DNA of 64,000 bases from Heliocidaris erythrogramma. Its lineage: Eukaryota; Echinodermata; Echinoidea; Camarodonta; Echinometridae. The notes under the pieces are model-generated. The model saw only the letters and a list, made by a program, of their open reading frames with translations. It ran no database searches and was not told where the DNA came from. A program made the position numbers and the translations under genes. The stretch's first letter is position 1, and each line of letters opens with the position of its first letter. The stretch covers positions 27,045,410 to 27,109,409 of the forward strand of contig CM046873.1 of the NCBI GenBank assembly GCA_025617745.1, in the 5' to 3' direction. Below, in pieces: positions 1 to 64,000 of the stretch.

Positions 1-310
1 GGGAGGGGGACCTTTTCGTTTACTAGTTCATGGACTAAATGGGGTTATACGCCTGCAGACGTTAACCCCTCCCCATAATCTCAGGAGAGACTTAGCTTTG
101 AAGCTATCCTGATTTTGGGTTCTGAAAGCAAAGGCTTTACCGAGACCCGGACCAAGGCGCCTAAGAGGAAGCTCAGTCGCAGCGCGGTCATACACCGCTA
201 TACACCGCTATCAATGACGGGAATACCCACAGAAGGAGTCTGTTGCCTGAACAATAAGTTGGGCCCTGACTAGCGGGGGACGACTGGTATGTTTCAGGCA
301 AATATTTTAA

Positions 311-1140
311 CAAGGCAATAGCCTCCGCCCCGCAAAGGGAAGCGATTGAGGCTCTGCCTGTTCCGTCAGAGTCGATTCAGAGATAGTCTGAGAGACCAAT
401 TCAGAATCTGACGCCTGATTAGCATGTGAAAACATGGGATCAGGCAGGTACCCCCATGGGTCACTATCAGTCTCCTCACCCAGCGGAGCCCCAAGGGCCG
501 CATAGGGGGGGGGGGGGGGATTGGGAACAAATGGCCGATCTAAGCCGGGCCGAAGAGTCCCGATATCAGCCCCTGAAGAGGGGTAGAGGCAGGGGCTGCA
601 TTATCAGGTGAGTGAGACAAGCCCTGCCGCTGAACGAAACTCGCATCATGCGGAGTGGCTCAGATTGAGAAGGATCAGAGAGGGAAGCAGCGGGCAATGC
701 CTTGCTTTTCTTAGACCCCTTTAGACAAGGCAGTAGCCTTCGCCCCGCAAAGGGGAAGCGTTTGAGGCTCTGCCTGTTCCGACAAAGTCGATTCAGATAC
801 AGAAATCTGACTGAGAGACAGAATCAAAGTCTGACACTGCCTGATTAGCGTGAGAAATCATGGAATCAGGCGGGTACCCCATGGGTCACTTTAAGTCTCC
901 TCACCTGGTGGAGCCCCAAGGACCGTGGGTGGTGGGCTCAATAGACTCCGGAACAGTCAACGAGGATTGAGAGCATGCGGCTGAACTAAGTCGGGCCGAA
1001 GAGTCCCGGTATCAGATCCCTGAAGAGCAGTAGAGGCTGCGGTATCAGGTGAGAGAGACCACCCCTGCCGCTGAACGAAAACTCGCATCATACTGAGCAG
1101 CTCAGATTGAGAAGGATCAGACGGGGCAGCAGCGGGCAAG
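311..1140. repeat. 415-bp direct tandem duplication
   Basis: Two diverged copies in the same orientation: the first begins at 311 and the second at 726. Both start with CAAGGCA(A/G)TAGCC and share the block around CCGCAAAGG-GGAAGCG, the block GAGGCTCTGCCTGTTCCG, and GGGCCGAAGAGTCCCG. The first copy holds a run of about 14 G near 507-520. On the minus strand the copies lie in a reading frame, so this may be a duplicated piece of a mobile-element ORF. Function unknown. Confidence 0.75.
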
Positions 1141-1718
1141 GCCTTGCTTTTCATAGACCCCTTACTTCTGTCATTCTTCTTAGGCATCTTCTTAGCTGGC
1201 TCAACGGGAGCCGAAGCCGTAGCCCACCTCTTGGGGCGTCTGACAGACTATGGGCGGTTCTCCGAATCAAATTCGGAATCGCGAACCAAAACCCCAATGG
1301 AGGGATGCCAGCCTACCTCTAGGGGAAGGACCCCCGGTTGGTGAGGTTTGTCAGAAGTGCGCTTGGGGTTTGCACCCAAAGCCGCATACACACTGCCCGC
1401 AAACCAAGCGACTTGAGGGTGCGGTCGTGCAAGAGCGGACTGGGACGAAGTCCCAGTATTCGCATGCACACTATCTATGGTATGTGGATGCATTTCTGCT
1501 CCACCTGCGGGCGGAATTAGGCCACCTAATTCTGCGCACTCATGCGACAAGGTCTGGTGCTCCGCAGACCGCCCAGTGTTCTTGGTTCGAGTCTTTTCGT
1601 TAGGCTGGTAAGACAGCCAGGGTCGCACTCGTTCCCCCATAAGGTCGGTAGGACCGGGGCTAGGGTTTGAAAACCCAGACCAACGTGGGCGGTGCCCGTC
1701 CCAGGTCGAAAATCCCAT
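957..1718 (-). pseudogene. Unrecognised ORF fragments, possibly mobile-element derived
   Basis: Two minus-strand open stretches, 1248-1718 (156 codons) and 957-1187 (76 codons), follow one another. The second begins MPKKNDRSKGSMKSKALP, basic then Ser/Pro-rich. The first is Pro/Gly/His-rich. I recognise no catalytic motif or zinc knuckle. The left fragment lies over the 415-bp tandem duplication and the right one runs into the inverted end of the foldback repeat at 1700. A gag-like retroelement ORF is one possibility, but the evidence is only composition and repeat context. Confidence 0.25.
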
Positions 1719-2591
1719 AGAAAAACCAGTAGAAAATTTCTACTGGTTTCTACTGGTCAATTACCTATTGGTTTGTACTGTTTTTTACTGGTCAATATCT
1801 ACTGGTTTGAATATGGAAAGTGGACCCCCTAACCAGTAGAAACCAGTAGAATTATTTTTAATGGCTCCATTAGAAAACCAGTAGAAATCTCTACTGGGAC
1901 CATTACAAACCAGTAGAAAACCAGTATAAGTTTCTACTGGAACCAATAGAAAATAGTAGAAAAACCTACTAGGACCATTCGGAGACCAGAAGGAATCACT
2001 TCTAAAACCATTAGGATTCCAGTAGAAATTTCTAATGGTTTCCAAGAAATTTCTAATGGTTTAAAAGAAATTTCTAATGGTTTCAATAGAAATTTATAAT
2101 GGTATCATCCAGGAATTCTACTGTAAACCTACTAGAACCATTAGGAGACCAGTAGGAATCACTTCTAAAACCATTAGGATTCCAGTAGAAATTTCTAATG
2201 GTTTCAGCCAGGATTTCTACTGGATTCCTACTTATCTCATAATGGTTCCAGTAGAAAATCCTACTGGTCTGCTATTGGTTTCAATACAATTTCCTACTGG
2301 TTCGTAATGTTTTCTACTGGATTGACTTAGTTTTTTAACACCCTGCTGAAACCATTAGGCTTGACTAGTTTCTAATGGTATTTAATGGTCTTCAGAACCA
2401 TTAGACTTTACTGGTTTCTTGTGGTTTGTACTGGTTTGACTTGACCAACTTCCTCAACCAATTGACTCTAATGGCTTTTAACAGTTTTTACTGGTTCACC
2501 AATAGTCTCTACTGGTCTTTAAAAACACAATAGAAACCAGTAGACGGTCACTACTGGTTTCTACTGGTTTCTATGGGAATTTCGACCTGGG
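1700..2591. repeat. Long foldback element built from CCAGTAGAAA / TTTCTACTGG units
   Basis: The ends are near-perfect inverted repeats: CCCAGGTCGAAA then TCCCATAGAAA at 1700-1723, and the reverse complement TTTCTATGGGA then TTTCGACCTGGG ending at 2591. The interior is almost wholly degenerate copies of ACCAGTAGAAA and its complement TTTCTACTGGT, plus a variant with TTTCTAATGG, in both orientations. A transcript of either strand could fold into many alternative hairpins. No transposase and no clear target-site duplication are visible. It resembles a foldback-type non-autonomous DNA element. Confidence 0.8.
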
Positions 2592-2642
2592 GTGAGTTGC
2601 CCTTCAGTACTGGCACGAATCTGCAAATGCGGCTTCGTGCGG

Positions 2643-2993
2643 TTAGGACACGCAATAGGCCGGGAAGCAGACGTCCCTCACCCCTTCTGGTCGAAACGAC
2701 CGGGGGTTAGGATTTACGATACCTAAACCACGAGAGTCTGACGCCACCCTCTCCGAAGCCGCAGGCTTCGAGGTTGGCGTTCTCAGATCGACTAATGCCA
2801 CCCGCCCGGAAGCCACGGGCTCCGAGGTTGGCAATTTCTGCGGGGTAACAACACTGGGCACCTTACCTGCAGCCCTCCTCACCCCCGGGTACCAACGTAC
2901 TAGGGAAGGTCTGGAAGGCCGAGTCATCTTGCTAGACGACTCTTCGGAAGAAGCAGATCTCCGTGACCTAACTGCTTCTTCTTCCGAACTCAT
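2643..2993 (-). pseudogene. Unrecognised Ser/Arg/Pro-rich ORF
   Basis: A 116-codon minus-strand frame opening MSSEEEAVRSRRSASSEESSSK, acidic/Ser-rich and then Pro/Val-rich, containing two similar segments with TSEPVASGRVALVD and TSKPAASERVASD. It stops at 2643, just right of the foldback element, and the fragments at 957-1718 lie on its other side in the same orientation. All may be parts of one decayed mobile-element gene split by the foldback insertion. No domain is recognised, so this is weak. Confidence 0.25.
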
Positions 2994-4418
2994 ATTGCTG
3001 TAATAAAAACAAGCAATAGAATATTATACAAAAATGATAATAATTTGGAAACAGCAGGTAACATTCAACAATTGGAGGATACGCACAATTCAAACAACAA
3101 GCACCAAAACATACAATGAATCGGAGAACACCGTCAAACACCGAAACGTAAACAACGGGATCGGGGCAAACGGAAACACCAGCAAGACACACCGAAATTA
3201 CTACGTAGGGCTAGCCGCCAAAAGGAAAATAAATGCAATAGGCAAAGAGTGATAAAAAACAACAGTAAAATATTCAGAACGAAATTTAGTACAAAAGAGT
3301 GCTCTAAAGGCGCGCTGAAAAGATACAAAAAGACCTGAAATCAGGAGTGCTGTGACACGAAACCTGACTTGACGGGAGCGAGCAAGAAAGAGGCCGTTGC
3401 GCATTCATACGGTTGAGGGAGGAAGGAGATAACAATGAATTAAGGGGGGGGGGGGGGGTTCGCACAATATTGTGACTTATATGTGTAAAAAGTTCTCGAT
3501 TGGGTCGCGTAGTCAAGAGACTAGCAAAATAGGGAGGTATATAAGATTTATTGCAGTAAATAACACATTTAAAAAATCACCCAGGCGCTATAGGACATAG
3601 GAGCGATTTTATAAAAATCTTCTTGAAGACGTTCGGCAAGGAGACCTAGCGACTTTACGAAAATTGCAAATCAAGGAGTTGGACCCTACCAAAAAGAGTA
3701 AGATAAAAGAAAACAGATTAGGAAGGGTTGCGGAAGCAAATTGTGTCATTTCCGCATTCTTTCAGCGCCATACGCGGAAAAAGTGTGTGAATCATCGTTT
3801 CTTGGGACATTACTACGAATTGACTACAGTCATACTTGGGAGTGTCCTAGGAATCAGGAAGTTTGCGAAATGCAAAGCCAGCTGCAAATTGACATAGTGA
3901 TTTCAGGCAATATTCTTCAGTGGTGCATACCCTGGAAACGTAGCTAATTAATGCTAATGTTTCATTGTGAAGCACATTAATTATTCTCTCATCTAATATG
4001 TGTTTCATTGCCAGTAAAATTATAGTCTATTTGCATTTTTCAAGTTGGGGTACTTTAAAAAAATGCATATATACCAATATGTCTTTTTTTCTCTTTAAGG
4101 CTTTTTGGCTGATTTTGATGTTGTGCACTGTCATGTATGTCCAACAAATGTAATATTTTGATTATAGTTCCTTGGATCAGTCGATTGAATTTATTAACTC
4201 TTGAGGTACATGATTTTACATGAAATAGGTAAGATAGTCTAATAAAAATCTTATAAAATATTTGAATATCCAATATAATTTCCAATATGTACTGACATTT
4301 TGGCTTTAATGTAAAAACGAATTATAGTTCATCAATACCAAAAACTTACTTCAACAGGATATAATCAAGAAATTAATGTTAGCAATTCAAAAGAGATAGC
4401 ATAATTATTTGACATTAC
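2994..4418. other. No gene recognised
   Basis: AT-rich sequence with a G run near 3447-3460 and only short unsupported reading frames on either strand. If the NACHT gene continues, its next exon should lie here or further left, but I could not find a leucine-rich-repeat exon or a convincing acceptor. Confidence 0.5.
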
Positions 4419-5980
4419 CAGTTCCTTCCGATGCTCCATAATAAACAGGTGACCTGATACTGTGTGTGCTGAAATGTATTCACTCAACTGAAGTTCGCTA
4501 TTGGTGGTATCGAGGTGTTTGGCCACTGCCTTGGCTATTGATATGTATTGACTCTCATACGCCACATTAACGATAACAGTCTCTTCTGATCCATTCACTA
4601 TGAGACCTGTTACGATATCAAAGCCAAGCTTCTCCTCTTGAGCAGAGATGAAGTACAGGAGATATTGATATTCTGATGCCTTTTGCATGATGTCAGCCAT
4701 CAACTTATCATATTCCATGGGATCTGAGCGATGGAGTGATACTAGATACATAGCCGAGAGGTATTCCTGAAACAACTTGTGCGGAAACTGCACCGTGTAT
4801 GCTTCTAATTGGGGATTTCTTTGTCTTTCTCGTCTTCGTCTTGCAAGCTTATCTCTTGTTAGCACACCAACTTCACAACCCATCTCTTTAGACTCTTCAC
4901 ATGACTGAAAAGTGTCTTCTGGGAATACAAGACGTCTCTCCAACAGTCCATGAAAAGCATTCTTTCCAATCAGTGTTAGATGATTGGAAACAGTTTGGCG
5001 TTGTTTATCCACAGTTTGATCAAACTTCCCCTTTTCTAAGTAGTGATCAATCAGAAAGTCAATCATCTCCTCAAACAGCTGGGAAAAGGTGTTAAGTTTG
5101 GACATTGCTTGCCGCCTCTCCCCATCACATTCCTTCCACATGATACACAGCATAGCGGTGTATATGGGAAAGGGCGCCATATTCTCTCTGATGACATCAT
5201 TGTCGGCAATGAAATGTATTAGTTCTTCTGATGACTTGGCGTCTTGTTTGAAGAACTTTGAGATGTACCGAGACTGGTTTTCTGCTGAGAACCCTTCAAC
5301 GGCAATGGATGCATAGACTTTCTTGAGATCAGAGTTACCCCATATCGTATTGAGTTTCCATTGCCTTGTGGTGATTAGAACTGTGCCAGACTTGAATACC
5401 TTATAAAGAATGATCTGAACAAATTGGTTAAGACCGGAGAAATCTCCATCAAACTCATCAAGTCCATCAAGAACCATGAATACATCCTTGGGATTGCTTA
5501 TGATGTACTCATCTATTTGCCTTGCTTGGACAGGATTGCTATCAGAAAGATAAGTTTTGACAATCTCACCGACGGTCTTGTCCTTAGCTTTGCGGAGGAG
5601 TATTACAACAACAAGCTTGCATTGCTGGAGTGTTCTCTCTTCAGCCCAATCCAGTGCTATCTTAGCACACAAAGTCGTCTTTCCAGTTCCACCTTCCCCT
5701 ACTACTATGAGGCGCCTCGCCTTGAGACCACGGATTTTTACATTGTAGAGTTCACTATAGGACAGTGGAGTCTTGTTTTTATCAGTAACACCCATGTTTT
5801 CTTCTACTTCAAGCAAACTCAGATCTGTGAAGATACGGCCAAGTTCAACAAGAACGTCACTGTCTAGTGGGCCTGGTTGAACAACACATAACTCAAGAAG
5901 GTAGTAGCGTTTGATCTCGTCGACAACTAGATCTAATAAATCATCAGTTATTGGCGGCGAGCGACCTTGAACAGGGGAAC
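4419..5980 (-). CDS. NLR-like gene, exon 4: NACHT NTPase domain
   Basis: The largest exon of a four-exon model. It carries a NACHT-family NTPase, the nucleotide-dependent oligomerisation module of NLR innate immune receptors. Walker A is GEGGTGKTT (codons at 5673-5699, about residue 451 of the model), Walker B is VFMVLDGLDEF (about 523-533), and a sensor-like TVLITTR follows. Further on, FPHKLFQEYLSAMYL fits the winged-helix/superhelical region typical of NLRs. The acceptor is CATTTTCAG at 5981-5989 and the donor is CTG|GTAATG at 4418. The frame is open through the acceptor, and its first two bases complete the Gly codon split by the donor of the Death-domain exon. The exon ends in phase 0, so the protein should continue, classically into LRRs, but none are visible. 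Cytosolic location is inferred from the family. Confidence 0.9.
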
Positions 5981-5989
5981 CTGAAAATG

Positions 5990-6942
5990 AATGAAATTCA
6001 TATAATACTACTTAAAACCAATACAAGTGTGTGTTTCTGTTCAAATTTATGTAATTTTTATCACAAAACATTACAAAACACATTTGACCAGACATCCCAC
6101 TCCCTTATTCACAGTGTTCTATTTTGGCATAATCGCATAATCGTTCGGCATACTTGAAATATTTGAGGGGTGGGGGGTGGGGGTGGGGATGCTGGAAATC
6201 ACATTACATGTATATCAAAAAGCACATTAAATGTTTGCACAAATAATTATGCATGCTATTGGGCAACATTTTAAGCTCGAGTGAGCAAAAGCGACATTTG
6301 CGAAAGGGTGTAAAATTCAGACTTGACAATATTTAGTGTTTTGTTCCGGCTGGTTTTAACAACTTTGAGAAACGTTAAAAGTTGACAGTTGGAAAAAAGT
6401 CTCCCCACATAGACATTTCAAAATTTGTTAATGAAATTATATAGCATAGCTTAGGATCTCTCCTATCAAATGACACCAGAACATCTAACAATATTTTACG
6501 CTTGAGTGAGCAAAAGCCATTTTTTTTTTAAATGGTGCAAATTCCATGCTTGACAAAAATGTGTAATGGTTCTGGCTAGTATCAGCAAAGCTGTTATAAA
6601 GTGTTATAAACTTTAATACAGCAAAGGCTTAGAAACTTTATATTCTGATCATAAAAAGGAAATTTATGAAAGAATTGGCTTTGATTTCTGTATCATAATC
6701 CATAAACTTTATGGTTGACCGAGAAAGCCAAGTTGAACTAAAACCTTGCCAAAACTAATATTTCACTCAATAAAAGTAGTTAATTGCTCAATGAAGCATA
6801 AAAATATTGATGAGATATGTATAAAGGACATACAGAGAACAGAACTTGTTCTTTCATAATTGTCTATTATTGATCAAAATAAGAATATTTATAAGCCTTT
6901 TCGTGACTCTAAAATTTGCTAATACCAGCCAGAACAAATACC
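5990..6942. repeat. Intron sequence with two direct copies of a dispersed repeat
   Basis: No coding exon is seen. Two related blocks at about 6262-6345 and 6480-6560 share GAGTGAGCAAAAG followed by an A/T-rich stretch, a (G/T)GTG(C/T)AA core and CTTGACAA. A longer block, 6392-6560, is matched in inverted orientation at 10545-10735 on the other side of the non-LTR retrotransposon. Confidence 0.6.
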
Positions 6943-7699
6943 AATTCAATTCAATTCAGTTCGGTTTTATTAAAAAGACTCGGCAAAAAGTCCGAAGACT
7001 AACAGTGTGAGTTTACAATTTTTTAAAAAACATATAAATATAAATACAAGATAAGTAATTTATACATATTAAAACTATTCAACTTCATAAAAAAATATAC
7101 ATTACAATCTGAAACAGCGCTCCTACCGTGACCCAGCACGCATGCTCACTCCTAAAGACCTAACCCCCGCCGCGTCCCACCGATCCGCCAAGTCAGCGCC
7201 CCCATCGCAATCCGCCGCCGAGCATGCAAACTTCAACAACCTGGAAGCACTGAACCGATTAAGTTCAGCGCCTCCAGGCGATCAAAGCACGCAATCGCGC
7301 AAGCGGGCCACCACAGGGGCAACCAACCCAACGGAGCACATCGAACGCAGCAGGAGCTAGGCAAGCTTACAAAAATGGGGGAGAAAAAGAGCATGCCTGC
7401 CGAGCCACAGCAAAAGTACTGACCCAAAGGAGACAAGTACACATAAGAAAGAGATGGCAAAATGACAATAACCATGAAGGCAGGAAAATTGCACTGGCAT
7501 ACACAAAGCTCGGCCGGAACACCACAAATACATGTATGCATAAGAATAAACATGCTTGTCGTGTATTGGACATTTTTTGAACATTTCAAGAGACAAGGAT
7601 CAATAATCATTAATCATTCATGCAAACTGTGTTGTAAATACAATGCCAGAAAAGCTGTAAAAACGAGTGTCAGCGGTGAGAGGAGAGACACAGAGCTCG

Positions 7700-8602
7700 C
7701 TAGAGAGAGAGAGAGAGAGCCGGGGAGTACAGGGGAAAGGGAGTAGAAAAGAAATAGAGAGATGAGAGGAAAGGAAACAAAGAGAGCTGCATGGCTTTGC
7801 ACTTAGCAGCATTAGGAACAACATCGTTGTCTTCGCACCACTGTATCAAGGCGTCTATATTAGACTGCAACTGGGAAGATTGCGATTTCTTCAGAACCTC
7901 CACGAGAGTCAAGTCATCCACATATTTCCACCTATTAGCACAATCAGCAGAAGCATCGTTGACCAAGGCCAGGAACAAAATCGGTCCGAGTCGCGTACCT
8001 TGGGGCACACCACATGTGATGGTATCTTCTTGTGAGGATTTCCCATGGTAGCGAACAGTTTGCGTTCTGTTGGAAAGGAAGCTACAGATGGTAGGGATGA
8101 TTGCACCATTAACACCTAAATCGATCAGCTTGTTGATCACGATCGTATCAAGTAGGCTGACCAAATAGTGCGTAACTGAAGATCCACGAAGATTACCAAA
8201 CTGACGATGGTCAACTAACGGGCGGATACTATTCAAGATCCAGTCCGCAAGGAAACCTTCGAAGATACGTGCTAAGGTTGGTGTAATGGAGATAGGCCGG
8301 AGTTGGTCATAGCTGGTAACTGGGTTAGTTTTGGGAATAGCACTAATAGATGCATTTTTCCAAATGTCTGGGAAGCAACCCTCACTGAGGCAAAGATTGA
8401 AGAGAGTGGTCAAAGGTTCAGCAAACTCAAAGGCAAACTCCTTCAACAAGCGCGAAGGGGGGTCACAAGAATGACAAGCCTTAGTAGTGCTGATTCGACA
8501 GAGACGCTTATAAACTTCCCGTCGGAGGCGGCGAGGGTGCTGGCAGGAAAGCTGGCAGAGCATCCAGGGAGAGTGGAGGTAAAGAAGAGCAGATAGCAGC
8601 AA
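7700..8602 (-). pseudogene. Non-LTR reverse transcriptase, broken
   Basis: This frame contains RT hallmarks: SYDQLRPISITPTLARIFE (fingers), TCGVPQGTRLGPILFLALVND (palm motif B region) and the catalytic box KYVDDLTLVE (codons around 7905-7935). The segment between SLLDT and INKLIDLG lacks residues expected in an intact palm, and the thumb is replaced by Leu/Ser-rich low-complexity sequence, so the domain is internally deleted and C-terminally truncated. It follows the endonuclease remnants on the same strand. Confidence 0.85.
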
Positions 8603-9164
8603 AATGTCTGTTCAACTCGTTGGCAATGTCAAAGTCAGATTTGTCATCAGATGCGAGATCAAGCTGCTTCTTGCGGATACCAGCAAGGTGACGGATTTGC
8701 TGGTGCCACTTCCCAGGCTCAGATCTTTTCAAGTGTTCCACTTTGCGATCATAGAACGACAGCTTAGCCTTAACAATCAACCTCTGAACATGGTTCCTCA
8801 ATCGTTTGAAGTCTGGATGCCCATGTCGAAAGGAGATATCGCGATGATTGATAGCTCTGCGAATCTCATCGTTCATCCATGGCTCATCATTCAGCCGTCG
8901 TTTAACAGTAACAAGTTCGAAGTGTTGTCTAAACTTGAGGTTAATCAAGTTATTGAACTCCGAAGCCATGTCATGAAGGAAGGACAGACCAGTCCATCTG
9001 CTGAATCCACTGCCCAAAACTCCGAATGGAGGAATCGCGAAAAGGGCGATATGATGATCTAGTTGCTTTCCTGGGAGGCGGCGGGGCAGTAGGACTGACA
9101 GTGACGACATTGTGATCGCTAGAAGATATTGGCGAAGAGATCTGAGGGTCCTCATAAACCTCAT
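8508..9164 (-). pseudogene. Non-LTR ORF2 linker between endonuclease and RT, broken
   Basis: A 218-codon frame containing RRLNDEPWMNDEIRRAINHR and ..KWHQQIRHLAG, the lysine/arginine-rich linker typical between the APE endonuclease and RT of CR1/L2-like ORF2 proteins. It overlaps the RT frame at 8508-8602 in a different frame, indicating a frameshift. It has no catalytic residues of its own. Confidence 0.75.
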
Positions 9165-9641
9165 TAAGGTCAGTCAGTATTTTATCCAGGATAGCTAACT
9201 CACGAGTAGGTTTGTTGACTATTTGGGATAACGAGCAGTGTCTTTCAATTTCAATGGTTTCCAGGTCATTGAAATCGCCCATGATGATCAGAGAGGCATT
9301 AGTAGACTGAAGACGAGCACGGTCAACCATGCTTATGATATGCTCAGTCATTTCCGCTTGGTGTGGTGACCGCGGGGGAGAATAAATCACACACGCAAAA
9401 ATGTCTCGAGCTAGATGCACAGTGGGAGAAGATCGTAGAAGGACCCATAGTACTTCAAGATGCGGGGCACTAAATCACTGAAGATCTCTCTGCAGTTCAT
9501 ATCGTCTCGCACGTAGAGGGCCACACCGCCACCTTTTTGTCCTCTGCGGTCCTTATGGAAGACACGATAAGATGGTAAGGAACATGCAGAAACTGGAGTA
9601 GAATCTGAGAACCAAGTTTCTGTGATTGCAATCAGGTGCAT
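8971..9641 (-). pseudogene. APE-type endonuclease of the non-LTR element, broken
   Basis: Two overlapping frames. The first (9411-9641) reads HLIAITETWFSD, containing the metal-binding Glu of the TETW motif, then GGGVALYVRDD. The second (8971-9420) holds MGDFND (catalytic Asp/Asn) and SSDHNVV (catalytic Asp-His). Order and spacing match an exonuclease-endonuclease-phosphatase-fold APE domain that nicks the target for target-primed reverse transcription. The frame change near 9411-9420 disables it. Confidence 0.85.
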
Positions 9642-10019
9642 TTCCTTAAACCTGGTCTGTAAAGTAGCATGGAATTGGTTAAATTTATTGTTTAGTGATC
9701 TAGCGTTAAAAAAGCATCAGGGTAGGTAGGTACTTTGATGCGCGATGCTGGAGCTGAATGTTAACCAAAGTCCTGTGAAACCGAGTGGCAAGTGCATCAG
9801 TATGACGACACCTGTCTCTAATGAGAACGGAGTGGCTGAATCCGATGCATAATCACTGGGGAAATCATACGTGTCAAGTGGAGTAGCTTGCCGTTGATAG
9901 GTACGGCGGTGTCGACCGCCTCGCTTGCCTCGCGTTCTTCGAATGCCCAAGTCTTAAAGATTATTGAAAAGCTTGGAAGAAATTGTGCGTTTGGGAGATT
10001 TCTTTCCAATTTCATATTA

Positions 10020-11440
10020 TATATAATTCTGAAATGGAATAACGGGTGAGTGAGTTATTACATTGCATTGCGTAAGCCAGTTCAAACATCAAGTCCTTCA
10101 GTTCGATATCACACGACACATAAGCAGTCAAAGTCAATGGCTCATACGCATAGACGTGTACAGTTATGTAGTGGTGTTACTGCGGCAGCCCGAACACGTA
10201 GTTCGTGGCAGCGTCCCGGGGCTAGTAGTGGTGGTACTCACGTACATGTAGGTCAATCACGGCAGGTTGTATGGGTTGTACAACACATCCCGCACACAGC
10301 AATCCGCGCAGAGTCAAAGACGTCGACAGTACAAATAAAACAGTGATCCAAAACATGATAACAGTTGACCAAAAACGTGATGAGAACGGAAGGAAAGCGT
10401 CCAAGTGGTGCATAAAATGACAGGATAAAACTCAGGTTGAAAGTAATGTCCATAAAACTATCCAAAAAGCAAAAAGTGATGAAATATCCACAGACTAAAA
10501 AGATGATACGGCAGCACAGTACGGTGGCGCAAAAAAAAAAAAAAAAACTATGCAAATTCTTGTCAAGTCTTAATGTTGCACCATTTCACAAAAGTGGCCT
10601 TTGCTCACTCAAGCATAACATATTGCCAAATCTTTAGATGTTATGTAATAGAATAGACCCTAAGCTATCCACAGATAAGACATTTGCTTAAAATATTTGT
10701 AAATATTTATTTGGGGAGACTTTTCTGTTAATTTTTTCATGGGACGCACTGTAGAAGCGTGCCGGGATGCAACCGACTAGCTCAATTTTATCTTTCATTG
10801 CTGATTACTCATTTGTTGGTTTTTTATATGTTTATACATGTATTCATTTGTAATTTACAAAATAGTAAATATCTAGTATCCGTAGTTTTGAATATTTAGT
10901 AATTAACTAATAATAATGATTAATAATAACTATTTCTACTGCATACTCTCTGGTCCTAACATCGATCTTTAATGCAGTAGCCTATTCATTACAGCCCCAA
11001 ATGTTGAAAAGTTCCAAAAGGACTTCATTGATTAATGGGCTTTTAGTTTGAATATGGAGACACAATATCATCACATCAATAAATAATGTAATGATAAACA
11101 TAAATAAATGATATAAACTTTGACAATATGTTATGGATTTAAGGATTTGTCTGAACAAATTTTTGGCAGGGGAAGCTAAGCAGTACCACATCAGCAAGCA
11201 ATGGTCATATTGACCATTAGGATCATATACATGTGTGTATACTGGGTATTGGGGATACAGATGTAATTTTGTTTGAAATGGAGGTTTTTGTGTGCAAACT
11301 GATACTTAAGTATCATTCTTTAGATTTTAAGTTATCAGTTCGTTAAGATACAAAATGTAGAAAGTTATAAAAACTTACATTTACAGCCCTCTTTTTGGTA
11401 CTTGTTACCCACACCTCCATACGGATGACGACTGCTCTCA
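10020..11440. repeat. Intron with inverted dispersed-repeat arm (10545-10735)
   Basis: No exon is recognised. An A run of 17 lies near 10531-10547. The block 10545-10735, read on the minus strand, matches 6392-6560 in order: AGTCTCCCCA, an AT-rich spacer, TAGCTTAGG, CATCTAA, GCTTGAGTGAGCAAA, AAATGGTGCAA and CTTGACAA. The two arms are inverted relative to each other and flank the non-LTR element. Confidence 0.6.
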
Positions 11441-11448
11441 ATATGTTG

Positions 11449-11506
11449 CGCACTAGTGAGGCCGCTCTACATGGTTACGCACTAGTGAGGCCGCTCTACA
11501 TGGTTA
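11449..11506. repeat. 29-bp perfect tandem duplication
   Basis: Two copies of a 29-bp unit starting CGCACTAGTGAGGCCG and ending CTACATGGTTA, at 11449 and 11478, followed by another CGCAC. It lies in an intron of the NLR-like gene. Confidence 0.85.
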
Positions 11507-11550
11507 CGCACCGTAGATACGTACGCAGAATGTTACGCACACAAGCTATT

Positions 11551-11688
11551 CTACGAATACCTGGAAGGGCCAAACTGACGACGTAAAAAAATAAAAAATA
11601 TTACGTACGTACGTAGTAATTATTACGTACGTACGTAATATTTTTTATTTTTTTACGTCGTCAGTTTGGCCCTTCCAGGTCTTCGTAG
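11551..11688. repeat. 138-bp near-perfect palindrome
   Basis: The left arm starts CTACGAATACCTGGAAGGGC and the right arm ends with its reverse complement apart from one mismatch. In between are CAAACTGACGACGT, an A/T block, and ACGTACGTACGT on both sides of a centre at about 11619. The arms pair almost completely, so DNA could extrude a cruciform and RNA would form a hairpin of nearly 70 bp. It lies in the intron between the Death and NACHT exons and could be a recent hairpin MITE. Confidence 0.9.
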
Positions 11689-12139
11689 GAGATCGACGAA
11701 CCGATCGCGCTGGTACTACTACGAGCGCTGAGGGCTCCCTTCATCATAATCGTGAAAAATACAAACTGGATGCTGACGGGACAGTCTCGATAGCAGTTAT
11801 CGACAAAAAGGACCCAAAATTTCAGGAAACCCTCTTCAAAGGTCACAAAACAACCTGGTAAGTTTTAATCATCTATTATTCAACATAAGTATTTGAATTT
11901 AAGTAAACTGTAATATATAAGTTTCAATTAAATATAGCCCAAAATGCACAGTGATGCAGTTTAGGTATGGGATGTGTGTTGGCTGCGTTACTACACAGTC
12001 GGCAATGGCCTGTACCTATGAGTGAGCAGTACCATTATAATGTTGTTTATGGTGTCTAAAGAATTTTTAAAATGTATTTATGGAGCTATTAATGCATCAT
12101 CCGATGAGAAAACTTATTTTATAGTTAAGAAGTACCCAC

Positions 12140-12450
12140 CAGGTTTGTTCTTTGGCAAGAAGTTATCTACAATACGCACGAGTCCAGCTTTCAGTAGTGC
12201 CTCCCTCAGGTTGGGAAGTTCATCTCTCTGTTTCTGCTTCTTACGCCAATCTCGAAGCATCTTCAATGTACCATCGAAAGTCACATTTTGATAGTGGTGA
12301 TTTGTCTCGATGTAACGATGAATATCCGATGGTTGAAAACCCAGAGCCGTACCAATATTATCAATATCTGAGTTATCTGCAACTCCTCCAGCAACTTTCT
12401 TCAAGATGTCATCAAAGTCAACCACATACTCAGTGGAGGCACTGTCTGGC
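12140..12450 (-). CDS. NLR-like gene, exon 3: Death-fold domain
   Basis: This exon encodes about 104 residues, from PDSASTEYVVDFDDILKK through IDNIGTALGFQPSDIHRYIE to LREALLKAGLVRIVDNFLP, with the helix pattern of a Death domain, the adaptor-recruiting module at the N-terminus of many invertebrate NLRs. The acceptor is ATTATCTGCAG (AG at 12451-12452) and the donor is CCTG|GTGGGTA at 12139. Its single leading base completes the Ser codon left in phase 2 by exon 2, and its last base (phase 1) is completed by GT at the start of the NACHT exon. The order 2A - Death - NACHT is thus kept in one frame. Assignment to Death rather than another Death-fold class (CARD, DED) is by residue pattern only. 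Confidence 0.8.
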
Positions 12451-12503
12451 CTGCAGATAATAAGAAAAATAACTAGATGATTCTTGACTGGGTGCAGTCG
12501 AAA

Positions 12504-13797
12504 TTTATGCCTCTGCCCTTGCCAGATCAGAAATATATCGCACATCCATGTTTTAAATTTTGATTGAACCAGAAAAAAGCCTATAATTACATGTTAATTG
12601 ACCTCTTTGACATTTGACCTTACGTACCTTATAACCCAAAAGTCTAATCACTTTATCTCCTCTAGTCATGAATACAAAATAGTTGAGATATGGTGATAAC
12701 AAGGTAAAACAAGATGAATGCGACTGCGACTCCTATATGCCTCCGCCTAAATTCAGTTGATGGCTCAAACTGCTCTTGAAATATTGTGATAACCAGAATA
12801 AAAGCCTCTAATTACATGTTAACTGACCTCTTTGACATTTGACCTTACACCTTATAACCCAACTTATCTCCTCCTAGTCATGAATACAAATTAGTTGACA
12901 TACACATGTATGGAGATAACAATGTAAAACTACCCCAAAATCTAATCAGTTCCTCTTTCTATGGGGACACATGTACATACTGGTACCAAGTTTGAAGTTC
13001 TTACCTCAAACAGTTCTTCAGAAAACGTGGTAACGGTGCTAAAATCCAAGAATTTCATGTAATTTCATGTAAATTGACCTCTGTGACCTCCTTACCCAAA
13101 ATCTAATCAGTTCATCTTCGTATGGGGATATATACTAGTACCAAGTTTGAAGTTCTCACCTCAGATAGTTCTTGAGATATCGCGGTAACGGTGCTAAAAA
13201 CCAGTAATTCCATGTAATTTCATGTAAATTGACCTCTGTGACCTCTGAACTTTGACCTACATGTACCTACCCCAAAATCTAATCAGTTCATCTTCGTATA
13301 GGGATACATACTAGTACCAAGTTTGAAGTTCTTACCTCAAACAGTTCTTGAGATATCAAGGTAACGGTGCTAAAAACCAGTAATTTCATGTAATTTCATG
13401 TAAATTGACCTCTGTGACCTCTGAACTTTGACCTACATGTACCTACCCCAAAATCTAATCAGTTCATCTTCGTATAGGGATACATACTAGTACCAAGTTT
13501 GAAGTTCTTACCTCAAACAGTTCTTGAGATATCAAGGTAACGGTGCTAAAAACCAGTAATTTCATATAATTTCATGTAAATTGACCTCTGTGACCTCTGA
13601 CCTTTGACCTACTTACCCCAAAATCTAATCAGTTCATCTTCGTATGGGGATACATACTAGTACCAAGTTTGAGGTTCCTATCCCAAATGATTCTTCAGAT
13701 ATCGCGGTAACGAGAAGTGGGACGGACGGACGGGCGGACGGACAAGCCGAAAAAGTTAATGCCTCCGGCACCCACCTTCGGTGGGCGGAGGCATAAA
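12504..13797. mobile_element. MITE-like element with internal ~175-bp minisatellite
   Basis: The ends are inverted: TTTATGCCTCTGCC at 12504 and GGCGGAGGCATAAA ending at 13797, the latter also in a local hairpin CCACCTTCGGTGGG. Inside, a block containing AAATCTAATCAGTTC, TACTAGTACCAAGTTTGA and TAAATTGACCTCTGTGACC repeats with spacing of about 161, 176, 176 and 170 bp (12937-13620). A GGAC-rich run (about 13720-13745) precedes the right end. No coding capacity. It sits in the intron just upstream of the Death exon. Confidence 0.75.
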
Positions 13798-14210
13798 AAC
13801 ACTGATTTCACATACAACTGTATAATGACAACTACGTATGACCAGTCACCTTTGACCTACGTGAATAAAAATCTAATCAGTTTGTCTTATTATGGAGATG
13901 CATACTACATGAAGTTCAAAGTTTGAAGTTAATGGATCAAGTGGTTCATATCATGTTAAGGCTAAAACCTGCAATTTCAATGGTTAACTTTAGCTTTTAG
14001 ATTTAGGGTAAGACCATATACATGTAGGGTTCAGTCTAAATGTTACTATTTGGGTAGGACTAGGGTTCATTTTAGGGTTAGGCCGGGTTAGGTTGTAGGT
14101 TCCTAAAAAAACAACTTTGAGGTGGAAGCTCCTCTATGGTCTTACAACGCAATTTAACATAATGATGTATTGTAGGACCAAAGGGCTGTTGAGCAATAGA
14201 ACAAACTAGA

Positions 14211-15017
14211 TTTATGCCTCCGCCATCACCAGATTGGAAATGTATGGAATACATGTACACTTTAAAAAGGATTGGTCCAACAAAATTACAAATCTTTTCA
14301 CTTAAAAAACACAGGAGACAGAAAATTTATTTCAAATCATTTTCATCCCGTACAAATAAAAAACTTACCATTGATGACTTACAATCATCAAATACATCAA
14401 GGAAATAGATATTTTATAGCAAATAGACCACTGTCCCCTTGAAATTTCTAAAATTGGTAGGCCTATAGGTAGAGTCCATAGATCACAAACCATTTTTATG
14501 TATATAATGACCTCTATGACCTTTGAACTTTGACCTTGAGACCCTAAAATCTAATCCGTTCATCGTCCCTCACATATGCATACATGGGCCAAGTTAGAGG
14601 TTGATCCGTCAAACAGTTCTGAAGTTATTGCGAGAACGAACCATTTTTATGTACATATTACAATGTACCTATGTGACCTTTGACCTTGAGACCCTAAAAT
14701 CTAATCAGTTCATCGTCCCTCACATATGCATACATGGGCCAAGTTAGAAGCTGATCTGTCACACAGTTCTGAAGTTATTGCGAGAACGAACCATTTTTAT
14801 GTACATAATTACCTCTGTGACCTTTGACCTTTGACCTTGAGACCCCAAAATCAAATCAGTTCATCGTCCCTCCCATATGCATACATGGGCCAAGTTACAA
14901 ACTGATCAAAAAACAGTTTTGAAGTTATCGCGAGAACGAAAAGGGGATGGACGGACGGACAGACGACCCGAAAACATATTGATTCCGGCTACCACCTACG
15001 GTGGGCGGAGGCATAAA
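14211..15017. mobile_element. Second MITE-like element of the same family, ~152-bp internal repeat
   Basis: It starts TTTATGCCTCCGCC at 14211 and ends GGCGGAGGCATAAA at 15017, preceded by CCACCTACGGTGGG and a GGAC-rich run, exactly as in the element at 12504-13797. Its internal unit (TGACCTTTGACCTTGAGACC, then TCAGTTCATCGTCCCTC, then ATGCATACATGGGCCAAG) recurs about every 152 bp around 14544, 14695 and 14847. Internal repeats of the two elements are related but distinct. Confidence 0.75.
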
Positions 15018-15088
15018 AATAGACAAGTAACGCTATGTTTGTACCAAGGAATTATAACACCCTTTCTAACATGAATGACACTACTCAC

Positions 15089-15243
15089 GAGTGTTTTCGT
15101 TTAGGACCTGGATTGCTCTCCACATCCCCACACCTTAGAAGGAGGAGTTCCATGGTGTCCGGTTTTGCAATATCTGCAATGACTTCATTATCATCCATAG
15201 ATTCTTCACCGTGTGTCGATTTCTGGAGCTTTTGGCCTTGTAC
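15089..15243 (-). CDS. NLR-like gene, exon 2: linker carrying a 2A peptide
   Basis: A 155-bp exon. The acceptor is TTATAACAG (AG at 15244-15245) and the donor CACTC|GTGAGT (GT at 15087-15088) is a strong consensus. In the frame entered from exon 1 (phase 0) it reads VQGQKLQKSTHGEES.. then MELLLLRCGDVESNPGP and KRKH. It leaves in phase 2, completed by the first base of the Death exon. Reading on without splicing meets a TGA at once, so the donor is needed for the frame. The other two frames do not connect to both neighbours. Confidence 0.85.
15103..15153 (-). other. 2A translational-recoding (ribosome-skipping) peptide
   Basis: MELLLLRCGDVESNPGP ends in DVESNPGP, a perfect match to the D(V/I)ExNPGP consensus that makes the ribosome skip the Gly-Pro bond. 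Skipping would occur between Gly (GGT, 15106-15108) and the final Pro (CCT, 15103-15105). The Leu-rich stretch and the Gly before Asp also match active 2A contexts. In the four-exon model it would release a 247-residue upstream product and a separate Pro-initiated Death-NACHT protein. 2A-like sequences are published in sea urchin NLR (CATERPILLER) genes and in non-LTR retrotransposons. Activity of this copy is inferred. Confidence 0.88.
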
Positions 15244-15553
15244 CTGTTATAAACATGATAAAGAGAGTGACCGTGCTTTGACATGCAATTTAGATCATTA
15301 AATATCAAACCATGTTTACAATTCAACGATCCCCCAAAACAAAAAAGTGAAATCTTTGTGCATCATCCTAAAGATCTAAAGTGTGTACCTCTTGTCATGG
15401 ATCAAACTATCCAGGGGCAAAACAATTTGTCTGGATATTGCACTGGACTTGTTAATAACAAAGCCTGTTTATACAAACAATTACAGATATCTGTAAGTCA
15501 ATAGTAACCACAGAAGAAAATACATTGGACCAAACCAAAGAAAAAATCTTTAC

Positions 15554-16172
15554 ATTTTCCACGAGTGTCTCGAAATCAGGGTCTGTGCCACTTTTGTTGA
15601 TGTTGGTAGGCTTATTTGGTGAAGGGCGGCTAGAATCATGTCCGGAACCCTTTCCTACAGAAATTCTGGGCGAGTTGGAGGGAGAAGCAGGATCAAGGTA
15701 TCCTTGTTTGTGGTCACTTGTGACGTCACATGATGAGCTGACATCCGTAGGCTGTACCGTATGGCTATCATTTTGAGGAGCAGCGGTATGTTTGCACCCT
15801 TCTGAATCAGGTTGGCTGCGAGGCGTTGAACCACTCTGCCCTGTCTCACACTTTGAACTTCCTTCATCAGATGCTGCACATGTTGCCTTGGTCTCTCCAT
15901 TTCTCAGTCCCTTACTAGCTGCTCCACTACCGTCATCACCAGAGAACTTTGCTTCCCCACTGAAGTTGGATTGAGAACCCGAGTTGGCATTATCAGTAGA
16001 GTTGGAATCACCAGAACTACTGCCTTTGGTCTCACATGTCTCAGCATTGGAAGAAGTTTTATGTATGACATGGACAAGTTCAATATCAGATGGTTCCTGC
16101 TGCCAATGTACGAACCTGCCGATCCGAACACGCCACTCACCAGTTGATATCGGCATGATGATATCCCTTCAC
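15554..16172 (-). CDS. NLR-like gene, exon 1 (first coding exon): Ser/Gly/Asn-rich N-terminal segment
   Basis: The acceptor GCTTACAG (AG at 16173-16174) precedes 16 untranslated bases and the ATG at 16154-16156, so an upstream 5' UTR exon is implied. The 201 coding codons begin MPISTGEWRVRIGRFVHW, a short ordered-looking segment, then become low-complexity (Ser, Gly, Asn, Asp, Thr), ending ..DPDFETLVEN. The donor is GAAAAT|GTAAAG at 15553. It exits in phase 0 and joins exon 2 in frame. No signal peptide or recognised domain. Because the 2A motif follows 46 residues later, this segment could be made as a separate 247-residue polypeptide. Function unknown. Confidence 0.75.
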
Positions 16173-16174
16173 CT

Positions 16175-19100
16175 GTAAGCAATAAGAGAGAAAAGGAAGA
16201 GAGATTTTTTTTGTAATAAAACAAATAAAATAAATCTTACGTTCTTTTGTATGTATAACCACAAAGAGCTCATGTATTAAAGTAAAGATAAAATGAAGGA
16301 AAGGAAAATGGATAACAGGGAGACATGGGGAAGGCTCTAGCAATTGAATATATTCTGATGGTGTATGATGTATGTTGTATAAAAGTCTAGAAGGAATAAT
16401 GATCGGCCAGTTTAGCATTTACGAGAATTTTTTTTAAATGCTTGCTTAAATGAAAGCTATTACTTTGACAGAGAGTGTGTTCATGTTTAAGGAAAAAGTT
16501 CAGTAGTTAACAGGCAATTCTGACGTATTTCGCTTTGGTAATGTACAGGGGACTTCAAATGTTTTTTCTTCTCAAGACAACAAAATGTACAATGTAGACC
16601 TACATGTAAACCCCTTTTTAATGTTTTTAAAATATCGGACGAAATCGCACGCCATTCTGTGCTAATTTATGATATGATTATACTATTCAGAGAAAAAAGA
16701 TATATTCTGTGTCTTCACAATAAGACAGTGACTACAATTTGAGGGGTAACGCAAGGACAATTAAACATAATTGATGTACCTGCATGTTTTGGACTTTTTA
16801 CTCCATGCATTTTTTTGTATAATATTGGCAATGTGGAAAAGTGACTATATTTTCGTGCTTCAAACAGAAGCGATTTTTAGTAATATAGAAACAATTAAAG
16901 ACCATATATACATGTACATGATTTTAGCTCTATTTGAACACGGTGAATGAGCGAAATATGTGCTTGTGGAACAGATGTGAACTACAATTTATTTATTACA
17001 GTTTACTACATTGTACTGTATGTATGCCAATGAGTAAAAAAAAAAAAAAAAGTAAAAGTAGCCCTTTTCTAAATTAAACATTTATCTGATAAAAGTTAAT
17101 GCTAGAACGAGAAATATAACAATAACAGGAATATGCTTTATTTGATACAAGGACATGTAGCTGTATTATATTGTACATGTAAGTTTGACCCAATCAACAC
17201 AAAATTCATGATAATTCGTTCAGTCTGATATGTTCATATCATTCGAAGTTGTTTCCCATCATCATATAAATAATGGAATTGTCAGTCCTTTTCTGTTTGT
17301 GCAACTGTACGTCATAATCAGCATTATGTACAACATGATTATTCAAAAGAATTAGGAAACACATAATCTCATTTCAAGTCAGACATGGTTCTAAGATACC
17401 ATTGCTAATCACATGGATACAAACTTTATACTTGAATAAAAAGATCACATAGTATAGGTTACATATGTATTTGTGGGGATGTCCAATTGTTTATAACATT
17501 AGCACTTTTAATAATCAAATTAAAGATCGAAGACATATATCTTACGAATGATGCGCTGGTAGTTAGATGTTCCCTTTCGTACATTAGATCTAATACCAAG
17601 GTTTCAATAATTTAACTCTAGGAGTATTTAAAATATGTGTGTGTGTGATACATATGTGAGTAGTAAACAAGTAAATAAAAATTCTGTTAAACTCAGAAGT
17701 TTTCAAATTTTCGGCCATAGGGCTTCATAAGGAAATGATACATGTATACGCTATATATCTAAAAATGGTAACATATATTTATTTTGGAGTGTATCTCATT
17801 TACATACATTGTATAGTGATCTTGAAAAGTGTATAAAGGTTTGCCATAAAGTTAATGTAGGTCAACAGTTGGAGAAGCTCATTTAGAATAATGTGTCCAT
17901 GTTATAATAATGTAAGGTAACATTATTATGATAGATATAAATTTATTGTCTCCATGATCACTTCTCCCTCTTGTAAGGTTGTAAAATTAAGTTCTAGTTG
18001 TAAATCAAACATTCAAACAGTCTCAAACGTATACTCAGGCATCAAACATAACAGGAACTCAGGAGACAACAAAAAATAAAGAGATGTAAACTTGGTGAGG
18101 TCTGGTAGTGCTCTCTCTGATCTATCTGTCTGACTGACTGAGCTTTTCTCTTTTTAATCATGTTCTTTTATATTACAGGGCTGCCTGGCACACATCAACT
18201 TGGTAACTAAGACAACATAACATTATAAATATTCAAACATACTTTAACCAATGAACATAAAGAAAATGGAAGTATGTAACTAAAATTTATCAACCCAACT
18301 CAATACAAGAACCAATCGGAAATAACTAGGATGAAGATGGGTCAATGTCGGGGTGATTATGTAATGAGGAATGTTCAACGAAACCAGATGTGAGGATGGA
18401 GGGAATGGGCACATGTGAATAGGAAAGGAATGAAGGTGACAAGAGAAGTAGGACAGTCTCTGATGAGATTCATGACAACAAAACACCTATTGAAAGCTAA
18501 TCTGAACTGAACTAAATTCCAGAACAGAAGAGTAAACAAAGTCAAATACAAATGACAAAATAGGCATCCTCACTCTTATTAATAATAATAAGATGCTTAT
18601 ATAGCGCAAAATACAAAATTGTCTCTATGCGCTTAACAAAATAAACATAATTTATAAACATAACAACTTAAGGTACAATAATCATATAGTGATATCAGAA
18701 TTGAAATTAATGTAATGACAAAAATTAGAACATGATAGATTATTATTTACATTTTTATTTACAATTTCTCTCTATTCAACCTTCCATCCATTTTCTTGAG
18801 AGCAAAGCTCCACTTACCTACATTCCTTTCCTTTCATCCCTATTCACGCTAAATCTTTTGTTCTGTCCCAGGCCCACTGAACCTTGCCTACAATACCAAC
18901 TACTGTGGCTCACAGACCATCCAACCCTGATTGCTTATCACATGACCCATTCTATCTTTTCTCATTGGTACACATTTCTTGCAGACTTCTGATTGGTTAT
19001 TTTTGTTTATGTACTTTTCAGTCAGTCAGTCAGATCAATAATAAAATAACAACGATAATGATAATGATAAAGAGGAGAGCCCCTGATGAGCTTGAAACTA

Positions 19101-19618
19101 CATTTCCTGTGATTTCCTAATTTCTGACGGTAATCTCATGTCATATTTTGATTATGTAGTTTTCGTTTACAATAAGCTAGTTCGGGGTTAGCGCATGGTA
19201 CAAATGACCCCAAATATCCACAGATATTTTAGACATTGAGGGTCCCTTTACGTGCACTTCAGAAAAATAACTCTGGGAGTGATAGAGGTGCCTCATGAAT
19301 AGCTTTTGTTTCCCCCTTTATAAAGAATACTTCCACCTGGATATCATGGAATGCACCATTAGTGCATAATTGAATAATGATTACATGACATTCATGAGCA
19401 CATTTCGAATATTAGTGTCAGTGGGTTTTAGAATTTGGTACAGATGACCTTTATCTGCTCATGCTCAGATTGCATCTCCGAAGTGGCTTATTCAGAGAGC
19501 TTTGGGAGAAGGGCACCGATAGCCATCGAAGGGCGCCATCAGACAAATTGAACATCTAGGCAATAATTGGAAGAACATGTCATGGATTGGCAGCATTTTC
19601 TTGTGTTAAACATGTATA
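16175..19618. other. No coding exon recognised
   Basis: AT-rich DNA with an A run near 17037-17051 and short unsupported frames. The stretch around 18585-18720 (ATAATAATAAGATGCTTATATAGCGC and following) and the one at 19170-19330 have the look of dispersed repeats but cannot be bounded here. A 5' UTR exon and promoter of the NLR-like gene may lie here; I could not identify them. Confidence 0.4.
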
Positions 19619-19619
19619 T

Positions 19620-20527
19620 TGAATTGAATTGAATTGAATTGAGTTTATTTTCCACTTTCATAAAAATCCATACATGGTACATCGAATTTACACAATAAGT
19701 GCATATAACAATACATACAATGAAATTAACAAAGTATATAAAACAACTCATAGAATCATATTAACAAACAAGACAAGGTAAAGAGAGCAAGAAAGTGGAA
19801 GGGTCATCAAAAAAGTTAATGAAAAGCTTATCGTAGATGACCCAATGAATAATTACACAAGATCAAAGAAAATGTCCAAAAATAAAAAAGAAGGGGGGGG
19901 GGGGGGGCTATTACAATTTATACCAATTTAACCAGGTGTGATTTTAAGTTTCTTTTAAAGCTCATCAATGTGTTGCATTAAAGGGCCTTTGCATAAAAAT
20001 AAAGAGTTAACAAAAGTGGTTCGTCCATAAAAAGCACGTGTATTAGATGCCAATCTTGTATTGTAACCATGTACATCACTATTGCACTGAAATATATTAT
20101 CAAAAGACTTAGGTAACAGGTTATTATAATAAGAATACATAAAAACACCAAGCTGAAAGTCATGTAAAAGATTACTTGGTAAAACCTTTAAGGAGATAAA
20201 AAGTGGTCTACTATGAGATAAGAAGGGTCTATTCGAAATTATTCTAACAACTCTCTTTTGTAACAACAAAATACGAGTTATTAAGTATTTGCTACAACTA
20301 CCACAAACAATAGTACAGAAGGACAAATGTGGGAGAATTAATGAATTGTATAACAATAACAGAATATTCTGAGGTATTTCACCTCTAAGTTGACTCATTA
20401 TGCCAATTATTTTTGATATCTTATTTAACGTGTTACTAATGTGGCCAGTCCATTTCAGATCTATCAATACACAAGCCCAAAGATTTTGTAGAATCAACTT
20501 GCAATATATGATGATAATCAATATATA
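19620..20527 (-). mobile_element. Non-LTR retrotransposon copy 2, 3' part
   Basis: This is the 3' portion of a CR1/L2-like element on the minus strand, ending in a GAATTGAATTGAATTGAATT-type tail at about 19620-19642. The frame 19955-20527 encodes the RT thumb and C-terminal region: a STKSLGLCID-like segment, HISNTLNKISKIIG, LPHLSFCTIVCG, LLLQKRVVRIIS and KVLPSNLLHDFQLGVFMY. The upstream half of the same ORF is at 28381-29992, on the other side of the inserted tyrosine-recombinase retrotransposon. Confidence 0.85.
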
Positions 20528-20677
20528 TATTTTCCATTGTAGCAGAGCTAACAGAAGCATGTTTCAGATTCCTTTAAGTACTGATGCGAATCAGTAAAAG
20601 GAATTGCCCGGGCGTGTGCAACCAAACAAGGTTGCCTTTCACTGACCAGTTCGACAGCACACACGCCGGACGGCTTA
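20528..20677 (+). repeat. Split direct repeat A1 of the Ngaro/PAT element
   Basis: 150 bp, starting TATTTTCCATTGTAGCAGAG and ending CCGGACGGCTTA, identical by eye to A2 at 27881-28030. It contains a 6-bp hairpin with a GCGA tetraloop (20580-20595), a CAACC/GGTTG hairpin (20619-20634), and an outer pairing between CCGGGCGTGTG (from about 20608) and CACACACGCCGG (20658-20669). Confidence 0.9.
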
Positions 20678-20691
20678 ATTACTCCGCTGCA

Positions 20692-21106
20692 ATGTCTACA
20701 TACGAAAATCCTCAGGAAAATGAGTTAGCGGCGCCACACCAGCCACCGCCCCAAAACCCGGGGCTGACTACGGCGTTTGTGTCGACCGCAATTAAGGAGG
20801 CATTCAGCTCATTTAAAGATTATTTTGACTCTTCTCTGGCGAAAGTTAAAGAAGACAACGACAAGGGGCTATCTGCAGCCTCTTCGGAGCTCTCACAGCT
20901 AAAAAGAGCGGCGGATCTTACTTTCAGGTTCAAGGGCAACAAGATGCAATTCGACTTCAATTCGTCTATTATTGAGACAATTGAAAAGGGCGTCGCACTT
21001 CTAGAGGCTGACAAGAAACCAGCCGGTTTGGCAAAGTTTTCCGAATGCATTGCGGAGGTCAAAAAGAGAAACAAATTGATTAGACTTGCAGACAAGTCTG
21101 ACGCAG
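20692..21106 (+). pseudogene. gag-like ORF, first exon
   Basis: From ATG at 20692 it reads MSTYENPQENELAAPHQPPP and includes LKRAADLTFRFKGNKMQFDF, the conserved core of DIRS/PAT/Ngaro gag-like proteins. An in-frame upstream ATG at 20584 lies within A1, so a longer start is possible. The frame reaches a stop soon after GAC GCA G|GTGAGT at 21106/21107, a consensus donor. Splicing to 21307 restores the frame (see intron). Confidence 0.8.
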
Positions 21107-21306
21107 GTGAGTGAGATTAATTGTCATGTAGTTTTTCTGTCGATAGTTTGGATACGTGGGTTTGGCGTCAAAAAATTTATCCACATTGTTACAAGACGTT
21201 GGTCCCCTTTTAATCTTGGTTTGTCAGGAGAGAAACTGCGCTGAGTTATATTGTTGCCGCACAGCGAATGCTTATTATTGTACATTAACTTCACCCTAAA
21301 TTATAG
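21107..21306 (+). other. Probable spliceosomal intron within gag
   Basis: A 200-bp segment with donor GTGAGT and acceptor TAAATTATAG. Removing it joins a split Gly codon (G|GT) and continues in frame into GWSAVEEYLSDELASDSEDE, the next conserved gag block. Reading straight through instead hits a stop directly after the donor. Introns have been reported in some tyrosine-recombinase retrotransposons. Splicing here is inferred. Confidence 0.7.
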
Positions 21307-21687
21307 GTTGGTCAGCGGTTGAAGAATATCTCAGTGATGAGCTTGCTAGTGATTCAGAGGATGAGAAGCGAATCAGACAGGCCCAGGCACGTGCTTCCAG
21401 GAAGCGGAAATCGGGTAAAACATCCTTCAAAAGCAAGGCCCCCAAGGCAGAGGCGTTTTCTCATTCGCCTATGCCTTCCGATAATTATTTTTCGTGGGCC
21501 TGGCGGCAAGTATAGGCAGCCGCTTAGGATTGGTGCCGGACCACACCCAACATGGCGGCCAATGGGTGGCCCCAGAACCACCGACGTATGTTTTGCCTGT
21601 GGGAAGCAGGGACATTGGAGACGAGGTTGCCCAGGCGTCAGCAACTACAGCCAGTCTAGCAGAGACAACGCCTCACAACAGCGTTAG
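21307..21687 (+). pseudogene. gag-like ORF, second exon with CCHC zinc knuckle
   Basis: It starts with WSAVEEYLSDELASDSEDE, acidic, then a basic tract (RKRKSGKTSFKSK). The zinc knuckle CFACGKQGHWRRGC (C-x2-C-x4-H-x4-C) at about 21587-21630 is in a different frame, so a frameshift near 21490-21510 breaks the protein. The knuckle is expected to bind nucleic acid in the particle. Confidence 0.85.
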
Positions 21688-22061
21688 AGGTAGTTCTTGG
21701 GTTATGGTTAACCAATCTGAAATTAGATGTAAATAGATTCCTCCTTTACACAAGTTGCGCCTAGAGCACTTGCTTTTAAACGGGGTTGGCGCCATACAAA
21801 TTCATATCATTATAGTATTACACCTTCCCTTGTTAGTTCTGTTGAGCTAAATATAAATATAATCATGATTTCGAAGGATTGATTGGTTTAGAGAATGAGG
21901 TGGTTCGTCCTGGAATAACGAGTTGGTCTTCCTACTGTTACGCAGGTAATGGCACAATCATGTTCTTCAATAATTGAAGTAAGATGTTATACAATGTATG
22001 AGTACATGTATCTCCTTGAGTGATAAACAAGAGCTGCTATTAAAGCAAGAATATTCCATTT

Positions 22062-23009
22062 ATGTATATAGCATATACGAACACAGCGCATGGAGATGTG
22101 GCGGAAACGAGGACTACAACACAGTCTGCATGGGAGAGTGGCATCATTGGTACAACATCGGTAACCAGCTCTATGTCACTGGACTGTATGCATCATGTAG
22201 AGTCAAACCCTACGGTACCCGAGTCTTGCAGTATTGCAGCAGCTAACACAGGGTACGATCAAGATTTTTTCATTCAGAATTATTTTGATTATGAGCAAGG
22301 TACCTCAGAACCAATAGTAAGAGGCAGAATGAAGACATGTATTCAATTTTGGAAAGATATCGGTGCTTGCAAATGTACATTAGATGTTATTGAACATGGC
22401 TATAAGCTGCCACTTTTACAGACTCCTCCTAGGAACATACTGAAAAACAACAAATCTGCTCTTTCTCACTCTGATTTTGTAAAAGAAGCAATCAATGATT
22501 TACTCAGTAAGAACCTGATTATGGAATCTATCAACGCACCACACATCGTTAATCCTCTTACGGTGTCAGTCCAAAATTCAGGGAAAAAGAGACTGATTTT
22601 AGATCTACGATTTGTGAATGGGTTCTTATGGAAAGATAAAATCAAATTCGAAGATTGGAATACAGCCCTAACGTATTTTAAACAAGGTGATTTCATGTTT
22701 TCCTTTGATTTAAAGTCAGGGTATCATCACATCGAGATATTTCAAGAACATACTAGCTTCTTGGGTTTCAGTTGGGAAATTGACAACCAGACCAGATATT
22801 TTACGTTTCAAGTCCTACCTTTTGGCTTGTCTACTGCCCCGTATGTATTTACAAAATGTCTAAAACACATTGTGAATTATTGGAGAAGAATAGGTCTGTT
22901 TATTGTCTTGTATTTGGATGACGGTTGGGGTCGCACAGACTCGTTTGATAAGTGTGAAGTTATTGCTCTGGCAGTGAAAAGATCTCTTGAAAGCTGGGTT
23001 GGTGCCTAA
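22062..23009 (+). pseudogene. Ngaro/PAT reverse transcriptase
   Basis: A 315-codon frame with RT motifs in order: KKRLILDLRFVNGF, FSFDLKSGYHHIEI (catalytic Asp), LPFGLSTAPYVFTKCLK, and VLYLDDGWGRT, the YxDD catalytic box with Leu as in DIRS-type RTs (near 22905-22935). Only the part from about 22250 looks like RT. A frameshift near 22985-23010 separates it from the thumb/connection segment, which continues as FEKSQWVPVQKLDWLGLTWD in another frame and meets a stop at 23101. Confidence 0.9.
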
Positions 23010-23106
23010 TTTCGAAAAATCGCAATGGGTTCCAGTACAAAAGTTGGACTGGCTAGGTCTGACGTGGGACAGTAATTTAGGTTCCCTTAAGGTAACTGAG
23101 TGAAGA

Positions 23107-23860
23107 GTGAAGGACGTTGAGTTATGTCTGGAGATATTCCTAGCAAGTTTGCCTCGAGTTTCGGCACGCAAGATTGCAACTATTGCCGGAAAGATAAATT
23201 CGTTCTACCCAGTTGTAGGTGGCATAAGTCAATTGAAAACCAGATTCATGCATCATGAAATAATTCGTAGGGCTCATTGGGATAATGTATACAACATCAG
23301 TAGTGATAATGAGCTCATTGCGGAGGTGTTTTTCTGGAAAAATAATCTACGCATTCTGAACGAACGTAGTATAATTGAATATTCAATTCCCCAGGTTATT
23401 ATATTTTCGGACGCGAGTCACACAGGGTGCGGAGCATACGTTAGTGAGCAGCCTGGGTTAAATATGGTAAGAAATTGGTTGGATACCGAAATGCAGAAAA
23501 GCTCCACTTGGAAGGAACTTAAGTCAGTATGTTTAGCATTGAAAACATTTGTTTCCAAGTTACAGGGTAAGGTCACAAAGATTTTCACTGATAACAAGGG
23601 TGTCGTTTCTATTGTATCCAAAGGTAGCATGATTGCAGAGTTGCATAATCTTAGTTTGGAAATCTACACCTTTTGCAGGGATAATCATATAACCCTACAA
23701 ATTCATTGGGTTCCTAGAGAGGAGAACATGCACGCAGACGCATTAAGTCGTATCATTGACTTTGATGACTGGGGAGTCTCCCCTGAGTTCTTCCAATTCA
23801 TGGAAAGATTGTGGGGGCCACACACCGTTGATAGATTTGCTGACGAATTCAATCACAAAC
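23107..23860 (+). pseudogene. Ngaro/PAT RNase H domain, N-terminal part
   Basis: The frame contains RNase H acidic residues in order: VIIFSDASHTGCGAY (Asp), STWKELKSVCLALKTF (Glu), KIFTDNKGVVSIVSKGS (Asp) and VPREENMHADALSR (final Asp). It is followed by FDDWGVSPEFF and WGPHTVDRFADEFN, a stretch typical of DIRS-type polyproteins. It is cut at 23861 by the 2-kb hairpin-ended element and resumes at 25912. Confidence 0.9.
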
Positions 23861-23865
23861 TAGAA

Positions 23866-25911
23866 TTTAATTCGTCATGAGGACGAATTAGGTGGTCTGT
23901 CTTTCAATTTGTATGATCATGATTGTAATCAGGATGATCATAATGCTAGACTGAAGATACATGTAGGAAGTCAAGAATGCCACGCATGGAGATGCTTCTT
24001 GAGGACAGGAATGTAGAAAAATGTGTGAAACGGTCATTGGAAGATGTGATGATGTTGATGATAATCATCATCATGAATATCATGACAGTGATGATAATGA
24101 TGTTGATGATAATAATCATGATGATGATCATTATATCCTGACAGTGATGATAATGAGGAGGAGGATGATGGTGATAATTGTGATGACCATGACTGGAATG
24201 ACATTGACCTTAACTATGCCAAATATGAAACAGAAATGACATTTCGTTACGAAGGTACGACCATAAGTTGATTTGTAGAAAATGGCGCGTAGAAGACGTC
24301 ACAATAATCTGAGGACCTTGAAAAAGATGCGGGAACTTAACCTTATTAGGACTGATGACTAACGAAAATTTTAAGATAATTGACTGAGCCAATTTTGATA
24401 AATTTTCCATAGGGTTATACATAAACCACTGCACAGTAATTTCCAATAGACATAACACGCAAAATAAGGCAGTTTATTACTTGGTTTGTGATTGCTTATG
24501 TTATAATAGTCGAACAAGATGGTAAAATGAAAGGCAAAAAGAAGCAAAAAAAAAAAAAAAAAAATTTAATGGACCCACCGGGGATCGAACCTGGGTCACC
24601 GGAGTGAGAGGCAAGTGCTTTGACCAATATACCAAAACATTTCCCATAGAGATAACACGTGAACGAAAAACGGGATTCTCAAATCACATTTTGTAGTGAA
24701 AAATTGGGCATGATCCCGACATCTGATCAAAAATTGGAGACAACACTTGTAAAAGCTTATAGTCTCAGCTATAACATACTAAAATCTGGAAGAAAATAGA
24801 CCAAAAACAACTGAGATACAGCTCAGAGAACAATGTCATGTAGATTCACGATTCGAAAAAAAATCATCTTCCATAGACATAACACGCAAATAGGGAAAAT
24901 TCTGACATGGCATCTTTAATTGAAATTTTCACTGTGATGACGTCATCAAAATGAAAAGTGGTGAAGACTGATTTTGTAGGAAATTGCCTCAGCTACAACA
25001 TATTAAAATCTGGGCGAGAAACGACTAATAATTACGAATCTAGAGCAAAATTTGCATAAATGTGATGACGTCAAAACATGAAAAATGGAAATTTTGAATT
25101 CTGGCGCCATTTTGATGACGTCATAACGTTTATAAGGGTCAAATGATACATGAAATAAAATCTATGATTCATACCCTACCCGATGATGAAAAAAAATTTG
25201 GGGGTTTATGGACTACTTAAAGAGCTAGAGTTAATTTTGTAGAGGCATGTTTTTGCACGTTTTTACGTTATTTTCGCCATAGATGCGCGCACGGATTTTG
25301 AACTTTGACGCGCCCGTACGACCTTATTATTGATTGAAATTGATTCCAAGTTGATGGAAATGATGAAGAAAAGTGTCAGGATTGCAAATCAATCGAAAAA
25401 ACAGCGTTTTAACGTTATTTACGACTTGCGGGCGCGTAAAACGCGCGCGCGGACGCTTACGCACGGACATTTTTGAAATGCTCAAAATGACCTGAAACGT
25501 GTGCAGACTTGATCCTACGTGATTTTGAGCATTTTTAAATTTTGACGCGCGCGTACGCGCACGTCTTGACCTCTAGATGACCTGTGAGGACATGACTTGA
25601 TGACCCGTCATGTGAAGTTTATGTGATGTAAATATGGTTGATTTTTGATGATCGATTATGAAGATATAATCGATCTTGAAAATTTACAAAATGGCGTCTT
25701 GATGACGTCACGATGACATGATGACCTCCAAAAGCTTAATGGATCATGTCCATGATTGACCTCATACATGACATGAAACTCGAGGATAGTGACCTGGCCG
25801 ATTTTGAGATATGGTGGCCACAAGAATTTGTTATAAAAAGAAAGAAATAAAAAGAAGAAAAATCTTGACAAAATTAAAAGGTGATCTGTCGATACCGACA
25901 GACCACCTAAT
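23866..25911. mobile_element. 2-kb hairpin-ended non-autonomous element, solo copy A
   Basis: It is flanked by TAGAA at 23861-23865 and 25912-25916, a possible 5-bp target duplication or shared microhomology. The left end carries TAATTCGTC-ATGAG-GACGAATTA, a perfect 9-bp stem (23868-23890), followed by ATTAGGTGGTCTGTC. The right end is a 12-bp hairpin with arms GGTGATCTGTCG / CGACAGACCACC (25880-25907), and its last 15 bases are the inverse of the left ATTAGGTGGTCTGTC. Inside are a GAT/ATC microsatellite (24046-24190), a tRNA-like module and TGACGTCA octamers at 24938, 25066, 25116 and 25703. It has no ORF of its own. Subterminal inverted repeat, terminal hairpin and internal microsatellite recall non-autonomous Helentron-like elements, but that class is not proven. 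Confidence 0.75.
24570..24639 (-). ncRNA. tRNA-like Pol III module, copy A
   Basis: On the minus strand: a tRNA-like sequence with A-box-like TATATTGGTCAAAGC, an anticodon-loop-like CTCTCAC, and a B box GGTTCGATCCC inside a T-arm, followed within a few bases by a T run of more than 15, a strong Pol III terminator. The anticodon arm and 3' half are nearest tRNA-Glu (CTC) by eye. The acceptor stem does not close well, so it is tRNA-derived rather than a working tRNA gene. Confidence 0.65.
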
Positions 25912-25916
25912 TAGAA

Positions 25917-26279
25917 AAGTTCAATTCAAAATTTTGGTGTCCACAGTCGGCTCAAGTGGATGCATTTTCTTGTGATTGGAGCGGCGAAAATAATTGGTTA
26001 GTGCCCCCGATAGATTGTATTGGGCAAGTTTTGAATCACGTAGAAGTATGCTCTGCCACGGGAACTTTAGTTGTCCCCCTTTGGCCCTCCGCGCCTTTTT
26101 GGCCACTTTTAATTTCAGAACAAAGTAAATTTCATTCTTTGATCACGGATTCGATAAGAATTGATAATCCCGTAGGGGTGTTTGCCCAAGGAAGAAACAA
26201 AAATAGTATTTTTGGATCCAAAAAAATTCAAAAACCCAGTGTTATGTTTACGGTTAAATGGTGGTTAATCGGATCATGA
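25917..26279 (+). pseudogene. Ngaro/PAT polyprotein, segment after RNase H
   Basis: The frame resumes right of the inserted 2-kb element: FNSKFWCPQSAQVDAFSCDW, then SGENNWLVPPIDCIGQVLNH and GTLVVPLWPSAPFWPLL, the conserved stretch downstream of RNase H in DIRS-type polyproteins. It ends at a stop at 26277. Reading from 23860 to 25912 without the insertion keeps one frame, which confirms the insertion boundary. Confidence 0.85.
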
Positions 26280-26361
26280 TTGTTGATACACGTGTAATGA
26301 TCAGCCTAAGGAGAATGGTAGATGGAATGCCACGTCTAATTGATGTATAGCTCCTAGACGT

Positions 26362-26640
26362 TGACGGATGTCATTGGCAGATTAGTTGATATTGCCGCTG
26401 GGCTTTGAGATTCCTCCAAGCTACATAGCTGATCAAAGGAAGCTGTATAGCTTGAAGTGTTCGGATATGTCATGTCCTTACTGTGTAGTCATGCAGGATG
26501 ATGACGGATGTCATTGGCAGATTAGTTGATATTGCCGCTGGGCTTGAGATTCCTTCAAGCTACATAGCTGATCAAAGGAAGCTGTATAGCTTGAAGTGTT
26601 CGGATATGTCATGTCCTTACTGTGTAGTCATGCAGGATGA
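26362..26640 (+). repeat. 140-bp tandem duplication inside the retrotransposon
   Basis: Copies begin TGACGGATGTCATTGGCAG at 26362 and 26502 (140 and 139 bp) and differ by a one-base indel (GGGCTTTGAG versus GGGCTTGAG) and CC/TC. A third start at 26641 diverges after TGACGGAGGTCATTGG. The second copy is open as part of a 69-codon frame with CSDMSCPYCVV. Confidence 0.9.
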
Positions 26641-26739
26641 TGACGGAGGTCATTGGAAGGTTCGGTTGAGAAACAAAGGGTTTGTTCAGTTGAAAGAAAA
26701 AATTTAAGATCGTTTGACATATTATTAAATTGAGGTTGC

Positions 26740-27488
26740 TCATTTTCATATTTTCCGGCAGGTCTCTTTTTCAGGATGACTATGAATATACACTAAATAA
26801 GGTCCTGACAGCTTCGAGAGCAAGCAACACGGTGAAGAAATATAATTATTCTATCATTCTTTGGCAACAGTGGTGTTCACAGAACATTTTTTAAAATACG
26901 TAGTGGCTGATCCGGAAGACAGCCGATACCTAGTGCACTTTTATCAGATTGGGGCCCCGTACTCCAGGATGGAGTCCAGCTTTTATGCCATCAAATGGTA
27001 TGATTGCAAACCTAACATCGTTCATAATCCATGTGATCGAAAGTTCTTACACTGTTTTGCAAGGTAAAGTCAAGAAAGACGTTATCACACCAGAAATGTT
27101 GAAAGAAGTTGTCAGTAAATACGCTTCTGACACCCTAATGGACACTCGTTTATGCGCTATGTTGTTAATTGGTTATGCTGGATTTCTTAGATATGATGAA
27201 ATGATTAACATTCGTTTGTTTCCCTTGTTAGCATCTTCATCGTGACCTCTGAATTATCTGAAATCCAAAGATTCGTATGCTATGAGAGACGGACAGTTAT
27301 CGTACACGAGATGTCTTGAATTGTTACGCGATGCTCTAGCATCAATCGGGTTAGACCCGAAGAGATTCGGTATGCACAGCCTCAGAGCAGGTAGAGCCTC
27401 CGCTGCTGCAAATTTTGGAGTCCCAGATAGACTTTTTAAGAAACATGGTAGATGGCGCTCAGAAACCGCCAAGGACGGATATGTTTAA
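26740..27488 (+). pseudogene. Ngaro/PAT tyrosine recombinase
   Basis: Fragments in several frames. The N-terminal SAM-like domain reads TASRASNTVKKYNYSIILWQ (about 26806-26870). The catalytic core begins LLIGYAGFLRYDEMINIR (about 27163-27220), where LRYDE holds the first catalytic Arg, then MHSLRAGRASAAANFG (His-x-x-Arg) and KHGRWRSETAKDGYV, ending in the Tyr nucleophile (about 27370-27485). These are the R...HxxR...H/W...Y residues of tyrosine recombinases, which integrate the circular cDNA. The acceptor-like TCTTTTTCAG at 26765-26774 may be a remnant of a further intron. Frameshifts, and a stop at 27243-27245, inactivate it. Confidence 0.88.
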
Positions 27489-27733
27489 GGACTCGATGAA
27501 AGATCGCTTATCTGTTTCCTTAAACTTAGGAATATAAATACATTCTTGAGATATGTCGTAAACTATATGTTAAATTCTTGGATATTCTAATTCGCTCACT
27601 AATTGTGAATATTGAGCTTTACATTGCTGTCACTATTGCTATGACAGATGAACGTAATAAATGCATTGATTGATCAACTCGATACCTTGTCATATTTCGT
27701 TATTGCCCGTTCTTTGATTAACTGACATGGGGA

Positions 27734-27883
27734 GCCGTGCAGTCGAAGCTTGGTGCTCCCCTAAATACAGGTATGTGTTATTAACCATGATTATGTTCTC
27801 TTTCAGGTCATGCTGTAAGTTAGGGAGGCGGTATTGAAAATCATTTATTCAAGGTTGAGGAACGAATTAGTGAATAAATATAT
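27734..27883 (+). repeat. Split direct repeat B1 of the Ngaro/PAT element
   Basis: 150 bp starting GCCGTGCAGTCGAAGCTTGG and ending GAATAAATATATTTT, matched at 28231-28380 (B2). It abuts A2 directly, giving the internal B1-A2 junction expected of a circular intermediate. Confidence 0.9.
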
Positions 27884-28030
27884 TTTCCATTGTAGCAGAG
27901 CTAACAGAAGCATGTTTCAGATTCCTTTAAGTACTGATGCGAATCAGTAAAAGGAATTGCCCGGGCGTGTGCAACCAAACAAGGTTGCCTTTCACTGACC
28001 AGTTCGACAGCACACACGCCGGACGGCTTA
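27881..28030 (+). repeat. Split direct repeat A2 of the Ngaro/PAT element
   Basis: Copy of A1, from TATTTTCCATTGTAGC to CCGGACGGCTTA, starting directly after B1. The 200 bp between A2 and B2 (28031-28230) are unique within the window. Confidence 0.9.
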
Positions 28031-28230
28031 TTTTCAGGATTGAGTCGGCATCCTGGTCGATCCGGTACACCAGGTCTTTTTGGCATCGATGCTGCACGAT
28101 CTACTGTAAATGATAGCTCCCAAAGAACTTGGAAGGTGCAGGTAGTGTTCAGCAACAGGCAGTTTTGCCTCCGGATCCGAAGTTAGGCATAGGGATACGG
28201 TAAGTGTACTATCCTAGCCTGCAGCGTCCG

Positions 28231-28380
28231 GCCGTGCAGTCGAAGCTTGGTGCTCCCCTAAATACAGGTATGTGTTATTAACCATGATTATGTTCTCTTT
28301 CAGGTCATGCTGTAAGTTAGGGAGGCGGTATTGAAAATCATTTATTCAAGGTTGAGGAACGAATTAGTGAATAAATATAT
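28231..28380 (+). repeat. Split direct repeat B2 and right end of the Ngaro/PAT element
   Basis: Copy of B1. After ATAAATATATTT the sequence becomes the RT ORF of the interrupted non-LTR element. The exact border is uncertain by a few bases because element end and target share an AT-rich stretch. Confidence 0.9.
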
Positions 28381-29992
28381 TTACTTTAGTCCTAACATCC
28401 ACATTTCTTGCATTGAATACCATAATATTTTTGCTTTCATAGTTCAATTTCAATTTATTTGCCCTTATCCATGTACTCACTTTCTTCAATTCAAAATTAA
28501 ATTCTCGGGTCAAACAATCCACATCCCTATGTTTATAAAACATGTTTGTGTTATCAGCAAATAACAAGTAATGTAACTTGGGGGAAACCAAAGATAAATC
28601 ATTAATGTATATTAAAAATAAAAGAGGGCCTAAGATTGACCCTTGCGGTACCCCACAGGTGACTGTGTGTTGACAAGAATTTTGATAATTAAACACAGTA
28701 TACTGTCTCCTATTAAATAAATACCTCCTAAATAAATCAAGAACAATACCCCGTATTCCATAATAATACAATTTAGCAAATAATATTTCATGATTTAATG
28801 AATCAAATGCTTTTTGAAAATCCAGAAAAAGACCAACAATAATTTCTTAGCTTTGGAGACATGAATTAAAAACTGCAATAGGGTATATGAGAAGTTGAAT
28901 GCATGGCCCGGAAACCATATTGATTGTGACATAATACATCATTTTTATGCAAGAAATTAATAAGGCGTTTGTATATACATTTTTCAAAAACTTTAGAAAA
29001 GACTGGCAATAGTGATATTGGTCTGTAATTAGAGAAACTATCTTTAGAACCCTTCTTATGTATAGGGATAATTTTGGCCAATTTAAACTCAATAGGAACA
29101 ATTCCTTGTTGCAAACAAGTGCTAAATATAATGCATAATGGTTTAGATATCAGATGAACAATCTTTTTTACTACATTAATATTTACATCATCAAAACCAG
29201 GTGCTTTGCCAATCTTGAAAGACAAGACATATTCAATAATCTCCTTTTCACTAATTGGATTAAAATAGGCAGGCCTATTTACAAAATTACCTGTAAGATA
29301 TGAAGAAAAATTCACATTATCATTACTATTGATAGAATTATCATTTGCAATAGTGTGGCCAATGTCTTTAAAATAATTATTAAAACCTTCAGCAATTTCC
29401 ATAGAATCAGTCATCATTATACCATTATTATTGAATGCAATTGACACATCATTTTCCTTTTTCATATGTAAAGCTTCCTTAATAATTTTCCAAGTCTTAT
29501 TCATATTACCTTTATACCCTAAAAATTTTGAATTGTAATATTGCTTTTTGGCATGCTTTACTTCTTTATTATATTTATTTCTACATTTTAAATACTCATC
29601 CTTGTTATGTTTAGAACGATTCGTAAGATACTTTTTATGCAATTTATCTTTTCTTGAACGTAATTTTTTTCAATCCTTTAGTATACCACGGTTTATAGCA
29701 CAATTTAATTTTACATTTTTTTAAATGGGAAAACATGTATTGTACCTTTCTAAGAATACATTTATGAATCTTTTATACATAATATCAGGATCAGTATGAC
29801 ATTGAGATACATGTTCAAAATTGACACTTTCCAATGAAGAATAGAACAAGGCAATATTTACATCATTAATATCATGTTTATAAATTACAGTCTCATCATT
29901 ACTAAAACCCACAAAATCAAAGATAGCATAAATTGGTAAATGATCTGCAATATCACATGTCATTATGCCAGATGTAGAATATGAAATAGAAC
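28381..29992 (-). mobile_element. Non-LTR retrotransposon copy 2, 5' part (endonuclease end, linker, RT)
   Basis: Minus strand. 29721-29963 holds the end of the APE endonuclease (CDIADHLPIYAIFDF; the Asp-His pair). 28866-29642 holds the linker and RT fingers (KIGKAPGFDDVNINVVKK, IIPIHKKGSKDSFSNYRPIS). 28381-28771 holds RT palm TCGVPQGSILGPLLFLIYIND and LLFADNTNMF. The usual FADD box reads FADN here, losing one catalytic Asp, and there are frameshifts. The right end is cut at about 29993 by the first unit of the 2-kb array. The RT C-terminus is at 19955-20527. Confidence 0.88.
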
Positions 29993-32038
29993 TAGAGTTT
30001 AATTCGTCATGAGGACGAATTAGGTGGTCTGTCTTTCAATTTGCATGATCATGATTGTAATCAGGGTGATCATAATGCTAGACTGAAGATACATGTACGA
30101 AGTCAAGAATGCCACGCATGGAGATGCTTCTTGAGGACAGGAATGTAGAAAAATGTGTGAAACGGTCATTGGAAGATGTGATGATGTTGATGATAATCAT
30201 CATGAATATCATGACAGTGATGATGATAATGATGTTGATGATAATCATGATGATGATCATTATATCATGACAGTGATGATGATAATGAGGAGGATGACGA
30301 TGGTGATAATTGTGATGACCATGACTGGAATGACATTGACCTTAACTATGCCAAATATTAAACAGAAATGACATTTCGTTATGAAGATACGACCAAAAGT
30401 TGATTCGTAGAAAATGGCGCGTAGATGACGTCACAATAATCTGAGGACCTTGAAAAAGATGCGGGAACTTGACCTTATTAGGACTGATGACTAACGAAAA
30501 TTTTAAGATAATTGACTGAGCCAATTTTGATAAATTGTGATATCAAATAGGACTAATGATATTGCAGGATAGCTTAAATACACGTCGTAGGGAATCAGAT
30601 TTTCCATAGGGTTATACAAAAACCACCGCGCAGTACTTTCCAATAGACAACACACAAAATAAGGCAGTTTAGTACATGGTTTGTGATTGTATATGATATA
30701 ATTGTCGAACAAGATGGTAAAATGAAAGGCAAAAAGAAGCAAAAAAAAAAAATTTAATGGACCCACCGGGGATCGAACCTGGGTCACCGGAGTGAGAGGC
30801 AAGTGCTTTGACCAATATACCAAAATATTTCCCATAGAGATAACACGTAAACGAAAAACGGGATTCTCAAATCACATTTTGTAGTGAAAAATTGGGCATG
30901 ATCCCGACATCTGATCAAAAATTGGAGGGCTTACTAATAAAAGCTTATAGTCTCAGCTATAACATACTAAAATCTGGAAGAAAATGGACCAAAAACAACT
31001 GAGATACAGCTCAGAGAACAATGTCATGTAGATTCATGATTCGAAAAAAAAAATCATCTTCCATAGACATAACACGCAAATAGGGAAAATTCTGACATGG
31101 CATCTTTCATTGAAAATTTCACTGTGATGACGTCATCAAAATGAAAAATGGTGGGGATTGATTTTGTAGCAAATTGCCTCAGCTACAACATATTAAAATC
31201 TGGGTGAAAAACAACCAATAATTACGAATCTAGAGCCAAATTTGCATAAATGTGATGACGTCAAAACATGCAAAATGGAAATTTTGACTTCTGGCGCCAT
31301 TTTGATGACGTCATAATGTTTATAAGGGTCAAATGATACATGAAATGAAATATATGATTCATACCCTACCTGATGATGAAAAAAAAATTGGGGGTTTGTG
31401 GACTATTTAAAGAGCTATAGTTAATTTTGTAGAGGCATGTTTTTGCACGTTTTTACGTTATTTTCGCCATAGACGCGCACACGGATTTTGAACTTTGACG
31501 CGCCCGTACGACCTTATTATTGATTGAAATTGATTCCAAGTTGATGGAACTGATGAAGAAATGTGTCAGGATTGCAAATCAATCGAAAAAACAGCGTTTT
31601 AACGTTATTTACGACTTGCGCACGCGTAAAACGCGCGCGCGGACGCTTACGCACGGACATTTTTGAAATGCTCAAAATGACCTGAAACGTGTGCAGACTT
31701 GATCCTACGTGATTTTGAGCATTTTAAAATTTTGACGCGCGCGTACGCGCACGTCCTGACCTCTAGATGACCTGTGATGACATGACTTGATGACCCGTCA
31801 TGTGAAGTTTATGTGATGTGAATATAGTTGATTTTTGATGATCGATTACGAAAATATAATCGATCTTGTAAATTTACAAAATGGAGTCTTGATGACGTCA
31901 CGATGACCTGATGACCTTCAAAAGCTTAGTTGACCATGTCCATGATTGACCTCATACATGACATGAAACTCGATGATATTGACCTGGCCGATTTTGAGAT
32001 TTGGTGGGAACAACATTTTGTAATAAAAAGAAATAAAC
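29993..32038. repeat. 2-kb array unit B
   Basis: First unit of a direct tandem array of the family seen as copy A. It starts TAGAGTTTAATTCGTC with the same 8-9-bp stem and GGTGGTCTGTC, has a GAT microsatellite at 30178-30330, the tRNA-like module, and TGACGTCA at about 30424, 31127, 31258, 31304 and 31895. It runs straight into the next unit (..AGAAATAAACTAGAATTT) without the 3' hairpin found in copies A and F. About 2046 bp. Its left border cuts the endonuclease of non-LTR copy 2. Confidence 0.85.
30758..30827 (-). ncRNA. tRNA-like Pol III module, unit B
   Basis: Same module as in copy A: B box GGTTCGATCCC, CTCTCAC loop-like segment and A-box-like TATATTGGTCAAAGC on the minus strand, followed by a T run of about 11. 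It keeps the same place in the unit. Confidence 0.65.
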
Positions 32039-34034
32039 TAGAATTTAATTCGTCATGAGGACGAATTAGGTGGTCTGTCTTTCAATTGGTATGATCATCA
32101 TTGTAATCAGGATGATCATAATAATGGGGAAATACTAAACTGAAGATAGGAAGTCAAGAATGCCACGCATGGAGATGCTTCTTGAGGACAAGAATGTAGA
32201 AAATGTGTGGAACGGTCATTGGAAGATGTGATAATATTTGTGCAAGATAACAATCATGATAATGGTGATGATTATCATGATGAAGGTGATATAATGATGG
32301 TGATGACGCTGATGATAATGATGTTGATAATCATCATCATCATCATCATCATGAATATCATCATGACAGTGATGATAATGAAGTTGATGATAATCATCAG
32401 CATCATCATGAATATCATGACAGTGATGATGATAATGATGTTGAGGATAATCATCATCATGAATATCGTGACAGTGATGATGATAATGATGTTGATGATA
32501 ATCATGATCATCATGATTATCATCAACATCATTATCATTTTGAGAAATTGTGATATCAAATAGGACTAATGATATTGCAGGATAGCTTTAATACACTTCA
32601 GGGAATCAGATTTTCCATAGGGTTATACATAAACTACTGCACACTACATTCTAATAGACATAACATGCAAAATAAGACATTTTGTTACTTTGTTTGTGAT
32701 TGCTTATGTTATAATAGTCGAATAAGATGGTAAAATGAAAGGCAGAAAGAGGCAAAAAAAAAAATATTTAATGGACCCACCGGGGATCGAACCTGGGTCA
32801 CCGGAATGAGAGGCAAGTGCTTTGACCAATATACCAAAACATTTCCCATAGAGATAACACGTAAACGAAAAACGGGATTCTGAAATTTCATTTTGTAGTG
32901 AAAAATTGGGCATGATCCCGACATCTGATCAAAAATTGGAGACAACACTAATAAAAGCTTATAGTCTCAGCTATAACATACTAAAATCTGGAAGAAAATA
33001 GAGCAAAAACAACTGAGATACAGCTCAGAGAACAATGTCATGTAGATTCATGATTCGAAAAAAATCATCTTCCATAGACATAACACGCAAATAGGGAAAA
33101 TTCTGACATGGCATCTTTAATTGAAAATTTCACTGATGACGTCATCAAAATGAAAAACCGTAACGATTGATCTTGTAGAGAATTGTCTCAGCTATGACAC
33201 AGCAAAATCTGGGCGAAAAACGACTAATAATTACGAATCTAGAGCCAAATTTGCATAAATGTGATGACGTCAAAACATGAAAATTGGAAATTTTGATTTC
33301 TGGCGCCATTTTGATGACGTCATAATGTTTATAAGGGTCAAATGATACATGAAATGAAATCTATGATTCATACCCTACCTGATGATGAAAAAAAATTGGG
33401 GGGTTTATAGACTATTTAAAGAGCTAGAGTTAATTTTGTAGAGGCATGTTTTTGCACGTTTTTACGTTATTTTCGCCATAGATGCGCGCACGGATTTTGA
33501 ACTTTGACGCGCCCGTACGACCTTATTATTGATTGAAATTGATTCCAAGTTGATGGAAATGATGAAGAAAAGTGTCAGGATTGCAAATCAATCGAAAAAA
33601 CAGCGTTTTAACGTTATTTACGACTTGCGCGCGCGCGGACGCTTACGCACGGACATTTTTGAAATGCTCAAAATGACCTGAAACGTGTGCAGACGTGATC
33701 CTACGTGATTTTGAGCATTTTAAAATTTTGACGCGCGCGTACGCGCACGTCCTGACCTCTAGATGACCTGTGAGGACATAACTTGATGACCCGTCATGTG
33801 AAGTTTATATGATGTGAATATAGTTGATTTTTGATGATCGATTATGAAGATATAATCGATCTTGTAAATTTACAAAATGGCGTCTTGATGACGTCACGAT
33901 GACCTGATGACCTTCAAAAGCTTAGTAGACCATGTCCATGATTGACCTCATACATGACATGAAACTCGATGATATTGACCTGGCCGATTTTGAGATTTGG
34001 TGGGAACAACAATTTGTAATAAAAAGAAATAAAC
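32039..34034. repeat. 2-kb array unit C
   Basis: 1996-bp unit, nearly identical to unit D, with a longer GAT/ATC microsatellite (32225-32550) rich in ATGATGATAATCATCATCAT. There is no terminal hairpin at its right border. The long frames on both strands of the microsatellite are low-complexity artefacts. Confidence 0.88.
32772..32840 (-). ncRNA. tRNA-like Pol III module, unit C
   Basis: Minus-strand B box GGTTCGATCCC and A-box-like TATATTGGTCAAAGC are conserved; the loop-like segment reads CTCTCATTCC. It is followed by AAATATTTTTTTTTTTG, a Pol III terminator-like T run. Confidence 0.65.
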
Positions 34035-36019
34035 TAGAATTTAATTCGTCATGAGGACGAATTAGGTGGTCTGTCTTTCAATTGGTATGATCATCATTGT
34101 AATCAGGATGATCATAATAATGGGGAAATACTAAACTGAAGATAGGAAGTCAAGAATGCCACGCATGGAGATGCTTCTTGAGGACAAGAATGTAGAAAAT
34201 GTGTGGAACGGTCATTGGAAGATGTGATAATATTTGTGCAAGATAACAATCATGATAATGGTGATGATTATCATGATGAAGGTGATATAATGATGGTGAT
34301 GACGCTGATGATAATGATGTTGATAATCATCATCATCATCATCATCATGAATATCATCATGACAGTGATGATAATGAAGTTGATGATAATCATCAGCATC
34401 ATCATGAATATCATGACAGTGATGATGATAATGATGTTGAGGATAATCATCATCATGAATATCGTGACAGTGATGATGATAATGATGTTGATGATAATCA
34501 TGATCATCATGATTATCATCAACATCATTATCATTTTGAGAAATTGTGATATCAAATAGGACTAATGATATTGCAGGATAGCTTTAATACACTTCAGGGA
34601 ATCAGATTTTCCATAGGGTTATACATAAACTACTGCACACTACATTCTAATAGACATAACATGCAAAATAAGACATTTTGTTACTTTGTTTGTGATTGCT
34701 TATGTTATAATAGTCGAATAAGATGGTAAAATGAAAGGCAGAAAGAGGCAAAAAAAAAAAATATTTAATGGACCCACCGGGATCGAACCTGGGTCACCGG
34801 AATGAGAGGCAAGTGCTTTGACCAATATACCAAAACATTTCCCATAGAGATAACACGTAAACGAAAAACGGGATTCTGAAATTTCATTTTGTAGTGAAAA
34901 ATTGGCATGATGCCGACATCTGATCAAAAATTGGAGACAACACTAATAAAAGCTTATAGTCTCAGCTATAACATACTAAAATCTGGAAGAAAATAGAGCA
35001 AAAACAACTGAGATACAGCTCAGAGAACAATGTCATGTAGATTCATGATTCGAAAAAAAATCATCTTCCATAGACATAACACGCAAATAGGGAAAATTCT
35101 GACATGGCATCTTTAATTGAAAATTTCACTGATGACGTCATCAAAATGAAAAACCGTAACGATTGATCTTGTAGAGAATTGTCTCAGCTATGACATAGCA
35201 AAATCTGGGCGAAAAACGACTAATAATTACGAATCTAGAGCCAAATTTGCATAAATGTGATGACGTCAAAACATGAAAATTGGAAATTTTGATTTCTGGC
35301 GCCATTTTGATGACGTCATAATGTTTATAAGGGTCAAATGATACATGAAATGAAATCTATGATTCATACCCTACCTGATGATGAAAAAAAATTGGGGGGT
35401 TTATAGACTATTTAAAGAGCTAGAGTTAATTTTGTAGAGGCATGTTTTTGCACGTTTTTACGTTATTTTCGCCATAGATGCGCGCACGAATTTTGAACTT
35501 TGACGCGCCCGTACGACCTTATTATTGATTGAAATTGATTCCAAGTTGATGGAAATGATGAAGAAAAGTGTCAGGATTGCAAATCAATCGAAAAAACAGC
35601 GTTTTAACGTTATTTACGACTTGCGCGCGCGCGGACGCTTACGCACGGACATTTTTGAAATGCTCAAAATGACCTGAAACGTGTGCAGACGTGATCCTAC
35701 GTGATTTTGAGCATTTTAAAATTTTGACGCGCGCGTACGCGCACGTCCTGACCTCTAGATGACCTGTGAGGACATAACTTGATGACCCGTCATGTGAAGT
35801 TTATATGATGTGAATATAGTTGATTTTTGATGATCGATTATGAAGATATAATCGATCTTGTAAATTTACAAAATGGCGTCTTGATGACGTCACGATGACC
35901 TGATGACCTTCAAAAGCTTAATGGACCATGTCCATGATTGACCTCATACATGACATGAAACTCGATGATAGTGACCTGACCGATTTTGAGATTTGGTGGG
36001 AACAAAAATTTGTAATAAC
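34035..36019. repeat. 2-kb array unit D
   Basis: 1985 bp, differing from unit C by a handful of single bases and short indels, for example loss of one G in the tRNA-like module. This points to a very recent duplication or gene conversion. There is no 3' hairpin at its right border, where ..TTTGTAATAACTAGACATTG passes into unit E. Confidence 0.88.
34769..34836 (-). ncRNA. tRNA-like Pol III module, unit D
   Basis: Same as unit C but one G is missing after the T-loop (GGTTCGATCCCGG rather than GGTTCGATCCCCGG). The T run is kept. Confidence 0.6.
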
Positions 36020-38473
36020 TAGACATTGAATTCGTCACTGAAGACGAATTAGGTGATCTGTCTTGATCTTGATATTTTTGACGAAGACGAATGACAAAAT
36101 GATAATGTGAAAGATGACGTTGATATCACGAGGACATTAATTATAATGAATCTAATCAAGATTTTTATGATTTCAGCCCTTTCCTAGCATTTTCAATTCG
36201 TAGGCTCTAGCTACTACATTATTAGTGAAATAGCACCCCCTTTGTTTCAATGGGACATAAAGTGTGTGAACATGAATTTTGGATGATTCGTGGATATCAT
36301 GACAATGATGATAATGATGTTGATGATAATCATCATCATCATGAATATCATCATGACAGTAATGATAATGATGTTGATAATCATGATAATGATTATATCA
36401 TGACAGTGATGATAATGATGTGGATGATAATCATCATCATCATGAATATCATCATGACAGTGATGATGAGAATGATGTTGATGATAATGATCATTATATC
36501 ATCATGACAGTGATGATGATAATGTGGACGATAATCATTACCATCATCATCATGAATATTATGACAGTGATGGTGATACTGTGATGTTGATGATAATCAT
36601 GATGGTGATGATAATGATGATAATCATGGTGATGATGATGATAATGATGATGATTGATGGTGATGATGATGATAATGATGATGATTGATGGTGATGATGA
36701 TGGTGATGATAATCATCATCATCATGAATATCATCATAGTGATGATGATAATGATGTTGATGATAATCATGATGATAATGATAATGGTGATGACCATGAC
36801 TGAAATGACATTGACCTTAGCCATGCCAAATATGAAAGAAAGATGACATTTCGTGAAGAAGATACGATCAAGATGCGGGAACTTGACCTTATTAGGACTG
36901 ATGACTGACAAAAATGTGAAGATAATTGACTAAGCCAATTTTAGAAATTGTGATATCAAATAGGACGATTTGATATTGCAGGATACTTGGGAGATAAACC
37001 CCATAGCTCTAATACACGACAGGGAATCAAAATTTCCATAGGGTTGTACACAAACTACTGCACATTACGTTCTAATAGACATAACATGGAAAATAAGGCA
37101 GTTTATTACATGATTTGTGATTGTTTATGTTATAATAGTCGAAGCGGATGGTAAAATGACAAGCAAAAACAAGCAAAAAAAAAAAAAAAATTATGGACCC
37201 ACCGGGGATCGAACCTGGGTCACCTGCATGGGAGGCAAGTGCTTTAACCAATAGACCAAAACATTTCCCATAGAGATAACACGTACACGAAAAACGGGAT
37301 TCTCAAATCACATTTTGTACTTAAAAATTGGGCATGATGCCGACATCTAATCAAAAATTGGAGACCACACTTGTAAAAGCTTATAGTCTCAGCTACAACA
37401 TATTAAAATCTGGAAGGAAATAGGCCAAAATAACTGAAATACTGCTCAGAGAACGATGTCATGTAGATTCATGATTCGAAAAAAAATCATCTTCCATAGA
37501 GATAACACGCAAATAGGGGAAATTCTGACATGTCGTTTTTAATTGAAAATTTCACTGTGATGACGCCATCAAAATGAAAAACCGTGGTTACTGATCTGAT
37601 AGAGAATTATCTCAGCTATAACATATCAAAATTTGGGAGAAAATGGACAACCTACTACTGTATTATTATCAAATAAATACAAAAATGATGACGTAATTTT
37701 TTCAAAATCATATTTTTGAGTTCATATGCAAATATGATGACGTCAGATCATGCGATTGGCATTCATTCTGCATGAATTCAACTCTACAACTCACAGGCTT
37801 TCAGAATATGTAAAGAAATTGGGGGATTTCCGTGCATTCTGACGAGCTATGGAGGATTTTAGATGGGTATGTTTTTACCACTTTTTACATTAGAATGCCC
37901 ATTGATGTGCGCACGAATTTGAAAGTTTGACGCGCGCGTACGACATTATGGAAGGTCGAGAATGACTGTAAATTGTTGGAAATTGTCAAGAATAGTGTCA
38001 GGAAGACAAAACATGTGAAAAAACAGCGTTTTTACGTTATGTACGCTCTGCGCGCGCGCATAACGCGCACACGGACGCGCACGGACGGAAATTTTTGAAA
38101 TGCTTAAAATGTCCTGAAGGGTACTCTAATTTGATTAAGAAGTGATTTGGAGCATTTTTAAATTTTGACGCGCGCGTACGTGCGCGTCATGATGCGTGCG
38201 CGGATTTTGATGACATTTTATGTTGACCCTTGACGTGAAGTTAATGTATGTCAAATATGGCTCAATTTTGATGATTCGTTATGAAGATATGATTGATAAT
38301 GTGATTTTACAAAATGGCGTCTAGATGACGTCATGATGACCTGATGACCATGAAAAAGATACCCGAGCTTGACCTTATATGACCTAATGACTTACTGAAA
38401 TGTCATGAAATTTGACTGAAAAGTTTTTGAGATTTCGTGGAAACAAGAAAGGGGGGGAAAAATAAAAATAAAC
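36020..38473. repeat. 2-kb array unit E, longest and most diverged
   Basis: 2454 bp. The left stem is kept (AATTCGTC / GACGAATT) but its loop is ACTGAA instead of ATGAG. It has a long microsatellite of GATGATGAT/ATCATC blocks (36285-36800) and an extra block with ATTTCAGCCCTTTCC. One CRE octamer has decayed to TGACGCCA near 37560. Unit ends in ..AAATAAACTAGAATTG without the 3' hairpin. Confidence 0.85.
37194..37263 (-). ncRNA. tRNA-like Pol III module, unit E
   Basis: Minus-strand B box GGTTCGATCCC intact; the anticodon-arm-like part reads CTCCCATGCAGGTG. A T run of about 16 follows. Confidence 0.6.
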
Positions 38474-40329
38474 TAGAATTGAATTCGTCACGAGGACGAA
38501 TTAGGTGGTCTGTCCTTAAATTGGCACGATCATGATTGTAATCAGGATGATCATATTAATGGGGAAATACTAAACAGAAGATAGGATGTCAAGAATGCCA
38601 TGAATGGAGATGCTTCCTGAGAACAGGAATGTAGCAAAATGTGTAACGGTCATTGTAAAATGATTATGGTGATGATGATTATGATGATTATAATGATATA
38701 ATGATGATGGCGATGATATAATAATAGCGATGATGATCATGACGGTGATGATAATAATGATGATGATACAGGATACTTGGGAGATTAGCCCCATAGCTCT
38801 AATACAGGACAAGAAATCACAATTTCCATAGGGTTGTACACAAACTACTGCACACTACTTTCTAATAGACATAATACGGAAAATAAGGCAGTTTATTACA
38901 TTATTTGTGATTTTTTATGTTATACTAGTCGAAGAGGATGGTAAAATGACAGGCAAAAAGAAGCAAAAAAAAAATTGTTATGGACCCACCGGGGATCGAA
39001 CCTGGGTCACCGGAATGGGAGGCAAGTGCTTTGACCAATAGACCAAAATATTTCCCATAGAGATAACACGTAAACCAAAACGGGATTCTCAAATCACATT
39101 TTGTACTGAAAAATTGGGCATGATCCCGACATCTGCTCAAAATTGGAGGCTTACTAATGAAAGCTTATAGTCTCAGCTACAACATATTAAAATCTGGAAG
39201 AAAATAGACCAAAAATAACTGAGATACTGCTCAGAGAACGATGTCATGTAGATTCATGATTCGAAAAAAAATCATCTTCCATAGACATAACACGCAAATA
39301 GGGAAAATTATGACATGGCATCTTGCATTGAAAATTTCAGTGTGATGACGTCATCAAAATGAAAAATGGTGTAAACTGATCTGGTAGAGAATTGTCTCAG
39401 CTATAACATATCAAAATTTGGAAGAAAATCGATCACCTATTACTGAAATATTAGCAAATGAATACAAAAATGATGACGTCATTTTTTCAAAATCATTTTT
39501 TTGAGTTCATATGCAAATATGATGACGTTAGAACATGAGATCGGCAAAAATTCTACATGATTTCAAATCTACAACTCACAGGCTTTCAGAATATGTAAAG
39601 AAATTGGGGGGTTTCCGTATATTCTGAGGAGCTATGGCGAATTCTAGATGGGCATGTTTTTACCACTTTTTACATTAGAATGCCCATTGACGTGCGCACG
39701 AATTTGAAAGTTTGACGCGCGCGTACGACATTATGGAAGGTCGAGATTGACTGTAAATAGTTGGAAATTGTCAAGAATAGTGTCAGGAAGACAAAATATG
39801 CGAAAAAATGGCGTTTTTACGTTCTCTACGCGCTGTGTGCGCGCATAACGCGCGCACGGACGCGCACGGACAGAAAAAATTAAAATGCTTAAAATGTCCT
39901 GAACAATACTCTAATTTGATTAAAAAGAGATTTTGAGCATTTTTAAATTTTGACGCGCGCGTACGTGCGCGTCATGATGTGCGCGCAAATTTTGATGACA
40001 TTTTATGTGACCCTTGACCTGAAGTTAATGTATGTCAAATATGGTTCATTTTTGATGACTCGTTATGAAGATATGATTGATAATGTGATATCACAAAATG
40101 GCGCCTGGATGACGTCACGATGACCTGATGACCTTGAAATAGATACCCGAGCTTGATCTGATATGTCCTCATGACTGTAGAGATTTTGATAAAATTTGAC
40201 TCAGCCGATATTGAGGAATCATGGCAACAAGAAAGTGGTGGAAAAATAAAAATAAATAATAAATAAATAAATAAAGAAAATTCTGACGAAATTAAGAGGT
40301 GGTCTGTCGACTACGACAGACCACCTAAC
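38474..40329. repeat. 2-kb array unit F, with terminal hairpin
   Basis: 1856 bp. The left stem has loop ACGAG. It is the only array unit seen to end in the full right hairpin: GGTGGTCTGTCG-ACTA-CGACAGACCACC (40298-40325), a perfect 12-bp stem, then TAACTAG and the next unit. Confidence 0.85.
38981..39050 (-). ncRNA. tRNA-like Pol III module, unit F
   Basis: Minus-strand B box GGTTCGATCCC and TCTATTGGTCAAAGC as A-box-like sequence, with a shorter T run separated by TAACAA. Confidence 0.55.
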
Positions 40330-41358
40330 TAGATTTGAATTCGTCATGAGGACGAATTAGGTGGTCTGTCTTTCAATTTGTACGATCATGATTGTAATCA
40401 GGATGATCATAATGGGGAATACTAAACTGAAGATAGGATGTCAAGAATGCATGAATGGAGATGCTTCTTGAGGACAGGAATGTAGCAAAATGTGTAACGG
40501 TCATTGTAAAATGATTATGGTGATGATGATAATGGTGATTATGATGATTATAATGATATAATGATGATCGCGATGATATAATAATAGCGATGATGATCAT
40601 GACGGTGATGATAATAATGATGATGATACAGGATACTTGGGAGATTTACCCCATAGCTCTAATACAGGACAGGAAATCACAATTTCCATAGGGTTGTACA
40701 CAAACTACTGCACACTACTTTTTAATAGACATAATACGGAAAATAAGGCAGTTTATTACATGGTTTGTGATCTTTTATGTTACAATAGTCGAAGAGGATG
40801 GTAAAATGACAGGCAAAAAGAAGCAAAAAAAAAAAAAAAAAAAAAAATCGGCCCGGGGATCGAACCAGGTACCTTGACCATGGTAGTCATGTGCTTTACC
40901 GATAGACAGAATATTTCCCATAGAGATAGCACGTAACGAAAACGGGATTCTTCACATTTTGTACTGAAAAATTGGGCATGATCCCGCCATCTGATCAAAA
41001 ATTGGAGGCTTACTAATGAAAGCTTATAATCTCAGCTACAACATATTAAATCTGAAGAAAATAGACCAAAAATAACTGAGATACTGCTCAGAGAACGATG
41101 TCATGTAGATTCATGATTCGAAAAAAAATCATCTTCCATAGACATAACACGCAAATAGGGAAAATTATGACATGGCATCTTGCATTGAAAATTTCAGTGT
41201 GATGACGTCAATCAAATGAAAAATGGTGGAAACTGATCTCGTAGAGAAATTGTCTCAGCTATAACATATCAAAATTTGGAAGAAAATCGATCACCTATAC
41301 TGAAATATTAGCAAATGAATACAAAAATGATGACGACATTTTTTCAAAATCATTTTTT
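40330..41358. repeat. 2-kb array unit G, truncated by the assembly gap
   Basis: It starts TAGATTTGAATTCGTCATGAGG directly after the hairpin of unit F and runs into the N run. Sequence resembles unit F closely. Confidence 0.85.
40849..40919 (-). ncRNA. tRNA-like Pol III module, unit G, diverged
   Basis: The B box GGTTCGATCCCCGG is conserved, but the middle (GACTACCATGGTCAAGG) and the A-box-like part (TATCGGTAAAGC) differ from other units, and an uninterrupted T run of about 25 follows. The change is confined to the module, as if it had been replaced or converted. Confidence 0.5.
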
Positions 41359-41858
41359 NNNNNNNNNNNNNNNNNNNNNNNNNNNNNNNNNNNNNNNNNN
41401 NNNNNNNNNNNNNNNNNNNNNNNNNNNNNNNNNNNNNNNNNNNNNNNNNNNNNNNNNNNNNNNNNNNNNNNNNNNNNNNNNNNNNNNNNNNNNNNNNNNN
41501 NNNNNNNNNNNNNNNNNNNNNNNNNNNNNNNNNNNNNNNNNNNNNNNNNNNNNNNNNNNNNNNNNNNNNNNNNNNNNNNNNNNNNNNNNNNNNNNNNNNN
41601 NNNNNNNNNNNNNNNNNNNNNNNNNNNNNNNNNNNNNNNNNNNNNNNNNNNNNNNNNNNNNNNNNNNNNNNNNNNNNNNNNNNNNNNNNNNNNNNNNNNN
41701 NNNNNNNNNNNNNNNNNNNNNNNNNNNNNNNNNNNNNNNNNNNNNNNNNNNNNNNNNNNNNNNNNNNNNNNNNNNNNNNNNNNNNNNNNNNNNNNNNNNN
41801 NNNNNNNNNNNNNNNNNNNNNNNNNNNNNNNNNNNNNNNNNNNNNNNNNNNNNNNNNN
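41359..41858. other. Assembly gap (500 N)
   Basis: Exactly 500 N, probably an arbitrary gap size, placed inside the tandem array. True array length is unknown. Confidence 0.99.
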
Positions 41859-42126
41859 AAATTATTGGTCATAATGGAGGAAAATGAGGAAATGCCGTTT
41901 TCCCATTCGTTTTGTACACAAAACTCAGAAATTCTCTGTTTTCGGGCCGACAATGAGGTCACAAAAGGTCATGTGACTCGGTAACGGTATGACCGATTTT
42001 CAAAAACTTTGTGTCAAAAAATGCGCAAGACTTGAAAAAATAAATGTCAGAAAGTGGCGCGGCGTGAAATGCAGCGGTTTGAATTTCACGGCAAAAATTG
42101 TCCCCCAGTCCTTTTAGGGTTAAAGC

Positions 42127-42262
42127 GTAAGTAGGAGACCTTTAATGTGATAAAAATGTAAGATTTGGGTATTCATTTGAAAGAGGGTGACATAAAGACA
42201 ATTCCTTCCAAGAATGATGCCAAGTTTCAAAGAATCTGAACAAATACTTTTGAATCAAGACA
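42127..42262. repeat. Dispersed repeat, first copy (second at 54050-54178)
   Basis: Shares with 54050-54178, in direct orientation, CCTTTAATGTGAT, AAATGTAAGAT, GAAAGAGGGTGACATAAAG and CAAGAATGATGCCAAGTTTC. Identity of the family is unknown. Confidence 0.8.
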
Positions 42263-42272
42263 ACATGGGGGG

Positions 42273-42458
42273 ATATCTTTGCTCTTTCAAAAGCTACTAA
42301 GTAAGAGACATGGCATTACATTAAATGATGTAGCAAAAAGAAGTATGACTACATAATTGTTGCCAATATCTTTGCTCTTTCAAAAGCTACTAAGTAAGAG
42401 ACATGGCATTACATTAAATGATGTAGCAAAAAGAAGTATGACTACATAATTGTTGCCA
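42273..42458. repeat. 93-bp perfect tandem duplication
   Basis: The unit starts ATATCTTTGCTCTTTCAAAA at 42273 and 42366 and ends ATAATTGTTGCCA. The copies look identical. Confidence 0.92.
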
Positions 42459-42714
42459 ATTTGAAGAATGAAAATATGTCTGATTTGGCCTTAAATATTC
42501 CTGTCCTGACAAAACAGGCAATGCATATACAGTCAAACCTGCTTTAGCGACCACCTGTATAGAAAGACCACAATTTTTGTTTCCCTTGAAAAACGTTTCT
42601 CATTGATATGTGTATCAAAGGAACCTTCCATAAAGACGGCCTGCTCCTAAAGACCACTTTTCTTGTCTCCCTTGAGTGGTCTTTATAGACAGGTTTCACT
42701 GTACTATGACTTAC

Positions 42715-42942
42715 GTAATCTGAAACTGATGGGAAGCGGTGAGCCGTCTCTGCTGATGTTTCCAATGTACAGCTGGCCAGGAACTAAGTTGGAAATGAGC
42801 ACTCTATACTCTGGGAATGCAGCATACATCCAACCGTCAACAGGAGAGAGATCCAGTTCGAGTGATGTGTAGGATGCAACGATGTACTCAATGGCAGTAG
42901 CATTACGAGCATACTCGAAGATATCGTCCCCTGTCGGAGGAT
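42715..42942 (-). CDS. FN3 gene, exon k: short-type fibronectin III domain
   Basis: 228 bp, phase 1-1, encoding a 76-residue domain, DPPTGDDIFEYARNATAIEY.. to ..FRLRK, with NLVPGQLYIGNIS as the F-strand region (PG-x-x-Y pattern). The acceptor is CATATTCAG and the donor is TTAC|GTAAGT. It is the leftmost recognised exon of the gene; downstream exons (further FN3, membrane segment, cytoplasmic part) would lie beyond the array and gap or were displaced. Divergent from canonical FN3, so the domain call rests on phase and pattern. Confidence 0.7.
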
Positions 42943-43152
42943 CTGAATATGAAATGAAAGAGAGTATTAAACAACTATTGTGTAACCTGCTGATTACTGA
43001 ATGCTCTGGTTCCCAGAGGCTTAACCCATTGCCAACTGGAAGCCAATGTGAATTAGAAAATTCAGTAGTCACCGGGTTAATGCAGGAATTATCCTGTATT
43101 CAATGGGGTAAAGCTTTATTGTTGTCCAGGTGTTGCGGTCTGGGCAGCGCTT

Positions 43153-43276
43153 CATCAAACGGTCATAAGCACAAGTTCGCCGACATCCCACTGAAACGTG
43201 TGTATCAAAATTAACATGCGTTTCAATGGTTTCAATGATGTCGGCGAACTTGTACTTACATGTATGACGGTTTGAT
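43153..43276. repeat. Imperfect palindrome (hairpin MITE-like)
   Basis: Arms ATCAAACGGTCATAAG .. CAAGTTCGCCGACATC and the reverse complement GATGTCGGCGAACTTG .. ATGACGGTTTGAT. A fragment of a related sequence lies at about 45840-45890. Confidence 0.75.
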
Positions 43277-43570
43277 AAAATGATGGCCAGGTGGATAAGT
43301 GACCAGACAATGCATCACAATGATTGTATTGGCTCAGTACGATGAGAGTGAAATCTAAAAAAAGGTGTCTGATTTGGTCATTGCATATGAAAAGGGCATG
43401 TCTTGATAGATGAAATACAATCTGATCCTCAGAATACCAATTTACAAAGATTGTAACATGTATTTTAATTCACTGAATGATTTAATATCTCAGATTACCA
43501 CTCTATAACATTTTTCATCACATTAAGATCCTGTATTGTTCATCTCTCGATCCTTCCAGATAGTGTACCA

Positions 43571-43702
43571 AGTTTCATGAAACTTTTTATCAATAATAAG
43601 TTACGATAATTTTATAAGCTACTGAAATCATTGAATTTGATTTGCTGAGAGCAAATTTGTCATAGAAATGTAGCAGTTGTTACTAATACCAAGTTTTATG
43701 AC
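43571..43702. repeat. MITE-like element, copy 1 (copy 2 at 49587-49725)
   Basis: Bounded by AGTTTCATGAAACTTTTTAT and TAATACCAAGTTTTATGAC, with interior TAAGCTACTGAAATCATTGA and GAGAGCAAATTTGTCATAGA. The layout matches 49587-49725. Confidence 0.6.
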
Positions 43703-43902
43703 ATGGGGCCCTGGGCATGTAACATGTAGGCTATTGCCAAGAAGATATTCATTTGCTTGTCTGAATTGAAAGCATTTTATGATTTAGTAATTCAAAAGTT
43801 ATCCTAACTTTGTTTAGTTATACACAGTGTAAGTAACTATCCTAACTTTGTTTAGTTATACACAGTGTAAGTAACTATCATTTGGTAATCTAAGATGCTC
43901 AC

Positions 43903-44202
43903 CTGTCCTCTGGCTAATCGAGGACTCTTCACTCTCTTGCTCCTCAAATTCATCAGTCGCATCCAGAACAGTCGTCACGGAAAACGTGTAATTGGTGAAT
44001 GGCAGCAGATCAGAAATGAGATGCAGGTTACTCTCAAGTTCAAATGATACAGTTTGACCAGGAGCAAGGTACCTCGTATCTTGGACCGACGTCACTGTCA
44101 CTAAAACACGATCTGCATCCCCAACAGATGGCCGGAAAGTCATAAGCTGAATAGATGTCTTGTTCACTTGCGATGCGGTGAGGTTATAGATTTGCCCTGG
44201 GT
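43903..44202 (-). CDS. FN3 gene, exon j: long-type fibronectin III domain
   Basis: 300 bp, phase 1-1, 100 residues, from DPGQIYNLTASQVNKTS to SSISQRTG, with LLPFTNYTFSVTTVLDATDE as the conserved Tyr-containing F strand and following loop. The acceptor is ATTTTTCAG and the donor is ACAG|GTGAGC. Several N-glycosylation sequons (NLT, NKT, NYT) fit an extracellular domain. Similar to exon f in length and ending (ATDEFEEQES versus ATGDYEEQFG). Confidence 0.8.
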
Positions 44203-45362
44203 CTGAAAAATCATAACAAAACATCAGACAAATAGTTATCATTCGATCTCGCTGCATGTAGCCAAATGCAAATTGTCGATTGAAGCTAAGTGAAAGACAA
44301 GAATGCAATGACACACAATTATCGTGGGCTCAAAATTTTGAATGTGTTAATTGATACATGTACATGTACATGTAGGTCACAGTAATATCATTCCATTAGG
44401 TAGTTTTAATAGAGAAACATAACAGCGCATTAAGACGTGGGAAAGACGCAAACAGCAAAATTGCTGTTTTTGTCTGTGCTTCTAAAATTACAATCAAACT
44501 TATCTGAATAAAAGTTTTCATATTATTTTGCTTAAAAAGTGTTAAGAGAGTTAAATACTAATTCTACATCGTAGAAGTTTGGTTCTGCCTCTTTGAATAA
44601 TTTTGTCATTTGCGTCTTTCCCGCGTTTTTACATGTCATCACGTTTCACTAAGCAACCTTAATATAGTGCACTATATACTGTACATGTGCATGTATGTTG
44701 TAAACGGACATGCATGCTGCCATCATTATGCACATTACTTCAACAGGCACATTTTCCATGTTTGTATACACTTCATCATTACTATACCACCAAAAAGTTT
44801 AGAAGCATGTATTACAAAAAAGATATCGAGAGGCAAGTTTTCAATCATGATTTTATCTCAATGGTAATACACAAAGTGCTCCATAATATCAAACTTCACA
44901 ATTCATGTTTCCATATAAATTTCAAGAAAAAAAAGAAAAATTATTCTAAGTGAAAAAAAAAAGAAGCAGATTAGATGAAGAACAGAAGCCCAAACAGGCT
45001 AGGAAACCAGAAAACAATTTGGGCCAATGGATAGGACATGAAATAGAGGCCCCCTGGAAGGGAGATTCACACCTATGCATCTTCAGACCCGAAGTGTGCT
45101 GTATTCTTCATACAGAGTAGGGGCAAACCCTGGTGGTACACCTGCATATCGTCGTTTGGGTGATAAAACCTGTAAGTTGCTCCAAAAAGTTATATTTTTA
45201 GGGCAGCAAAACAACTTTCACTAGTATAGTGAGTGCATTGACCTTCCTTTTACAGATCACCTGTGGCATTATTTTTTTTCAGATAATATGCACTACATGG
45301 GTATTATCAGAACATTAAATTAGTCCTATTATCCATCCATGTATATAGAGAGTTTATTGTAC

Positions 45363-45620
45363 CTGTTCGGGTGGTGAGATTGAATCCTTCAGAAGAGGCT
45401 GGGTTGTATGCTATGGTGTATACGGTGCCAGGATCGCTCAAGCTAATCTCCATTACTCGTGGGGACGAACAGTCCATTTCGGTCAGGAGGGTTTCAGTCA
45501 TCTCCTCAGTAGTAGTCCTCTTTGTTAAAGTGAGAGTGGAAGTGGTGTTTGAAAACCAGGCAAGGGTTATGCTGTCATCCGTTCTGTTGATAACTGTGAA
45601 ATCATCGAACGCGACTGGAT
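45363..45620 (-). CDS. FN3 gene, exon i: short-type fibronectin III domain
   Basis: 258 bp, phase 1-1, 86 residues: DPVAFDDFTVINRTDDSITLAW (B-strand Trp) to NLTTRTG, with SLSDPGTVYTIAYNP as the F-strand region. The acceptor is GCCTTGCAG and the donor is ACAG|GTACAA. Confidence 0.8.
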
Positions 45621-46938
45621 CTGCAAGGCACACAAACCATAAAAGTCAATACATGTAGGTGGTTCTGCTTTAGATATACTGTATTGGTTTATTTTACCTG
45701 ACTGCTAAAGAAAGCATGGAGATCCTTGTAAGTGTAAAGCCCTATGGCTTTAAGACCTACATGAGGACTTGGTTATAGGAATAATGCTTTACAAAAGGGC
45801 ACTAGTGCATCAACCTAGACAGTGTTTCAAAAAACTGTCACAAGTACAGGTTCACCGACATCCCAAACTTGTACTTATGACGGTTTCTTATGACGGAAAT
45901 GCTGCCAAATGTGACCATTCCTTGACTACATGTATATCTATGCAACACTTTTCGCATCTAAATTGTTAATAATTGTATCTGCAATAAAAACAAGAGTGCT
46001 TAAAACATTGACAACAACAAATTGTTCTCACAGTTTTCTTCAAAAGATAGTATGGATGCTTAATGCTTAATTTATATATAGCTTAAGTTACCTTACAATT
46101 TCTCATATCATTATTCTATATTTAACCAAAGTGCTGGGGTATTTTAAAAGCATTCAGAATTATTTTTTTTGACCAGGTATCCACTTACTTTACCTACATG
46201 GAGAGTGGAAAAAGTAGATTAACCTCTTCATAAAGACAATAATACTTTGCTGACATTCAAACTTCAAACCCCAACCTCTTGACAGAAAGTCAGGTATTTG
46301 AACCACTATATATACCTGACACCTCCGAGAATGTACATGGAGGTTTTACAAATTGGACTATCACATCGACACTGTACATGTAAGTGGGTTTAAAACTCTA
46401 TTCAGGCCTACATGTATTTTGTGAGCAATTTTTCTGTTGGAAGGTGGGTCATTATGACCCCTAGCTAAGATCCGGGTCATGGAAGGTCTGACTACTGCTG
46501 GACAAAATATCATATATCCGATACTTTAATTATGGTCTATGCAGATTAGATGAGTATTTTCACATGTTTGTTATTTTGTCAAAAATGTGACCAGCCACAT
46601 CTATGATTTCACTATATCTCATTATTGTATGAAGTTATTAGCCCTATACTAGAGCTTGGATTAGACCAAAGTAAAAAGTGCTACATGTATAATACATCTG
46701 ACGTAAGTTTATGTTCATAACACTGCAATGCGTGATTAGGTATTGGACACCAAATGACCAAACACCTAAGTTGGAGTTTCCTCTCCTTTGACTTGGACAG
46801 TTATTCATCTATTGATGATAATAAAACAATGAAAATGGTCTTCTCAATTACTGGGGAAAATATTATGCCAAAAACTTTTCAAACATTTGTTCTTATGCAC
46901 CCCGTTTTATGTTGCGCAATTTAGATAAAAACTAATAC

Positions 46939-47250
46939 CTGTAGATGCACTGATGTCAGAAGCTGGGCTAGAAGATGCTTCTAGAAGTACTGCTCCTGAT
47001 TCATTCAACACTGCTGAAACTTGTGACCTGACCTCTATGTCATACATCAGCAAGGGTGGAATATTGTCAATGACATAGACACCGCTACTGAAGAAGGTGA
47101 TGTTCCTTGTATCTTCGAATGGACAGACGTCCGGGCTGGTGGATGTAATCCTAATGGCATACTCGTCGGCACTACCAGGGCCTGCTACGATGGTCAGTGT
47201 GATCGTGGTTTCTGTGGTATCCAAAACAAATGGTACTGGTCTCGATGGAG
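46939..47250 (-). CDS. FN3 gene, exon h: long-type fibronectin III domain
   Basis: 312 bp, phase 1-1, 104 residues: PSRPVPFVLDTTETTITLTI to ISASTG, with NIPPLLMYDIEVRSQVSAVL as F strand. The acceptor is CATTTGCAG and the donor is ACAG|GTATTA. Confidence 0.78.
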
Positions 47251-47738
47251 CTGCAAATGTGAATCAGAAAATGAATTATTAATTTTTTTTTGGACAAGGC
47301 ATGCCAGATGGCACAGCATTCAATACTACATGTACTGCTGCTACAAACAGCTTCAGGAGATTCCTCCCTTCTGTGCTGTTGGTGGCAAATCTTGCCCCAA
47401 AATGAAGTTGTTTACTACATGAACAGTACACATGTACGCGCACATTTTAATTATCATGGATACTTTCTTAAAACACAAATCCATGAAGATACATGTAAAT
47501 TGTACATCCATATTTGGTTAACATGGAATATCTCTTTGCCCAATATAAAATGACATAGAGATTTAAAACTCAAATTTTTACTCTGGAAAGAGTATTTTTG
47601 ATCATTGTATGTAAATTTAATAGTAGCACTGTATTGGTCTAAGGAGGAACATTTAACAGAATGGGCATTTTCGGGCAGTTTAAGAATAACACGTCTTCTT
47701 ATTGCATGGTCATCCATAGAGTATGGGGGGTGACTTAC

Positions 47739-47972
47739 GCAATCTGAGAAGAACTGAAGTCTCGACAAGTTCATCAATGACATTGATTGATGCATTATAG
47801 AGAATTCCTGGCATCAGACCAGAGAAGACTACCCGGTTGTTTTCACCAGGTGTGATGACAGCGTGGTCAGGGGATATGCTGAAGTTGAACGAAGCACTCG
47901 TGCCACCATGGATTAATTCCAATGAAGTGTTGTCCATCTCAATAATGAGAACCTCAGGAGTTGGTAGAGGCA
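47739..47972 (-). CDS. FN3 gene, exon g: short-type fibronectin III domain
   Basis: 234 bp, phase 1-1, 78 residues: PLPTPEVLIIEMDNTSLELI to VLLRLRK, with LMPGILYNASINVIDE as F-strand region. The acceptor is TGCTAATAG and the donor is TTGC|GTAAGT. Its ending is like that of exon k (RLRK). Confidence 0.75.
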
Positions 47973-48251
47973 CTATTAGCAAGTAATTTTAAAAATGTAT
48001 AAAAAGTTACATTGACATACAATTTACATTTTAAAATAATTTTGGGTTTTGGGGGGGGGGGGGGGGTGGGGGATGGGTTTTGCCACAGGTGAACTTAAAG
48101 TACATGTTAAGGGCTGTTCATATACATGTATGCCGCTGCAAAAAACGTGACATTTTTTAACGTGCAAATGAATGGCAAATGCATGCAGCAAAGGTCCAAT
48201 GCTTATTCACTTATCTCTGCTATAAGATAGAGAAATGTGAAGTGTATATAA

Positions 48252-48495
48252 TTATACGGAGGTGTCGTGGTATAGTGGTTCATTCACTTGATATTAATCC
48301 ACATTTGCCACTATCCACCCAGGGGTTAAATGGGTACCTGGCAGGATTTATTCCTTGAAATGCACCGTGTGCTCATTACGGCCGCTGGAGCTAAAGCCAG
48401 GGTGACGCTATCCAAACCTTTGGAAGCCCATCGGGACGTTATATCATAAAATGAGATGCGCTATACAAGAATAATTTATTATTATTATCATTACT
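48252..48495 (+). mobile_element. tRNA-related SINE-like repeat
   Basis: It begins GGAGGTGTCGTGGTATAGTG, resembling a tRNA 5' half with A box. Then come GGGGTTAAATGGGTACCTGG and a body with GTGCTCATTACGGCCGCTGG, ending in AATGAGATGCGCTATACAAG and an ATTATTATTATT tail. A clear B box is not found. It lies between FN3 exons f and g. Confidence 0.6.
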
Positions 48496-48947
48496 ACATG
48501 TATATCATGCTTTTTGTGCGGTTTACCATAGCATATTTGAACAAGCCTTTAGAAAATAACTTTGTTTCACTGTTCCAGGGATGCCACTTAGAATTAATAA
48601 AAAAGTAGGAACAATCATCTAGAATGGGCCCTTGTGTACATAAAACGTGGTTTTCTATGGCTAAAAATATGTTGAAAAAGTAGGAATTCCTACTTTTGTC
48701 TGAAATGTGGCATCCCTGCTGTTCACTTTGACAGCTGTATCAGGGTTGAAACATCTATAGCGAAGAACTTTTGAATGCTACTCTCCCCCCTCCCCCCCCC
48801 CCCCCCCTGCATGGTCAGTTTCCATCACATTACTAGTTTGAAATATTGAACCTTTTTACTGTTAAATAAAATACAATCATATGAAATACACAGAAATCAA
48901 CATACCATACCTACATGTATGTACATGTATGGGTACAGAAAACATAC

Positions 48948-49232
48948 TTGTATTGAAGGTGGTCATTATTTCAGGACCAAATTGTTCTTCGTAGTCTCCT
49001 GTAGCATTGAGCAGGCTCCTCACAGAGAGACTGTACATGGTAGATGGCTTGAGATCTTCAAAGAGAACAGTTTGGTCAAACGCTCGCCACTGCCGTCCTG
49101 GTGGTGTGAAATTTTCATCTTCCGTGGAGGTCAGATTCAGCAGCATACCATCGGTCAGTCCCGTGTAAACGAAAATGATCTCAGCTGACGTCTGCATTGA
49201 GGTCTCATCCACCACAGAAACAGCAGCAGGAT
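48948..49232 (-). CDS. FN3 gene, exon f: long-type fibronectin III domain
   Basis: 285 bp, phase 1-1, 95 residues: DPAAVSVVDETSMQTSAEII to MTTFNT, with LKPSTMYSLSVRSLLNATGD as F strand. The acceptor is CCTGTTCAG and the donor is ACAA|GTATGT. Confidence 0.8.
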
Positions 49233-49306
49233 CTGAACAGGGTAAAGAATTTAATGAAAAAAAAAAACGTGCATAAAACCTGCACATGTAACATGTGTGC
49301 ATACTA

Positions 49307-49543
49307 CACTATGAACACGGTGACAAAGAGAGCGGACAATTTATGCAGCTCCTCATTGTACCCTCCACAATAGCTCTAGTAAACAAAAGGACATCCCTTC
49401 ACTGCTATTATGTGACACCTGTTCTACATATTTTTACAGGATAGCAATGAATGGATGTTCTTTTGTTTAACCAGTGCAATTGTGAAGGGTACAATGAGGA
49501 GCTGCATAAATTGTCCGCTTCTTTGTTCGTCATGTTCATAGTG
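49307..49543. repeat. Foldback MITE-like element, ~65-bp inverted arms
   Basis: The left arm starts CACTATGAACA and includes AGCGGACAATTTATGCAGCT then CCTCATTGTACCC. The right arm is its reverse complement, ending TGTTCATAGTG at 49543. The spacer is about 100 bp. No coding capacity. Confidence 0.85.
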
Positions 49544-49586
49544 CTAGATGCCCATTCGCACATGATGCCGGAATACCCGAGTCCCG

Positions 49587-49725
49587 TTTCATAAAACTTG
49601 TTATCAGTAACACTCACAATGACTATTATAAACTACAGAAATCATAGCATTTAATTGGCTATTAAAGAGCGAATTTGTCATAGATGATCTGTTGCAATTT
49701 GTTATTGATAAAATGTTTTATGAAA
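49587..49725. repeat. MITE-like element, copy 2
   Basis: Bounded by TTTCATAAAACTTGTTATCA and its approximate reverse complement GTTATTGATAAAATGTTTTA then TGAAA. Same family as 43571-43702. Confidence 0.65.
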
Positions 49726-50055
49726 TACCGCCCTGGTGGTTTTGTGTTAATTCAACATGCGATTTTTTAGAGAAGACAATTATGCACATCAAGACATGCA
49801 TATCCATATGCCCAGAAAATTTGACCAAGATTGAAGGTCAGGAAAGTGTCAAAAAAGGAAAAAGAAAGAGAAACATAGAATAAGAAAATGCAGAACAAAA
49901 ACAAGGCGTTATCGCAATAGCGATGATGCAATATTATATATTACATGTATGCCACAAGATCAAACAGGGAGTAGACAAGATTAAACTTCTCAATTAACAC
50001 GCATTTCAGTGGGATTAAAAGAGTTTTTGTGCATGAAGATATAGATGCTTTGTAC

Positions 50056-50304
50056 CTGTTCTGTGTAAGGTGCTAGAGTTCTCGCCGTTTCCTTTAAACA
50101 GCTCAAATTCGTAATATACACCTCGGGACAGATTCCCACTGAATGTACCCGAATCTTGGCAGGAACCACTTATGGCACCAATATTTGTGTTGAATTCAAG
50201 AGTGAAATCGCTGTCAGACAGGAACACAAATAATACTTCAATAAGAGTAGGTCCTTTACTTTGAGTTATCACTGTCACCATGCCTTCCACAGCTCCACTG
50301 GAAA
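50056..50304 (-). CDS. FN3 gene, exon e: short-type fibronectin III domain
   Basis: 249 bp, phase 1-1, 83 residues: SGAVEGMVTVITQSKGPTLI to TLHRTG, with NLSRGVYYEFELFKGNGENS as F-strand region. The acceptor is TTTATTCAG and the donor is ACAG|GTACAA. The sequence is divergent; membership rests on phase, length and the terminal RTG. Confidence 0.65.
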
Positions 50305-50455
50305 CTGAATAAAAGACAGAGAGAGAGAGATAGAGAGAAAGAAAGAGAATGCAAGTTGGATCTTTTCCTTGTGTAAATGTATATGTTAAATATAACTTCA
50401 TTTTGCAGGGTGCTTACATGTCAATGTATAATGAATAGTGTGCTACATGTACACA

Positions 50456-50670
50456 TACAGCCCTAGAAAAATTATTAGACCAAGCTTCTGTAATAAGGGT
50501 ACTGTATTATGCATACAAAATTATAAAAATGATTTGTCTTTGTATTTCATTGAATGAATACCAAATTCTAGCAATTATACCTTGCTTTTAAGATATTTTA
50601 TTTCCTTCTTACCACAAAAATACCACTATCAGTAACCATTCTTGGTCTAATAATTTTTTCCAAGGCTGTA
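50456..50670. mobile_element. Mariner-like MITE, 215 bp
   Basis: Inverted ends: TACAGCCCTAGAAAAATTAT then TAGACCAAGC on the left, and GGTCTAATAATTTTTTCC then AAGGCTGTA on the right, each bordered by TA as expected for a Tc1/mariner target duplication. Confidence 0.75.
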
Positions 50671-51826
50671 TAATATGTGCATGTACATTTCTCGCTATGG
50701 AAATGGCAGTGTTAAAGGTAACGCAAAGTGTTGGTAAAAGTCAAATGGGTCAATAACGTTTTTCTTTAAGATAGTTGCCACGGAGCTGTCAAATAATGTA
50801 GGTATCACCGAAACATTTTTGACACAACTTTTTCAGGTTTATTTGTAAAGATGAACCTGTATAATGGGTGTAGACACAAGCATAGTTTCATAATATCTCA
50901 CTTCACGATTCATTAACCTGATCAGAATTTCTAGAAGAAATATAATCTATTCTAAAGGTAACATAAAATGTAAAATTTTGGGCAGTATAAATTACATGTG
51001 GTACTGCAATAACCAATTTTCTCATTTCGGATTTTAATATCTACATGTACATGTTATTTTATGTTGGTAACACCCTCTAAAAAGCTCATTCTGGAATGCA
51101 TGCATTTTCTAGAAATTAAAAGTCAGTAGCAGCCAAAATATGCGTGATTGGAAGTATTTGTCGAGTATGACAGGTACACACATATACATGTATACATGTA
51201 TATTAGGCTTTCTAAAGCCTCACTCTCACATGATGCAGAAGGCCGCCTGAATAACATCACTGAGGAGAAATAACATCATCATAAGTATAAGTACACTTTA
51301 ATAGGGATGTTTGCTTTTTTGCCTTTCATAAATCATAAAATTTGCTGTGGTTTTCAGCTCTCTTCAAAATTTTACCAAAATACATGTATGATCAATGCTT
51401 ACTTTTCAAATGTCTGCACTTCATTAACCACCTATTATTTCACAAAATATTGTGTACAAAATTCGTAGGAAATTTATTGCCATTTCTTATGATACCAAAC
51501 ATTATTACTTTACCCAACATAAGAATTATTAAGAATTATATTTGAGTTTCTTGTCCATTATTTTTTGGTTTCTCATTTGTTTACTATTGTTTAATTTTGA
51601 AATAAGGTAATATCATTTTAAATTTCTATGGTAGCATTTAATTATAATCATATATTTAGAATGTTTGATTTATGTCAGAATTTTGATATACATTGACCAC
51701 AATAACCTTTCCTGTGGTCGAGCAACGGGTGAATGAAAATGACAAGTCTATCTGTCGCATATATGTGACATCGGCACTAAAAGAGTTAAAGGGCTTTGGT
51801 AGGGGTAAATTACTCTATGTACAAAC

Positions 51827-52096
51827 CTGTAGGTACTGTGATTGTGGCAGGGTCACTCCTCTCTTGACCACCAGCCACTGCCACAATGTTGATTGTATAG
51901 TTTGTAGCAAGCCTTAGACCAGACAGTGTTATGGTAGTGTCAGCAGTCATTTTTAGAGGCCCTGTGATCCCTCCGCACACTTCAGATGTTGCAACAATCT
52001 CGTACTCTATACCCTGACCACTGCTCTCACTCCATGCCAGCTCAATCGAGTCGTAGGTTGTGGATAAAATATTGATGCCATCTGGTGGCTGAGGAA
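51827..52096 (-). CDS. FN3 gene, exon d: long-type fibronectin III domain
   Basis: 270 bp, phase 1-1, 90 residues, the most canonical domain: PQPPDGINILSTTYDSIELA then W (B-strand Trp), and LRLATNYTINIVAVAGGQ (F strand, Leu and Tyr), ending DPATITVPTG. The acceptor is TTGATACAG and the donor is ACAG|GTTTGT. Confidence 0.88.
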
Positions 52097-52201
52097 CTGT
52101 ATCAATGATCCAGGAAATATAAGGGAAATGAGGATTCACAAAGCTTCAACTTCTTCAAGAGAAAATTCCAAGGAGGTTATCTCAATAATACTTCATCATT
52201 T

Positions 52202-52301
52202 TGACTGGCTTTGTGGGAGATGTAAGACTTATATTGCCTGAGTCAAAGATGGGGGCACTATAATATAGTCTTACATCCCCCACAAAAAAATGGGCCAGTC
52301 A
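52202..52301. repeat. 100-bp imperfect palindrome
   Basis: Left TGACTGGCTTTGTGGGAGAT then GTAAGACT; right AGTCTTACATCCCCCACAAA then TGGGCCAGTCA. A hairpin MITE-like sequence just right of exon d. Confidence 0.75.
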
Positions 52302-52563
52302 ATATTATCCTTATTATTTATCCACTTCACACTATCATAAAACATGTAGTATCATTTATATGCGGTACCAATATTTCCATGAACATTAACTATGACACAA
52401 GGAAAATGCCCAAGGTAGTCTCACCTGCACTGCACAATTGCTGGGGCAAAATTTTCGCTTGGTGAAAAATCAAAGGTTGGGGCAATTTGTTGCCTCTGAC
52501 CCCCCCCCCCCCCCCTGCTCCACACCCTCCTGAAGGGATAAGCACCCTATGTGCATTAATTTA

Positions 52564-53230
52564 GATCCTCTTTGCCTAAGGATGACTCTTACCTACATGT
52601 AGTTTGGTTAGAACCCAGGCTTGCATTTAAAAAAAATATCTCATTTTCACAATAGGGGCACTTTAGGGGTGCCACATTTAATAAATTGAGGTCTCCTTCC
52701 TTTAGAGATGATACTTAACAACTTTGCTTGCAATTTTGCTCGAGGGCTTATAGAAGAAGAAGCACAAACAAATCTATGGTAATTACTGCCATTAATGGTG
52801 CTCTTGGGTGTGGTGCCAAGAAACTTTACCCCACCCGCTCCCTATATCAGTTGGTACCACATTCTGTATTAATTTTGATCCTCTTTGCCTAAGGATGACT
52901 CTTACCTACATGTAGTTTGGTTAGAACCCAGGCTTGCATTAAAAAAAATATCTCATTTTCACAATAGGGGCACTTTAGGGGTGCCACATTTAATAAATTG
53001 AGGTCTCCTTCCTTTAGAGATGATACTTAACAACTTTGCTTGCAATTTTGCTCGAGGGCTTATAGAAGAAGAAGCACAAACAAATCTATGGTAATTACTG
53101 CCATTAATGGTGCTCTTGGGTGTGGTGCCAAGAAACTTTACCCCACCCGCTCCCTATATCAGTTGGTACCACATTCTGTATTAATTTTGATCCTCCTTGC
53201 CTAAGGATGATATGATCCCTGCCAAGTTTG
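52564..53230. repeat. 313-bp tandem duplication, two copies and a partial third
   Basis: Units begin GATCCTCTTTGCCTAAGGAT at 52564 and 52877, with a third start at 53189 (GATCCTCCTTGCCTAAGG) that diverges after about 25 bp. The two full copies are almost identical. Confidence 0.9.
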
Positions 53231-53272
53231 GTTGGAATCCACCATCAGCAAAGTTTTGAGAAGAAGTAAATG

Positions 53273-53981
53273 CATATGTGACCAGGCACCACAAAACCAC
53301 CAAAAAGTCGCACTTTGTGATTTTTATTTAGAGCTCAATCACACTTTGTGATTTTCATTTAGAGCTCAATCAATGTGTTTTTGGTTGGCATGGTCAAATT
53401 TTAGTTTTGGGTATTTCCTGAAAGAGTTTTTTTTTACTCTTTTTCTAAGTAATCTAAAAATTTGGAGGCACCAAACAATCAAAAAGTGTTATTTTTGACA
53501 TTTTTTTATTAGACTTATGTGTGTCTTCTCTTTAATTTTCTTTTTTTTACAACCCTGAATATTTGTCTCGATTTGACCATCCATAACTTTTAAACAGAGT
53601 AAGTTTTTGCATTGATACTTGTTCACTATGATGAACAGGATGTGCCTAATTGATGTGCCTAATTGGTGTGCCAATCTGATAATCCATTCATAGAAATTTT
53701 CATTGAGTTCTAATCCTCCTTTTGTCACCATAGCTTTAACAAGTCAGATTGCTTCTGATCAATAGACTGAAAACTTTAAACCCTTATTTTTCAGTTCTAC
53801 ATGTAAGTAACATTCTGAGGGACTGTGCATTCTACTCTTTGTACAGTGAGTTAGGAACGTCAAATCCTATAATGAGTTATATCATTTGAATAAGTGAGAA
53901 TCTCCTCTTTCAGAATCAGACCGTAAATAAAATTCATATCTGGTGACTTTTTGGTGGTTTTGTGGTGCCTGGTCACATATG
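53273..53981. mobile_element. MITE with 37-bp terminal inverted repeats, 709 bp
   Basis: The left end reads CATATGTGACCAGGCACCAC then AAAACCACCAAAAAGTC, and the right end is its exact reverse complement. If the repeat proper is TGTGACCAGG.., TA flanks both sides, fitting a Tc1/mariner-type target duplication. No transposase. Confidence 0.85.
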
Positions 53982-54049
53982 TACAATCCATATTGCATAC
54001 TACATGTATGTAGAGATAAACAAGTAAAATTTTACTAAGTTAAACTGTC

Positions 54050-54178
54050 ATTAGGTAACCTTTAATGTGATGAAAATGTAAGATTTTGGTATTCCTTTGA
54101 AAGAGGGTGACATAAAGGCAACCCCTACCAAGAATGATGCCAAGTTTCAAAGAATTTGAACAAATAATTTTAAATTAA
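54050..54178. repeat. Dispersed repeat, second copy
   Basis: Direct match of 42127-42262, with the shared blocks in the same order. Confidence 0.8.
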
Positions 54179-55160
54179 AGTAAAGATTCCAAAACTTAAC
54201 CTCAGGTTAAATTTTTTTAACACAATTGAACTCAATTGACCTCTGACCTTGAAATTTATCCTAAATTTTGTTTCACATTATACTCTACAACCTTTGTGTG
54301 TAAGTTTCATGGAAATTCAACATAACCTTTTGATAGGAAAGCATTTCTAAAATTGTTGACGCCATTGACCGCCGCGTACGTCGGAGAAGCGGCGCCTACA
54401 TGTATGTCTCACTTTTTGTTTTATGCAGGCAAGACAAAAATGAAGGATACATAAAAGGTTGTAGGTAGTATTTGCATACTGATACAAGGCTGTAAACGTG
54501 GTGGGGCCATTAACTCTTACGGTGCCGGAGGCACGTATAGTTGCCCATAACCCTTTAGTGCCGATGGCACGTATAGTTGCCCGATAAACTTTTTTCTGTT
54601 TCATCCATTTTAATTATACAAATTAAACTAACTTTATATTCAGATTTTTTCATATTGATGTATTGATAACAGATTAAGCATTCAATAAATCATTAAAAAA
54701 ATATAGGTTTATATTAACATTTTTTGAGTAAAATCATATTTTCTCGGCAGTATTTTGAAGAGGTTTTTTTGGATAATGCCGCAAGCATCGTCAAGGTTTC
54801 CCAATAGAACGTGTGTTATAAACGTTGTGTATGGCAATACACGCATGTCTATGGGCAGACATCCTGTGTTAGTCTCCCGGGAAAATGAGCTCGGAGTTGA
54901 CCAATGGCAGAACAGCGCTCCAAATGCAGCTCGCTTATTCGCCAGCATAGTATGAATATTCATGATTGAAAGAGCTGGTGAAGCGTGAGTCTAAATGTTA
55001 TTATTCTCGTGTCAAGGCTTTTCCCTCCACTCAATACGTATGACTTGGGTGATTGAAACTATCTCATCTCTCCTTTTTTTTCTCTCTTTCCCAATTCTCT
55101 TCTCTTTGTCTCGTCCTTTACAATCATCAAATTTATATCTCTCTTTATCTATCTTTATCC
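54179..55160. other. Intron, no exon recognised
   Basis: Part of the long intron between FN3 exons c and d. It contains a short duplication of GCACGTATAGTTGCCC at about 54530 and 54568, and otherwise no recognisable feature. Confidence 0.5.
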
Positions 55161-55162
55161 AT

Positions 55163-55950
55163 CTCACTCACTCAACTCCGTTTGCGTTCTCGTGTTGAAT
55201 CGTACGTTGTTTTGAGTTACGTTTGTTTTGCACGGTGATTATCAAAACCTATTTCCAATATTCTTCACCAAATAAAAAAGACGCTAAAGCGCAGTAAGCG
55301 CAGTAAGTTATGAATCCCTTAACCTCTTTCCACTCATTTTTAATTTATTCACGCCATATTCAACATAATTATCAACGATCTGCCTCACATTTACTAGGCC
55401 TCAAGAAATTAAGAAACTGCTGAATATTGAACGTAGCCATAATTTTGTTCTTACAAGATGAGGGGGGGGGGGGGCGGAAAAATGCAAGAGAGAAGTATCA
55501 CAAATTAAAAAAACATGCGTAAATAAAATTGATATTTAAGGAGCATTATTTTTCATTAGATTAGTATCAATAGTTGTCTGTATGATGTTATACTAATGAA
55601 GCACCGCGTTATTTGGTTATTCTGCTTGGGTAGAAATAGATTGCAAGAGAAACCAAAATACTATGCATCATGCATTATTTTGTTGCGATCATCGACTATT
55701 GGCCATTGTCTATGGGAACACGCCACGGGATAGAACTTTTCTTCTCAGGGGTCTATAACCCCACCCCCTAACTCTATGCGATCTCCATGTAGCAATTTAT
55801 GACAGGATGTTCTTAGAAATCGGGGCCCATTGATGGACTATTCACCATTATCCAAAATACTGGCAGAGGGCATAGGACTTTTGTTTGCACCAGGATCTGC
55901 GTCAGGACTCTATACCCCCTCCTGCTCGTGCCACTATGCTATTATTTGCA
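55163..55950. repeat. Segmental duplication, copy 1
   Basis: Matches 57290-58092 at an offset of about 2131 bp. Shared landmarks include TTTATTCACGCCATATTCAA, CTGCTGAATATTGAACGTAG, a G run, GAAGCACCGCGTTATTTGG and GGCAGAGGGCATAGGACTTT. A partial third copy is at 56855-57080. All lie in the intron between FN3 exons c and d. Confidence 0.88.
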
Positions 55951-56389
55951 TATTTTATTTCAGTTAAAATCCCGGTTCATCAATTAGAGTAATATAAAAA
56001 AATAGAGCGGTTGTAACCTTATTTACCAAAACATCTACCTACACAATATAATTTCTATACAGGCGAATGGAAAGAGAGAAAGTTTACATGGAAATGTAAC
56101 ATAGAAAGTGATAGCTGATAACTTAATTGTCATTGCAAAACAATACAAACTAAATAACATTGACATCGAACAATAATATATAACAGTAAAATCAAAATTG
56201 GGTTCATTCTTTGCATAATAAACAAACTGTTGTTATAGGAATATATATTATTCGATATAATGCAGAACTCTAGATCCTCATCGTCATAGTTACTGGCCCC
56301 TACCCCACCCTACCTCCACTCTTTCAATCTGTCGTTTTCTCATTTCCTCATTACCTCTCGTTCTAAAATCTTCCCGCCATCACATCTCA

Positions 56390-56860
56390 ATAATTATATA
56401 TATCTTTCTCTCTCTCTCTCTTTCTCTATCCCATCTCTCTCCTCCTCGCCCCGTCATTTACAGTCGTCATCATCTCGCTCTCTCTCTCTCCTCTCTCTCT
56501 CTCCATCGTTCTCTCTCCCTCCCTCCATCTCAATCTTACCTTTATTACTTTCTCATTACCTCTCTAAACTTTTCTGGCCCTCATATCTCTTTTTTTTCTT
56601 TCTCGTTCCCAACATCTCTTCTCCTCGTCTCGCCCTTTGCAATCATCATATCTCTATTTCTCTCTCTCGCTCTGGCTCTGGCTCTCTCCCTCTCAATAAC
56701 CCATCTTACCACTATTACTTTCTTATTACCTCTCTCTCTAAACTATTCCCGCCCTCATATCTCCCTCCTTTTCCTTCTTTTCGCAATTCTCCTCTCCTCA
56801 CCCCGTCCTTTGCAGTCATCAAATCCCTATCTCTCTCTCTTTCTATCTTTATCCATCTCA
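56390..56860. repeat. CT-rich microsatellite block
   Basis: Imperfect CTCTCT/TCTC tracts mixed with diverged copies of a short unit containing TATTACTTTCT(C/T)ATTACCTCTC, in the intron between FN3 exons c and d. Confidence 0.8.
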
Positions 56861-57289
56861 CTCACTCAACTCCTTTTGCGTTCTCGTGTTGAATCGTATG
56901 TTTTGAGGTACGTTTGTTTTGCTTGATGATTATCAAAACCTATCTCCAATATTCCTCTGCAAATAAAAAAGACGCTAAAACGCAGTAAGGGAATCAGTTT
57001 CATAACTGATTTCATCCCTTAACCTCTCTCAACTCATTTTTAATTTATTCACGCCATATTCAACATAATTATCTGCATAAAATTATAGGACTTTTCCTTT
57101 CATCAGGACTCTATTCCCCATCCCTTCCAGCTAATGCCACCACCACTATTATTTGTGCAATATTATATAAACGCATTGATGTTGTTATAATATAGAGCTT
57201 TAGATCATCTCTCCTCATCATCATGCTGGTCCCCACCCGACCATGCACCCCTATCGCCCTCTCAATCTTCTCCTCTCACCATGCAGGCT

Positions 57290-58092
57290 ATCACTCTCAC
57301 TCATTCAACTTCTGTTGTGTTCTCGTGTTGAATCGTTTCTTGTTTGATTCTATGTTTGTTTTGCTTGATTCTTATCAAAAATGCATCTCCTATATTTCCC
57401 TGAAAATAAAAAGACGCTAAAATGAAGTAAAGGGAATCAGTTATGAATCCCTCAACCTCTGTCCACCCATGTTTAATTTATTCACGCCATATTCAACATA
57501 ATTATCAACGATCTGTCTCACACTTACTAGGCCTCAATAAATTAAGAAACTGCTGAATATTGAACGTAGCCATAATTTTGTTCTTACAAGATGAGAGAGG
57601 GGGGGGGGGGGAATGCAAGAGAGAAGTATCACAAATTTAAAAAAAATGCGTAAATAAAATTGATATTTAAGGAGCATTATTTTTCATTAGATTAGTATCA
57701 ATAGTTGTGTGTATGATGTTATACTAATGAAGCACCGCGTTATTTGGTTATTCTGCTTGGGTAGAAATAGATTGCAAGAGAAACCAAAATACTATGCATC
57801 ATGCATTATTTTGTTGCGATCATCGACTATTGGCCATTGTCTATGCGAACACGCCACGGGATAGAACTTTTCTTCTCAGGGGTCTATAACCCCACCCCCT
57901 AACTCTATGCGATCTCCATGTAGCAATTTATGACAGGATGTTCTTAGAAATCGGGGCCCATTGATGGACTATTCACCATTATCCAAAATACTGGCAGAGG
58001 GCATAGGACTTTTGTTTGCACCAGGATCTGCGTCAGGACTCTATACCCCCCCCCCCCCCTCCTGCTCGTGCCACCACTGCTATTATTTGTAT
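57290..58092. repeat. Segmental duplication, copy 2
   Basis: Second copy of the block at 55163-55950. Differences are mainly in homopolymer runs (G run near 57598, C run near 58049) and scattered substitutions. It is followed by GA-rich (58215-58290) and TA-rich (58361-58376) tracts. Confidence 0.88.
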
Positions 58093-59050
58093 ATAATAAT
58101 CACACTGTTGTTATAGGGGAATATATTATTCGTTAAATTGCATATCTCTAGAGCATCTTCCTTCATCATCAAGCAAAAAAAAATGGTCATCAAGAGAACG
58201 CAAAAAGAGTTAAATGAGAGAGAGAATGACAGAGAGAGAGAGACGGAGAGGGAAATAAACAAAACAGAAAGAGAGAGAGAGAGAGAGAGCGAGACATCAT
58301 GAACTGAGGGAAAGAGAGGGTGGGGGCTGCAGAGATTATTTATAAAATATATACATTATATATATATATATATATTAATCTATACTATGCATTTTCTATA
58401 CTATGCATTAGGCAAAGCAGGTCACGCCTCCTTTGTGTATGCTTACCAGTCACTTGTTCAGTGACGACAATTTTGATTGGGAATAGCATTTGATACATAA
58501 ATAGCATTATTTTCGCTCTATTTTCTATATTACCCCATCAATGTATATATCATTTAAAAGGTAAAACATTGACCATTATTGTCATATTTCTTGTTTTTTT
58601 TAATCTCTTAGAACTTTCAGTGAATTTGCTCTCAAACAGTAGGCTTCCCTCCATTTTCCTGATTGAAAAAAATGATTTCATATACGGCATATTTTACTAC
58701 ATATATGAACAGAAAATTGTATAAAGACTAACACCATTGTAAAGACCATAAACTCTACAATATTTCATGTGTACAAAGTTTCATTGTAAGATGCATTGGG
58801 AAAGAGATATGAGCCTTCTAATATCAAACACAGCTTATTCTTCGCGAAATTTACAAACCCAACAAAACCCTTGGCACTGGAGGGGTATTTGGCCTGGCAC
58901 CGGAAGAGTTAAGGTACCTATAAAGTGACATAGACTATATGCATGCAACAGTTCTGAAAAGAAAGGAACATGGACAGGAGATTGGGAGAAACAATTTTCC
59001 CCTTGTGTGTAATTCAGAAACCCAATCCTTGCAGAATACAGAAATCATAC

Positions 59051-59287
59051 CTGTGAATGATGAAACATTTAAAGACTCATCCATGGAGGTGACAAAAATA
59101 GTGTACCAAGTCCCTGGAGGCAACCCGCGATAGGTCACAAGACCATACTCGTTGTCAATGTCCATGTCTACTGCATCATCTGGTTCAATCCTATGGGTAT
59201 AGTTCGTATCGGCTGACAAACCCCAAGCAACCTGGATGAAGTCGGTACCACTGTCAACAAGAAGTATCTCCCCAGGTTGAGGACCAC
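59051..59287 (-). CDS. FN3 gene, exon c: short-type fibronectin III domain
   Basis: 237 bp, phase 1-1, 79 residues: GPQPGEILLVDSGTDFIQVA then W, and LPPGTWYTIFVTSMDESLNV as F-strand region, ending SSFTG. The acceptor is TTTGATTAG and the donor is ACAG|GTATGA. Its start (PxGEILVxD) closely resembles exon a. Confidence 0.8.
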
Positions 59288-59741
59288 CTAATCAAATGTC
59301 AGGTAATAAAATACAAGACACATGTACATGTATACATATGTTTTTTGGTTATCATAACATCCATAATGACAGGAAAAAAATACATTACCGTAAGTACATA
59401 GCAAAGATAGCTTGCACCCATTCCAAGCCAGGAATTTGTAGGGCGCCAATCTAGTTGCCTAATCAAAGGCGTTGGTGAGACTGGAAAAAACACTGCACAT
59501 GCATTCCATGACTCATTAGGAAAAGACTGAAGTAGTGGCTAGTTATAAACAGTTTTGAATAGGTACATGTACGTCTTAAAGAGAAGGTTGAGTTCTAGGA
59601 AAGGTGAAATATAATTTCTGAGCTTTCTCATTCCTTTTATGTCAGTTTGGAAGAAGATCACAGTAGAAATGTCCCCTGAAAAGGACTGCACTTCAAATGC
59701 CCTCATATTCAAAATATGCGAGAAATAAAAATGTTCAGTTT

Positions 59742-59901
59742 CAGAGGTGGATCCAGGCGGGGGCACCAAGGGCATCCCCCCTTGATTTAATTTTTCTTTT
59801 TGTAATTTTTACCATGGGAGGGGGATAGCCCCCCCACACCCTCCGCTCTCTCACTGCTGGGCCCCCCCCCCCTTATTTAAAAATTCCTGGATCCGCCACT
59901 G
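59742..59901. mobile_element. 160-bp MITE with CAG(T)GGCGGATCCAGG-type ends
   Basis: Left CAGAGGTGGATCCAGG and right CCTGGATCCGCCACTG are inverted with two mismatches. The interior is C/G-run rich. Target duplication not clear. Confidence 0.7.
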
Positions 59902-60781
59902 AGGCCGAACCTACAATGGGAGGACCTAAAGCTACGCACTTTGCTTTCAGCAGATCACATGCACTCAAACCATTCGGGATAACTGCACGCATTGCGTGCT
60001 TTAATTAATCTTGTGATTCAGAGCCCTAAAATATACCCCATGTACATGTATGATCGGAAAGAGCAAAAAAACTTCTGCGCAGACTGCATCCTTTTTTGTA
60101 CATGTAGCACATACAGCATGTGACACTGGAATATTTTTATTGCAAAAATAAGAATTGAAATTTCCTAAATTGGCTACATGTTGAAAAGTTTAAATCATGA
60201 TTTTTCCATTCAAATGGGTATTTTATTTCATTTCTCTATAAAAGGTGCTGGGTAAAGCTTAGTTTTAAAATCCATCCAACCAGGAGCAGAAGTAAAGTTG
60301 TGGTAAATGTATGTCAGCCTTAGAAATGAGTATTGCTTTCAATCAGGTCACTAAACTTATAAGAATACTATTCTTGTTCATTTTTTTTCTTGCATGTGCT
60401 CCCAGGAGGAAGACGTGTTACATTTCACTGCAAGTTTTTTTTTTTTTTTAATAATCTAGTCAAGCATATTCATATACATGTAGAAGGACATGTAACACAC
60501 GCTTTTTGCAACAAAGCCACATCATATGTCCTAAAGCAAATCCCCAATGGTACATTCTTAATGTCCAGTTGCATTGATTTGGGGATTTGTGTTTAACTGC
60601 AACTTTCCATGCCTGATGCCCTATGAAAAATGGGTCCATCTATGAATAAATAAATAAATAAATAACATCTCCTCATGATGTACGACTGAAATGAATCGGA
60701 TTATAAACAGGTTTAATGAAAAAAGACAGACATAAAAATGCAAGAGAAGGACAATAACAGAGATGAATAGGAAGGACAAAC

Positions 60782-61084
60782 CTGTCTCATCCATCATAAC
60801 GGGATTCCTGTCCTGATCACTCCTCTGCATGGGGAACAATCCCATGGGATCCAGGTATGTCCCAACCTCAAACGTGTAGTTTGTTACTGGAATAAGACCA
60901 GTCACGATGTAGTACCCAGAGCTGTCCGCTACAGGGATCACTTGTTTAAGGGTGCGCTCGCCGATAACCAGGTTAGTTACATAGACCTCAAAGCCATCGT
61001 GAGGGCTGGGTGGGGACATCCATGAAATGTTGGCGGTGAGGATCTCTGTGCTGACGATTGTGATAGCTGGTGGGGATTCAGGTC
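60782..61084 (-). CDS. FN3 gene, exon b: long-type fibronectin III domain
   Basis: 303 bp, phase 1-1, 101 residues: PESPPAITIVSTEILTANIS then W, DGFEVYVTNL as C strand, and LIPVTNYTFEVGTYLDPMGL as F strand, ending VMMDETG. The acceptor is TCTCATTCAG and the donor is ACAG|GTTTGT. Confidence 0.85.
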
Positions 61085-63168
61085 CTGAATGAGACAACAA
61101 TAAACAAAAATACAATAGCTCTCATTGAGCATGCAATCCTAACCCACTTCCTATCATTTCATATTGACTTTGTACATGTATATGCACAATATTGAGAAAT
61201 TTCATGAAAAAAGGGTCATTTTCATGTCTGCGAACATTGAAATGTAAATTTTGTTTTTTTAAGAGCAAGAAATATGAAAGAGCGTCATATATTTCAAAAA
61301 GGAAGTTGTGACTTGAATAACATAGGGTACTTTTGTGAATGTGTACTTGATAAGCAAAAAAATAGGGTTACGCACTCTGTAGGCCTACCTGTTTTTATGC
61401 AAAAAGGGGTTATGTTTTGTGGAAATTTTCTTGAAAGTATGCAAATTAGGGGGTAATTTCCGACTCTGCTAAAGATCACGTTTTACACCTTTTAGTACCA
61501 AGTGATACCACCAGGCTGCACACACCCCACAAAAAACAGCCTTCAAGTGCACATCATTATTTAAAAATGAAAGAAATAAGAGGCGATGGATATAGGCCTA
61601 AGGGTGATTTGCCCCTAAATTGCAAGAGACACCAAACACCAAGACATGTGACACTAACCATAATCACTTCATGAAAATAAATGGAGATGAAGAGCATTAG
61701 CCTTTGAAAGATATCATACAAGGTTTTTAACCCTGAAAAGGCCGGGCTATTTTTGCACTCTCTCAGCCGGGAGGGGGGAGGTGGGATGGATTCCATTCCC
61801 CTCCACCGGGATCTCGGCCATGGAGTGATGGAAATTTCTGCAATTTGCACATAGAGTATCTTAGAACAACCCTGTAAAGTTTCATATCTACCTGTATGAT
61901 GGTTTTTGAGTTATAGCTACAGGTAATTGATTATTTACACATGCACGAATTGACAATTCTGCATTGCGTACAATATATATATATATATATATATATACGA
62001 CGAAATATTCATTTTGGCCGTGCACAGCACAACGACTTTATAAATTACACGGCACTCATTGGTCGAAGTTTTATAAATTTGGTATCAAAAGATGCGCAAG
62101 ACTCTAGCAAAAAAGCCATGAAAGCTCACAAGTAATTCTTCAAATTTTTAAGTTTTGAAGTGTGGGAATAGCATTCGGTTGCTTCAAAGATAAAAACCAT
62201 GGCAAAAGCAGAGGGGAGAATTCAACGCAAATCAGACAAATGTTGCAAGGACATATGATGCATGTATTGTTTACATTAACAGTAGCTAGGAACTTGATGT
62301 TGACTACATGTATCTCCCATGAGGCATTACAGATTTCTGCCTGTCCGTAGCACCTGATAGGTGGAGGACCGTATTGTGAATACCGAGAATTATTAGTACT
62401 ACATGAATGCATCACAAACTACATTCTATTTTCTATTATCATAATGACAATGCCTGGTTTGAGGATAGCAAGTTTATATTCTTCAGACTGTAACCTCTTG
62501 ACTAATGAATTCTCTGATCCCCACAGGTTTAATTAGGGGTCGTTTTTCTGAAGGTTTATTTTTCGGAAGGTTCATAATTTTGAAGGTTCGCAATTCCATT
62601 AGGTATTGGGTTAATACATGTAGATTTAGAGCATTGTGTGCTGCAAGAAACAACACAGCAGATATATGAATAACAACCTATTAAGATGGTAATGTCTCTT
62701 GTTTTTCGGAAATATTACTTGATGACGTATTGATGACTACAGCCCATGCACTATAACACTATACTGAAAATGATCACACATGTACATTATCTGCACATAC
62801 AAATGTACATGTAGGCCCTACAATGATTCTTGAGTGGTAACACCCAAAAAAAATTGCAATTATAATACTTTTTGGGTCCTTCAAGTAAGACAAAGTGCAG
62901 ATCGATGTTTGGCTGAGATCTACATGTAATTATGATTGGCTGGAACAGAAACAACTGGTACGCAATGTAAAGTCTGGTTTGAAATCCCTCTAGAATTGAT
63001 GGTATAGATACCTACAACATGAAATCGGTGATGGAAGCTTATTTCCATTAACATGGTGCAATGTGACAGGGCATTTGCATGTACATTAGCCAAGTGACAC
63101 CATGCACATAATAAGCCCAAGACAATATATTACGATGTGGTGCTAACAGAGCTTGAAATTGTACATAC

Positions 63169-63411
63169 CACTTCTGAGCTGTGTGGAGGCTACAGGCATG
63201 CTTGAAACGACATCCAACAGAGTTACATTGATGACAGTGCCTGGCTTGTTAAAATAAATAGTAGTCGCAGTCTCAAATATCCCCGCTGTATCATTCGCAG
63301 CATCTGACGGCTCAAAACTCAAACCATAAAATGATCCATAATCCCTCCATTGGAGAAAGGCTGAGGCAGAAGTCACATCTGATACCAGGATTTCCCCAGC
63401 AGGGATCTCGT
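63169..63411 (-). CDS. FN3 gene, exon a: short-type fibronectin III domain
   Basis: 243 bp, phase 1-1, 81 residues: DEIPAGEILVSDVTSASAFL then QW, ending TQLRSG, with NKPGTVINVTLLDV as F-strand region. The acceptor is TTTGTACAG and the donor is AGTG|GTATGT. It is the rightmost recognised exon. The signal peptide and earlier exons must lie right of the window, because it opens in phase 1 after a good acceptor. The protein type (for example an R3-like receptor tyrosine phosphatase ectodomain) is a guess from FN3 style only. Confidence 0.78.
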
Positions 63412-64000
63412 CTGTACAAAGTGTATAAAAACACAGGAAGAAACAAAAAGCACACAAAACTGAAAGAAATAAGCTTTGCATAGATACAGAGTGCTACTAT
63501 GGTACATGTACATGTAGCTTTATAGCAAAATGTATGAACATGAAAAGACACGTATGGAATGCATCAAGCTTAAAGATAAAGTTCATTTGAGTTCTGGTCA
63601 TGAGATAGAATAGCGAAAGAAACTGTCACAAAACAATTGGGAAAGGCTATTACATAATAGGTGTATGCTGTACGGTATTGGAATCACCAAAAAGATAAGA
63701 AATTTACTCAATCCTGCTGAGTGTGACACTGCACACCGAAATGTGAAATAGGGGATGACACACAAATGCTCGGCCAGAATATTTCAGCTGTTTCTTACCA
63801 TATTTTGGATGTGAGAGCATTTGAAGAGCAATCCTTTTCAGGGGACATATCTACTATGATAATCTTCCAAACTAACATAAAAAGAATGAGAGAGGTCACA
63901 AATTCTTTTTTACCTTTCAAGTTTCCCTTTTTATAATTGCTTGTAATTAAACATATACATGTATCTGAATGAAAGTTTTGATACTATTTAGCCCAATGAA

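Follow-up and report, generated by a model that had tools for sequence, protein, structure and literature searches.

Short 2A or StopGo sequences carry the motif D(V/I)ExNPGP; given a suitable context upstream, this motif keeps the Gly-Pro bond from being made although translation continues (PMC4981915 and PMC12846837). Cellular coding sequences are said to contain StopGo only very rarely (PMC12846837). The closest described system is that of the SpNLR2A genes of the sea urchin Strongylocentrotus purpuratus (Roulston et al. 2016, PMC4981915). About 35% of the NLRs in that species (85/241) carry a 2A that lies either at the N-terminus or within the N-terminal region, and a later count found a 26-residue N-terminal 2A in 14 of 87 NCBI entries, with 12 of the 14 being predicted signal sequences. 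For SpNLR2A, skipping leads to a cytosolic downstream protein, and failure to skip leads into the exocytic pathway. The 2A chosen for study, SpNLR2A6, had an activity of 80%, given as a qualitative estimate. Its skipping was substantially reduced by R11A, L13V/A, and L14G/D and less so by D25A, L21V, and L21D, while L21G, L21A, and L16V/G/D changed it little or not at all (PMC4981915). This numbering runs from the last Pro, as deduced from the statement in the same paper that P3A gives NAG. Among the motifs defined in PMC12846837, motifs 1, 3, 4, and 6 were each represented by a single tested sequence, and all four supported StopGo; the level was about 92.7% for motif 3 and approached 100% for motifs 1 and 4.

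We analyzed a minus-strand gene in a 64,000-nucleotide stretch of Heliocidaris erythrogramma DNA, here called the window. A first-pass annotation had placed a 2A motif in an NLR-like gene of the window and named 2A sequences in sea urchin NLR genes as the precedent. That precedent is real (PMC4981915), and the window gene belongs to a rare kind that is already known and whose principle has been published. Like the SpNLR2A genes, it is a Death and NACHT NLR in which D(V/I)ExNPGP lies near the N-terminus. Judged from the published description, the two differ in layout: the 14 SpNLR2A sequences analyzed in that paper have a 26-residue N-terminal 2A, whereas the window motif follows up to 231 leader residues with no long hydrophobic stretch. 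Judged by hydropathy, the combination that goes with dual targeting in SpNLR2A (a 26-residue N-terminal 2A and a predicted signal sequence) is absent from the window gene, with its motif at residues 232-248. The long-leader layout may be a variant, and “within the N-terminal region” in PMC4981915 may already cover it. Among the matches listed in a search that covered few subscription papers, no title or abstract opening described an NLR in which a 2A follows a long leader. Given this coverage, and since PMC4981915 places some NLR 2As within the N-terminal region, priority for this layout cannot be claimed.

The 2A motif and its exon

On the minus strand, positions 15126-15103 encode DVESNPGP, a perfect D(V/I)ExNPGP, and MELLLLRCGDVESNPGP, which contains it, is the exact translation of 15153-15103 (Table 1). 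A scan of all six frames found this to be the only NPGP in the window, and a first-order Markov model puts the chance expectation for D(V/I)ExNPGP at 5.5e-5 per window. The earlier claim of a perfect 2A motif in frame within an NLR-like gene was borne out. DVESNPGP fits the StopGo core (D/G/C/N)(V/I)ExNPGP, and the upstream context, about six residues in the exit tunnel, would be supplied by LLLRCG, a fit judged by eye only. With its terminal CG, a D at p12, and an S at p15, this hexamer resembles, again by eye, the L-rich motifs 2 and 6 of PMC12846837. Those motifs belong to viral polyproteins, whereas the window motif lies in a cellular receptor gene. Counted back from the last Pro, the window motif has R11, L13, L14, Glu 16, Lys 21, and Ala 25. 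It thus shares R11, L13, and L14 with SpNLR2A6 and differs from it at position 25 (Ala in place of Asp) and position 21 (Lys in place of Leu). Only four leucines precede R11. Judging from these residues, skipping is likely.

Table 1. Features of the proposed gene, in window coordinates
Feature	Coordinates	Strand	Remarks
Exon 1	15554..16172	minus	201 codons from ATG 16156, with 18.4% Ser; acceptor at 16172; would encode most of the first product's leader
Exon 2 (2A exon)	15089..15243	minus	155 bp; entry phase 0, exit phase 2; GT-AG; in-frame stops at most 1 codon from both borders
2A/StopGo element MELLLLRCGDVESNPG^P	15103..15153	minus	Residues 232-248 of the gene model; skip predicted at the Gly 247/Pro 248 junction
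Alternative start codon	15151..15153	minus	ACCATGG context; first codon of the 17-codon motif
Exon 3, Death domain	12140..12450	minus	PF00531, 23.7 bits (cut-off, 22.6), E 5.4e-5, exon scored alone
Exon 4, NACHT	4365..5980	minus	PF05729; to its own stop codon or to possible donor 4419

The motif lies in a reading frame that opens at 15246 and extends no further than a stop codon starting at 15087, and exon 2 (15243-15089) fills this open frame. A TAA followed by CAG lies just before the exon; at the other end the split codon TCG is followed by a TGA that is part of the donor GTGAGT. Splice sites were scored with a generic textbook consensus matrix typed from recall, and the resulting ranks, given per strand (3570 GTs and 3189 AGs), are rough. 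Within the open stretch, 15243 is the only fair-scoring acceptor before the motif (score of 5.3, phase 0). The next one, 15173, scores 2.48 and has another phase, and the only positive-scoring donor, 15089, leaves two bases. An AG at 15133, inside the motif, has a score of 8.98, a consequence of the leucine codons; splicing there would cut the motif. The first-pass annotation had described the borders of exon 2 as strong. This was overstated, as both are moderate (donor 15089, rank 131/3570; acceptor 15243, rank 280/3189). Its splice phases of 0, 2, and 1 were correct when the joined reading frame was checked. A GT-AG exon with one credible acceptor in phase 0 and one credible donor, both matching the neighboring exons, counts in support of the exon.

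Codon usage also speaks for exon 2. Its usage is coding-like, at percentile 99.7 of 2385 windows and best in the proposed frame, under a model whose training set comprised just 640 codons, from the gene's own Death and NACHT exons, and whose null windows include those same exons. A motif arising by chance in an intron, with no functional exon around it, would agree with splice sites of only moderate strength, and a phase match at two borders would be expected by chance in about 1 in 9 cases. What speaks against such an accident is the low expected count, an exon that fits its own frame between stops and splice sites with coding-like usage, and the precedent in the same gene family (PMC4981915). 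We rejected this explanation as very improbable.

The Death-NACHT receptor, its leader, and the start codon

The NACHT assignment, one of the features expected of an NLR, is secure: PF05729 matched with an E value of 3e-21 and 76.4 bits against a cut-off of 26.7. A sequence search of the PDB with the NACHT returned 40 distinct sequences up to E 1, with NLRP3 chains best at E 2e-7 and with NAIP (named Baculoviral IAP repeat-containing protein 1e) and NLRC4 also among the matches. The Death exon exceeds the PF00531 cut-off of 22.6 bits when scored alone but reaches only 19.2 bits within the longer protein. Its best single-sequence structure model has six helices and a mean pLDDT of 69.3 (five models ran from 44.1 to 69.3). 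Foldseek with this model listed 70 entries with E values up to 10, all of them above 0.001; ranks 1 to 21 were all death-domain entries with a probability of 1.00 (best E, 0.046), and among the best 50 of the 70, CARD and unrelated helical proteins also appeared below rank 29. Phmmer of the exon against the PDB gave six sequences up to E 10, all chance matches (best E, 0.39). Taken together, the profile match and the predicted fold support the Death assignment and, with it, the N-terminal death fold of an NLR. The Death-NACHT, NLR-like gene of the first-pass annotation thus stands.

Downstream of the NACHT, a regular expression found two isolated LRR-like matches (3077 and 2177) in 1-4419 of the minus strand and no repeat array. 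Inspection of the open reading frame list by eye together with this expression gave no convincing LRR in the remaining 4.4 kb of the window, and the gene may end at 4365 or run past the window. The 1.44 kb examined for polyadenylation signals (AATAAA/ATTAAA) contains three (4310, 4195, and 3552), where about two would be expected at the strand rate of 1.5 per kb; these signals are thus no evidence for a gene end.

Joining 16156-15554, 15243-15089, 12450-12140, and 5980-4365 in phases 0, 0, 2, and 1 gives a frame that is open for 894 codons. The four-exon frame of 877 codons proposed earlier is indeed a single open frame, but that length needs the possible donor at 4419 (rank 171/3570), and the stop at 4365 gives 894. 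We infer that these exons are spliced together. Several of the sites are among the top 1.5% of the strand: acceptors 16172 (rank 21/3189), 12450 (rank 32/3189), and 5980 (rank 42/3189) and donor 12140 (rank 38/3570), of which the last three are the strong borders of the Death and NACHT exons. Donor 15554, at the end of exon 1, is weak (rank 556/3570) and forms the least secure part of the gene model; donor 15758, which is also in phase, has a marginally higher score (3.59 versus 3.43). The end of exon 1 is therefore uncertain; use of 15758 would make the leader 68 residues shorter. Exon 1 also contains a very strong donor at 16141 on the minus strand, CTGGTGAGT (rank 5/3570), which leaves 16 bases from ATG 16156 and would remove most of the leader.

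The leader itself matched no Pfam family up to E 1 in the first 253 residues. Residues 1-230 contain 17% Ser and are probably disordered. When IMG/VR was scanned for sequences related to the leader and 2A together, a pattern matched 11 stretches, none of which was confirmed. No Rfam match reached the gathering thresholds. Under the same codon model as for exon 2, exon 1 lies at percentile 99.6 of 1286 equal-length windows and is best in the proposed frame (0.161 versus 0.085 bits per codon for the second-best). Since the second-best frame is not far behind, we consider this support moderate.

Three frame-0 ATGs precede the NPGP, and the choice among them would determine the first product. With ATG 16156 and splicing of 15554 to 15243, it would have 247 residues; with ATG 15153, it would have 16. 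Only ATG 15153 has both a purine at −3 and a G at +4, and ATG 16156 has only the −3 purine (A). The 2A might therefore be effectively N-terminal: translation, or a separate 5′ exon, would start at ATG 15153, and the first product would be the 16-residue peptide MELLLLRCGDVESNPG. This would be the published SpNLR2A layout in short form, with the Ser-rich exon belonging to another transcript form or being noncoding. Besides its start context, the weakness of donor 15554, the far stronger donor within exon 1, and the 26-residue 2A at the very N-terminus of 14 S. purpuratus NLRs (PMC4981915) argue for it. On the other side, a stop-free run of at least 238 codons arose in none of 60 simulated windows, exon 1 is coding-like and joins in phase 0, and ATG 16156 comes first and has its −3 A. 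The motif would also be N-terminal at a length of just 17 residues, short of the published 26. We regard a start at the motif as somewhat unlikely.

The long leader is favored over the short one, given that exon 1 has an open frame with coding-like usage and joins in phase. The first-pass annotation had gone further and proposed a 247-residue Ser-rich first product. Frame and phase allow such a length, but the weak donor 15554, the slightly better in-phase donor 15758, and the ACCATGG start that opens the motif make it tentative. Its overall reading held for a 2A/StopGo-type motif in its own exon and in frame with Death-NACHT.

Retroelements and a possible ancestry of the 2A exon

Odon et al. 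are said to have described, in 2013, 2A sequences in APE-type non-LTR retrotransposons. The start of the leader, MPISTGEWRVRIG, presumably resembles the open reading frames of non-LTR retrotransposons. The leader and 2A exons could accordingly derive from the N-terminal part of such an open reading frame, captured as the 5′ exons of an NLR. APE-type elements share the same skip motif and occur in animal genomes (citations in PMC12846837 and PMC11512398), and 2A motifs in non-LTR retrotransposons are also mentioned in PMC4981915. They differ in what lies downstream of the 2A, which is an endonuclease and reverse transcriptase in these elements and Death-NACHT in the window gene. Pieces of a reverse transcriptase and of an endonuclease below its cut-off, on the strand of the gene and in the intron before the NACHT exon, would suit a capture. 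No endonuclease or reverse transcriptase, however, follows the motif in frame: read along the genome, the frame ends at the stop at 15087, and read through the splice junction it continues into Death. The window also holds no NPGP outside exon 2 and no copy of exon 1 or 2 elsewhere. We consider a capture unlikely, and it would in any case be compatible, as ancestry, with a host NLR gene that uses the motif. A 2A retrotransposon open reading frame that reads on into endonuclease and reverse transcriptase was rejected for the present gene on the same two grounds, the stop at 15087 and the joined frame into Death.

The pieces in the Death-NACHT intron form a broken non-LTR retrotransposon at 7700-9474 on the minus strand, with a reverse transcriptase above the Pfam cut-off, an endonuclease below it, and no NPGP. 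The intron after the 2A exon contains tandem repeat arrays at 12934-13712 and 14488-14940, with units of about 150-176 bases; the two arrays are about 67% alike. Another retroelement lies at 20578-23880 on the plus strand, where reverse transcriptase and RNase H are above the Pfam cut-offs and a CCHC zinc knuckle is below; its open reading frame at 20578-21114 had no match. A reverse transcriptase split across two open reading frames occupies 28364-29669 on the minus strand. The region 30456-38758 consists of long tandem repeats, each unit being about 2 kb (30524-34077 and 32537-36064 are 96.4% identical, and 32186-32587 and 34182-34583 are identical at 402/402 bases). A run of 500 Ns at 41359-41858 is probably an assembly gap. 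Beyond it, 42704-61121 on the minus strand contains open reading frames resembling exons of a neighboring gene; of the four that were scanned, those at 43856-44329 and 60621-61121 matched fibronectin type III (PF00041) and the other two had no match.

Proposed translation and its meaning

The motif, frame, phases, and domains that we observed in the window point to a host NLR-type gene (Death-NACHT) that probably carries its StopGo/2A element in a dedicated small exon. In the model that we propose for this gene, the ribosome would reach ...LLLLRCGDVESNPG, and the nascent chain in the exit tunnel would keep the Gly-Pro bond from forming. Release of a first product with Gly 247 at its end would follow, and translation would resume from Pro 248. 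A separate Death-NACHT receptor would then start with PKRKHS, and a minority of the fusion would be left unskipped. By analogy with the described 2A sequences, we expect skipping to be efficient but incomplete.

A switch of secretion by a signal sequence, as in SpNLR2A, is not favored, since the sequence before the motif has no hydrophobic core of the kind found in signal sequences. Its core has four Leu, and the highest 15-residue mean hydropathy in residues 1-276 of the model is 0.89. The most likely purpose is to separate the receptor from the leader, which would be produced alongside it as a protein in its own right; an on/off switch for secretion is less likely. The receptor N-terminus PKRKHS (15089-15105 on the minus strand, spliced to 12450) is one that we take to resemble a nuclear-import signal. 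As a tentative extension, StopGo might act here as a true two-protein operon, in which a 247-residue Ser-rich, probably disordered leader and the Death-NACHT receptor would be made from a single frame in near equal amounts. The fresh N-terminus PKRKHS could then send the skipped receptor and the fusion to different places without a secretion signal. If true, such an operon would add another way in which receptors use StopGo to the secretory/cytosolic switch already published. A second layout in a receptor gene, with a long non-signal leader, would suggest that animals co-produce two proteins by StopGo, beyond the split between secretion and cytosol.
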